NCBI RefSeq assembly: GCF_032854445.1
Contig: NC_088301.1
Span: forward strand, 39,541,187 to 39,605,186
Origin: Liolophura sinensis
Taxonomy: Eukaryota; Mollusca; Polyplacophora; Chitonida; Chitonidae
Direction of reading: 5' to 3'
DNA: 64,000 bases
Shown: positions 1 through 64,000 of the stretch, one piece after another
Layout: the number at the start of each line of letters is the position of its first letter
Position numbering within the stretch: the first letter of the stretch is position 1
Translations under genes and position numbers: made by a program
Notes under the pieces: generated by a model
Databases searched by the model: none
What the model saw: only the letters and a program-made list of their open reading frames with translations
What the model was told of the DNA's origin: nothing

Positions 1-1311
1 TTGAACAGAGAGATGGAAGAGATTCAGTTAGAGTGTGAGGAAATAGTCGAGAGTCATTTGCGTGAACAAGGGAAGGGTTTGTGTCAAGCCCAGCAAGATA
101 AGGATAGTTCCAAAGCAGACTCCCATAGGAGCCCTCGGATAGTGCCGCGCATGGGCACAAGGATGGAGGTCCTGAAACATGTTCAGACACCAGAACTCAC
201 TGATCTGACATGGGTGAGGAAAGATTCTACTCGGCATCCACAGCCTATCACACAACCAGGGGTCCATTGCCCTCTTTCACACAGTCTGAACCAGGACAAG
301 GAGAGGGACTTGTCCACCACAAGTGCATACAACACAGGTGGCGAGAGCTGCAGAAGCACACCTTTGACACTTGAGCTAAGTCACGTCTGCGAGGGAGAAA
401 AGGGCTTGCGATCATCTATGCTGTGTCTTGCATCTGCTGATCTCAACCCATCCCTCTCCCTGAGTGACACTGAAAAGCAAACACAAACACTGTCACCAGT
501 GAAAGCCAGGGAGTATTCCAGCGATGGTACTGGTAGTTTGCGCAGCTCGCAAACGGCCACAAACTCAGTCTTGTCCAATGATGTTACCCCTGTGCAGGAA
601 AATGGTAACATTGTTGCACCATCCGAATCACTTGGTGAATCGCTGCAAGACATTTATGCAAGATATGCAGATGTAATGTACACAAATGAAGCCAATCTTC
701 AGCATACCATTGCTGTGCAGCAAAAACTCTTTGAGCAACAAATTTCACAGAAAACTGGGAAGCTTCAACGTGCTGGTGGGTTTGGAGCTGAGTTAAACAG
801 TTCTCCAAGTTCGACTCTGCATATGCCACCAGGTCCTTTGAGCCCTAATGTTCCTGGTGGAGAATCGTCCACTCAAATGGAGTGGGTGGTCAAACGCCGA
901 CCTGATGGCACTCGTTACATTACTCGGCGACCAGTGCGAAACAAAATTCTTAAGGAACGAGCTAAGAAACTTGCAGAGGAACGGTGTGGTATGACAACCG
1001 ATGATGATGCCATGAGTGAACTGAAAGTGGGAAGGTATTGGTCAAAAGACGACCGTAAAAAACATCTGGAAAAAGCACGAGACCAGAAACGTAAGAAGGA
1101 ACAGCTGATTCGCCAAAGAATGGAAACTCTGAAAGAAGGTGATGAAAAGACAAATCTGAACATTGTAGAATTAAGTCACAGAAAAATGATGAAACACAAG
1201 GGCAAAAAAGTGTTTGATGATTTTATGACTGTGCAAGAAATGCTTGCACATGGCAGTAAAGTGCCATCAGGAAAAACATATAATCCCTTGCTGTCTGTGA
1301 CAACGGTGTGA
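1..1311 (+). CDS. PDZRN3: PDZRN3/PDZRN4-type RING-PDZ protein, C-terminal exon (partial at 5' end)
   Basis: This is the last coding exon of an E3 ubiquitin ligase of the PDZRN3/PDZRN4 (LNX3/LNX4) group. The family carries an N-terminal RING and zinc fingers, two PDZ domains and a long tail. Only the tail is present: the frame is open from base 1, the first codon is TTG (not a start), and the gene continues off the left edge. About 220 variable, Ser/Thr-rich residues come first. Next is a conserved helical stretch containing SLGESLQDIYARYADVMYT, then the family's hallmark block from MEWVVKRRPDGTRYITRRPV through GRYWSKDDRKKH and ELSHRKMMKHKGKK to TVQEMLAHG. It ends LLSVTTV, a class I PDZ-binding C-terminus that vertebrate PDZRN3 also has. 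The stop is TGA at 1309-1311. The two vertebrate paralogues probably split later, so the invertebrate gene corresponds to both. Recognition of the family is strong, and the exact symbol is a convention. Confidence 0.93.
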   Translation: MNREMEEIQLECEEIVESHLREQGKGLCQAQQDKDSSKADSHRSPRIVPRMGTRMEVLKHVQTPELTDLTWVRKDSTRHPQPITQPGVHCPLSHSLNQDKERDLSTTSAYNTGGESCRSTPLTLELSHVCEGEKGLRSSMLCLASADLNPSLSLSDTEKQTQTLSPVKAREYSSDGTGSLRSSQTATNSVLSNDVTPVQENGNIVAPSESLGESLQDIYARYADVMYTNEANLQHTIAVQQKLFEQQISQKTGKLQRAGGFGAELNSSPSSTLHMPPGPLSPNVPGGESSTQMEWVVKRRPDGTRYITRRPVRNKILKERAKKLAEERCGMTTDDDAMSELKVGRYWSKDDRKKHLEKARDQKRKKEQLIRQRMETLKEGDEKTNLNIVELSHRKMMKHKGKKVFDDFMTVQEMLAHGSKVPSGKTYNPLLSVTTV

Positions 1312-4300
1312 TAAAGGAATCCTAGATGTGTTTTAATCGTGTAATTAATTATGACTGGTGAAAAGGGTAAAAAGTATGATTTGTGGTAACTAATGATTCT
1401 AAATCACATCTAGACAAAAAGGGAAATGGGGGTTTATTACTTTTATCTATATTATCTGGCTGGAAAGGTAGGTACTGAATGTGCTTTGTTTTAAGTTCAA
1501 GAATGTATACTAGCCTCCAGTCGCCTTTCCTAGCCTGAGAGAAAGTGAACCAGCCTGTATGTTCGAAGTCTATAACTGGCAATATTGTTGTAATATGTCA
1601 GTCACGCACTACTTTCAGAGAAAGGGGGAGTTTGTCTGCTTATTTTCCCTCTATGTGGGAGCCAGACACATTGGTGATGATGATTTTGTGCAGATCCAAC
1701 TACGTCAACATAAACAATTGCTCACCACCAATGTGGGACAAAGCCAATCCTTTTCCGGAGTTTGTTGAATTAAAGCAGCACAGTGTGCTTGTCAGGGAAG
1801 ATGATGAATATGAAATGTGAAGGCAACAATTGTAAACCAGCATGGTGGAATTCAGATCAGCAACTCAATATAAAGTTGTTAAAATTTGTATGTAGATATA
1901 TGCTAATGGAGTCCGTATGTAATGCCACTTGTCTAATTGTGTATAGAGTGAAATATTTAGTAAATGTATCATGTTTCTGAAGATGTGAACAAGCCAGCCA
2001 GCTAAGCAAACCGTCCCTTCTTTTTAAATCTAGAAAGTAACCTCAACACAGGGTCAGCATGATGCCAGCACTATGATGGTATCTAATCCACAAGATAATA
2101 ATGATGTACATGTAGAGTGATGTTTTGTTCTTTTATCAGTTTCTGTGATTACAGAGCCTGTCTGTGCAGTGTTAAAATTGTTCAATCCTTTTTGGTGGCA
2201 ACCTTGTAACTGTTAACAGATCATGGCAACAATGCTAATATGTCAGGATCTCATGTTGTCAACCCCAGTAATATAGTGTAAGGGCAGATTCTGCTTAGGG
2301 ATGATGTATTATTAAGCTTGGAACATATTCTAAGAGCAGATTCTGCTCAGAGATAATGTATTATAAAGCATTCTTACAGGTGATAAGTGCTGAATGACCA
2401 GCACTATCTACACACCATGAAATAATTCTGTACTCACACTGAAGTAAAGGTTATGAATTCTGGCATTCTTTGGAAGACAAACATTTACATATCTTGTCAA
2501 AAATGCTTGTACGATAATATGTGTGTAATGGTCGTACATAAACCTTCCTTACATTGTGTGGTGATGGATGACCAATTGTGACAACCCTTGATCTTTTTCT
2601 TTAACTGATAGACACTAATGCGCATAATGAACCTATCTAGCCATTGTTTTTTCTGGACTTGGGAAAAATTGAAGTGGATTTTCACTCAGTTTGAAGTGGC
2701 CACAGGTGCTGTGGTTCAGAGGGCAGTTATATCACCAAATTGGTACAGCAAAAGCTACATGCAGAGAATACATGTACTTACAATATATGCCCTTACGACT
2801 TTAGTGTTACATAGAATTCACTGGTTTTCATTCTTGGATGGGCATTTCCATACTGGCATATGAGGACCAAGGGCAAAACAACCGTAAGAGGGCAGATCTA
2901 ACATCCCTTTTTTGGGTGTTAATGACCAAGTAGTACAAATTATAAACTTGATGTATTAAGATAGATTGATTTTTAAGAAACTGATGCTTTTATTCAGTAT
3001 TTCTAATTTGCATTCAGAGCCATGTGAAAGTGTTCTATATAGTAAAAACAAATGGTAAAAAGAGTTCAGACGTTGGTGATGGAGTCTGCATTTGGCTAAA
3101 GTTTCTGTAAAATATGTGCATTGGGAATCTACTTATGTTATTCAAATATTTCTACCACCTGTTCTCTAGCTTGGGATGACCTTACTATAGAAAAAACATT
3201 TAAAATGTTGTCAAACTTTGCAAATGTCCTGAGCGCTGTGCTTGAAGCTTCGACATTTTGTTGACCACAGTTTTTGTCATTACAATTACATTCATTCAGT
3301 GTAACGTAAGAGTGAAAATTATTGGTAAAAGTGGATAGGTCATTGCATGGATTTGGTGGGATATGTTAGCCTCTCACAATGTGAAAAATACATGTAGGAT
3401 TTTGTAAAAGCTATAGTAACAGTGGAATATGCTTGTCACAGCTGTTGCATTTTCTAAACAGACCATTGTTCCTTCGATTACCTTAACATGTACTTATGGA
3501 TGCCAAGGTCAATATTTGTGCGCTGGGTAATGTCAGTCAACATAGTTTATGTACTCAACCACTTGGTATAACTACTGGGAGCTTATGTAATGATGAGTGT
3601 AACGTTTGTAATCGCTATTACCTTTTTTGTACTCCTGGAGAAATATCTTACTTATATAGTCATCACCGTGTGGTAAGCACAGCAACCAAAGACGCCTGCA
3701 CACAATGCCTGAAGTTTCACCAGACATGTCTAAGCATGGTGACTCCATCCTTATACATCCACCAGTGTTGGCCTTTAAAGAATATGGACAAAGCTTCAAC
3801 CATCGGTCAGTGTCCAATGTGAACTGACCACTGTGTCTTAATTTTGGTGTATTGCACTGTACCATAAACTACATGTATTCCCAATCCCTCCGCCCTCACT
3901 CACATCTTGATCCAAAGTTACCAACCCAGAACCTTCTGTGATTTCAAGGCTTTGACTAGAAAATTACTTCAGATACTACACAGAATGTCAGCATAGAAGT
4001 GACAATGTACTTGGAAATGTTGTCCATAGAGTCAGTTGGGATACTTACTGAGAAATACCAAATGTAACACCCCTTTATACTCATCCTTGAAAAGAAAATA
4101 AAAGGATGAATATATATTAAATATTTGTTTATACCTCTAGGATATTATCATTTGATTATCAGACATGTAGGTTATTGCACATATACATTATAAAGTATTT
4201 GCAGACCTGCATGTTATGTAAAACCTCAAATTGGACTAAAGATGCCAGTGCAATCGTTTCTGGTCAAAGCCATGATCTCCGGAAATTTCACAATGCCTGT

Positions 4301-4430
4301 CGTTTACACAATTTGCCCAAACAGTACACGATTCCCTGCAGCTTTTGTATGCTCTTGCGTGAGAACTCAAGAATTTCCCCTCCTCGCAATAGAGAGGAGA
4401 ATATGTCCGAATAAATTATTGTTTTTATTT
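1312..4430 (+). other. Probable 3' UTR of the PDZRN gene
   Basis: This stretch has no credible coding frame. It follows the PDZRN stop codon directly and runs to the first strong plus-strand polyadenylation context. An earlier AATAAA-like word near 4096 could serve as a proximal site. The extent is inferred: no splice site or transcript end can be proven by eye. Confidence 0.5.
2282..2369 (+). repeat. Two-copy 36-bp direct repeat in the 3' UTR
   Basis: The units at 2282-2317 and 2334-2369 share GCAGATTCTGCT and GATGTATTAT/GATAATGTATTAT and both end in AAGC. They differ at only a few positions and lie about 52 bp apart. Each contains the near-palindrome AGCAGATTCTGCT. Confidence 0.8.
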
Positions 4431-4456
4431 ATTGTACCTGGTTGTGTGTGTTTTTT
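4410..4456 (+). terminator. Candidate polyadenylation site of the PDZRN transcript
   Basis: AATAAA at 4410-4415 is followed about 25-40 bases later by a GT-rich tract (GGTTGTGTGTGTTTTTT, ending near 4456). This is the classic arrangement of hexamer, cleavage zone and downstream GU-rich element. Confidence 0.5.
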
Positions 4457-7400
4457 AATGTGAATGGCCTATTTTGGTGTAATTTATCATTGTATTAGTG
4501 TACCAACATTCCTGATTATATAATCTGGGATGTCCAGAGACATAATATTTCGTCAGACATTTATATTATCCATCCCATGCACTGTGGAAAAGACTGTGAT
4601 ACAATGTATCAAGTACAAAATAGACTTAGTAGTAATAATAAAAATAACCCGTTTTCTTGAAAACAATGGTTTAGTCAAAAACGCCTTTAGTTTATCTTTT
4701 CGAGTAATACAGCAACCTATGTAACAAATCTCTGGAATTACATGTCACATATATAAGACATGACGCGACATATTTCGTAGAGAAAGTATATGGGGTAATA
4801 TATATAGAAGCCTCCACTGATCAAGTTACTGAACTCCAGTGTCTGACCACATAAATCTCTTTATCAAAACTGGTGGTTCAGTTCGGATGAAAGAATCAGA
4901 CAATTTTCAGTATTCCCTGAATTCGAGAAAAGTTCTGAGCTATTCTTATTTCTTTTTCACAAAATTTCTTTTAAATACATTCTGTCGGTTCTCAGGAGAA
5001 TTCATGAAAGGGCTGCATCATGTTGTCATGAATACTTGGAGCAATTTCATTTGTAAGCTCATACTCAAGACAGGCAAGGTATGCGTTTTTTCTTCGAAAA
5101 CGAGTTCCAATGTTGGACTGGAAAGGCTTGTTAGAGTACAAGAGCAGGAGTATAAGTATATATTAAAAAGCACTTTATGTACTCCATATGATTCGTGTTT
5201 CACACCTCACCGCAGAATATTTCACCTTGACGATAGAGGTAAATGATTTTTATGTCTTCCCGTGTAACAGGATTGTGGCATGTCACCAACAGTAATTATA
5301 CAAGAGAATATGTTTCTGATATGTCCAAGTGTTGACTATTGGAAGACGATCAGAAATCGTGGTTAAGCATTTGAATTTATAAACGTCTGTGACAGGTATA
5401 AATATGTAAAAACCAAATCTCTTGACTTATTCAACTTGTTTAAGACTGAACGAAATCAGATTGAGCTGGAGGGCTTCACCGTGCCGTTTTACGCATCTAA
5501 CCGTCTTTTTGAGCATAGTTCTCTCTATACATCGAATTGTCCTTTGGTTAACGAGGTCTTTTCCTCGAACCCAGCTGCGGTGCCTGCGGCTGCAGTGGGA
5601 GTTCAATCAGGACATTTCGATTTCCTTCCAGTGACATAAAACACGAACACCTTCAGATCAGTAAAACATTCTTGTCTACAGCGTTAAATACGACTGAAAT
5701 CAAACTGTCGTACAGTCCACGCTGTGCATAACAATTACCCACAAGTGTGATAGTACACAACACCACTCAAATAGACTTTCCGAACTGTCAATCGAGAACA
5801 TGCAATTGACCAATCATAAGCAGCATTGTTGCAAATAGGACATAGGGTGTCCCACACATTGCTTCTAAATGTTCAGTCATGACGTCACAATTGCTTTCAC
5901 CGGAATGAAAAGTGACGTTGTCACGAAAAGGGTGGTAGAACATCGGATGTGTTGGATCCATCCATTATCACACAGCTCATCAACTTTAACAACTTAACTC
6001 CATCCCTATCTTAGAGGAGAACTAGGTGCTTTCTTGACTATAGCATGGTCTGCATTCGAACATTCATCATGCAGTGTTAGGGGTAACTTGTCCCCATATC
6101 GATATGAATCAGTTTCAACAAAATGTAGACGTGATTAAGTTGATCAAAGTATAGACATGGCTGTTGTAGCAGCAGCAAGGACAGGGAGATTACTGGAGAA
6201 ACCAAGATGCACAAAATACCTTGTTGATATCTAATAAACGAAAGTATAAACAGAGGAAACATGTCTCATGAATTCTTGTGATATCTGTGAATTCCAAAAG
6301 TAGCATTATCATTGCTGTAAAACGTATACCGGACAGGTTAACAGCGTTCAAGTGTTGCAAATTAAAGGAAGAGCGCACTCTATGGGCCAGATGGAGTTCA
6401 TTACAGTAGCCACGATAAAAACGTTCGCCTCAAGCTAAGATGGGTGGTGAAGTCGATCCATTTCGACATTAACTTTATTGTGAAGCTCAGGCTGTATATT
6501 CGCACGTAAGAGACACCGCAAGTGTTCAATGGGCTGAAAAAGTGTCAAGGTGAGCGTTGAAAAGAGCAATGTTATATAATCCCCATTCCCTCATACACAA
6601 CTAATCGATCGTGTCTAAGCACCTTGAAAATAGCAAGTCAGGTATACAAGAAGCACGTAATCGGATCACATAATAAATAGAAAACCGTAGCTTTGTACCG
6701 TTGCACGACAATTAACTGATTAAATGGCTTTAAAGACCGTGGGGAATTCACGGAGCATTCTAATTTGTTTTTTGCAGTGATCATTTATAATGCAGTAATC
6801 ATAGTCTAAAACAACATACTAGTATATATGAGTTCATACACATGTATAACCTGTTAACTGCAGGACATCCAAGCCCTCATATTAGTAACAAGCGAGATTT
6901 CGTTTTAGTGCAGACGTACTTTAAGACACCGGTACAAATCCAATAAGAAATAGTTCAGAATTTTATTATCCAAAATCAAGAAAGTAGCAACATTTAAGCC
7001 ATAGACTTTACCTACGAGATATCGATCTGAAAGTTGGGAATGTCTCAGAAATGCTTCCACAACTGCCAGACTAGAGAGGGAAGTCACTGAGACACTGAGG
7101 CAATGATAAAGAACTGATGATTATATGCTGCTGTACAAAAGTGTAGCCCTGAAACTTTTCAATGTATTTGGTGTTCGAACGAGATATCTCAAGTTCAGAA
7201 GAGAGAGATCTGTGTAATGAATATATACATGCAGGGCCTTTGGATTAGCTTGATAAATAGTCGGAATACAGAGAATGTTGCAGTTCCGCTGCCGATGAGA
7301 GTACATTCCCTGATTTCGGGTCAATCTGTACTAGTTAGTGCCGCTGACTGGACGATCGTTTTATCCTCATGGTATAAAGGGAATGTTGAGACATCTACCA

Positions 7401-9530
7401 CGGACATTAATATCGTCCAGAGCGCCGTCTCTTTTATAATGTTATATAGCGGACAGACATTCACACAGTATGGAGACATAGACCGGAAAGACTGATGAAA
7501 AAGTTTGATGAAACAACTTCAACAAGAGAAAACCCGTATAAAATTGTTATCAATTTCGGTTAGTTCCATACTCGTAGAAGAAAGTCCGAACAAAAAGTTC
7601 TTCATGGCCATTGAAGTCGAGCTGTCAGCCGTCGTCTGGCAACAAAGCTGGACATAAATCTCCAGCGGAGCGGACGTCAACGACCAACAGAGATCTGGAC
7701 ACAGTCTGGGACTATGCATAACAGCACCCCAGGTAAGGGTTGTTAGCGGCGGCTCCAGTATATACTGGCTGATCGAAGAGGAGACCGTCGTACACATGAC
7801 CAGCCTAAAGAGATGTCGCGTTGCTAGCGCAGACGAAGGTCTATAGCATGAAATTTTTCATGACGTTTATCAAATATGTCGTCAGTGTGAATGAAATGCT
7901 TGAAACAACTATACATAATCAGAAAAGACATGGTATAGTGTAGGGACAACTTGTACTTTATAAAACAACCATTTTAAGCTGAACGTCATCTTGAATTTGC
8001 TTAATACAAAAACAAATTTTAGTTCGTTGAATATATTTCATTCATTCTTTTGAAAATACATGTATAAGACTCGTCACAAATCAGTTCAAACTGTACGTGC
8101 ATCATTTATGATTAAACCACAGCGGAAAACTATATCCATCCACAATGTAACTTTAGGTTGCAGATGTAAAGCAGAAATGAAAATCCAGAAATGAAAAATT
8201 GAGAAGTAATGAATAAATGCCAATACCGTCGCCTCCTAGGACGATTATATAGGTGAAGGAGCACGAGGCATTAGCAACCCCTCACTCGCTATTGCGGCAG
8301 CAGAGCAGGGGGACTGAACCAAAGCAGGAAAGATTTATCCCCCCTGTTCATGCATATATCACCCTTTGCTGTCATCCGACTGAAGACAACCACCTGCAAG
8401 TCATAAACATTACACTGCTCACGATAATTCTGTAAACACTAATAGTTTCTTAAGACAGAAAATTAATGCATATACTCTTGTTACACTTCCTAGACAAGTG
8501 GCGTAATAACTAGACCAGTAGTAACAACTACCAATTATCACCACTGCCTTTTTTACATATGAATAACAATAATAAAGCCCAAGAAAAAAGGACAAGAGCC
8601 CGTATTTCACCGGTTACGTGTGACCATTTGACCACTATCTGCTATAGTCTCTTGTGTTAAATGGAGAAAATGTCCAAAATGAGTGAACGTTTATAGGGAC
8701 AAAGGCTTTGCGGTAGAAGCCAAAGTTGGCACTTGTAGACTTGGTGTGGTATTTCTCAATACAGTACATCTTTACTTATGTTTTTTGTCATCACTGCAGG
8801 GACCATGAAACCCTACTAACGCTCTCCCCAGGTCTGTTCAGGATATATGCGGTCGCATCCAGCACACTTGTGTCACATTCAGTTTTAGAGTATAACACTC
8901 TCGTTGGCGGGTATGGACAGAGCGTTCAGAATCTCTGGCGATCTGCAATGTGATCAACCACACAGACGGCGTCGTTATCCTTATGTACGTATCTGTCACG
9001 TACATGGTATTTAACAACATAGAATGCGCTGGTTGCCGAGTGTAACCGTCTATCTTGTAGACAGCTTTTATACAGACCAGCATGTCATGTGTAACATCTT
9101 AGATGGCGCCTCTTGTAGTATGAGATCCTTACATATTAACGGGAAAGACGCAATCGTCCGTTACAGTCTGTTCGGTTAACAATCTGAACAATCTGTTCGG
9201 TTAAGGTCTGTAATGCTCGTAAATTTCGAACTGTACCTAATACCGCTTAACCTTAACCTAAAGGCAGCCATGCTCATTACATCTGCATGATGCCTTTATG
9301 AACAGTTGCAATCAAAGCGCTACTGAGATACCTTGTTTAATTGTTATTTGACCTGGAACTCATTCATGGGCTACGAATATGAACTTTGATATGGAATTCA
9401 TGCCTGGAATATCCACTGTCTGCCCGGCATCATTGAAAAACTGATGACCGTTTCTCTCTTGTGTGTTACCGGCTTTATTTCCTATTTGTATAATTTCTTA
9501 CATACTTTTGTCTTTGGGAGCTAGTGTTAA
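4457..9530. other. Intergenic region with a few exon-like islands
   Basis: No recognisable gene is present. The background is AT-rich, but CpG-containing islands at about 5410-5640, 7200-7500, 7560-7860 and 8800-9070 have longer open frames or splice-like borders. Examples are the plus-strand frame 5436-5636 and a run after TCATCACTGCAG near 8798. A full CRE palindrome, TGACGTCA, lies at 5880-5887. None of the translations resembles a family I know. They may be remnants of a decayed gene or exons of an unknown one. Confidence 0.4.
8591..8660 (-). repeat. AACCGGTGAA-family repeat, copy 1 (opposite orientation)
   Basis: The reverse strand reads CAAATGGTCACACGTAACCG and continues with GTGAAATACGGGCTCTTGTC. 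This matches four other copies at about 14.7, 17.5, 19.2 and 21.5 kb, which lie in the other orientation. Confidence 0.6.
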
Positions 9531-9536
9531 ATGTTG

Positions 9537-9620
9537 TTTTGGAAATGGATCTTGCGATTATCGACTTGGAACGCCCTTTCCAGACTACAAATGGTATACG
9601 AATGTCGGACATGACGCTTA
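9537..9620 (+). repeat. Repeat A, copy 1, at the 5' edge of the first Penelope-like element
   Basis: This approximately 85-bp segment contains TTGCGATTATCGACTTGGAA followed by GGTATACGAATGTC. It is alignable with segments at about 12010-12095 and 20610-20670. Its place just before the endonuclease coding region, with another copy just after the element, suggests the terminal repeats (pLTRs) that partly tandem Penelope-like elements leave. Confidence 0.55.
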
Positions 9621-9820
9621 TATTTATTACCTGTGAATGCCCCGATCCTGCTGATGGTTTTTGACCCCGAGGCGAGGCCTCCGCACAATTATACCAATGA
9701 CTATGAATTACAAAAAAATGTATAGGACTAACGCCGGGAATAGTGGTGCGTGTTCCCAGGGCGAGACAATAAATGATTCGTTTGCACTAAGACCCATTTC
9801 CATCCAAATATCGGATATAT

Positions 9821-10340
9821 TTGAGAACATTAAACATGGTATTTCCACCAAAACCGTGTTCTATCCAATTGAACGAATGTTTGACACTGAATTCCCAAGG
9901 CAAACATTTAACTCTTTCCAAATGTGGACATGCCAATTGTCTTACATGCCCATCATTTGATACATCCGCCACTTTTATTTCTTCACTGACTGGTAAGTGT
10001 TATTCTGTTAAGTCCTACGTTAACTTAAGTTGCATTGTCTCTAACTGTATTTACTTGGTAACATGCAAGAAGTGTGGTAAGCAGTATGTTGGGAAGACCA
10101 CCCAGAAAGTACATCTACAGGTGAACGGGCATTGTAAGTCCGTGCGCTAGAAATAATTGCTAATAGGTAAGCATTTCTCTGCCTCGGACCATGACTGGGA
10201 GCATTTCAGCATTCAAATAATAGAATCGGTTAATCCATCAGCAAATGAGACAGATTTCGAATTTGAATGTAAAATCCGAGACCGTGAGCTTTTCTGGATG
10301 CTGGAGATTGGTTTTCAGTCTTCCCTTATGGGTTGAATGT
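9821..10340 (+). pseudogene. GIY-YIG endonuclease domain of the Penelope-like element (frameshifted)
   Basis: In one frame a Cys-rich lead-in (KCGHANCLTCPSF) is followed by NCIYLVTCKKCGKQYVGKTT. This is the GIY-YIG core, with the GIY part as CIYLVTC and the YIG part as QYVGKT, followed by a basic His-containing helix. That frame meets a stop near 10148. A neighbouring frame continues with KHFSASDHDWEHFSIQIIES and then RDRELFWMLEIGFQ, the usual C-terminal half of this domain. Upstream, about 9661-9900, another frame carries the preceding segment (TKTVFYPIERMFDTEFPR). At least two frameshifts therefore break the domain. Nuclease activity of this copy is very unlikely. Confidence 0.8.
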
Positions 10341-10448
10341 TAACGTTATGGGAATCGGCAGTGTAACATCCAGCCAACCACATGACTCCATCATAACAAG
10401 TCAAATGTTCCACCTCACCTTGTACATCAAGACATATCGTATTTTCGA

Positions 10449-11483
10449 TTGTATCGCCCTGTAACTACAATTGAAACTCAACACGATCGACTCTTTCTGA
10501 AGATAAAGTATTTAGACAGAGGCCTTAATTTAATTAACCTACCACGCATCTTTAATGAACCTGATGTTCGTAGTGCTGTGACTAATTATTTTAATATCCA
10601 AGAGCCCCCGTGCATATCCTATGAGTATACAAAGCCTATCGCTTCCAAAATTTTCAGTTATTCCCAGGCCATCAAGGAGTTCGATTTGGCGACAGTTTTT
10701 ACCTACGACAAATGTAAACATGTCCTGACTGGTGACCTTAATATTATTAAGAATCATGATCTAAGGAATCTATTTGTGAGAGGTCCTAAGTATAGAGAAA
10801 AGAGAAATATCAGCATTAGATCTAACATAAAAAATATCATCTCAGCGCTTGAGGAATATGTTAAAAAATGGTCAAAACGGGAGAAAGTGGATTCTTCGGA
10901 ACTTAACGATTGGCTTGAGATTGTCAGAAAGAAGGTTAGTTTAGCTATACACCGGATAGACATTGATGCTCTACCTAAAGTTAAACAGGCTCTGAAAGAT
11001 CCCACTGTGCAAGAAACACTCGCTGACCTTCGTAGTAAATTTGTCATCACTGTAGCAGACAAGGCTCCTAATAATGTCATCTTTCTTTGCAAGAATTATT
11101 TTTATCAAATTCTTGTTCAAGAGCTATGTACATCTACAACAACATCCACGTATTCTGCTACTACATGTACTCTGGAGGAACTTTTTAACAAACACAAACT
11201 TTTTCTGCAAGAAAGGCGCCTAAATATACCTACCCGTCATACAGAAATACCACAACTTTACTGGATTCCTAAAATGCATAAATCCCCATACAAGGCACGA
11301 TTTATTGCGGGTTCAAGAAGTTGTACCACCAAACTCTTGTCAACCCTACTTACGAGAGCGTTACAAAAAGTAAAGTCATTTTGGAATAAGTATTGTTGTG
11401 CCATAACAAAAAATTCCGGTGTCAACTGCATGTGGATTCTTAACAACTTTCAATTTCAATTATTTTCAATTTTGATATTGTAA
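10449..11483 (+). pseudogene. Penelope-like reverse transcriptase, N-terminal portion with the catalytic palm deleted
   Basis: The frame is open for 344 codons and contains landmarks of the region preceding the RT palm in this group. These are HVLTGDLNIIKNHDLRNLF, then RGPKYREKRNI, then FVITVADKAPNNVIFLCKNY, then LYWIPKMHKSPYKARFIAGS, SCTTKLLSTLLT and NSGVNCMWILNN. After MWILNN the reading jumps, one frame over, to FNFDIVNYPYLDSNIPNIA, which in related proteins lies well beyond the RT fingers and palm. The catalytic motifs are therefore missing by internal deletion near 11448-11465, a spot with repeated TTTCAATT words. The domain cannot be active. The Met start is arbitrary, because the frame probably continued from the endonuclease. 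Confidence 0.82.
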
Positions 11484-11717
11484 ATTATCCTTATTTGGAT
11501 AGCAATATACCAAATATAGCTAGTTTGGCTCAAGCTTTGGATCAGATGATTTTGCCTGATACTTGCCCAAAAGGTTGTGAATAACACCGGTCACTCAAGT
11601 TTTCTCCTTGCCGATAACATCACCACTATTGTATAACTAAAGCAGCTCTTCTGTGCATGCGGTTTTAAATGATACAAAGAAACTTTTGTTTGCTCTTTTT
11701 ATTCTTAATACGGAGTA

Positions 11718-11917
11718 NNNNNNNNNNNNNNNNNNNNNNNNNNNNNNNNNNNNNNNNNNNNNNNNNNNNNNNNNNNNNNNNNNNNNNNNNNNNNNNNNNN
11801 NNNNNNNNNNNNNNNNNNNNNNNNNNNNNNNNNNNNNNNNNNNNNNNNNNNNNNNNNNNNNNNNNNNNNNNNNNNNNNNNNNNNNNNNNNNNNNNNNNNN
11901 NNNNNNNNNNNNNNNNN
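11718..11917. other. Assembly gap (exactly 200 N)
   Basis: Two hundred consecutive N characters, a conventional placeholder size, so the true length is unknown. It falls between the retroelement remnant and the DNase I-like exons and may hide that gene's missing exons. Confidence 0.99.
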
Positions 11918-12002
11918 TTTGTGAAAAGTGGCCCCAGGCTGACTGTATACGATTAGTTAGAATCAAAGCATAAAACTTACTGGTTAGTCTCTATGACTTA
12001 TA

Positions 12003-12095
12003 CAGAATTTGGGAATTTGGAAACTGCCTTGCGATCATTGACCTCGAACGTTCTTATTGGTTGACGGTTGGTATACGAATATCAGTTTTGACGCA
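12003..12095 (+). repeat. Repeat A, copy 2, right of the gap
   Basis: Contains CCTTGCGATCATTGACCTCG and then GGTTGGTATACGAATATCAG, matching copy 1 at about 9537-9620. It ends about 40 bases before the last recognisable DNase I-like exon. Confidence 0.55.
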
Positions 12096-12133
12096 TCGAT
12101 TCAACCCTCAATCATGAAAGACTCTTTACTCAC

Positions 12134-13973
12134 TAGATGAATCCAGGCCAAATCGGACGACAAAACGGTTCCCGGATGAACGTATCGTTCCCCGACGCCT
12201 CATCGCCGTCATCATAATGGTAAAAGTCTAACACAGAGATACCATTATCAGATCTGTTGAACGAAACCAAGATTTTTTAAAGCGGTCACAAAACTGTGAA
12301 CAGTTCAGATGTGAAGATGAAAACCTAAACCTTGTTCCCTAAGAGTATATATATATACACGATAATTCTGAAGATGTCGAATAAAAGATTTACAGTACAA
12401 AACCAGTGGGTTGTTTTCTTTATCTGTTCCATAATTGTTTCCTTCTCCGATAATTCATTATATACGACGTTAGGTACTTTTGTGACCAAAAACGTATGTT
12501 TGTTATATTTCATTCTTATACTCTACTGAGTCATTGCCTTCGACATTTTTCTGAGTGAAACTTGCAATGTGGCCTGTCATTTAAAATCTCATGTTATATG
12601 TGCTCACCTGTAGAAAAAAGCGTATTGTTCTTTGTAGCTTGTTCTTCCCAATCGATCACTGATGATCATGGAATAGGCATGGGGACTGGCGCTGTAGTGA
12701 AAATATCACTAGATTTGTTAAGTAGCTCTGCAAGTATAACCTGATCGATTATTGAAACGTGACTGCTTTTATCTCACTTTAATGTTTTAGAACAGAATAA
12801 TTTAAACACCTTCATACAGTTAAGCCTTTGCTTTATCGACTATATCGTGGATGTAATGTTATAATCTGATGTCACACAAAGGTTTTTTGGTTTTTATTTA
12901 AAAACATTTATTTAATTGTATAATATACTGTGAGTTGTACACAAACAATGTGACCATTATATATCTCAAATGAATTTGGTTTTATATTAATTTATTTGAT
13001 TGGTAAAATATAGAAATAAAGAATATTTCAGCTGTACGACGGCTGCCAACTTTCTGGTGGGAGGAAAACGAGCAGAGCCCGGGGCAAATCCACGACTATC
13101 AACAGGTTCCTGACAGACCTTCCCACATACGGCCTGAGAGGAAGCCAGCACTAAACTCAGAGACCGCACTGGTGATAGGTTCCTGAGTCATTGGGCTGAG
13201 CTGACGTGCTAACCACCTCAGATACGGAGGCCCCTCGTTTTGATATATCTTAGTTTAAAATGTCTATCAGTTTCTATGTGAGATTTGTTTATTACATATT
13301 ACATACACAAACCTGTTAACTTCGTCCAAAAGTTTCAAAATGGCTGTGCCAGACTTGTCCCTGATCTCCTGGATCAGAAACGATGTCATAGCGACTCAGG
13401 ATCTGGAGTGAAATGTTTGTCACAGATTTAAAAGAAATAATGATTTACATTGGTAGTTATGTTTACATCTCTACCCCTTCATATTGTATAGAATAAAAAA
13501 CAACTGCACTGTAAAAGTGTGCTCCTTTTTGGCCTTGGTAAATGGACATAGTGATATATCTTTTGAACCCAAATGTCTTAGTCCAACATAAATGGGTCGC
13601 GGTGCCCAATGGGCTAATAATGTAACTGCCACTGAGTTCCTCTCCTTAATTAATAAAACATTAAATCAGCATGCAACTTATGCAACTTTTCAGTAATCTC
13701 TTTAACTGTCGATAACTTAAGATTGTGAAACAGGGTTTTCTTACTAATCAAAACATATCAAATATCAAACATTCCAACTTATACGAAGAGCGAAATAAAA
13801 ACAACAAAAAATGACAAAATTATAAAAGACCCTACCTTTCCCAGAATAGACATCACCTCTGGTTTCGATGCTTTGGTTTGTCCATACGTTTGAATGTTGA
13901 AGGCACCCAGCTTCAGCGCACAAACTGGGCACACAAAAAGCACCAGAACGACTGTTGCAACACGATAAAACAT
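12134..13973 (-). pseudogene. DNase I-like secreted nuclease gene, 5' four exons only, with two frameshifts
   Basis: Family: calcium/magnesium-dependent secreted endonuclease. Exon 1 (13973-13836) encodes a 19-residue signal peptide (MFYRVATVVLVLFVCPVCA) and the mature start LKLGAFNIQTYGQTKASKPE, the DNase I N-terminus. Exon 2 (13402-13313) gives ILSRYDIV, then IQEIRDKSG with the catalytic Glu. Exon 3 (12691-12608) gives MIISDRLGRTSYKEQYAFFY. Exon 4 (12253-12134) gives SVLDFYHYDDG and NDTFIREPF. All borders are GT-AG and the phases agree (0, 2, 2). Exon 2 has one extra T (13378-13380) and exon 4 one extra T (12162-12165), each in a T run on the coding strand. Both break the frame. The exons with the catalytic His and Asp residues were not found; the retroelement and gap lie where they should be. 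It is either a pseudogene or a real gene damaged by assembly errors. Family recognition is firm. Confidence 0.85.
13000..13245 (-). mobile_element. Full-length tRNA-headed SINE (minus), in intron 2 of the DNase I-like gene
   Basis: The reverse strand runs from a tRNA-like head (GAGGTGGTTAGCACG, A box-like) through the conserved body (GTGGGAAGGTCTGTCAGGAA, then GGGCTCTGCTCGTTTTCCTC and CCACCA) to the tail GCTGAAATATTCTTTATTTC and an A/T-rich end with CAATCAAATAAA. The same family recurs at several other places in the window. Confidence 0.8.
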
Positions 13974-14085
13974 GTCGGACCAATAAGTGATTCATTCTCT
14001 GCTTCTCAGCACCTATAAAGGTTCTTAAATTTACGGCAAACCATTTCGAAGTGTGAATGACCCTCGACATAAATTTCACACAGAC

Positions 14086-15410
14086 AGTATGGATGTTAAA
14101 AACTTCGGTTTATATCAGACCACCACTGGAGAGCGAAAAATTTAGTCTTGTTATGAGCAAATGATGTATACATAAGAATTTTATCCTACCTTATATAGAT
14201 AGCTAAGTGATAAAAATCTTGCCTAAGTCACTTCAATATTATTTCCATGCATGTTTAACACATGTAGATCATAAGTGGATCACGCATGGTATCATGTATG
14301 TCAAGAAAGCAACCAGCAGGTTTTAAAATACTGACTAGTGTATACACGGTTTCTCTACATAACAATACGTGTAACAATACTTGCTGAATTTTTAGCATTC
14401 AACCAATATATCCTTGTTATTTCGTAGATGGAATATCATTTTCATCTAGACTGTGAACTGCACGATGCTTTTGCCAGGAATCTGATGTTTAAAGGTGACA
14501 AAGGCTAAATATACCAGTGGCCTGTTTTACTGGCATCGTGCTAAACTAGTGCTTGACAATGGACTAATTTTATGAAATGTTAATACTGCACCAGGGAACC
14601 GAAATAAAAAATAATAACGTTCGTTTTGCATGCGATTTTGTACCTGAAGCAAGGTTTGTAATTAATCCCGAAAGTGCAGTATAATTAAAGACGTACAGTA
14701 TAAAGAGTAAAATCAAAGCAGCGACGACAGCGTGATAGCCGGCAAATGATGACATATAGCCGGTGAAACACAGCCTCTTATCAATTTACCTCAGTCAGGG
14801 TTTATTCTAGCTGTTTACAGGATCAAATTCTACTGAATCATCACGAAGCATACAGATATCTCTTACAGAGGAAACTGTATACTATAATATGCTGTGAGCA
14901 GGAAATTTCTCAAAGCAGATTCAGCGTTATTCCCAATGAATGTCACAAGAATTAAACAATTTACAATGTAATATAAAGCTCTGAAAACTATTGTAAATGA
15001 ATGTATAAGTCATTACACAAAAGTAAATAGGCCTAAATAAACATTCTTTCATGTGTGCAATGTCCACTGAAAATAATTCATATCCGCATGTCACAAGGTA
15101 CACATTGTATTTTCTACTTCGTTCTACATCATTGCTTTATTTCAATAAGTTTCTAAAACTAGACAATTCATTTTCCATGCAGTATGATAGATCGATCTGG
15201 TAAACGGTTAAACGGAAGAGTAATCCAGAAGGAGTGCAGTTACTAAATACTATTTGCTATTAGTGTAGCGTTATAAACGCCAAACAAATGAACTTAGTTT
15301 CACTTATTATCACTTATTCTTCTTCTATGGGTTGTAACAAATTCCAAACTGAACATTAAAAACAGAATTTTACCCATTACTCATCTCTTGTTTGTTTTGG
15401 TCAATGTCAA
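14086..15410. other. Intergenic, AT-rich, with one AACCGGT-family repeat
   Basis: No gene was recognised. A minus frame at 14755-14570 starts MSSFAGYHAVVAALILLFIL and looks like a signal or membrane segment, but it overlaps a repeat family and has no recognisable continuation. Confidence 0.4.
14719..14815 (+). repeat. AACCGGTGAA-family repeat, copy 2
   Basis: Contains GCGACGACAGCGTGATAGCC, then ATAGCCGGTGAAACACAGCC and TCTTATCAATTTACCTCAG. Aligns with the copies at 17.5, 19.2 and 21.5 kb in the same orientation. Confidence 0.65.
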
Positions 15411-15417
15411 TACGTCG

Positions 15418-16390
15418 TACAGTATTCAACAAAAAATCAATGATCTTCGAGCTTTACTTGTGAGGTTTCCGAAGTATAGAGGACCTAAAAACATATATGC
15501 GAAAGATCATAAAAATTATCTTGTCTGCCCTTAGAGACTTCGGATCTTTCAGTGCTTATCACTTTGCTTGAGCTAGTAAAGAAACGGTGGTATGTACGAT
15601 CCACTATATTAAAACCAATTCTACTCTAAAAAAAAGTCCATCAAAGTATATATAGGTGCTTATTGACCGGATAAAGCGCCTAAAATATTATATATGCCTG
15701 TAAGATTTATTACTGTCAAGTTGTTATAGAGGAGCTAATCAAGGCAACTATACGACCTGAACTCTTTTAAAACTTTATTTTCTCAAAGACAGGAGTTTAT
15801 CTGTACTTTTCCTTCACACCGATACATTAAAACTTTACTGGATTCCGAAAATGCGAAATTCCCCATATAAAGCATGCTATTTTGCGGGATGGAGAAGCTG
15901 TAGCACCGAACTACGAAGGCCATGCCAGAATTACGATTATTTTTCAGACTTCATTGTTTTTGCAATTGTAAAAATTCAGGAGTCAATTCACATGTAACTC
16001 TAGCCGTCTCAGCGAAACTAGACGCTAAAATTACGTCTCCACATTGGATTTTTCTGCTCTCTATACTACTATTCCTCACAGATTTTATAGAATTTCATTA
16101 TTAATTGTTCTGGTGTTTACTAAAAGTGACCATTAACGTCGACGGCAACAAAGCCTTCTCCAATTCCTCTACATACAAGGGTTAACATTCATGGGATGTC
16201 TTGTTGGTCATCGAGTTGCTTGAATTTCCTATTAGTAACATTGATGTTAAATTTGGCGAACAATTTATCAGTGGTGTATAGGTATTCCTATAGGTACAAA
16301 TTACGTACACGACCCAACGCCTTTTCGACAGACCTATACTCTTACGAATGTAGATATGTTATTAAAGAGTAAAATTCGCCATGCTCGATC
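15418..16390 (+). mobile_element. Second, heavily decayed Penelope-like element (RT region)
   Basis: This is a plus-strand remnant of the same element type, recognisable only in pieces across all three frames. The pieces are a NDLRALLVRFPKYRGPKN-like stretch near 15440-15495, KLYWIPKMRNSPYKACYFAG near 15830-15890, and NSGVNS near 15974. FSALYTTIPH follows near 16051-16080, the RT motif with the first catalytic-region residues. Last come SNIDVKFGEQFISGV and GIPIGTN near 16234-16301, the next RT motif. The order matches the family. The piece retains part of the RT palm that the first copy lacks, but stops and frameshifts are everywhere. No intact YxDD-type motif could be found. Confidence 0.7.
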
Positions 16391-16609
16391 TTTCTCACTC
16401 ACAAGATGGTATACGTTGGTGTTCTCCAAGCTTTAAACAACCCGTATATGTGTATAAAAGGATATACATACATCCACACTCACTGGAATGAAAGGAAACT
16501 ACAATCTGTCCGTATTTCCTGCCATACTAACTTTATCACACTAATACACCAGACTCCTGTATATGGCGTATATCAACGTAAGAAAATAGTGGTTCAAGGA
16601 TATTCCCTC

Positions 16610-16800
16610 TCGATGGGCGAGGCGCGGCGAGGATAGTACCAGTCGCGCACAAACGATGACCGTCTTCGCCCCCTCGTCTTGTGCCTCGCGGGTTCTAGGC
16701 CCGCGACACGAGGACGGTACCATTCGCGCTCAGTTTTCACCGTTCTCGAGTCGCAGTTCTCGGTCCGCGAGGCGTGGGTACAATTAGCTTTCGCAGTTTA
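16610..16800. repeat. GC-rich, CpG-dense imperfect tandem repeat with a strong hairpin
   Basis: A sharp GC island in an AT-rich background. About three degenerate units begin near 16615, 16699 and 16764 and share a CCGCGA.GCG.GAGGACGGTACCA-like core followed by TCGCGC. Between units 1 and 2, TCGCGGG (16686-16692) pairs with CCCGCGA (16700-16706), flanked by CCTCGT and ACGAGG. No coding or RNA family was recognised. Confidence 0.7.
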
Positions 16801-18600
16801 ATTCTCTCCTGACAACTGCCATGTTATTGCTTTAGTGCTTTGGCATTGCCTCTTTGCAAGTGCGATAATTTAGCTGAACACACTCAACTGCAGGGAATAT
16901 ATCATATTGACAACAGGACAATAACGTGCACATTCAGCACAGTACATAATGACAGCTTAGATGCCTTTTCCACTTTCAAAATAAATTTTAAAATCATCTT
17001 AGCAGATTAGCAGATCCATTTCTCAAAAATGCCAAAACCAACATTGGCAAACCTTTGTGTACTAATAATACGGCTGTTGAAATATTTTAATCGAGGAGTC
17101 AAACCGATCCTCGAGCAAGGTAAATGTGCGTGCCGCGGATGAAAAAATTCTTTCAACTATTTTACAATTCTTATTGACAATTTCTTATTGACAATTCGCA
17201 CACAGTGCATACCTAACGTTAGGACGGACGCAGGCTCCATCAATTTCAGGAACTTGATGTTGACCAGACGTTTGTCTCTCAACATCACGAATGTCATTGT
17301 CTAATGTCGATACTAGCATTTCAAGGTATTTAAATGACCACTTTTTGTGTGAAAAAAGGAAAAATTTTATGTCATTCTCCTGCTGTTACGTGACTACTCT
17401 GTGCACGTTGGTGGCGTAGGATAAACGTTTACATGAATATAATGCGAATGGACCAGAATCCTGAATTATATGCACTCACAAAAGACAAAAGACTACAGTA
17501 TGGGCAGTGAAACCAGAGTAGCCACGACACAGTGATGGATGGGAAATGGTCACATTTAACCGGTGAAACCCACGGTTTTGTCAATTTACCAGATGGTTTT
17601 ATTGTAACTGATTATATAAATGCTTAAGAGGTTAGTACAATCTTATTAATTGCAATTATTCCATGTCACTGATGTAGAATTGTTCAGAATTTTGTGATGT
17701 TATCACATATAATAAACATCTACATGGAAAAAGTACAAAGGGACGTAGCCTAAACTGCCCATGCAATATAGATGGCGTGATAATCGATGCGAGAGTTTAT
17801 GATGAATATAAACTTATAACCCCCGGCATCGCATGCTGTTATCTCATTTTATGGATCTGATTTATTATTTAGTGTCTGTACTATAACTTGGCATATATAT
17901 TGAAACTAAGCTAGGCGTCGTGACGGACATTCGTACACACCAATAGTCAATTAACAACAATGAACGTTCCCGCCAATACTCGATCTAATTTTTATATACT
18001 CTTAAAATAATGAAAATTAACGCTAGGCACATACATTAAATCAATCTATACAAATTGCGTACTATGTTGGTTTAAAAGCTGTCGTCAATCAAGAATATGT
18101 ATCTCAGTTGGACTTTGACTGGAACTTTACTGTTGGCATACAACGTGGTGATTTTGTTGAAAGGGATGCACATATGCCTAAATTTCCTTCCGTCCGAGTG
18201 ATGTAGATTTACACAAAAATATATGAAGAAGGCTACCACAGATTCTGGACACATGTTTAATTATAAGAGAAATATACTGATATAAAAAATTAGAGTGAAT
18301 CTAAGTTTCAAGTCCAGCATTCGTGAACCTTTCGTATACATAAAGGGAAGTTCCATGTCCGTAATAACAAGATAACCTAAATGTGGCGGCAGCAGTCAGC
18401 TTTACTGCCGTTTTGCTAGATGCGGGTGAAATGAAGACAAAATCCATCGGTTTTCTTACAGAAGCTGTATTATTCTCGTTGTTCTGTGAGACTACAAAGA
18501 GTTACAAACAGGTCAATCAGAATATATCATTCGATATAACATAAAATGCATTAACGTTCACAACGAAAAGAGCGCATTTAATGAATGCTTAACTTGTAAC
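16801..18600. other. Intergenic, no gene recognised
   Basis: Apart from one repeat copy at 17514-17625, I see only AT-rich sequence with short frames and no motif I can name. Confidence 0.4.
17514..17625 (+). repeat. AACCGGTGAA-family repeat, copy 3
   Basis: Contains GTAGCCACGACACAGTGATG, GGTCACATTTAACCGGTGAA and TTTTGTCAATTTACC, followed by ATATAAATGCTTAAGAG. It is the best preserved copy. Confidence 0.7.
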
Positions 18601-18639
18601 CCGTGAGTTTCACACTTGTATCCGTAGTGAACATTCCTC

Positions 18640-18780
18640 TTCCGGCCTACGTGGGAAGGTCTGCCAGCAACCTCTCTGGCTCTGTCCGGTTCCCTCCCAG
18701 CATAATGCTGGTCGTCATATGTATGAGTGAAATATTCTTGGGTACGGCGTAAAACACCAATGAAAAATAAATAAATAAAA
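18640..18780 (+). mobile_element. SINE, 3' half (plus)
   Basis: Contains TACGTGGGAAGGTCTGCCAG, then GGCTCTGTCCGGTTCCCTCC and CATAATGCTGG, then GTGAAATATTCTTGGGTACG with the tail AATAAATAAATAAA. The tRNA-like head is missing or unrecognisable. Confidence 0.8.
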
Positions 18781-19235
18781 CGTAGTGAAGAGAAAAAACT
18801 GCACTGTATCCTAGGCTATTAATCATCATGGTTGACAATAAAATCAAACACAATATTATAACTCATATACTGATCACCTTTGAGCTCTCTTCACTTCAAA
18901 ACAAACATCATTTGATCACTGCAAAACGACGAAGCAGACAATCTTGCGTCAGAAATTCTACTAAGGGGAGCTTAGTGTGCATGGCAAATCTATTTTATAT
19001 ACACTGCATACACATTTGTGTGCCGTTCACCACTCTAAACCACTAGTTCCCAAAGAAACATGTCAGAAATAATATGTAAAATTTATAGTAAATAATATAT
19101 AATATCATTTTTCAGTGAAGACAGTCGATATTCTAGGCATGACATCCAATTCAAATTTCAAACATGTTGTCCGTTAATAATGTCCAGGTCAAGATCTACA
19201 GCATAGGGAGTAAACCAAGAGAAACGGAGATAGTA

Positions 19236-19320
19236 TGATGATTGTTAAATGATTACACGTAACCGGTGAAGTACGGCCTCTTGTCACTTTACCCCAACTG
19301 TTCCTGTGAATGCTTAAATA
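19236..19320 (+). repeat. AACCGGTGAA-family repeat, copy 4
   Basis: Contains AAATGATTACACGTAACCGG, TGAAGTACGGCCTCTTGTCA and TGAATGCTTAAATAG, aligning with the copies at 14.7 and 17.5 kb. Confidence 0.7.
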
Positions 19321-20569
19321 GAATTAGACGTCCCCTATAGCACCATGACTTGAGCAGACTTAGATAAAGAATGCAGTGATGTTAACTGTAACTTAGTATA
19401 GACGTCAATGGCCTAGAATTACTGAAAATCCTATCTTCTCATCACATTTAACATATGGTAATATTAAAACAATGCAGTCGTTTTTTTCATTCCAACTGAG
19501 AAAAACATCATATAGATGTAATAAACATGAATTCTTATAGATCACCTAGCCCCAAGTTTAAGAGATAGCCTACAACTGTGACAGCCATTAAACAGATCGA
19601 CAGCGGTACTGAACATTCTTTCGATATTTCCCAACCACAATGTTATACTTTTTTGAATTTAAGGAACTGAGGCTGAAGGCCATTGAGGCCCAGTGTTTTA
19701 ATTATAGCTTTTGAAGTCGATTGAAATCATTCACACACTCAGGTTCAAACAGATGTAGGCCTATAAAGCAAGATTTGTATACGCCATATAAAGGATAATT
19801 TGCAATTTAAAGATTGAAATTATTCCTTTTGCCATACATAAAAGCTGCATAAGAAAAGACCTTGGTCGTCCTGGTAAAGCTATAGCTTTAAATAAGGAAA
19901 TAAATACCATCAGGACTAGCTGTTGTCTCTTTTATATATACGGTTTATTGGTCATCATTATATCGCCTCGTAGCCTAAATGAAGAGAATCGAGTTTTATA
20001 AAAATTACTTTTCAGTAAATTCTAAATGTACATGTAGTCGTATTCATACAAAAACAGGTACAGGTCTGCCAAGAGGTAGTTGAAAACCTATGCTCTATAA
20101 ATGGTATCACCGATTTTCAGATAGATATTATTGACGAGAAATTCCAGCAATTCAATGAACTATATGAAATATCATGAATGGTGTAATCTTTATAAATTCA
20201 AATTGGTGTATAAATTCCTGCTATTGACGCATTTACATGAACAGTTTGAAAAACATCCCAACTGATGTAAATGTTGTCGCTGCTCAGGTTTTGCTTTTCA
20301 TGTTATTATTTAACAGCAACACGTCTGTTAAAAGGGGGAATAACTCTTATCCACAGGATTAAAGGCCTATCGTTGCGAGACAATCTTTGAGTGAACACGT
20401 ATCCTGCATGCATACATTACCTATTAGTGTTCAGAAGTAGGTATTTCGTAGGTACACAATTTGAAAACTGAATTCGTCAAGAATATTCTTGGCGTCTTTC
20501 CAACATTACTGAAAACTTGTAACTACCTCTCTTTGCATGATTCCATCCTAATTTCTTGTTTTATATACT

Positions 20570-20675
20570 TTCTTAGTTCTTAGTGGTTTGTGTGAAACAC
20601 CTTTTTAGGAATTGGCATAGCGATTATTGACCAGGAACGTCCATATCGCTTTCAAACATCGGTAATTAAGAATAC
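20570..20675 (+). repeat. Repeat A, copy 3 (solo)
   Basis: Contains GGAATTGGCATAGCGATTAT and TGACCAGGAACGTCCATATC. It aligns with the copies at 9.54 and 12.0 kb, but no recognisable retroelement coding sequence adjoins it. Confidence 0.5.
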
Positions 20676-21194
20676 CTGATAATAGATCGTATCCAGTGGT
20701 ACCCACCTTGTACATATTCGTTATTTTAAAGATTTTCTTTTCTCCCGATTACAATACTATAAATCTTAGCAATAGATAAAGAATAACTGGAGACGTATTC
20801 GAATACTAATCATATATGTATATGGTCTATTTTGAAGAAACTCAATGTGAAACGTATCTCATTAAATGTTGACATGAACTTTGGCAGAGGAGCGTGGAAA
20901 ATCCTCCAAAAACTCGAAGCACTTAGACATTTTTTAAGATATTGCATTGGTGTATTAATTTGTACGTAAGAATGTGTCACATACCTTGTAATGCTTGGTC
21001 AGGTCTGTATAAATTTTGGAAACAACTGGGACTGAACCTATATCTGAATAAGAAAGCAATCAGTTATAACTCTTAACGTTGTCCAGTTTCCTAATGCCGT
21101 ATAAACATCTTTGAAAGCATGCAAGCAAATAACATTGCTATTGTGAATACGTGGATTATGTGTGCTAATTTGCAGTCACATCAGTAAAATGATT

Positions 21195-21300
21195 TATATT
21201 TATTTATTTATTTATTTATTTGATTGTAGTTTTACGCCGTGCTAAAGAATATATCACTTATACGTCAAGGGCCAGCATTATTGTCGGAAACCGTGCCTCT
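21195..21300 (-). mobile_element. SINE tail fragment (minus)
   Basis: The repeated TTTA tail is followed by TTGATTGTAGTTTTACGCCG and AAGAATATATCACTTATACG, then GCCAGCATTATTGTCGG. This is the reverse of the common SINE 3' end. Confidence 0.75.
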
Positions 21301-21489
21301 AAGTTTACAGAGGCAATGAACGTGTATTATGGTGAGAGACACACACACCGAAAGTTTACCAAAGACTATCTACCACTGTTACGACAGATAACTTTTGCTG
21401 GATTAAAATCATATGAAAAGTGTATTACTTTAAAATACACCAGTGAATATTAATATAAACGATAATAGACCACATCATGGACAGTAGTA

Positions 21490-21575
21490 CCAGAGCAACA
21501 ACGACAGTGTGACAGTTGGCAAATGGAAATAAGGTGTTTTATTCCAGTTTCTTGCTTGCATAAATACTTGAACAG
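21490..21575 (+). repeat. AACCGGTGAA-family repeat, copy 5 (divergent)
   Basis: Contains CAGAGCAACAACGACAGTGT and GACAGTTGGCAAATGG, matching the left part of copies 2 and 3. The AACCGGT core itself is lost. Confidence 0.5.
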
Positions 21576-22345
21576 TAGCAAATTTATGGCCCGCATATTT
21601 TTAACAATTTATGTGACCTCTATATACGGCATGTAAAACATAAATGCAAAGTATGTACATGAATGGATATAGTTCACAACATTGAAAATAAATTACGTCA
21701 TCTCTCATGTTGTTTATATCCAGTTACATTGCAACATTGCTATGTGCCCTCCTTTCTCATATATAGCATACATATCTAATGATATACCGGTAGCAGACCT
21801 TACCGACACTGAAGCACTTTCCCATGTATTGTATTCACCTTTAGGGCTACAGATTTGCGACGGCAGATCGCTTTGTCCCCATTATCCGACGTCGTTAAAC
21901 ATGTGATTTTGTCTGAAACCGGGGAATCTGGAGTTTGTAAAATCAACCCTATTCCGGTACATCTGTTTGCAACCACCTTGGTCAAAAACAAATTTCTGTG
22001 CGATACCGCCTCTTCTCACGAACACTGGCAAATGGCAGTGGCAGTGAATGCATTTTCGTAATGCTAGGTATCTGTGAGAGCAGAGATTACCTTAGATAAA
22101 TTTTAGGCCATATTTGGACACAAGGAGACATTAATGTCATTCGATTTAAGACCCTTACTGAACATCAGAATAAAACTGATCATTATTTTGCTGAACGTTC
22201 CATGCCAACTGTCGATGATCAAAGATTGATTGTCTATATGCTCAGAAAGCATACCTAAACGGTTGACTGCCATCCTGAAGGAATCAATGTGGACATTGAA
22301 TGTAACAGGTCACTCAGACAAGACCGAATTATGGTGAAAGATAGG

Positions 22346-22545
22346 ACTGGAATGTATGTATTCTTGGGGTTTAACGTCGTACTTATCAATTTTTAAGTCA
22401 TATAACGACGAGGAATCATTAGGTGTATGTACATACGTAGTATCTTTTTGCGACAGGCCGCGTCCATGCTGCCAAAGTGCTGCCGTCACTTCAGTATCAT
22501 GCCGAGGACAACAGCCATATTGCACCCCACCCTTATATGTCCATA
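22346..22545 (+). mobile_element. SINE-like dispersed element (second family)
   Basis: Contains TTGGGGTTTAACGTCGTACT, then TATCAATTTTTAAGTCATAT, AACGACGAGGAATCATTAGG and ACTTCAGTATCATGCCGAGG. I recognise the opening as a dispersed repeat common in mollusc and brachiopod sequences, but I cannot give its formal name. The surrounding 21.6-23.7 kb otherwise has no recognisable gene. Confidence 0.55.
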
Positions 22546-23755
22546 GAGATGCGTTAAAAATCATATAATGTAGGTGTAAATGAACGTTTGGACCCTTCAC
22601 TATTCGTTGGTCTTATTTTGGTCAATAAAATTCAGAGACCATTAATTGCTGATTGGTTTCAACTAAGTTCAGATCAACGCTCCTTTTCGAATTAATGAGG
22701 TCAACTGTTGGAATCTAGTTCCCAGCTAGAGTTGGGAGGTTCATAGGGTACTTGGTCATATGCAGTTGTGTTCTCTGTGATCTTGGTACAAGCCCATATA
22801 TTACGTGAAACGTACTTAAGTAAGACATATAACATCGAAATCTAATGAATAATTAACTGATTAACGATTCTTCTAAATGTTTTTGCATAGGTGCTGGAAC
22901 AACAATCAAATTCCTTCAATCCTGACACATCAGTGATACTATAGAGACTGTAATCTCCCCGACAATCCCCATCATGGACACGGCAATAATTTGGGTAAAA
23001 AAGAGAAAAAAGCGAATACAGTATTTGAGAATGAGAATTTTAAATCTAACATACAACCGTATAAATCTCAATGGAGTCCTTACGTGCGAACCATCTCAGT
23101 AGCTTTCTTGATAACTAGGAAGTTCTGACTTTTTGGAATAGGCCTTACAGCGTAATAATGCAAAATTTCCGGTCATTATTGGTATATGTGTTTAATCACA
23201 AATGAAATCTTCTGTCTATTCTGGGAAATATCATTAGCATGCTTGGGAAACAGTCAAAGTCCAAAAGTATCAGCATTAATATGCATTGGCAATAAATCGT
23301 CGCTTGGAAGTTAAAACTCTTCGGAAACAAATTAAGTTCTTGCCAAATCACCCAAACTAAGTGAACCCATGCTGCTCCGTAAAATGTGCCAGGTGAAGGG
23401 ATGGCTCTTTGCATCAGAGGTAACAGTACGCCTACTTTGATACTAGATTCTGAATGGTTTCAACAGCAAACACTACAGCCAGCAACTCGATACCGTCACA
23501 TGTCCTGACCCACCGGACACTGCTAAAGGAAAGGCTGAGGCCTCGGTTGGATCTGAGATTAAGAGACGGATATCTTAACCCCAGGTTGGAAACGCTCTCT
23601 CTCTCAAATTTTCTGAAAGCTCAGAGTTGCCTGTTGAGCTATAGTCACCGATTTCCATATTTTACAAATCACATGAAGTTTGCTATTTTCTTAAAGGGAT
23701 AAGTAATGAAATGCTACAATTGAAAGGTGATCCTTCTTTTGAGGGTCATCATACA
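22546..23755. other. Intergenic, nothing recognised
   Basis: AT-rich sequence with short frames on both strands. No motif, repeat or splice pattern that I can support. Confidence 0.4.
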
Positions 23756-23756
23756 T

Positions 23757-23783
23757 GTACATATATATATATATACACACACA
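23757..23783. repeat. TA/CA microsatellite
   Basis: A short alternating ATATAT run passing into ACACACAC, immediately before a SINE. Confidence 0.9.
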
Positions 23784-23788
23784 CCAAT

Positions 23789-24050
23789 CTAACGCTACGG
23801 TGGCCTAATGGTTAGAACGTCTGCCTCGATGTCGGGAGACCCCGGGTCAGGTCATACCAACTTTAAAAATGGCACTTACTTACTTGCTGCTGCCTTGCTT
23901 AGAGGTTAGAGCAAGGGAAAATGACTAGTTGGCCTATTGTCAGCACAATGTGATTTTGAAAGCAGCTCTATGAACATACATATTATTCCTGGTCCACAGT
24001 ACAAGTCATGAAGCCATGTCCTCACAAGCCACTATTACACCAAGTTCATC
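23789..24050 (+). mobile_element. tRNA-derived SINE with tRNA-like head (third family)
   Basis: The head reads GGTGGCCTAATGGTTAGAAC (A box), then GTCTGCCTCGATGTCGGGAG, then CCCCGGGTCAGGTC (degenerate B box). The body contains GACTAGTTGGCCTATTGTCA and GCACAATGTGA, a signature I associate with a mollusc/brachiopod SINE. It is not a functional tRNA: the T arm and acceptor stem do not pair. Confidence 0.65.
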
Positions 24051-24174
24051 CAGCTTGGCAGGGGTTGTGGTCACCAGTGGAGCAAAGCAAACATAAATCG
24101 TCTGTTCACTATAAGTTTCAAACACATCGTTGATATATTCAGGAAAAAACACAGAAGAAATTAACAAATCAAGT

Positions 24175-25317
24175 ATTTGAATGCTATTGATGTTTTATTC
24201 ATTTAATTAGCAGCAAATTGAACAGTTAAATACAAGCAATAAGAAATTATACCGCTGAAAACAACGGAGTACTTTTTTGCAAAGGCAGGTGCGGAATGTT
24301 ACATTAAAACCAAAAGGACTTCATTTGCAAATATGTATGTATATATATGAATGTATAAGATAAATAGTGTCATAAAAAATATGTCCTGGCATCCATGTTC
24401 CTCTTTGCGTTTCACAAGGTTTGGGGAAAGATCCGCCAAACACAACCGGAGTCAGTGCAACATTGAAACAAACATAAAAAAGAAATCATACGACCTGCCA
24501 TGCTTTCACATAAAAACAAAACAAAGGACCAACTAAAAGTATGTATGTATATCTCAGACATAGAAAAATGTTGAACGAGTAAAAACTAACAGGTACATAA
24601 ATATGCATATGCTTATGAAGTGTATCATCACTGATTTGATTGACTTGTAACTGATTGGCAACAACATGTAATTTCAGCTGACAAACAGGGAAGCCAGTTT
24701 CTCCGGGTGTTTAAAACCACAGGCATCATGGCAAGTAACTGGCAATCCTTTGGTCAAAAAGTGATTCAAAGTGCATTACAGATTGTAGCAAATCCTTGAC
24801 AATCATGCATATACAAGTCATAAACAAAAAAGATCTTTTCGAACTACTTAAGACATCTTTTCACTTTACACTCTGCACCATTATATGCATTATATATACG
24901 GCAACTAACTCTTTCAAACGCCCTATTATTTACATGCTTTATTTGGTAGGCTTTTCAGCACAGCAAAGAGAAAACCTTTGACAAGAAATCATTCTGGCCA
25001 TGACATAATAAAATACATCCAGTCAACATGTCACCTGTTAGCTACATGCAATCCGACATCAACTTAATTACGAATACCATGTTGCAATGGATGTTGAAGT
25101 GCTGGACAGTGCAACCAGAATCCTCTCTTAAGACATCAAGCAAGATGATTTTCTAGTATGGTAATAACCAAACAATATGAAGGCACTTCATTTTTAAGGT
25201 AAGTCACCAGAAGGCCTTTTTTGAAACATTCCTCACCACATAATGAATCTGTCCAGTAAAGTCCATAAAACACAGTGCTGAGAGAAACTGAATTCCTCAT
25301 TCAGGATCAGCCCATAA
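24175..25317 (-). other. Probable 3' UTR of the PH-actin gene, with poly(A) signal
   Basis: Non-coding sequence downstream of the stop codon at 25320-25318. On the minus strand an AATAAA hexamer lies at 24199-24194, followed by a T/GT-rich stretch. The extent is inferred. Confidence 0.4.
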
Positions 25318-28300
25318 TTAAGAAGGGATGTGCCATTTCTTCAATTCTTTTACTCCGTTCTTGATCCAGTCTTCTCTCGAAATGCAGGTCTGCTGGAATA
25401 AATCCTGGGCAGCAAGTGTACATCCACCGATGAAGGCTGAGTGGTACCGCTGAGGAGAGGCATGAACCTGTTAAAAGATGATGAAACAGGCAATGAAAAA
25501 TTCAATCACTGATAACTTGTAATTAACTGATTTGTTAAACCTTCAAAAGCGATTTTGTCTTGTTACTATAATCAGTCAAAAAAAATACATAAATAAACTT
25601 ACATCACATTACTGTATTAGCAGTATTCTTGTTAATAAGATTACACTTTCTGGATACAGCACAGATTCTGGAGTTGGAAACTAGCCTAGACAGCTCCCCC
25701 TCACCATCAGGCACCAAACTACCAGGAATACATTTCAACTGTCAGGACCAATTGACCAACAGGCTTCACACAAAAATGGAATGTGGCTGACCAGTGGACT
25801 TTAGTGAACATGCAATACCCCTCTGATGATCAGAAATGACACAGTGTGATCAAGAGCGGTGACACATAGATCAGTGAAAGCGTATCTTATTGACGTTTAC
25901 CTGAATGGTAAGCCCAGGAGGAACAAGTTTGGTTATTTCCCGCTCCAGGCGCTCCGCGAAACCCGGTAACAATGTAACTCCACCAGAGAGGAAGATGGAA
26001 CGACACATTTCCCTACGGTTGTCCATTGGGCACTCTATGATAGCCTTGTGTACCAGTTTGTGAAGACTCGGAAAGTCCGTCCCCCATATGTTTGTGTCGA
26101 AAAAGCCTTCAGCACTTCTGAAGCAGCCCTCATCATGGGTTACCTCCCTTTAAAAGCAAATAAATACATTTGAGAATATGATTGAAGACATATCTGACTG
26201 TTCTCCACACTACAATAAAGAATTCTTCACTTTTACCATGGTGATTAGTTTTACGCGTTGATGACACCTAACTACCCAGAGTAAGCCATTGACCTTTGAC
26301 AAGTTACTGGGGAACATTCCCACTTGTAACATGTGTCACACCGGAAGGCGGAAAGGTTTTATGTAAGATGACAAAAAGAATCATGTCGAATAGGTTTCAT
26401 TGCATAAACCCCAAAAATGACCCATGCAGGGAAATCCTGAAAATTTGCAAGAAAAAGTTTAAAAGTAGGTCTGATGTTCATTCAAATGTACTGAAACATG
26501 TTCGTTTGTCCGCTCTGTATGCAAATTTCATTGCTTGCTTGGTGTTAGATGCTTATTTCAATATTTAGAATGTCAGGAATGAAACTCTAAGGTACACTTA
26601 CGAATATGTTCCTTCGGGCAAACCAAAGTTCTTCAGAGAAACTGTTTTAGAAAAGCTTCCTGGGTTCTCTTGAAACTGCTTCATTTCTTCACTGAAGACA
26701 TGGGGGATATAACATGTCTGGGTAGGAAATGAAATGAAATAGGAAAACTTCAGATGCGCATATATTTATTCAACTGGTGAGGTCTTTATACATCACTGTT
26801 ATACATGGAAATCTTTAACATTAACTTAATTAATAACAAGAAAGAGCCTGAGAATTTAGGCCTATATGTACATGGTCTTTGGAGGAGAAATCTATTACGA
26901 ACATTTCTTCAATCTGAAATACCAAAAAAAAAAGAGATGGAAAAACAACTCTGCTGACACTCACCTTTTCCATGACATGTCGGATTATAAGTCTCTCTAC
27001 TTCACTGAAGAAATGGTAGTGTAGTCTTGTTAGTGACTGCTTGAGTGAGTCTGCCACCTTTTCTCCTCCAAATGGATGTCTGGTGACACCACCTTCTACA
27101 ATGTACCCTGCAAACGAAGAAAAGTAAATTATACTGGTCTCTAAAAAGCCAATTAAATTTAATAAAAGATAACTGAGTCAACTCTTCATTCATATTCAAT
27201 AATCCTCTTTTTACTAATTTAATTATATTTTTATTTTGGGGGTGGGGGGGGGGATTTCAAACCTTTCCACTATAACTCAAATACTCTTTAATAAATACAC
27301 AACAAAAACCATTAGTTTTTAATACAAGTTTTAAAAAGTATCATTTTTTTCAGAAGTGCAGGAATTCATTTGTCACCATGCCAAGTTCTTAATGCAAAAA
27401 TTCATGACATTTAAAGCGGGGAGCCTCTTCCAAGCATTTCACACTGACATAAAGGTCAAAGCTATCAGCTATAAACTGGGGCATGACATCATCCCTGTAA
27501 ACTGGTTGTAGGCATATGCAGTTTATACATGGCAATAAAGTTCTAAGCATTTCTTCATGCAAAAAGTAAATGTAATTTCCACATTGTGTAACATAAAAAC
27601 TTTACATTATATAGCTAGATATAAATTTCCAGTTCTGCTTATTCACAATAGGATAGCACAACCTGTTGTGTGATGTAAGATCTAAATTAAGTTGTTTCCT
27701 TTTTGCAAGTATGCCTAAAAAGTATCAGCAGGTATGAATTTCTCCATCTAGTTCAATGCTGTATATCAGTATATCACAGCCAATTCGAGGCGAACAGACT
27801 ACACACAATTTGCTCACATTATCATCACTGAAGACTTATAGTATAATATCAAGCAGTACTACATGTACCTACCATCAGAGATAGGAAGTATGTCAATTCT
27901 CTCTCCTACATCCACAATTATCCCGGAGGTGGCCTTGTAAGAATACATGGCCAGGAGAGCCTGAGGGGCGATACACACACCCTGAACACCACAACGCCGG
28001 GTCAAGACATCCATAATCTCTGTTTTCAGTTTGTCTGCTAACATTTGTGGAGTGCTCAACAATACCTAAGAAAGGGGAATCAGGGTGTTACCTTCTGAAT
28101 GTTACTTCTGGTACAGATTTTTGAAAACAGGAATACCTATTTTCAGTACAACCAAAAGATAACAAAATATCTTATATTATACATGAATTACAGAGCACAA
28201 GGAAATCTTAATGATAAAAGGTAGATAGCATAAATGTATTAATTTAATTCATATTTGATTTTGCATTTCTCCACAACTGTTTTTACTTATACGATGTCAG

Positions 28301-31300
28301 TCAGTGTTTTAGGTTGAGGGCACTGAAGTGGCAAGGGTAAACCCCTTATTTCTGATGTGTTACTGAAGAACTTTTTCCCGTGTTACTTACAGATATGCAT
28401 ATTTTATTGGTGGTATTTTACTGGTGGTCTTTAACAAACTATACAGTGCACAAAAGGCCACACATATGATGTCTATTACTTATTGTCAACAATGCCGCAG
28501 AAACAGTGAGTGTCAGAATCCACAAATGCCAAATCGACAGCTGGGATTGAACCCACACTTAGCTCATGAGGTTGAAAGGTTACTACACCTTGACAATTCT
28601 GCCAAGACCAGATCACAACAGCATAGCAATTCTTGCACTTACCCAGTAGCACTTGCTGTCTACTTTCAAGTCAGAGAATATCTTATCAAACACATATGGC
28701 AGTAGACTCATGTCGATGTTAAACTGCAAGTGAAACAGATACAGAATCCTATTATTTTATGCTCAGTCTATTTCGCCATGGTCTGTTTGGAGTGTTACAG
28801 CTCTAAATAGTAAAAAGAAAAGCAGCTAGAGCAAAAGGAGAAATTTTGTTACATGCATTAAAATCATGTGTCAGGTGTAACTATATAAAGCAAGAAGAAC
28901 AGAGCAGGTATCATAGTAATCTGAATGGACAACTGAAAACCTCAGTCTAAGCCTGTACATGTACATCCATAGAGTCCACGAGTATTCTTAGAAAAAAGAT
29001 TGTATGTTCATGAGGAGTTCCCGCAACCAGAGAAGTATTCTGACAAACTTTTGAGATGAATATTTTTGTATTTCATACCTTTTTTAATTCATTTGAGATG
29101 CATGTAGAAGGTGCATAAAGAAAAACAAATGCTTTGATAAATGTCAAGTTGATCTTTTATATAGTATCTTTTCACCTTACAGATTGATAGTTAAGTCATC
29201 AATCATGATTTGAAATCAAAAACTTTCAACATGTTTTATTTGAAATATAAGAAAAAAAATTTACACTTGCTCTGACTTTCTAGCGTTAAACAATGGCTTG
29301 CAGATACACTCCACTTATCCAAAATTTATCCAGTACAAATAAAGAAAGCACTCCAAATGTACATCGTAACTTTACACAGCCTGCTGCAACCACTGCTTTT
29401 ATCCATGCTTCACCAGTATTATGTCACATCAACATTATGTTTTGATCAAGGTTCTTTTGGAACTTCGTTTAATATCTGAATAGGAATTTTGCAATTTTAC
29501 ATCTTTCACAACTACAATACCACAAACCAAACCCAATTAACATCATAAACACATGTGACAAAAAAAAGTAAAATGTTAGTAGAAAACTGTCAGCAAGAAC
29601 ATAAATAAATCTGCAAAACACTGAAATAAGACAAGGGTTGGTGAAACACAACAGGAAAAATGTCTAAGCAAGCTTGTGGTGACAGGTGGAACAGTCAATG
29701 GAATTAAGAAAAAAAAAAGGGAGCAACTTTACAGGATGAGGGTAAAAATGAATGGCAATTAATGCAAGCAGTGAAGTGACTTGCTCGGTAGAATTTTGGT
29801 AAAATTCATATGTGCTGGCACATGATCAAACCACAGTTTTGACAATATTACCATAATTGTTCAATCTTACTATAGAATTATGCGGGAATACATTTACTGA
29901 ATCTGATTTGTCAGATTTTTAAATGAAACTACTTGTATATGTATCCTAGTTTTGCTGGCCTTCTTTATGGCTTCAGAAAAGTACACCATGGTGATGTATG
30001 TGTAGTAAAGCTCTTAACTTGAAACAGACACAGAAAGAGGTTAAAATACTGCATAGTTCGGACACAAGTATTTATATCCCACATTAAGTGAAAAATTCAT
30101 TGCACAGAGCATGGTAGTTTTTATAACCTGATATGAACAGTCACAAAATGAAATTGCAATCAAAATTTCATCCTTAAATTCAGACAAAAACTAGAAGCAG
30201 CCATTGGACAGAAACCAGCTTGAACAGCCAATCAGAAATAAAGAAATCATTACACTACAAAACTTACGGATGAATCCTAGCAGTTTTCATTTAATATTTA
30301 CATTTAATCCAAAGTTCCAGAAAATGAATATGTACACAAAATTTTATCTACTACTGTAATAACTACTGTGTAACAGACATACCAATTTACTATCCCCGGC
30401 CATATTTGAAAACCATGTGATAAAAAAAAAAATCACTGAGTGCACATTTATTCTCAATGCAAGCACACATAAAACACATGAGACGTAAAGAGTGATCACA
30501 AAAGCAAAATGGCACAATGGACAAATGAAAAGCAAAATGGTTGACAAATGAAAAAAGGTGGACACAGAGCTGATGCTGCCAACTTACAGGAAGACTTTTT
30601 CCCTGCATAAGAAAGAAAGCAGAATGAACCTCTTGAATATGAAAGATTTGTTATTGCTATGCATATAGTAAAGATATAGTTCACATGCATATAGTGTTTT
30701 AAATTTACATGTTAACATGTCATGGCGAAAGACATTTCATATCATTTCATCAATTTTGTTACATACACATTCAAAAAGCTTTATAGTCAGCATTTTTGGA
30801 GGAAAAACAATGAAATGAAAGAGGATTATATTAAGATTTTGGATAAAAACTGCAAAATATGTATTGAGGAAGTTGAGAAAAAAGTACTCAATGTCATAGA
30901 TCTTGCATTAAAATACTGGCTCAATAACATGTATTTAAGCACAATGCAATGACAATACCAATATATGATATATGAATAATATAGACACTGAACTGCATTT
31001 CAAAACCATCAAGCAGAAGTATCTAATACAAGTTCTTTAGAGCAAAGCAACATCTTGAAAGATATTAGAAGAATAGTGAACAAAGTCAGAAAGTGAGATA
31101 CATGTACATATCTGTCACCAACCTGCTCTGACAAAATTGCAAAACTTGCTAATATTCCACTTAGCTCATGTACAGGATAGTTTCAGGCATACTTTATACA
31201 AAAGTTTTAGTCAATATTTTATCACAATACTTAAGAATAAGCCATTTTATAGTATAAATTTTAACCTTTACATCTCTTAAAGTTGGGAAATGCTGAACTA

Positions 31301-32426
31301 GAGCTTGGGCATGGAAGTGTGCATTTAGGAATGAAGAGGCATCCAGACGGAGCCCAGTGAAAACTGTTACACCCTAAACCAGATTTCTGGGAGCATTCCC
31401 ATACACCGTTTTCTTGTTCGCAGCTTTCTTCAGTTGCAGAAAACAACCTCAAAAACGCCAGGTGTTAAAACCAACCGTAGTAGATAAAAGTGTGTGTAAT
31501 GAAATGTCTTGCTTACAGAATTCAGGTCGGTTAGCGCTATCGCAGCGTAATGACCTAGGAGTCTCTCACCAATGTGGTCGCCGTGAGCTCAAGTCCAGCT
31601 AATGCTGGCTTCCCCTCCGGTTGTACGTGGGAAGGTCAGGCAGCAACCTGCAGATGGTCGTCGGTTTCCCCAGGCTCTGCCCGGTTTCCTCCTACCATAA
31701 TGCTGGACGCCGTCGTATAAGTGAAATATTCTAGAGTACTGCGTAAAACAATAATCAAATAAATAAATACAGAATTCATTATTGACCAATTGGAACTTAT
31801 CTTCACTGACCACTTGGAATAATGAGTCATCATGATTGTGAAATCGTCTGATCAGTCTAGATTTGAAATAAACTGGTACATGTACCTTGTCAACTTTGAC
31901 AGATGGCCTTATTGGGTAGTGCAGAGTAGACTGGTTCCTTATGTCTGGGCGATAAGCATCAAATCCAACCACACACTCCCCGCTGGATGTTTTCTTAGCT
32001 ACAACTGTTGGGAAGAACACCTGTGGAAGGCTCGCTGAAAATGAGAGTTTGTTTTCAAGAATTACTGCAACATCATGGTATACGACATGGTGATGTAGTA
32101 ATTTTCTCAATGCATCACTTGCTACTTTACGTTACTGACAGTGATAAACACACATACATGTACAACCTATCAAAGGTACCTATTACATGTTGTTGGACAA
32201 TGTCATAAACAAGTATTGTCAAAGACAAACCTTTCCTTGCATGTTGACAATTAAATAATGCCTTTCTACTTGCTCCAATGCTTATGATGCAGGATTGCAA
32301 GATCATTCTGAAGTTATTCCATTACCCCCAAAGCATCATTAACTGGAGACAAAACAAATACATACCTTCTTTTCCTAGAATGCCAGCTCTAACTGATGCA
32401 CTTCCAATATCAATGATTACTACTTT
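25318..32426 (-). CDS. Actin-like domain exons of the PH-actin gene
   Basis: Eight exons together give about 379 residues, the normal actin length. Phosphate loop 1 is VVIIDIGSASVRAG (actin has a DNGSG-type loop). Next come FFPTVVAKKTSSGECVVGFD, HYPIRPSVKVDK, then VLLSTPQMLADKLKTEIMDV. The nucleotide-pocket Gln is kept in CIAPQALLAMYSYKATSG. Phosphate loop 2 is IIVDVGERIDILP, where actin has DSGDGVTH; the second Gly and the Thr/His are absent. Then come EKTCYIPHVFSEEM (actin EKLCYVALDFEQEM), FLSGGVTLLPGFAERLEREI (actin SGGTTMYPG) and YHSAFIGGCTLAAQDLFQQT (actin IGGSILASL). The order and spacing are those of a whole actin fold. It is divergent from conventional actin and from every Arp I can recall, and ATP hydrolysis is doubtful. 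Confidence 0.88.
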
Positions 32427-35400
32427 CTGGAAAGCATGATGTACATACAACATAAGTTAGACATAAGTTGCTCAATGAGACTAATTAATACATCTATTAA
32501 TATTTTAGCTAGGAATAGAAATATTTATGCATTATGTATGAATGTATGGATGGTTCCTTCGGTATACTGTGTTCAAGACAAAACATTTCTATGTCTAAAC
32601 AGATTTTAACTCTGTCACAAAATCATAAACTGACTGTAAAAGGCTGCCGTTCATAACAAAATTGCAGTTCATAACAAGTAACAGATAAGTATTATAGTAT
32701 AAAGCTTTAAGTTAAACATTTAACCAGAGATTCAGATTCTGGACTCGGATAATCAACGTAGCATTAAAAACGGTTAAAATACCTTAGATGGGTGAGGTTG
32801 ACTATTAAGAACTGGACGAACGTGGACAGCTTTCACATTATCAGTTGTCTGTGACTCCAGTGACACTCTCCAATTTTCAAAGTCATTAGGTGTAGGACAC
32901 CTCACCATTAAGTAGTGACCACGCTGTAAATGCAAGAATTCATACAACAATGCCATAATGTTTCACACTGTATGTGAAAAACGCACACACATACATGTAT
33001 ATAAAGGAATTTCAAATTTTCATGATTACGTGCAACTGGAATACAGGCAACATGTAATTCACAGGAACTTCAAATATAATTACTGTTTGGTACTGTTGAA
33101 TAAATTCTTACAAAGTATATATACAAATGCTACACATACTAAATTCATCAGGCTTTCTAAAAGGGTGCATAGCTCCACATGGATTAACTTCACAGAAAAC
33201 TGCTTCTTTCGTTGCAATAGTCAAAATAATTTTCATTTCAGGGCTGGATCGACCAAAAGACTGTAAAAAGAAAACAAGACACCTGATTTAAAAAGATTAA
33301 ATTGTTCCATAGCCTGATGAAACTTACCCCATCATCAATCCCCAAAATTCGGGAATCTAAAACTTCTATGGATCCTCCCATGAGTTGAAAACTGTGACAA
33401 GGCTTTTCATAGTTGTTGTGCTGGAAAACAACAAAGAACAGAATTGATCCAATGAGCGACTTGGCCTTATATACAAGACTTATCCTGCAGTGTCTTGGAT
33501 GGGCAAGATTTAATTTGTACTCACTAAAATTTGATGTTAAGCTAGAAAAGATAATGAAACAGAAAAATGGACTGACATAAATTTTGCATTTCAAAATGCT
33601 CATTTATACCAATCAATATCAGTAATGTGATTGAGTGGTTTTGCGTGTGGTTTGAAGTATAAATTATTTCGTAGGGCACCACTATGGCAGTCACTGGTGT
33701 GCATACTACAACTATCTCATCATGAAACACTCTAATTTCTATGCATTCTATATTTCCCTTAACACGTGAAAGCAGACTATTAGTTGCGAGTAATTCTTTT
33801 TACCTCATAATAATGTAGCCAGCCATCAGCAGCTTTGAAATAGCGCCTCTTCCAGGTTTTCAGCAAAGTTGATTTTCGCTTCCCCATTGGTAGCTTTTCC
33901 ATGACACCTTCCATGCTTATGAAGCGATGAGACAAATCCTCTGTGGTCTACCAAGTGATATTAAAAACATACAAATGTATACTCTTCACATTATTATTTT
34001 ATACTTTCTATTTTATCCCTTCATTCATGACTTTTTAAAATTGTGTAATTCGTCTAAATTGAGAACTTAGAGCACAAATTGTGTAGATACGTCTGTATGT
34101 ACCTCAGATAGCTTTCCATCCCCCATTAACATGTTAAAAAGAACCACATCCACATACTGTGCCTCCATTAAACATTTATTGTAAACTTACCTCATCTAAA
34201 AGTCTTACTGCATACAATTCCTTTAAGAGTGGAGTCTGAAATACAAAAAGGAAGAGCAAGTTTACAATACTGCTTGTCATGTTTACACATGAAGAAAGTG
34301 CAAAATGATAAACTCTAGTTTTCTGCTTTTTTTATGCACATCTAATTGGACACCAACTTTAATATGTCCATATGACCCCAAAACATTTTATCTTATCTAT
34401 TTGAAGTGGTGAAACGAAGTTGTGAAATTTAAGATTAATCTCCTAAATCCCTTGTCACTGATTATATTATTTGGTTTGCGATACTTTGATCATCGTTTGC
34501 CAATAAAACGTTTCTTCTTTGAATCTTACAGTTGGATTCACGTTTTCACGTCCCTAAATGTTTTTAAATGTAAATATCAGTGACAGCAAAACTACTGCAT
34601 GTAAAATTCCAGACGTACATATAATCAATTTTTTTTATATAAACACATGTAGATGAGGCAAGCAGCTTTCCAAATCAGACAAAATCCAGGGTGATTTCTT
34701 TCTTGAACAGCCTTAGCAGAGTTTAAGAGCTGGAGCAATGATATCAATTTGAAAGGTGTCTAAAAAAGAGAAGGGTACAAGTACTCACCGGGTCCCATGA
34801 CGTTAAATGGATGCGAGACTGAACCACATCTTGGTCCTCTTCAATGGGATCTATCTTCACACCTGCATTACTTTCCGCACCTGTGTAAGAAGGAGCATAA
34901 CACTCAGTCATAAGACATGGTGTGCTGTTTCCAAAACTACTTATCAGAGACCCTATTTGGCTCTGTACTTCTGTAACTGTCTGATCCATGCTCAAGTCTT
35001 GAGTTGATACTGCACTCTTTGGTTTTGACCTCCGCAGTTTTTTGAAGCTTGCTCTTAGAACCTTTCCCAAGGATCCACTGCTCCCTTTCTCAAGTGGTTT
35101 GCTGGTTGTAACTACCTCACCCTGTAAGGCACTGGTTTCTACCTTTACTTTTTTCGCTTTATTTTTGTCAGATGCAAAAAATAGATTGTCCTTAACAAAT
35201 CTTGTGTTCAGCTTAAGTTTTCTGGTAGTGGTACGTTCAGACAGAGAATGTGGGCCAGCATTGTCTCCTGGTTGATCAGTATTCAATATGTCCTCTGATA
35301 CAGTGGGAGAAATTGACTGACCATCACTGCTTTCAGACAAAGATGTCCGAGTAACACCAGTCCCAGCACTACGATGCCTTCGACGTCCAAGTATCTTTCC

Positions 35401-38400
35401 TTCAGGACGGGTCGGTGGGCCAGCAGATTTCTTCTGAATATCTTCCTGAATGAATCTGTTGTGAAAGAGAAAGCTTTGCCTGTGATCTCGGTGGAGTTTT
35501 GGAGACACCAAACCACTCTCCAATTCTTGGTTATCATGTGGTGATGAAAATATTGTTGGCTCCTGAATACTACGATTCACGTCACTTTTTGCAACATTAT
35601 CCATTTCACATGGTACTTCTCCGGTATGTGCGTGATGATCCACACTTTGCGTGGCAGCCACTGATTTGCGATCTGAGACTGGTTTAATCAGACGGATTAT
35701 TGGTCCAGTGTCCTCCTTAATACACTGTGGATGAGTAATTCCTTCTGCTCCTGATTCAGAATGAGCGAATTTCCTGTCAGTAGACATAACTGTGTTTTGT
35801 GGATCAGATTCTAGCTGGGGCTTTGACATTTCTGCATTGGATTCGATCTGTGTTTGTCTTCTTGTTAGGAGCCCAATCGTACGCTTAAACATAGCACATA
35901 TTGTGCTGTCTGGTTCAACATCGCATTCTTCCTTTTTGGATGTAGAATTTGTGTCATTAGCAGAAGCACGATCTGCTACAAAGCTTGGTTCTGGAATTTC
36001 ATCTTCTGGGGAAACAGCCTCTGGTGTTAAGTAAGCTTGATCCTCCAATGATGTGTTCTCATATGCTTCGTGATGTGCTTTGAAGTCAGTCTCACTTTCA
36101 TCATCAGCTACGCTACCAGCATCATCAAAAATGCTCTCTTCTGATTCAGACTTACTTTTTTTGCTCAGCGGTAAGAAAACTGCACCTGGTTCTCCTCCAC
36201 ACAAGTCAGGCCCAGGGTCTGACAACCCCATATCTAGAACTAAAAGATTTGTCATCAAAATTGCCCCTTTTGCTTTTCGTCCGGAACGTTTTCCAGAACC
36301 AGACTTTTTCAACTGCTGGGGTGAGCTGGGCTCTGATTGAGTCTGACTTGTGCTTATAGATTCTCTCATAGCAGCAGCCTTTTCAATGTGCTTTCTCTTA
36401 CGTCGCTTTTTGCTTTCACTACGATTGCGTTTCTTTTTACCACTTGCACCTGCGGCTGTGCTAGAGGACGATCCTCTCGCCCCTTCCTTCAGCTCTGATG
36501 CATCTGTAACATCACTCTCACTCTGGAGCCTGTCTCTGTCACCTTCTGAGGACCCCCCCTCTGTTTCTGTTGAATACATGCGTCCTTTGTCAGTCAGGCA
36601 CGGCTCCGATGATGTTGTCAGAAAAACTTCATTTGTCTCAGATGGCTCTTCCTTAGATATTATATCCAATTTATTATCAGGTGACAAAACAACCTGACCA
36701 GACAAAAGCTTGCAAAAATCTCTTGATGAGACTTCTTTTCCAATATCTGTATCCACCTTGCTAGTATCAGATAAGTTTGGATTAGGTTTTGTCTCTTTAT
36801 GACTGAACATGTCTTTATCAGAGCTGTTAGGTAAGGATGATTTCTGAAGCTCAGGCATTTCATCAGCACTTTGGACATCGAATGTTGCTTCAGATGGCGG
36901 TATTACAGGGTAAATTGATGTTGAAGACTCAAAATTATCCCCCTCATTCAACATAGTGGTTTCTGGCGAGTCTTTGGTTTTTAATTTCACAATGTGTAAG
37001 GTGTTTAATGATGATGGCTTTACCAATTCTCCGGTGACACTCAAAGGGGCCATTAATAATCGTTCAGAGTTGTTTGCCGAGTTGTTTCTGTCAAGTCCTC
37101 CTGTTAACGAATAGACCACATCAGATTCATCTTCCACAGTATTCGACAATTGCGCATGAGTGTCAACTCCAGACTGTGATTCCTTCCCAGATAGATAAAC
37201 CTGATCAGTCATTTCATCTGTCATTGTTAGATCCTGTTCGTTTTCTTCATCAGAACCAAACCCCAAATTATCATATCCTTCAACAGCTCTGTCCAAAACA
37301 GTCTCACCTTCAAGTAACTCTTCTTGGAAAATGTCGTCTTCATCAGGTGAACCTAATTCTACTAGAGATGAACTTTGTACCTCATTTTCTGTCCACCTGA
37401 TGCACTGTGCTTGACACTGGTCATACATGTACTGCTTTCAGGTGCTACAGTCGCTGGCTCAAATCAAAAAGCAGGTGGTCAATATTGTTCATAGTAGACA
37501 CTGATGGCTGTGGCATGGTTGGTGTGACTAGTGTTGCCACTTCATCATCAAAGGCAATTAGGTTGCAATCAGGCTCTTGGACAGCTTTTGGAGTTGGGTT
37601 GAGGCAGGAGTATTGTCATAGTCATCTACACTCACTTCAACAAGAAGTTCTGCAGCCGGAAGTCCTTTCTTTGATTACCAAGCAAACTGTGCTGAGGAAC
37701 AGCTTCACCCTCATCTAACTCACTACCAAAGTTTCTGCAGCAGAATTATACTCTGACAAAGAATCTTCCTCAACAGAAAGAACACAAATTGTTGACGGAT
37801 CTGCCTGAGCTTCAACAGCAGAATCATAGTCTGTTGATTCGCTGTCTAACTCCGAGCTGTAGGCCAATTGTCTTCACTCATCTCAGCAGACTTACTCTGC
37901 AATTCATGAAGGTCAAGCTTAAATGCTGGAGGGCGATACAGTGGAGCACCACCCATTTCAGACACTTCTCCATCATCTGTACTCTTTGTGGACTGCCTCC
38001 TATTGTTACAAATTTCTTTCATTGCAGAACTTTCCTGGAAGGCATCTAAAGCAGCCTTATGGCCAACTTTAATGCTTTGCTTTAACTGAGCCACCCTATC
38101 TAATATATCATTAGTTTTGGGGCTGTATGCTTCGTTGTCTCCATTCACAGGTTCCATCCCAGAGTCTGAGGTTCCAGGGTTAGACGCAATTTGAACTGGG
38201 GCTTGTGGTCGTTTAAACTTGTCCAACACTTGACGAATCACCCCTGGACCAATTGGAATTGTGTCTGGGTCTTCAGGCTCTATCTCCACACCTCTCATCT
38301 CCCGAGATAAGTCCACAAAACGTTTCATGTCATCAGATTTCTTTTCTTTTGGACCTACATATATAAATTCCCAACCTCAACTGGTTTGCCTGTGGACACT

Positions 38401-41400
38401 GGTTCTGTGTTGTTCTGCTTACTCTCTGAAATATTTGGTGATCTTTTTTCCTTGGCCGCGACACTCTGTGTGCCTTTGGAGTCATTATTTAACTTCGCCA
38501 CAGCCTTTTGTACCACATCTGATTTTTGTTTTTGAAGAGGACGCCTTTGTCCGTGAATTCCACGCAGATTCTGATGAGCTAAATGTAGATGATCTTTTGT
38601 CATGGCTATTCTGAATCGTCTGGGATTTTGAGTCTTTGGTACTGTTGGAAGAAGAAAGGCTAGCTTTTCTTGGGGAATTTGGTCTGGGATCTGTAGAACC
38701 CATCATAGTTCTCCTGTTTCCCAACACTTTTTGACCTTCTAAAAGCAGGCTTAGATGGTGACTTTTCATCTCTAGAAACTGAAATGTCCCTCAAATCAGG
38801 TTTCGACCTGGATCGTGCTTTATCAACCATTTTGTTTCGGCTGCTAACTGTGCCTTTGTCCTCAACCCTTAAGCCATCTGTAGCCCGGATACTGTTTCGC
38901 CTTACCAGTGGGGTACTGCTGCGTTGTTCAGATATGCTTTTACGTCTTGGTCGTTCTGGACTATTTCTGCGGCTGCGTGATTTGCTTGGTGACTCTGCTA
39001 CACTCTTCCTTCTAGAACCAGGGCTGAACTGGCCTGATTTGTCACTTGAACTACTTCTACTGGACTTGTCACTTGGACCGCTACGCCCTAACCTGGAATG
39101 AGGGCTTGCACGATTGGGTCTTGGTGTCTTTGATCTGGGACTAGATGTACCAGACTTGGAGCCTTTGTCTCCATCTTTAGAAGCGCCAAAATCACCATGC
39201 CTCTGAGATATGCTGACAAGCTCTGCAGAGTCCAGGGATCGGCCATCTTCACTTACAACATCACTACCATCAGCTTGGTCTCCAGAGATGGATGCTGTTC
39301 TACCAAACAACATCTTTTGGACAGTTTTTTCTCTACTTGGCTCTACATTTTTACCTCTACTACCTTTCTTGATTGGTTTCTCTTCTGGCTTATTTTGTTG
39401 TCCCATATTTTCAAACATAGCGATCTGTGGTAGTTTTTTACTGGTTTTTTTAACTGGGTTTTTGGTTGGCTTGGGTTTTGTTTCTGGCATTGCTTTAGCA
39501 GCAGTGCTTTTGGTTGGCCTATCATAGCCAGCAGCTCTTGGTGCTTTAGGTTCTGCAGATTCCTTTGAATTTGAAGATACATTTTTCTGTGAAGCTTTGG
39601 TGCGAGGTAAAGTGTGAGATATGGGGGTAGATGATTGTTCAGTGTGTTCTTCTCTCTTGAAAGTATATGGTTCTTCTTCAGTTGACCCACGTAAATTCTG
39701 AAGCCTTTGGGAAATTCTGTTCGCCTCAATGGGGCGAAATAATGATGTTTCCGAATGGTTTACGTCTTGCTTAAGAGGTACATATCGGGGTGGAAAGATA
39801 TCCCTTGCAGAATTTTCATTAGGCTCCTCATATCTATTGCTAAACCTAGACACTCCAACACTTTGTGGCAATGAATTTGTGCCAATCACTGTGCTGTCCT
39901 GATAAGAACTTTCTACAGGACTTACAGGACTCACAAATTGAGACGAGAAGTTCTCAATGGCAGGGGACTGAATTGAATCTGTAGGAGAAGCAATCTGCCC
40001 ATTATCAAGAGCTTTGCTAGTGTCAGCCTTATCATTCTCCAAGAATTTTTTACTGATCTGATATTTGTCTTTTGTTGAGACTGACAACCGAGCTTCAGAT
40101 GCTCGCTTGCTTTCTTCCAGGAATTTGCGTGCTCGACTAATTCTATCAAGTGCACCTGCAGTCTGGCTATCCATGGTTCCACCAAGTGCTTCAAACTGAC
40201 TTTCTATTTCTTGTCTTTTGTTCGAAAGTGGAAAATCTGGTACATCTGATTCCTCAACATGAGAACCAACAGGCGATATTGGAAAAGATGGGGATGCAGA
40301 ATGTGTCACAGATGTTGGGAAAGTAGGTGAAGGTGAAAATGTAGGGGAGATCGGGAGAGTAGGCGAGACTAATGGAGAGCGTTGGCGAGAAAAGAGTGAT
40401 TCCCGCTCAACTTGAGCAGCACCATTAACATGTCCATTGGTACTCAGACTAGATACAAAACTGGGCCTTGAAAAGAACCTCTCTTGTGGCACAGCACCTG
40501 GAGTCTCCTCCATAACCCCTCCAAAACTGGAATATGATGTAGCCACTGCAGGCTGCCTCTTCAGGAGGCTTTCCCTGCGACTTGAGAAACTACTTGTCTG
40601 AGGCTGTTGATCCTCTACAGGCACACTTGCATATCCTCTTTCCTTCAGCATCTCACGCACTCTCAGCAAATCACTGCTTGCTTGCCTAGATTCAAATGGT
40701 GGAGCCACAGGAGTGTATTTCTTTCCCAAAGTGGAGGTGGAAGAAACTGTTGAGGACTCAGTGTTTCTGAAAATGCCTGATGATGCCCCAAATCCTGCTG
40801 GTCTGTTCTCTGCAAATGGGTTCCAAGGCCCCATAGAGGCACGCTCTTTACTCCGTTCAAGAATACTGCCTAGTGCACCAGCACCAGCACCACCACCTAA
40901 TGACATACGGCCAGGAAAGGATGGAGCAGCTTGTTGTTGAGGGCGACTTCTGGTAACCATTGGGCCTTGACGCATCCTTTGCAACCTTGCTTGTAACAGG
41001 GATGACCCTGTGCCACCTGACTCTTTCATATCTGCAATAGGTAAACATAAATGTTAAAACTGGTAACTGTGGTGTAGTTTATTTTCTTTGCACTTGGAAT
41101 CACAAATCACATATTGAGGATTATTAAGGCATATTACATCATAGCATAAAAGTGCATAGTTTTTTTCTTTACATGTAAATAAGTTAAATCAAATGTTGAA
41201 ATTGCTATACATGTACTTTAAATAAAAGATTAAGAAGTTGAGTAATTCTGAAATGGCACCTTATTATATAACCATAAACATGTCTTTAAATATTTCAATA
41301 AATATTTGTTAAGGTGAACTCCAATGTTATTTATGTATCTACTTTATACAGCAAATTACACATTTTGAACATAAATTGAAATAAAGCATACAGAAAACTG

Positions 41401-44400
41401 GTATGCTGGTATTACCTATCAGGTAGTCCTATATAGGTTAACATATTGCATTAACACCAATAGTTTATCGTATTATAGCTAGCTATATGAGGAATGAACG
41501 AACAAAATGACATTCAGTGTATGTACTTGGTTGCTACTTTGTGTCCAAACTATTGAAGTCTGACTTTCATTTGTTTAAAATTCTAATTTAGTTCCAAAAG
41601 TTAAAATTTCACAGACCTCTGCAAGTTGGAAATGTCAGACAACTATGCGTATACCAAACAAAACACAAAGCAAAATATTGTGAAAAGTGTGTTGGAATGG
41701 AACCCGCACATATCCATAGTAACACTCATACCTTCACCTGTGAAAAAATATGCAATAAGAACCTTCGAGGTTAAACTCAACAGGTTTTCAGACTGGTTAA
41801 CATAACAGTTATAGATGGCATGGACAGTTTTGGCAGGTACATGTATTCTCCTTTGTTTTCATATATTTGTTTTTTATCCCTGGACGATAAACTGACAATG
41901 GCTTTTTAAAAGAATTGATTAAAGTCATCACCAGGCAGACAAGTTTTGTTCTAGACACATTAAGGTGTGCCTAGAGTTTAAATACTTCCATACATACACA
42001 CAGGTAAGTAGGTCATGCTTTCGACCTACATACATGTATGTATGAAAAAGGCTTAGTTCTGGTTCACTCAAACCACCTTGATTTAGACCTAGCACACCTA
42101 CATTGCACCTAAGTATGTCTTACAAGCCCTATACACCCATGCACAAGCAACTAAGAGAGTACAAAGACTTTTGTGATAAATTATAAATAATAATGGCACT
42201 ACTGATGCGTTGGCACTCAAATGGGAGTGAAATGGAATTAGGATACATAATAAAGTTAAGCATGTTGTATCCTTACTAAACAGGATTGAAACATGGTAGA
42301 ATACTTCAGAATGAGGGAAAAGGTTAACAGCCACTTCTTTAGGCAGCGTGTCTGTCCTATATTGTATGAATTCAGTCACTGAATTTCTATTAGGTTTCAT
42401 AAATTCTGAAATTGAAGCCACGCAGCTTGTAGTAAAGACAAACTCTACAATTTCTCTGTGAATTTGTGAAATCAGGCAACCATTTTAAGAATATTGGCAG
42501 TGTTTTTCACTATCAAATATTAACAGGATTCTCCTTATCTTTAATTTGTGTCTTTAATTTTTTTATCAATACCAAAGCCATTTAATTAATTATCATCATA
42601 ACCTCATTGTTCATCAAGTTTTACATTAATTTTTATGCAATTTTCTACTGAAAATGTAGAGGAAACTGCTTTGGGATAAGTAGTGTCATTCAATGATGCT
42701 TAATATTTTCTTACGTAGGAAAAAATAATTGTATCAATAATATAAGCTGCATTTTGCAATCTTTGGAAATTAAATATTCATTAAGTTCAGCTCGTGCCAT
42801 CTTCCTCTACCTGAGAATGTCTGTCAGCACCCTGCGGATCATTTTGGGTACCTCGGGCTCTGCCCAGTTTCCTCCCACCATAATGCTGGTCGCCCTCATA
42901 TAAGCAACATACTCGAGTACAGAGTAAAACACCAATCTAATAAATAAATAAATTACCTATTCAAATACTTTGTATAGCTGTCAGCAGACAAGTAGTTCCA
43001 TAAAGTGATCAAAATAAAGCATGCAATGGTCCAGAGAGGTATTTAATGGCATGAAGAAAATTTGAACATTCCACTGCCTTTGCACAACTGGAGAGCAACT
43101 TAACTTTAGTAAAAAATTTTTAACAGCAAGCATATGTGTAGCCTGCACACAATACATACTTCCAGACGAAATTATCTAAACATCAGTGCAGAAAAATCTT
43201 GCCTACATATAGTGAATCTGCACTTATTACCTCTATACATCTAACTGATCTGTTTACACATACAAGAAAAAGGAAACATGTTTTCATGAGCCTATCGTAA
43301 TAAGAAAGGACACCAGTCATGTGATAAATGAATCTCCAAGGTTTACCCATTTATGGATGTAATATAGATATAGTAATGCTAATAACTGCCCTAAAGAAAT
43401 TCTAACACATTCTATGTGGAGTTTTTGCTGTAGATTTGAGACTGTCATATAGATATGTTTTTGACAGGAGTTCTTCTAAACAGCCAGGACGGTCACTCAG
43501 AGATTTGTTATGGATATATGCTACTTAGTCTGCCTGCATACACATAATTCCATACATGTAGGCAGTTGTTGATCTGGACATGCAGATAACTACATGTATG
43601 TATTTACATGGCACTGCGTTCACATCGTTTAAGTGCTCTGAAGTTTTGAAACAAGACAGTTCAAAAACTTTAAAGTTTTAAAAATAAAAAGATTATAACG
43701 TACCACAGTCACAGACTTATGTGAACAGAAAGGGTGCATGAAGAACAGTTTTGTGTTTCAAATGGGGGTGGGTGGGTTTGGGGGTACAGTGGAGGTGAGA
43801 ATGGATCTAACAAGGTTGATTAAGCTATACATGTTCTGACAAATCATTCCTGCCAGCCCTTATGTCCTAAGGTTCAAGACAATGCTGGAGGATATAAAGG
43901 TCAAAGCAATCAAAAGGTAACAGGTTGGCTATGTCTGCTGGCCCGTTTATATAATAGCATTGTATGACTGGAAAATGGCTGTAAACATAATCTGCATGCA
44001 AAAAAGGGTAGAAAACATCCCTATGAAAAACACAGTATAAGCAGTAAGAGGTTGGAAACTTCAGCAGTGTATTTAAATGAGACCTTCCCCAACACTATAT
44101 CTTAGACCACTGTTGCACTACATATGTACAATGCTCCAAAACCAGTTGTAGGAATGTGAAAACATGCTAAAACACACACACAAAAAAAAAGAGATCTTTA
44201 ATGTGAAAAAAGCATCCTACATGTATCTAGCATGAAATCCAGAAACAATGGACATCCCGAATAAAGTGCATTTTTTGTGTAACATGTGCAAACTCATCTC
44301 ACATACCTGCCAAAGCACAGCAAGTGCAACATAATGTACATAATGACTTGCAATTACGAGATATGAAAGTATTAATGTACATGTAGTCTTCAATCCTAAG

Positions 44401-45871
44401 ACCAGTTTTCAAAAAAAAAAATAATAACTAAATAAATAAAAAAAACAGTTGTGTGAATGTATTCCTTTTAATTACACATATGTATGAAGCCTTAACCCAA
44501 GGTTAAGTAACCTAAACAAAGACACACTTGTAAAAGCATATGTACAGCAAAGCTGAAGTTTTGAGAAGAGAACACTGAGCAATTTTTTTTAACTAAAGCA
44601 CATCATTTTATGGATATTGTACTGTCCAGACACTAATAAAATTTATCTAATGATTTAAAGCATGTGGCCACAATCTATTTGATACATAAATACTACTACT
44701 TCAAGACCTGATTTTTCCGACTTTGAATATAAAAGAAAAATTTACAAGCTCTCTTGAACACATTAGTGTTTGAGCTTTTGCATAAGTTTTTGCATGCACT
44801 TAGCTGCAAACTTTAGGAATATGTGCAGCACTCCTCTATACTATACCTAAAACCCAATTGATATGTAAAATCAGAATTTCACAGATGTATACTTTGTCAT
44901 TTAGAATAGAATGTGAGCACTAACTGAAAAAAAATAAAGCAGGCAGTATGTTTCACACAAAATTCAAAAAATGTCACGGCTGTTAGCAAAACAAGTATAA
45001 AACTAGTTGATGGATTTTCTTTTAATAGCAACGCGAGAGCATGACGACCCATGTGCCTTTTCAACCCTGAATCTTTCTGCAGGTAAACTGCCCTGTACTT
45101 CAGTTGCATGCTTAAACCACATTGAGGCAGTCACCTGCTATGAAATGTCCCAAGGTCAGATAAGTGTATAAATACCTACAACATGTACATTCTCTAATGA
45201 GAAAGTTGATTTCTTCATAATAGTGATGTTGTAATATGTTATGTTTGTATTGCTTATTTCATGTTTGGGAGTACATGTGGGTAGATCAATTAACTACATG
45301 ATATGTTCATGATATTACACATGTGACTTACAGTGTATACTTTGCCAGCATCAAGTACATAGTCCCTGGGGGCATAGTCTATCAACTACTGACCACATGT
45401 ATAGCTAAGTGGTAATCAACAGCACGTACTCCTAATAAGAATCTGGATATCCCCATGCATCCCTTATCAGAACAAAATCTTTTCAAACATTATTCATTGC
45501 CATATTTATTCTAACCCTTCCATGATAAAATAACAAAACTTTTGAACACTGAGACTGAGCTTTTGTTATCTAAAATCAAGTAGCCCATGGTTTCATGATG
45601 GTGCAGAAAATGACAGATTAAGGACTCTAGACAAGAGTCATCTTCAATGAAAAATATTTCTCATTTCATTTTTCAGCCTGGTACACATGGATAATATATA
45701 TACATATGGCAACAAAATCCTTATCAGATCTGATTTCTTGTCACTGGTTTAGTAAGGTTAGATATTTGATATTAAAAAGATTGGTGTTAAATGTGAACAA
45801 AAACACAACATAAATAACTTATAATTTTGTGTGAAAGATTAAAAGAACCACATTCACTCACCTTCAGACAT
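25318..45871 (-). CDS. Giant protein: disordered N-terminal region, PH domain, actin-like domain
   Basis: Reconstructed exons (minus strand): 45871-45862 (MSE plus one base), 41031-34789, 34235-34191, 33947-33804, 33420-33328, 32923-32783, 32426-32366, 32034-31886, 28723-28643, 28065-27873, 27107-26965, 26717-26602, 26147-25901, 25467-25318 (stop TAA). All introns are GT-AG and phases agree at every junction. About 2,080 residues of Ser/Pro/charged disordered sequence precede a PH domain and a complete actin-like fold of about 380 residues that ends in HIPS. The start is supported by an in-frame TGA upstream in the first exon. The 6.2 kb exon carries a cluster of single-base frameshifts at 37.4-38.7 kb. 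PH domains bind phosphoinositides or proteins, so a membrane- or cortex-targeted actin-related scaffold is plausible. That role is inference. I know of no named family with this architecture. Confidence 0.82.
31526..31771 (+). mobile_element. Full-length tRNA-headed SINE (plus), in an intron of the PH-actin gene
   Basis: Contains the head GGTCGGTTAGCGCTATCGCA, a B box-like GTGAGCTCAAGTCCAGC, the body TACGTGGGAAGGTCAGGCAG and GGCTCTGCCCGGTTTCCTCC, and the tail GTGAAATATTCTAGAGTACT with AATCAAATAAATAAAT. It is the most complete plus-strand copy. It lies within the 3.2 kb intron between 31886 and 28723. Confidence 0.85.
32783..33947 (-). CDS. PH domain exons of the PH-actin gene
   Basis: Three exons (33947-33804, 33420-33328, 32923-32783), all starting in phase 0. 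The strands read MEKLPMGKRKSTLLKTWKRR, then YFKAADGWLHYYE, then CHSFQLMGGSIEVLDSRILG, then RGHYLMVRCPTPNDFENW followed by RVSLESQTT. This is the full PH layout: the basic beta1-beta2 loop, the RRYF beta2 strand, WLHYYE in beta3, and a C-terminal helix carrying the invariant Trp (ENW). The K/R-rich beta1-beta2 loop (KRKSTLLKTWKRRYF) is where PH domains contact phosphoinositide head groups. About 16 residues after the last helix the chain enters the first actin-like strand. Confidence 0.88.
34789..41031 (-). CDS. 6.2 kb exon: disordered Ser/Pro/charged region of the PH-actin protein, frameshifted
   Basis: It starts at an acceptor (CTATTGCAG) and ends at CCCG followed by GTGAGT. It is open in one frame from 41029 to about 38700 (start DMKESGGTGSSLLQARLQRM) and in another from about 37390 to the donor. 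Between them the reading hops frames about nine times, yet every piece stays of the same character (for example YSSELDSESTDYDSAVEA, then PTPKAVQEPDCNLIAFDDEV). Features are Ser-Pro repeats (SPTLPISPTFSPSPTF), a possible helix (GALDRISRARKFLEESKRAS), RS-type stretches near 39.0-39.1 kb, and a basic cluster KKKRNRSESKKRRKRKH near 36.38-36.44 kb resembling a nuclear localisation signal. No folded domain was recognised. Confidence 0.75.
42785..42955 (+). mobile_element. SINE, 3' part (plus), in the first intron of the PH-actin gene
   Basis: Contains TGTCTGTCAGCACCCTGCGG, CTCGGGCTCTGCCCAGTTTC, CTCCCACCATAATGCTGG, ATACTCGAGTACAGAGTAAA and the tail AATAAATAAATAAAT. Confidence 0.8.
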
Positions 45872-45956
45872 GATTGATACTGGTTGAAATCCACAACTTC
45901 CAGCAGAATCCCCACCTCGAGCCGAGTCAGTGTCTCAGGAGAATTTACTTCGCTCG
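45862..45956 (-). CDS. Start exon of the PH-actin gene, readable in two frames
   Basis: A strong acceptor context (GTTTTTGGCAG) precedes 45956 and a GTGAGT donor follows 45862. In one frame the last ten bases code MSE plus one base and join in phase to the 6.2 kb exon. In another frame the whole exon is open (SEVNSPETLTRLEVGILLEV, then VDFNQYQSCLK). That frame is in phase with the donor of the upstream coiled-coil gene (54632), but it would hit TGA two codons into the 6.2 kb exon. Either this is a 5' UTR/start exon, or one base is missing and the two genes are one. Confidence 0.6.
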
Positions 45957-45971
45957 CTGCCAAAAACACAA

Positions 45972-47700
45972 AACACCACTCCCACGAAAGGTTACAAACG
46001 GCTAAAGTTTAAACCGCGAAAAACTAAATGGCAGGAACCTGTCCCTGTACTTCATGGCGAGTTTAAATGACAGATTGACTTAGGTTAAGCAAATGCCCAG
46101 AACAGGGTAGATTTTTTTTTTTGGTTTTCCTTTTCACAAGAAAAATATGTCCCTTTTGATCGAAAGTCAGTATCTGAGAAATCTCACACAGCGAATAAGA
46201 TCAAACGGGCCTTTGAGTAAAGTTCTTGATTATATGTGACACAAAAGTTTACATTCAACCTAAATATTTCTTGACAAAATATAGGATATTAAGCTGTCTC
46301 TCTTTAGAGATATATTCACAGGTTCACAAAAGTTTCAAAATGAACAGGTGCCCTTCTTGCTGAACCTCAGGTGATAAACTAGCAGAAGGTTTAACTGTCT
46401 AATATACACAAAATCACCTGATGACTGTCACACTTCTTAAATGGTTGGTCTGACAGATGTACATGTAGTCTAGCAACAGCAGATTTTCCACCTGTACACA
46501 AGTATGCATCAAACCTCATATGTGTACACGAGCAACAAAGTTTCAGTTCACTGTCACAGTTTCATAAATGTGACGATCAGAATGTTGTGATCCTTGTAAT
46601 CCTGAAGATCGGAGCATAAACAAGCTGTAATGGGTCCACAGTCTTCTAACAGTTTAAATTTGACACAGCAGTGTGGAGGAAATAACACACATTCCCTACA
46701 GCAAAGGCCCTTCTTCAATGGTACATGGTGAATTCCCTATGTCAATACATTTAGACATGAACATATGCGGCACTTGCTCACTGAACATAGGGGTGACACA
46801 GCCTACCCTGAATATAGTTAACCTGTCCTAATGCATCTGGGACCACTCAAGTGAAACATGTCGAGGCTAGTGCATAACCTCCAGCATGTGACAGTCTGAA
46901 AGACATGTTCCACCTCACAAAATGCATCACAATGTCTAAGCCGGGGTATTAAATCTTCAGTGCTCAGAGACCAGTCCACCAAACTTTACAAACACTTTTT
47001 CCCTCCAAAACTTATGGTGCTTGAAATTTGCCGAGGGTTATTTAGTGTCACCATGTAAAACAAGATACACGCATTAGAAAAATACAAGTTCAGATACACT
47101 GTAGTTCGACAATGTGTACCAAGCAGTTCCACCTGTAACAATGCACTAAATCCTGATGCCAATATCTCTGTTTTCCTTCTTAATCCTGCATGGGGCACAT
47201 CACTTAACTTTACACTGAAGTCCTGTATGAGGTATGTCAATGGTGGGAGTCACGCTAGGAAAGCCTTGTAGCTGTTTTGACAACTTGTGGTCATAAAAAG
47301 AATATAGAACAAGTCCAGGCAGATGGCCACTGGTGCAAAACAGATCTTCTGGTCTACATTGGACTCCAAAAAGTGACCAGCTGGACAATCCGGTTAGACT
47401 TAGGCCACTTCCTCTCCACACTTTTGAGCCTCAGCCTAGCCCGTGCAGCATGGCCGTTGAATTGAATCTACATACGTACCTCACATATACAGGTAGACTT
47501 CTATACAGGCCACCTACAGCCCAGCCTGTGAAATACTGTACAGTATTACAATAGACCCGCCAAACAAGCTTCACTTGTCACTGAGGCCCTCAGGCAAGAT
47601 GAAATTAGCAACAGCATAAAGAGGCTCAGCGCATGGTGAAAAGAAAACTCGCTAACGACTTATGCGGCACAGGCGCGGCAAACGAAAACCTGTTGCACAA
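45972..47700 (-). promoter_or_regulatory. Candidate promoter and 5' UTR region of the PH-actin gene
   Basis: Less AT-rich than its surroundings, with CpGs near 45.97-46.05 and 47.64-47.70 kb. On the minus strand a good donor (GTGAG then GTACGT) ends a possible non-coding first exon near 47483. No TATA box or start site can be assigned by eye, and the frames at 46986-47421 look non-coding. Confidence 0.25.
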
Positions 47701-49344
47701 GAATTTTGCCACACATATGTGTGCCTAATGTTTCGATGTTTTAAAAAATAAATAATTTATCTATTATTAAGCTTTTCTAAATTTATGCAAGACAGTTTTT
47801 AGTCATAAGATTTAAGTTATCAGCTTACTTTGCATGACAATGTTTCACTTTCATTTTTCAATAATAAAACCTTATCAATTAAAATTCAAGCTTGGATAAA
47901 AATGTACATAAAAAGACCTTCTTGGTTTGTTAAATTTCTGAACATTTTAAAATGTGACTAAAACATGTAAACGTATATTAACATTATGTTGAATATATTA
48001 ATTTACCATCATGTAATTTTTTTACCTGTGTAGCTCACACATTTATCACTGGAAAGGAGAAAATCAATTTAAATCTGAAAATGATATCATCAATTCCATT
48101 TCCTTGTTGCTTAATTTTTTAATCAATTTAACAGCACTGAAATGTTCATACACTGTTATAGATTGATCCAAAACTACTTCACAAAATTTTCGAAATCAAA
48201 GGAATTAAAATGTTATATGTTATCTTGCCACATCACAATTAAAAGAATTAATTTACATTTATTACCCTGTTACATTTCAGATTCTCAAACCATAAATATT
48301 TTACATCAATACACCACTCACATAACATAAAAGGGTCATTGTGTATTTACTGTACTCTGACCTACAAGTATAATCTTTCAGTAAACACTGTACCAGCACC
48401 ATTGCAAGCACTGTTAATATGTGGGTGTAACGAAAAAAAAACCAATCCTTAACCAGAGTCAACCCATTTTCATTGCAAAGAGGGGGTTGGGAAGTTTCAA
48501 AGAAAGAGAACATGTAAATACTTTCACTATTTATCAGGGCCATTTTGGCTTTAATTCAAACCCAGACCAATCCTTCATCTCGGCAGTGCAGACAAAAAAA
48601 AATATATTTTATGTGAACACACCTCTAAAAAAGTCATTAATACAAACAAATACCCCACTCCCATGAAGTATGAAAGTACATGATTATGTACATAACAATA
48701 TCTTATCCATAGAACCTGTACTTACACCGTGCCAAAGTTCAATACTGGTGGGCTGTTCATTACATGTTCAAGACACTTTTTCTTTATCTTAGTGTTTATA
48801 TTCCAGTTTTTCAATTTTTTTTTTTAATTTCCCCATACATTTTGATTTTTTTTTTATTCCATTGGAGATAATTTGCACCTTATTCAATATTATTCCACTG
48901 ATAGTTTGGTTTACAAGAGTAGGAACTAGACAGAGCCCAATGGAAATCAACACACTTTACAATATATCTGACAAACCTCTTAACATAAAGAAGCAACACA
49001 ATCCTTTGGTGTTGGGTGTTGGATGTTGTGAATGCTTAACCCCATTGGTCAAAGATGGAAAAGCCATGCCTTGGATACCATAGCCAACAAGAGCCTTTTA
49101 CATGTACTTGATTACATGTTTAATGTATGTTCCTTCAATTTACGCCTATTCCTGCTTTACATTTATGCATCCATTTAACTATTTCAAAAATTTCTACACA
49201 CATACAAAAAAAGGTAAAAAAGCAAAGAAGAAAAATATGGTGTATGTGTCTATAAAAGTTAAATTATAAACTAAGTGAGTGGATGTTACATAAATCTATA
49301 CTTTCTAAAAGCTTAAAGGAAAAGACCTACAAAAATCAAAGTAG

Positions 49345-49780
49345 GCATCACTAAATCACTTAAAACTATGCATAAATATACTTTCATTTATTTTTTTAGA
49401 TTTTTTTGAAGGGAGTTAGGGCATTTAAAAATTTGAATGCTATGGTGGGCTTTATGGACCTTACTATCAGTCTCGGAACTCTTACATCACAGGGAGTTTT
49501 TCCAATCACGACACTGAATGTTGGAAGAAGTCTTTTTACCCACGAGTAAAAGACTACTGATAAAAGATTCCCAGAAATTCCTTCCTTCTGGTGAACGTCA
49601 AGAAAAGAGGTGATATGACGTCACAGTTTACCTAGATACTGTCAGTATGGCTTATAAAGCCCACCGTACTATTCAAATATTTGAATGCCTTTCAACACTT
49701 AAAAACATCTGAAAAATAAATGAAACTATTTTTATGCACAGTTTTCAGTTGTCTGTACGAACCGTACTTCACATTTTAGC
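49345..49780. mobile_element. Fold-back MITE with long imperfect terminal inverted repeats
   Basis: The left arm (about 49360-49500: ACTATGCATAAATATA, TTTCATTTATTTTT, AAATTTGAATGCTATGGTGG and GCTTTAT) pairs with the reverse of the right arm (about 49645-49765: ATAAAGCCCACCGTACTATT, CAAATATTTGAATGC, AAATAAATGAAAC and TTTTTATGCACAGTTTTC). Arms are about 120-140 bp, imperfect, around a centre of about 150 bp holding TGACGTCA. No coding sequence. Exact ends and target-site duplication are not resolved. Confidence 0.7.
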
Positions 49781-51346
49781 TTTCTTTTACTTTAATGTTC
49801 AGTATCTTTTCATTGTATGACTATATAGCTTATGTAGGCCTATAATGATAATTTTCACAATTTACAACTTGTACATATGCATGTACTTGTATATGAAGTT
49901 GATATGTTTCCATGAATAAATTTGCTTGCTGCAGAGGTATTACCACTTTACCATCCCGTACAGACTAGTATACCTGTACAAAATGTATGTAGCCATCCAC
50001 TTGAAGGCAGTCATGAGGACACTGGAAAGCAACAAACTTAAGCTTAAGACCTGCTACCTTTAAATCTTGGCATGTATGTATGAATTAGAATCTACCTGTT
50101 CTTGAAATTAATGTCTCAATTCAAATTAGACTTTATTAAGACACTTGGTTCACAAAGTACACTTAATGTCTTTATATACACGTGATGTACAGAATATACA
50201 CATGTACAGACCCCGTACCGTGACAGCCAGCATTAAAAGCAGAATCCGCCGATGCCCTAACAGTAATTACACTGAATATATTAATCTAGATGAACATCAT
50301 GGAAGAAAGCTTCATAGAAATGGGCCTCAGGCTCACGCTTTCAGATTATTAGTATAGTTTGGCCATGTTAGGTGATTAAACGGTTATGGTATTTTACTTC
50401 CATTAAGTTTAAAATAATTTGTACAAATAAAACTTATATATTTTTCTTGTTCAACTTTGACACTTAATTTCAGCACTTCATGGCTGCTGCTCCAGTGGCA
50501 ATGGTAGGGCTTTAGCTCAGACTTGTAAATGGTCATAATCAAATTGTACATTACAACACTCAACAAAGTATGGCTAAAGGGACGTAACTTCCAGTTCACG
50601 TAGACTCGTTGCTCATTCAGAATACAAGGGACAGTGTATATAGCTTTACTGTGTTACATGTACAGCAACTTGCAAAATGGCAGTACAATGTCACAGTTCC
50701 AGAGGACCAGTTAACTGTTTATGAGAGACAAAATTCTTTCTTATATTACTCAGTTTCAGCACATTATAAAAACACAATGCTACATTAATGCTATGTGGCT
50801 GGTTGCTCGTCGCGAGGTGAAATGGCTTTATACAGGTGCTCATGTTGGGACTCTGGGTGAAACTTCAGGTACATGGGAAGCCAGACAGAACTGCAATTAA
50901 TCATTCCCTGTCTCTCTTTCTTCTTCTAATCTACGGGAAAACCACAAGATGTGTAATAACTGGATGAACAAGTTAAAACATCCACATGACTGACTCAGCA
51001 AACTGGTTTTGTAATTGGCCTTGATAGAAATTATGAAACTTTTCAAGGTATATCTCAATGTTCTTAAAATTCTTGACCAATGAAATCTTTCTGCATCAGT
51101 TCAAATCACATCAATGTTGAATTTTTCCATAAAATGAACAGTTGACAGCCTCATAAACACAGCTATACGTATATGTAAGAGCTGATGACACATACACGTA
51201 CAAGCATGGCAACTTGTCTTACCTTACTCAGTACAGCGTTTAAATTCATGGTACAGTACATGTACATGTAGGTTTCAACAGGTAACATTAAATGTCATTA
51301 CATTTTATCACATTATGCAATGTCTCACATTCTGATTTATCAGCTA

Positions 51347-51802
51347 AGTGCCACTACCAGAAGTTGCTATATACCAGAAGTTGCTATGGGATCTTTTGAC
51401 AACAGTGCCACTCCCAGAAGTTGCTATATACCAGAAGTTGCTATGGGGTCTTTTGACAACGGTGCCACTCCCAGAAGTTGCTATATACCAGAAGTTGCTA
51501 TATGCCAGAAGCTGCTATGGGGTCTTTTGACAATGGTGCCACTTCCAGAAGTTGCTATACACCAGAAGTTGCTATGGGGTCTTTTGACAATGGTGCCACT
51601 TCCAGAAGTTACTATATAACAGAAGTTGCTATGGGGTCTTTTGACAACTGTGCCACTACCAGAAGTTGCTATAAACCAGAAGTTGCTATGGAGTCTTTTG
51701 ACAATGGTGCCACTACCAGAAGTTGCTATATACCAGAAGTTGCTATGGGGTCTTTTGACACTGTGCCACTACCAGAAGTTGCTATAGAGTCTTTTGACTA
51801 CA
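51347..51802 (+). repeat. 57-bp minisatellite, about 8 units
   Basis: The unit is GTGCCACTACCAGAAGTTGC, then TATATACCAGAAGTTGCTAT, then GGGGTCTTTTGACAATG. Each unit contains CCAGAAGTTGCTAT twice, an older 20-bp sub-repeat. One unit has an extra sub-repeat (near 51500) and the last unit is shortened. Because 57 is a multiple of three, plus-strand frames stay open across most of the array (about 100 codons), but no start context, splice sites or known domain make it a gene. Confidence 0.92.
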
Positions 51803-52917
51803 TAAATTTTTGACAATTAAATCTATTTAAATAATGGTTCGCAGTTGGAAAACTACACGCTAAAATTACTTCAAGTGCACCCATATTAGCTATGGGAAAT
51901 GATCTAAAATTTTGCCCATGACAAAGTTGCACACTTGTCTCAATTATAAGAGTTCTATTGATCTTTGGAAGGTGTTTTGAGGTTTCTTTGGAAGGTATGA
52001 CAATACTTCAATGAAAAATGGAAGTTTCAATAACATCGGTAATATGTTGATGACACTTTGTTACAACAGTTTATGCGTATGAACAGAAAAAAAAGGTGTC
52101 CATGATGTTTTGACTATCATCTCCATAAAAAGCCACACATAACATTTATGAGCAACATCTATGGAGGTGACGAGTGCTGAAATGTATCAAAATAAAAACC
52201 ATAAAATATATATGCTGTAGCCAAATCAAAAAGCTGAATGAATAACATAAGTTTAAATCACACAAATTTCATCATAAAATTTCTCTCGTTCCTATTTTTT
52301 TTTCCTGTTTGTTTTGTCCACGAAACCTGATCTGAGTCACTACTGTCACAATGCTGAAATTCAAATTACATGATATATGCAGTAGTTCCTTGATCCAGTG
52401 GCATTGTTTCTTCTGAAGGCCAGCAGGCATCAGTATTCGTTTATTTTACATACATGTACATTTAGGTTAATAGTGCAGTCTAAACAACAAATAGGCATCA
52501 TCATAACAACCATCCTAGAGTAAAAATAAAAACCAACAAAAAACTTAGCATACCAAAACTATTTAATCTAATTTCATACATAGTTGTAAAGTTGTAATGT
52601 GAACACTGTGAGCCAAAGGTAAATGCAACAAAAATATACAACAGTCAATGATTAATCAGGACAACAGAACCGGTGAACACAAATTTACACATGTAAATTT
52701 AATCCATGGCTGTTATATTTCAGAGACAGTAAGAGTCATTTCTAAATTATAGCATATGACAAAACCTCTAGTCCGTGGCACATGATGAAAACAAATCACC
52801 TTTTACATGCAAATATATTCTTTCACATATTTTTACACAATTTCAGTTTATCAATCACAGAAGCTGAAATTATTTCTTTTCCATGCCTAAGGCAGAACCA
52901 CCCTCCCAGCCTTTCAC

Positions 52918-53120
52918 TTATTTTATTTGATGTTTTACACAGTACTCAAGATTATTTCAATTATATGACAGCGTTATGATGAACTGGCAGAACCCAGGGG
53001 AAAGCCACGCCCACCCGCAGGTAGCTGACCGACCTTCCCACCTGTGGCCAGCATGAAAAGGCTCTACAAGGCTACATTTAGCCGCGCTGGGAGGCTAACA
53101 ACTTGGGCCACAGAGGACTC
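52918..53120 (-). mobile_element. SINE (minus), diverged
   Basis: The reverse strand runs from a degenerate head through CTTTTCATGCTGGCCACAGG, TGGGAAGGTCGGTCAGCTAC, CTGCGGGTGGGCGTGGC and TTTCCCCTGGGTTCTGCC to the A/T-rich tail with GTGTAAAACATCAAATAAAA. Confidence 0.7.
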
Positions 53121-53435
53121 TCTCTAATGTTCAGACAAATCTGCCATTACAAGGATCATACTGTTCATACAGGTATATGCAGGATCTAGCAAAACCAGTA
53201 GGACCTGGATTCAGGCAATGATAGGGATTGATCATTCCTAGTATTACCTGACAAGTAGTGGAATTATTCCAGTTGTTACGTTATACGTAAAAAAAATGTA
53301 CTTTCAAAACTTAGATTTGCAAGAAAAGGCTATCAAAGACCTGTAAGATATGTAAAACTTCAGTTCACAAAGAACTAAAGCATTTAATTTCTAATACGAA
53401 AAAAAAGAAAGAGACGTCAAGGTCATGAATTTTAT

Positions 53436-53735
53436 GGTAATTAACACACATTCAGAGCATCAGCAAATGGAAAATCCCCTTCAAGTTATTGTGCCTTACA
53501 CATATGTGCAAACCTGACCTAAATAAATGCAATATTTCTTGAGATACCACCCTAATATTTACCCTGACACTAACTTTAATAAACACAAGACTAAGTCATG
53601 AGTTGTTAAAGTTCTGGTAATTAGTATGCATACAGTACATCATCATTGATGGAACATCCCAATCTTGTTATTGTACTTCACATGTATGCAAAACCTGAGT
53701 TCAATACAAGCCATATTTTTTAAGATACCGCCCAT
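53436..53735. repeat. Two diverged direct copies, about 176 bp apart
   Basis: The segments near 53436-53560 and 53612-53735 share the order TTATTGTxCxTCACATxTxTG, CAAA.CCTGA, AATA followed by CATATTT, and AAGATACCGCCC/GAGATACCACCC. They look like an old tandem duplication. Confidence 0.55.
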
Positions 53736-54631
53736 AAAATTTGTTGGACATCCTTGACGACGTTCGTGTCAGATATGACAGAAGCTAACAAATATCTATT
53801 ATTTCTTTCATTCTGATAAAACATGCATGAACAACAGAAGACAAAACAATGTGACAAACCTCTTTAATTCTGAAGATACTATGCATATGTAAACATTAAG
53901 ATATATATTCTTAACATTTCAATAAATATAAACAGTCAGGAATTCATTCAATTTATTCTTTAAATGATCAATATCTTTAGAAGTGAATGATATCATTTCA
54001 AACTGCTCAACACATTGAACAAACTTTTATTGAATAAGTGGAATGTCTGTCTACATATACATGTACACACCATGCACAACTGTTTTATTTGTATGAAAAA
54101 AAATTTTTCTTTAATTGGGCATGCAACGAACAAAATCTTCCAAACAAAGATTACGGCAGTGGAAAAAACTTACAAAGTACACACAAAGGCAAAACTTACA
54201 TCCAAAGTAGCTTAATGATGATGATAATGTTACATATAAATATAAATCAAGAGAATATGAACTGTGCTGGAAGTACAGAGCCAAACAGAGCATGATAATA
54301 ATACTCTAATGAAGAACTGAAATGATCATGCAAGTTACTAACACTATTAACATATTCTATGAGACAATTTTCCTCATCAGTGTAAAATGATCAAGAGGAT
54401 AAAGGTAACTGTTTCATGGTTATGTCCATTACTGTTTGTAAGGTAGAGTGCATGTACTTACATGCATAGTGATACCACTGTATCTGAAGAGCAACTGTGT
54501 CAGACTGCTGTAAAGGGACATCACTTCGTAGTCTTTTGCACAGAAATTAATGACTTAATAATGGTATTATTTCAAAATAAACACAAGATTAAAATTAAAA
54601 TTAAGATGATGGCAAAAGAATGTGTACTCAC

Positions 54632-57600
54632 CCAAACTTTGACTTTGATCAGAAACCTGGTTGTGTGATTTGCTCACTACTGATGTGATGTTGAGTTTCT
54701 GGGAGTCTGACCGTTGGCGCGAATTTTGTGAAGATTCAGGTCTTTCATTTATAATATCATCAATGGAGGTAACAGGAACAGGATCTGCTTGATTTTGAAA
54801 AACACCAGTACTGTTTTTACCACTTGATAGTGTAGACGAGATTTTCTGATTCGGAATAATATTAGTTTTATGCTGTGCTGCTTGAACACCACGATTATCA
54901 CTGACTGAGGTTTTATGATCCACAGAATCCATCTGCAACGTGGTTTTGAAAGGAGGATTTTCAAACTTTGATATGTGTCCATTGCTTGAAGTCTGTTTAC
55001 TATCACCATTAACTCTGACAGCTTGTGAGGTTGTGGCATCAGAATTTGACCCCATTTGCACAGAACTGCGGTAAGTTTGTTTTGATTTTGAATTTGGTAC
55101 CTCTCTTGCTGACACATTGTCCGCCTTTCCCACAGATGATTTTCCAGAAACATTTAAAGATACTTTTCTCCCTTTCCCTGGAATATCATCTGGTTTCTTT
55201 TGCTCAAATGTTTGACGTAAAGCTGAAACCTGTGGAATTTTGTAAACAATCTTCTTGGGTTCTTCTTTCACCATTTCATCACCATTTCGTTGGATATGTC
55301 TTGGATGATTGGAGACCTGCTTGTTGCTCACAGCCTCACGTACAATGTCCTTTTGACCTCTCTCTGTTGGGAAAGAGGATCCTGAACTGTTTGTTGAGGT
55401 AACAGTGTTCATCTTCATACTCTGTAAATCTTTTGATTGTACATGCACATGATTTTTAACCTGACTGTTTTTGGCACCACCATAATTTGAGTTCGACTGT
55501 GAGATATGATTGCTTGGTTTTTGTTCAGTCAGTGATACCTTTACCCTGGTTGTCTCACTATTCTGAGTGGAAGTTTTTGGTCTGTTGGAATCTGCGATTT
55601 GGTTACCCTTTTGCACATTTCCTGACCAAACAGAATTGGACAAGTGGTTAACATTTGTTTGCTGCACTGGAGCTTGTGTTTTAACAGATGGCTCGGAAAC
55701 ATCCTCCTTGATCACAGTATTCTCCTGAGTTGCTGCACGTTTCCTGTCTATTGTCTGTGTTCTGGAGGGTTGCTATGAACAAATCAAAATCAAGGGGTTA
55801 ATAAAATAGTTACATTTGTGATAATTCAATTTTAAAAAAACTTTTTCCCCTCCATTACTTATGCTTCAATTTCAAATATATTTTGATGTCCATTGGACAA
55901 CAAATATGAAGACCTCTAACACATCAAGAGATCCAAATAACAAGTGGTATGTTTTTCATACATGTAAATACAGCTCATTATATACCTACACCCAACTCAT
56001 TACCACGCTGCTGGGAACTGCTGGTTGATACAGTTCAAGATTTATAGGTGGATTGGTTGCAACCAATGAGGTTGCAGGTCACTGATTTTGGCAGCCGCTT
56101 TTACAGAGCTCTCACACAGAGCCGAGATCGGCAGATTTTTAGTGCTGAGTACGTAAAGTGTTAAATTCGAGGCATGTTGGGAAGACTCGGGCGTTGAGTT
56201 GTCGTGACTTTGTCCTGGCAAGGTCATGCTGATCTGGCCCAGTCCTGGTGAGTCAAGTTTTTTTTTTAACATTTTGAAAATTTTGAGTACTTGTGCTAAA
56301 TCATAAATATATCATGGTGTAGTCATAGAGCCGTCATTGTACTCAGGACTCTGTCATACAAGTTGTGCTGCAGTCCCAGTGTTGTCGTAGTATGGTCATA
56401 TTGTCGAAATGGTTTCTCGATTTGGGGGAAGCTCATGCTAGACTCGTACGTTAATCCTAGAACAGTCGTGACACTGTCGTAGTACAGTCGTACCACTCCT
56501 GTATACATGTTGAACACTTGTGGATTAGTCGTATTGTTGTCGTCATGTCGTAGTGTTGTCGTACAATACTCCTGGGTCTGTCTCTTCTGTTTCCTGCATA
56601 TTAGCATTGCAGCTAGGGCATCGTACAAAACAGTCTCTTCCTCACCTGATTCTGTCAACATTTTAACAGTAGCCATTTTGAATAAAGATGATCAAATGAT
56701 TATTGTCTAATATCGTTGAGACGTCCTACTCATGGAGCGGTCGTGCATCTGTTCTACTACACTCTTATTTCATTCTGGTCTGGTCTGGTCAAAGAAAGGT
56801 CAAAGTTAGTTGGGAACAAGTCATGGCTGTATCTTCCCACTGTCCTACTACAGTCCTATCTCATAAATGACCAACCAAGACTAAGCCCCGATTAAACAGG
56901 ACTGCAGTAGGACTATACACAACAACAACAACCGGAGTAACCACCATTTTTTTCACCACTAAGCCAGCCTCCAGTCCTGAGATAAATCGGCCTCGTGGGA
57001 GAGCTACTTTAGTCAGCAAGGGAAGGAGGGGGTGTAGATTTAGTTTCAACCACCTCAACCATAAACCGAAGTACTCTCGTACAGGTAAAAAAGTCTTTGG
57101 TATGCAATGAAACAGTCCCGATGGAAAAAAAAGATCAGTTACAATCAAAGATTGTGAGTAGCAATGCATCCTCCCTCCCTCTAAAACTATCCTTCGTATA
57201 ATCACATACAGCATATCACTGATCATCATGTATACTCATGTATACTTAGTGAGTAATATGCAGAGTTTTAAATGTTTGGTACACCAAAATATATACCAAT
57301 CACAAGCTTCTCACACGCTCAAGGTAACCTCTGGGTTTCATAGTGATCTTATTAGTTCTGAATACCTACCCAGATACCATAAAACATAGAGACTGAGGGA
57401 CAGAGTTGGCAGTCCAATATTTCCAGTCTCAATACATGTACAGCGCAGATGAAATTGTTATGGTCATTGTGACCTGTGAGTTTTGAAATCTTGCTCTTCG
57501 CAAATATAAACCTATTACTGACTTACATATTTTGAACAAAGAGATGCACAGATGAACAAACATCATTTTGTTTGCCATGTGCCAATGCATGTACTTAAAA

Positions 57601-60600
57601 AAATCAAATTTATTGATTTTATGTTTGTTACCTGAGAGAAGCACTGCATGCTTCTGTTCATAAGTAGAGTCAATCGAGACTGGCTTGCCATGAGGTCTTT
57701 TGAAATCTGACGATACTGTTGCGTCCGCTTATCCCGCAGGCCCTCCAGCTGTTGACTAAGCGAGTTGAAACTCTCTTGCTCTGTCTTCATCTCTTGTTGA
57801 AGACTAGAAATTGTATCCATTAAGGCCTGAAAAATAATTTAAATTTTCAAATTTGCTAACTACACATGCTACAAGCAGAATAAGCTTACTCAGCTCACAT
57901 CATTACTTAGATTTACATGTCTTTATTTGTTTGTTGTTCAACACCACACTCAAGAAATTAAATGCGAGATCTTGGATTTTAATGCTGAGAACAAATTGGG
58001 TTTTTTTTTTTGGTTCAACATTCATTTCAACAATGAGGTTTTGCAAAATAAAACTACATGTAATTAACAGTGATGTACATGTATATATATTAAAATAAAA
58101 TCATGGAGACATAATGGTATCTTAAAATGAAATGTTCAAGAAGTTATATGTACATGTACTTCTGCTGTTCTCATCTCTAAGGAATCAGAAATAAGTCACA
58201 GGTATGTACAATGTATGTACAAAAACGTGTACATAACATAGCCATTACAATGTAAATGCAACTAATATATCGGTAAACTTTTCCCATCATTATTTCTGGC
58301 GCTTTTTATGTTTAATGGTACAGAAAACAAAGTTACATATGCAAATTTTAATTATGCCAGGTAGTCACTTATTCTTCCCTTCACCACATTACAATGATTC
58401 CTAATTTTTGTTTCTGAACTCATTAAAGTTTACAATTGAGTTTAATGAAAAAATCAGAAGGGCAAAAGTTTCACGTACTTTTTTGTGAAGGCAAGGCAGA
58501 GGATGGCCACCTTTACAAATCCTCAAAAAACACATGTCAACTCAAAATAATGTTTCATGCCAAATATACAGATGTAACACATAAGACTTGATGATGATGG
58601 TTTTTGAACTTGATCTGAGGTCAACCTGCATGACATCATCAAGCTGCATACAAAAATTTATCAGAATCCGACAATATTTGGAGCAGTTACCGTAGGGAAG
58701 CCAACAAGCAAAGGGAATCACACAATTCATTAAATTTGCAAAAGTCATGCACTGATAGAGTCATTTTTTAACTGATCTCGTAATCTACAAAGAGATCCTA
58801 AATATTGTTTTCACCAAACTGAGACAATATTTGGAGCAGTTACTTTATTTAAATGAATAGAGAGAAAATAATATGCCTTGTTAAAATTAGGATAAAAATA
58901 TAATAATTTTCATCCTCCCAAATTTTGATAAGAAGTGCTCTCAAGGTTATTATTTGTAACAAAAAATAAAATATGAATGCAAATTAAAATCCAAAATCTT
59001 TTCACACAGAATGCTTATATTTTACAGTACATAGAGCAACTGAAGATGTAGTTCTAGACACTACACATCTATATTAAAAGTTGCAATCTGCCCAAAAGCT
59101 CTAAATGCTTAACTACATGTACAAATTATTAGTACCTAATCATTTTATACATTAAAACAGACTAACTGCTAAACTACAGCATGAAAGTACATGTGCTGAG
59201 AAACTTAGAACTCACTGTTAGGTAAAATATTTTCTAGAAATGGACAATGCTTCAGTAAAACGTACATGTAGGTTTGCAAGGACTGCTGTGAGACATCCCC
59301 ATACCCCTACATATGACTGGAGAGGAATCCATCATGAGCTGGGCTTGAACTCATGGCTATCTTGTTAGTGAGAGGCTACTAGGTCATTGTTCTGCAGTAT
59401 TGTGTTAATGCCTAGTAACCATTGGATACCCTTTGGCACAACATAAACCAAAACATGGTTTCATTACAGTGGATTCACATGCCAAATCTGAGATCTATCC
59501 CTCAAGTTCTAAGATGATGTGAGCAAAAAAAAGATGGACAAATCTGGTTATAAAGATATCCTAAGCAAACAACGGATTCACACTTCATGAATGAGTGTTG
59601 TATCGTCATCTTTAAATGCAGATATCTTGTGGAAAGGAAATACGAACAAAAAGATGAATGAACACAGGCAAAAAAGTAATCCCAAGCAAGGCCTCATCAT
59701 AAACCAAATCTGAGATTAATCCATCTTGTCTGAAACAGTCATTAAGCAGAAACAAGAATTGGGACAGACAAGCTGAAACCAGTATACCTCCTACACTTCA
59801 TGAATGGGGGTGTGAAAAACACAAATGGTAAGTGACAGAACTACTTAAAACTACCCTAGATGTACACTATGCATGTGGATGCTTACAACAACAGCCTACA
59901 TGTATATTAGCATTACTGCATGCCTACATGCAGTATTGTCATTACATGCCTACGGATCAATACCTAAGTATTTTCTGCAGAAAAAGATAAAAACAAGAAA
60001 TATGGCATTAAAAATTTTTTCTACCATTCTCATACACCACTCACCCTTGCTGGTGGCCACAAAGAGTAATCCACCTACACGTACATGTATAATATAAGGC
60101 ATGGGAATTCCATTAACCAATGTACAACGACTCATAACACATGGCTATTCCGTGTATCCTTTCATACATTTATAAGGCACAGATATGATTTAACAAAAAT
60201 ATCTTAAAGTATCATCTTATCACAATGAACAAAATTATATGCTTTTGTCCAAACATTAAATTTGCCAGATAAGTAAATGTACTGAATGTTTAAATATGCT
60301 ATTTCCGATACAATAAAAAGAAGGTTAACAGTTAGAGTACATCAATGAATCGACACAAACTACCAAAGTCTATTAACCTCATTAAACTACTCTAATTCCT
60401 CAACCTTTTCGCATATGAAAGAGCAATGGAATTTATGCACAGTTATAAGTTAATTTTGGAAACAAAACTACATTGGTTGGATTGGCCAATTTCAGGGGTT
60501 CACAAAAAGTGTGACAATGCCTTCAGAATATGTTTGAATAACCACCCTGCACACATGCAAAAAGCTTGAAGAATTACCATACTATATGTAACTAATCCTG

Positions 60601-60978
60601 ACTAAAAATTAAATCCTATGACTGATAATTAAATATTATTCATCAAAATTATTTCACTGTATTTTAGAGAGAAAAAAGAACAAATAAATTCAGCTTTATA
60701 AAACAGTCACAGATTAAGCAATAGCTGGATTTGAACACATGACCTTCAATCTTGTGACATATGCCAGTGAAATTAAGCAGTCATACCTGTATTAAAATCT
60801 AAAGAGTTCATACAAGCATCAATGTAACTGTGATTCACTGAAAAACACCATCTGTTAAAGACAAAGCTACATGTATAATACTGACCTTAGGTTCCATTGA
60901 TGAGATTTTCTTTGTGAATGTCTCATCATTGTATGCCAAAAGAACCGCCACAGCTACTGCGCCCCTATCGCCCGCCAT
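54632..60978 (-). CDS. Coiled-coil and low-complexity protein, three exons, 3' end not found
   Basis: Exons: 60978-60886 (start MAGDRGAVAVAVLLAYNDET), 57826-57632 and 55772-54632. The junctions are GT-AG with phases 0 and 0, and the last visible donor (GG then GTGAGT) leaves phase 1, so at least one more exon follows. Exon 2 is a 65-residue heptad-like coiled coil (LMDTISSLQQEMKTEQESFN, then LSQQLEGLRDKRTQQYRQIS). Exon 3 (380 codons) is Ser/Asn/Gln/Lys-rich and probably disordered, with no fold recognised. The Met at 60978 sits directly at an acceptor-like CATTCACAG, so it may be internal or the first codon after a 5' UTR exon beyond the window. I do not recognise the family. It may be the 5' part of the PH-actin gene. 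Confidence 0.68.
56320..56930 (-). other. GTCGTA-rich locus with a 117-codon frame, probable decayed element
   Basis: The minus frame 56676-56323 begins MATVKMLTESGEEETVLYDA and continues LAAMLICRKQKRQ, an acidic start followed by a hydrophobic and basic segment. After that it is low in complexity because the DNA repeats GTCGTA/GTCGTG words. Neighbouring sequence to about 56930 carries related words (CCTACTACAGTCCTATCT and GGACTGCAGTAGGACTAT). It lies in an intron of the coiled-coil gene and its base composition differs from the surroundings. It may derive from a DNA transposon, but no transposase motif or clear inverted ends were seen. Confidence 0.35.
57827..60885 (-). other. Intron of the coiled-coil gene with SINE remnants
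   Basis: AT-rich, no exon recognised. A 19-bp direct repeat (CAATATTTGGAGCAGTTAC) occurs near 58669 and 58826. tRNA-like B-box remnants lie near 59340 and 60725. Confidence 0.5.
59310..59400 (-). mobile_element. SINE head fragment (minus)
   Basis: The reverse strand carries GCCATGAGTTCAAGCCCAGC, matching the B-box region of the full-length SINE at 31.5 kb (GAGCTCAAGTCCAGC). The body is missing. Confidence 0.45.
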
Positions 60979-63880
60979 CTGTGAATGGAAATAAATCTCA
61001 TTAAATTCACTTAAAACATGACAAAAATCTGCTTTATTATGAAATCTGTATGGTTATTTAAACTAGTACAGTCACATGATAAATGTCTCCCGATATCAAA
61101 CTACTGAAGCACCAGGAGGAACTTAGACCTTTAACTACGTATGTATACATGCTTATTACTTGTACTGGTATGTAGAGAAAAAAAATGTACTAAGATTATG
61201 GATGTCAACATTCTGATGATGACCCCTACCACCTACGTATGTACATGTGTACTTATATATATATACACATGTATGTGCACAAAAACAAAATGAGAAAAGT
61301 AAAATAAGGATAATGAATGCTAAGTCACCAATAATATGAACTTCCAATTTGTTACAACAAAATCTGAAATGAGTGAACTTTAATGTTGTAAGAGATACTT
61401 AGGAATCACTTTATATGCCATAAAAACAAAAGTGCATGTCATCAACTACATGTAAGTACCCGTACTTATGTATTTAATGGTTGATCACTTTAAAAACACA
61501 TCCTCAAGTATCACAAGCTTGCAAATACTTCAACTGACATATACATCAATATACAGCAAAGTGATTAATATAAATAATAAAGTTTCCTTACTTTTTTTGT
61601 CAACACATACAAAGGTCACAATTTATCTGGATGATAAAACAACTTCCCCATAGCTAACATATACCTTCATAGCCACCATACACTTTTGTCTTCACCCACT
61701 GATACAGTGTATACATAAACTACACCTCATCAGTTTAATAGTGAGTACGGCATCTTTACATACATGTACTGTACAAGCATATACACTATAAGGTGTGCCT
61801 CAAAAATATAGTAGGGGAAAAAAACAACTGTAAATAGGTTATGGATTTTGTTTCTCCTCAGGCAAGATAGGATAATGATGAACTTCTCAGCACTGTTATG
61901 ATGACTGCTACTTTCTTTCCCACAAATGAATTCCTGTATTCAATGATAAATGCTTCAACATCTGAAGACACAAGTTTTATTTATTTCAAAGGTCAGAAAT
62001 AAGCTTGATGAATATTAATTCTTTCATTTAAAATCAACATCAAATGAGAACAAATTCAATTATTATACTTTTATGATCGATCTATCTTCAGCCAGTAGAA
62101 ACATATACATGTATACGGCAAATTAAGATTAAATCAGATAACTGGGTATGTCAGCTTCAGACCAGGAAACAGACCATGAATACAAGAAAAGACACAGTCT
62201 TGTTCAGAGAAAGAAACAGTAATTATACATGTATTTGATTCTCCTCCCCCAAAGCTGTTTCCTGAATCACAAACACCTATGTGTGTGATCCGATCATCTC
62301 CACAGGTAAGCACAACATATTCCTACAAGTATTTACTTATTCTTCACGATGTCAGCGTAGAGCTGTAGAGAGAAAACAGTTCCCCCATTATTAAGTAACA
62401 TGCAGGCTAGCCTACTTTAGAAGTTTTAAGGTACGAGTCTGAGTAACTGGACAGACTGATTAAGTGACAGGTAGTACGGCTTTGTGCAGGGGTGTATACC
62501 TACAAGTAGAAATGTCAGGACATGCTTTGAACTTCTAACTATGCCAGAGGAGTGGCCAGAAAGATTATTCAGGAACAAACTGGTCTCTTAGCCTCTAAAC
62601 TGTAAACACTCTAATTTTTTATGTGAAATCTATCCTTTTCAAACAAAACCTAACATGTACCATGTAGAAGTGAAACTGGCACCCACATGTCATGGTAATG
62701 GCTTAGATAATGGCCTACTTGTTCATGTTTGTTTTGGATAGGTTAAGGCATTTATTATTCAATTCAGGCTGAATCCAGATTCCCAGATAAATACAGGTGT
62801 ATCATCTGACAGAACTGTGGTCTTTGCAGAAAAATTCAAATTTATGCAGAAAAAAAAAAGTCACTCGAGTCTGGCACTCTGGGTAAATCATCCATGAGCA
62901 GTGTAATATAAACAATGTACAGTAGGACCAGCCTAATGTATGCTCATGCATATGAACTAACAGATGAATGGACCCACAGATCAAATGATTCCTAACAACT
63001 TGCTGCCATATTTACCAGCAGAAGGCATGCAGGTGTATAGCTACTTCATCCATACATAAAATAAATAAGTTCAGCTCTTTTTTCAGGTATAGATGGACAA
63101 ATTTGAATACAAGTTATCCACATCACATATGTTGGTCTAAACACACCCATACACCAGCTGAACACTGCATTTGGAGAAAAATGTTTAGTTTCAGAATTAA
63201 GTTTATGTATCACAGGAGTTCCAGCTAGAAGCAGCACCTCACAAGCTTGTATTTATTTTTATTTACATGTATCTTACCATTGGGTTATCAAAGAGTGAGA
63301 AGTCAGAAAGTCACCTGACAAAAACCTGTATTGTTTGTCAGATCTCAAACACATGTATTCATAATTCATGTCTTTGAATGTCTCATGTAACTCAACATTG
63401 TCCAGAGGAGGTAATGGCTCAGGTGTCCTCCAGAGGTAAGCTTAATGTTTGCATCAAGCCATAAAATTGGCCCGGATATGGCTCTTGTGCTTCATGGTGT
63501 TAATTGCCAATCAATAAAGCAATCAATACAGGTGCGAACAGTGGAAACATAGGGAGATGGCATGAGTCAGGTGTTCCACTGGTTTTCACTCCACCAGATG
63601 CTACAGGCTTCCACATGTAGGTCAATCCATCCTATCAAAGGGTGACAATGGTATTAAGGTTTCACAATTTGTGTTCATTTGTCCTTGTCTCCTGCGAAAT
63701 GTTACCTTGAGTATTCACTTCACAACTGTAGATGAATACCTCAAACATGAAGCAGTCCTTGAGTATACCAATTCTACATGTAACACCTTACAGAGTCCTT
63801 CATCAGCAGATAGCCTCTAATACTGCCATACTATAACACCGAGATGGATAAATGGATCTATTCACCTGTAAATCTATTTC
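60979..63880. other. Sequence left of the terminal SINE, no exon recognised
   Basis: AT-rich sequence upstream of the coiled-coil gene's first visible coding exon. It probably holds an upstream intron or promoter. No 5' UTR exon or start site could be assigned. Confidence 0.35.
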
Positions 63881-63884
63881 ATTG

Positions 63885-63978
63885 TTTTATTTATTTATTT
63901 GACTGGGGTTTTACACAAGAATATTTCACTTATACTATGGCGGCCAACATTATGGTGGGAGGAAACCGGGCAAGGCAC
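63885..63978 (-). mobile_element. SINE tail (minus), near the window edge
   Basis: TTTATTTATTTATTTGACTG is followed by GGGGTTTTACACAAGAATAT, TTCACTTATACTATGGCGGC, CAACATTATGGTGGGAGGAA and ACCGGGCA, the reverse complement of the family's 3' half. The expected head side is lost or diverged. Confidence 0.8.
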
Positions 63979-64000
63979 CAGTATTTTAAGGAGGTAAAAT

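Follow-up and report, generated by a model that had tools for sequence, protein, structure and literature searches.

Few folds in biology are as constrained as actin. The first-pass annotation of the region analysed here took actins and Arps to be normally stand-alone folds, a statement that needs qualifying because ARP8/SUSA2, POTE-actin and filactin are published extended actin folds. In the available text of a census of human actin-domain proteins (PMC10175787), 32 proteins are grouped as conventional actins, centractins, Arps, actin-like proteins and POTE ankyrins, and no class with a PH domain is named among them. Moreover, no named family with a PH domain followed by an actin fold was found in the PDB, Pfam or the open-licence literature.

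Several described proteins share part of the architecture of the chiton protein presented below. Plant ARP8/SUSA2 also carries a C-terminal actin fold, about 30% identical to actin, behind another domain at its N-terminus and, according to the available portion of its description (PMC7562919), is single copy in Arabidopsis and still worked in the assay used after the predicted nucleotide-site residues had been mutated. However, its N-terminal domain is an F-box and not a PH domain, its actin domain accounts for 70% of the protein, with no giant tail, and that portion of the paper restricts it to plants and proposes that its actin fold recognises ubiquitination targets. No F-box match was obtained at E 0.1 in the chiton PH-actin piece or in three pieces of exon 2. 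Dictyostelium filactin likewise carries an actin fold behind a long N-terminal extension, but the filactin paper calls this domain highly homologous to conventional actin and mentions no PH domain. In primate POTEE and POTEF (POTE-actin) the actin domain is also depicted at the end of a multidomain protein; these proteins, however, result from a recent beta-actin retrotransposition and contain cysteine-rich, ankyrin and helical domains, whereas the chiton actin part is very divergent and has seven internal introns. The PH-actin piece and the exon 2 pieces searched gave no ankyrin match in Pfam. Finally, Drosophila Arp53D resembles the chiton protein in being a divergent, non-canonical Arp with an N-terminal extension, through which it is localised, but this extension has only 40 residues and the Arp53D paper mentions no PH domains.

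In the window (the whole stretch of 64,000 nucleotides analysed), exons coding for a PH domain and then for an actin fold lie on the minus strand of one contig, ungapped across the gene, with about 22 residues between the two domains (Table 1). As read from the sequence, this is one chiton locus predicted to encode first a long disordered region, then a PH domain and, after a short linker, a divergent but complete actin fold. The coding sequence amounts to 7,937 bases, for a predicted protein of about 2,660 residues. The simplest reading would be an actin-related fold tethered via a PH domain, and nothing was found that contradicts it. The sole N run in the window (11718-11917) is outside the gene, and a scaffolding artefact was rejected since the gene has no N run.

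Table 1. Predicted features of the PH-actin locus (window coordinates)
Feature	Position	Strand	Basis or remark
Exon 1 (putative coding; Met-Ser-Glu-)	45862..45871	-	donor GTGAGT; phase fits exon 2
Exon 2 (giant; disorder-like, Ser-rich)	34789..41031	-	open frames 41053-38660 and 37437-34744; composition
Patch of nine frame breaks within exon 2	37435..38690	-	three-frame reading
Exon 3, leads into PH domain	34191..34235	-	GT-AG, phase 0
Exon 4, first PH strands, KTWKRRYF motif	33804..33947	-	PF00169; GRP1 alignment
Exon 5, PH domain	33328..33420	-	GT-AG, in phase
Exon 6, PH domain	33140..33260	-	canonical donor leaves frame one base off
Exon 7, PH C-terminal helix and ~22-residue linker	32783..32923	-	weak GRP1 helix stretch, 2.1 bits; GT-AG
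Exon 8, start of actin fold, phosphate loop 1 (DIGSASVRAG)	32366..32426	-	actin profile; phase 0 acceptor
Exon 9, actin subdomain 2, shortened D-loop	31886..32034	-	sequence reading
Candidate in-phase 15-base microexon in 3.2 kb intron (speculative)	30588..30602	-	flanks TGCAG / GTAAGT
Exon 10, actin fold	28643..28723	-	
Exon 11, actin fold; equivalents of Gln137 and Asp154, altered phosphate loop 2	27873..28065	-	
Exon 12, actin fold	26965..27107	-	
Exon 13, actin fold; six inserted residues compared with actin	26602..26717	-	
Exon 14, actin fold, SGG-LPG segment	25901..26147	-	
Exon 15, IGG strand, C-terminus, TAA stop	25318..25467	-	

The gene had been described as fourteen exons with matching GT-AG borders and phases. 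Indeed, the splice-site check found GT-AG at all 14 introns; however, we count 15 coding exons, and their phases do not all match because the exon at 33260-33140 and the one after it differ in phase by one base. From 32923 to the stop at 25318 the frame is consistent through nine exons, the first of which is common to the PH and actin parts. Exon 1 is the least secure of the model, given that exon 2 has its own ATG. An in-frame stop lies 22 codons upstream of putative exon 1, and the observed/expected CpG ratio nearby is 0.74 (45800-46099) and 0.64 (46000-46299), as against 0.00-0.42 in the nine windows covering 44000-45899. A further CpG rise (0.64-1.02) is seen at 47400-47899.

The exon 2 product has about 2,090 residues, 15% of them Ser, with a disorder-like composition that is basic around residues 501-800 and acidic around residues 1001-1300. 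The long disordered region of about 2,080 residues claimed at first stands as a disorder-like region but not as a single frame, given its nine breaks. Pattern counts gave 38 Ser/Thr-Pro and 8 RRxS-type sites. Three exon 2 pieces had no Pfam match, and the two tried against the PDB had no match there; one of these two, a conserved-looking segment (38370-37850), matched nothing in the genome other than the locus itself. Simple patterns for WH2-like (L-K/R-K/R-T/V/A) and RVxF motifs found none in the tail. The published short F-actin motif VxxLxxxFE was also absent, in its strict form and in two relaxed forms retaining the final acidic residue; a looser form without this residue matched once, not above shuffles.

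A complete PH domain is likely, but the earlier claim of a full one cannot be put more strongly, because the Pfam profile covers its first half and the rest depends on a weak stretch of GRP1 alignment. PF00169 scored 25.1 bits on the domain alone, exactly at the 25.1 cut-off, and 20.9 bits, under it, in a longer piece, with the match spanning positions 2-57 of 105. The best PDB match was GRP1/cytohesin-3 (8.7e-5), with good alignment over the first half and the weak extra stretch to the GRP1 C-terminal helix in the second. The chiton domain shares with GRP1 the basic segment KTWKRR(Y/W)F between the first two strands, whereas Arg305 of GRP1 is not kept in the alignment and the remaining domains of the two proteins are unrelated. 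Both Arg305 and the KTWKRR segment presumably have roles in phosphoinositide binding, and lipid binding by the chiton domain is uncertain because Arg305 is not kept.

The actin part was well recognised by PF00022 (3e-53; 181.3 bits against a cut-off of 27; profile positions 4-403 of 410), bearing out the first-pass annotation of a complete actin-like fold from phosphate loop 1 to the IGG strand. Its identity to conventional actin is not high, with 109 of 352 aligned positions (31.0%) shared with chain 4efh_A; of the other chiton actins in the same alignment, two have 95.7% and 97.5% identity with a third. A recent chiton actin duplicate was rejected on this 31% identity, as compared with 53-79% for three actin-like genes on C1, and a retroposed actin was rejected on the seven introns. 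Asp11, Gln137 and Asp154 are kept, while His161 is missing and Lys18 is replaced by Arg, Gly158 by Arg, Lys213 by Met and Lys336 by Tyr. Residues 48-50 of the D-loop and 57-60 of subdomain 2 are missing, and the barbed-face cleft is altered at Gly146, Ile345, Leu349, Thr351 and Met355. Altogether, substitutions or losses affect 7 of 12 nucleotide-pocket positions and 10 of 14 positions of the D-loop, where pocket, D-loop and cleft positions are defined by their roles in actin. The catalytic and polymerisation loops of conventional actin are therefore not intact (His161, Lys18, D-loop 48-50).

We consider that the protein most likely acts as a "pseudo-actin" scaffold, targeted by phosphoinositides and non-polymerising, by analogy with plant ARP8/SUSA2. 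The PH domain, with its GRP1-type basic segment, would take the protein to the membrane, and the actin fold, which would be inefficient at filament building, would offer a docking surface there for actin-binding partners or filament ends. The Ser-rich tail would be a binding region under phosphorylation control. For the full statement (one protein of about 2,660 residues with a membrane-addressed PH domain, a pseudo-actin docking surface and a phospho-controlled tail) we see somewhat less than an even chance, and the scaffold mechanism of the actin fold is itself possible rather than probable. The near-complete actin profile match, the PH matches in Pfam and the PDB, the altered actin positions and the lack of a second copy in the 609 Mb speak for the proposal. 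Several catalytic-site residues that a pure scaffold would not need are kept, and the half-length PH match at threshold, the ten breaks of frame that the assembly shows in the coding sequence and the lack of VxxLxxxFE in the tail also count against the proposal.

It is unlikely, although the fold is complete and keeps three catalytic-site residues, that the PH domain instead holds a membrane-tethered actin seed from which filaments are nucleated and grow. Conventional actins do lead over Arps among the best 60 of 157 matches, but the changes in the D-loop, subdomain 2 and barbed-face cleft, the six-residue insertion and the absence of WH2-like and VxxLxxxFE matches by simple patterns are against polymerisation.

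The PH and actin parts very probably share one transcript, judging from the intron between them, which has 356 bases, GT-AG borders, phase 0 on both sides and neither AATAAA nor ATTAAA; moreover, the PH exon carries the linker. A separate actin transcript would be compatible with the sequence because this intron holds an in-frame ATG, nine codons ahead of the point where the first actin exon begins, and read-through beyond the PH exon soon meets a stop. Still, we find it quite improbable that two adjacent genes, one for a large PH protein and one for a separate divergent actin-related protein, were misread as one.

Among the actins, the chiton fold is an extra, long-branched lineage alongside the conventional actins and Arp loci of the genome. 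Separate loci were labelled Arp1, 2, 3, 4, 6, 8 and 10, on signatures that we presume to be diagnostic except for Arp10, which is also backed by 177.7 bits to the human Arp10 chain; no Arp5 was recognised among the genome loci. In three trees the branch measured 0.88-1.25 substitutions per site, among the longest and about the length of Arp3 or Arp10, and its placement was weak and shifting. The fold joins Arp10 in two of them (95.1/81; 65.3/78), and both have an altered phosphate loop 2, as would be expected of a diverged Arp10 relative working with dynactin-type Arp1 filaments. This is very doubtful, however, since the genome carries its own Arp10 locus, conventional actin scores 164 bits against 51-53 for Arp10, the tree without Arp10 places the fold with Arp4 (64.7/69), and the branches involved are long. 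Arp10/Arp11 is moreover a dynactin subunit, with 417 residues in the human chain and 22% identity by BLASTP. No relative was found when the 426-residue actin part was scanned against genome contigs and the 561-residue PH-actin part (residues 2105-2665) against viral contigs, but the collections are bacterial, archaeal and viral and the scans require exact short peptides, so that these negatives tell us little.

Nine of the ten frame breaks fall in 1.26 kb of exon 2 (1,255 of the 7,937 coding bases; binomial tail 5e-7, for a region picked post hoc), none in its other ~5 kb, and the tenth is at the 33139-32924 intron. Their density in the patch (0.72%) is near the 0.74% read error given, with 14x HiFi coverage, in the available text on the chiton genome (PMC11068029), which also names digestive gland, foot, gill, gonad and heart as tissues with published RNA. 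This clustering, together with the 14x coverage, suggests a local assembly error. A pseudogene disrupted by frame shifts, for which the ten breaks and the failure to find in the 609 Mb assembly a second copy by which to judge them might be cited, is the least probable alternative, given that confinement and density and the intact actin exons and core residues.

Returning to the scaffold reading, a branch comparable in length to the Arp3 and Arp10 branches means that the lineage may date back to the origin of animals and need not be confined to chitons. The host is a mollusc, in keeping with the initial suggestion of a possible restriction to certain invertebrates. An undescribed ancient animal class of actin-related proteins, with a phosphoinositide-sensing PH domain on a non-polymerising fold and with partners set by a phosphorylated tail of some 2,100 residues, is an improbable extension, in which membrane lipid signals would decide where an "actin mimic" meets nucleators, cappers or motors. 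Low-coverage assemblies could hide such genes, as frame breaks may split or lose them in automatic annotation. If the proposal is true, the protein would be an animal counterpart of plant ARP8, and the PH-actin fusion would be a natural experiment in which an actin polymer was turned into a membrane-addressed docking site.

The PH-actin locus comprises 15 coding exons with GT-AG borders at all 14 introns. Our search covered 609,464,459 bases in 632 contigs, the window being G000:C7:39541187-39605186. The first-pass annotation had described fourteen exons with matching borders and phases; its borders hold at every intron, while the exon count rises by one and the canonical donor of exon 33260-33140 puts the frame one base off. 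Its lengths of about 379 residues for the actin part and about 2,080 for the tail agree well with our own counts of 379 and about 2,104. Stops upstream and a local rise in CpG speak for exon 1, but CpG rises a second time 1.5 kb further upstream, and exon 2 carries an ATG of its own.

The actin fold matched the Pfam Actin family at 3e-53, and this part of the proposed architecture is present in whole. Searched on its own, the PH domain reached 25.1 bits, which equals the profile's cut-off; within a longer piece it scored 20.9 bits. GRP1/cytohesin-3 is the closest solved PH domain (8.7e-5). The match is strong solely over the first half of the domain and weaker in the rest, so that a full PH domain, as claimed earlier, is likely.

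The tail is not one open frame: its giant exon keeps a single frame at either end and carries nine frame breaks between them, the tenth break of the gene being at the donor of exon 33260-33140. Nine of the ten breaks fall within 1,255 of 7,937 coding bases, a region picked after the data were seen. The break density in this patch is 0.72%, near the read error of 0.74% estimated in the assembly paper (14x HiFi, mean read length 8.3 kb; PMC11068029), which named the species Liolophura japonica, later corrected to Liolophura sinensis (PMC12441733). Given this density and the clustering of the breaks, a locally poor consensus is favoured. However, since no second copy was found in the genome for comparison, the locus may, less probably, be a real pseudogene. 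The actin part may also have a separate start of its own, given an in-frame ATG inside the intron nine codons ahead of the first actin exon, but the PH and actin exons lie 356 bases apart on one contig, their junction is phase 0 at both sides, and the intron contains neither AATAAA nor ATTAAA.

Features of the PH-actin locus and of the surrounding window
Feature	Position	Strand	Remarks
PH-actin gene	45871-25318	minus	15 coding exons
Tail exon (exon 2)	41031-34789	minus	nine frame breaks at 38690-37435
PH domain and linker of about 22 residues	exons 3-7	minus	
Whole actin fold	exons 8-15	minus	in phase up to TAA stop
Candidate microexon	30588-30602	minus	15 bases, in phase, within 3.2 kb intron; five extra residues around actin positions 78-79 if used
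PDZRN3/4-type C-terminal part (presumed from resemblance)	1-1308	plus	no Pfam or PDB match
Mobile-element remains	9791-11480	plus	presumably Penelope-like by motifs; weak GIY-YIG match (E 0.0066), under cut-off
Run of exactly 200 N	11718-11917		looks like a scaffold join; PH-actin gene entirely to one side
57-base minisatellite	51347-51786		copies match 91-96%
Neighbouring disordered frame	54570-55772	minus	same strand as PH-actin gene; assumed one gene with next feature
Coiled-coil-like piece	57566-57838		eight weak Pfam matches, all under cut-off, including ZapB and Occludin_ELL

The actin fold was aligned to the conventional actin chain 4efh_A, at positions whose choice and roles follow general actin biochemistry. 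Asp11, Gly13, Ser14, Gln137, Asp154, Gly156, Gly182, Arg206, Arg210, Glu214 and Gly302 are kept, Lys18, Gly158, Lys213 and Lys336 are replaced by Arg, Arg, Met and Tyr, respectively, and His161 is missing. Moreover, 7 of the 12 adenine- and ribose-pocket positions checked differ, 10 of 14 D-loop positions differ or are absent, positions 57-60 of subdomain 2 are absent and six residues are inserted near position 229. These differences suggest that nucleotide turnover would be altered or lost and filament fit poor, with the fold retained.

PF00022 gave 56 exon-level matches (E 0.001 or better) across the chiton genome, the seven best being long, intact loci of conventional type, three of which survived alignment. 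Ten further loci were added. Judged by family signatures, they include Arp1, 2, 3, 4, 6, 8 and 10 along with a trio of actin-like genes on contig C1; a score of 177.7 bits against the human chain further supports the Arp10 label, and no Arp5 was recognised among the ten by these signatures. Exon pieces were aligned to a profile of 4efh_A and the PH-linked fold itself, which biases the alignment towards the latter. The fold shares 31% identity with actin and 21-30% with the rows from Arps and actin-like genes. It was sister to Arp4 in a tree of the 12 rows with more than 150 columns (64.7/69, branch 1.25), and to Arp10 both with all rows except Arp8 (95.1/81, branch 0.88; partial pieces, 121 to 360 of 388 columns) and with 12 rows including human Arp10 (65.3/78, branch 1.05). 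Its branch is long in all three trees, that of Arp10 or Arp6 being longer in both Arp10-sister trees. We conclude that it is not a recent chiton copy and is probably an orphan lineage of shifting placement. The three C1 genes, L013, L014 and L015, are multi-exon and clustered at about 31.82-31.89 Mb, with 57%, 53% and 79% identity to a conventional chiton actin; L013 and L014 form a tight divergent pair (100/100, tree of 12 rows).

Ser makes up 15% of the tail, and 60% of its residues promote disorder. A basic stretch lies around residues 501-800 and an acidic one around 1001-1300. The tail has 38 Ser/Thr-Pro and eight RRxS-type sites, a ninth RRxS lying within the PH domain. The published F-actin helix motif VxxLxxxFE (PMC13364712) was absent from the tail in a motif scan. 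An exact match, VSALRQTFE, occurs in the neighbouring disordered frame.

No description of the PH-then-actin order was recognised in searches of the open-licence literature, and a human census sorts 32 proteins with actin domains into five classes and names no PH class (PMC10175787); uncharacterised orthologues may already be in public databases. The chiton protein is not alone in extending an actin fold: filactin (PMC2441452), POTE-actin (PMC8292509) and Arp53D (PMC8291977) do so too. The best working analogy is plant ARP8/SUSA2, whose actin fold of about 30% identity follows an F-box; its authors predict target binding by this fold, and changes at predicted nucleotide contacts were tolerated (PMC7562919; PMC11096116). 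Membership of the chiton protein in that family was rejected. We favour a PH-addressed pseudo-actin scaffold, in which we infer every functional step: the PH domain would address the protein, and the actin fold would act as the scaffold.
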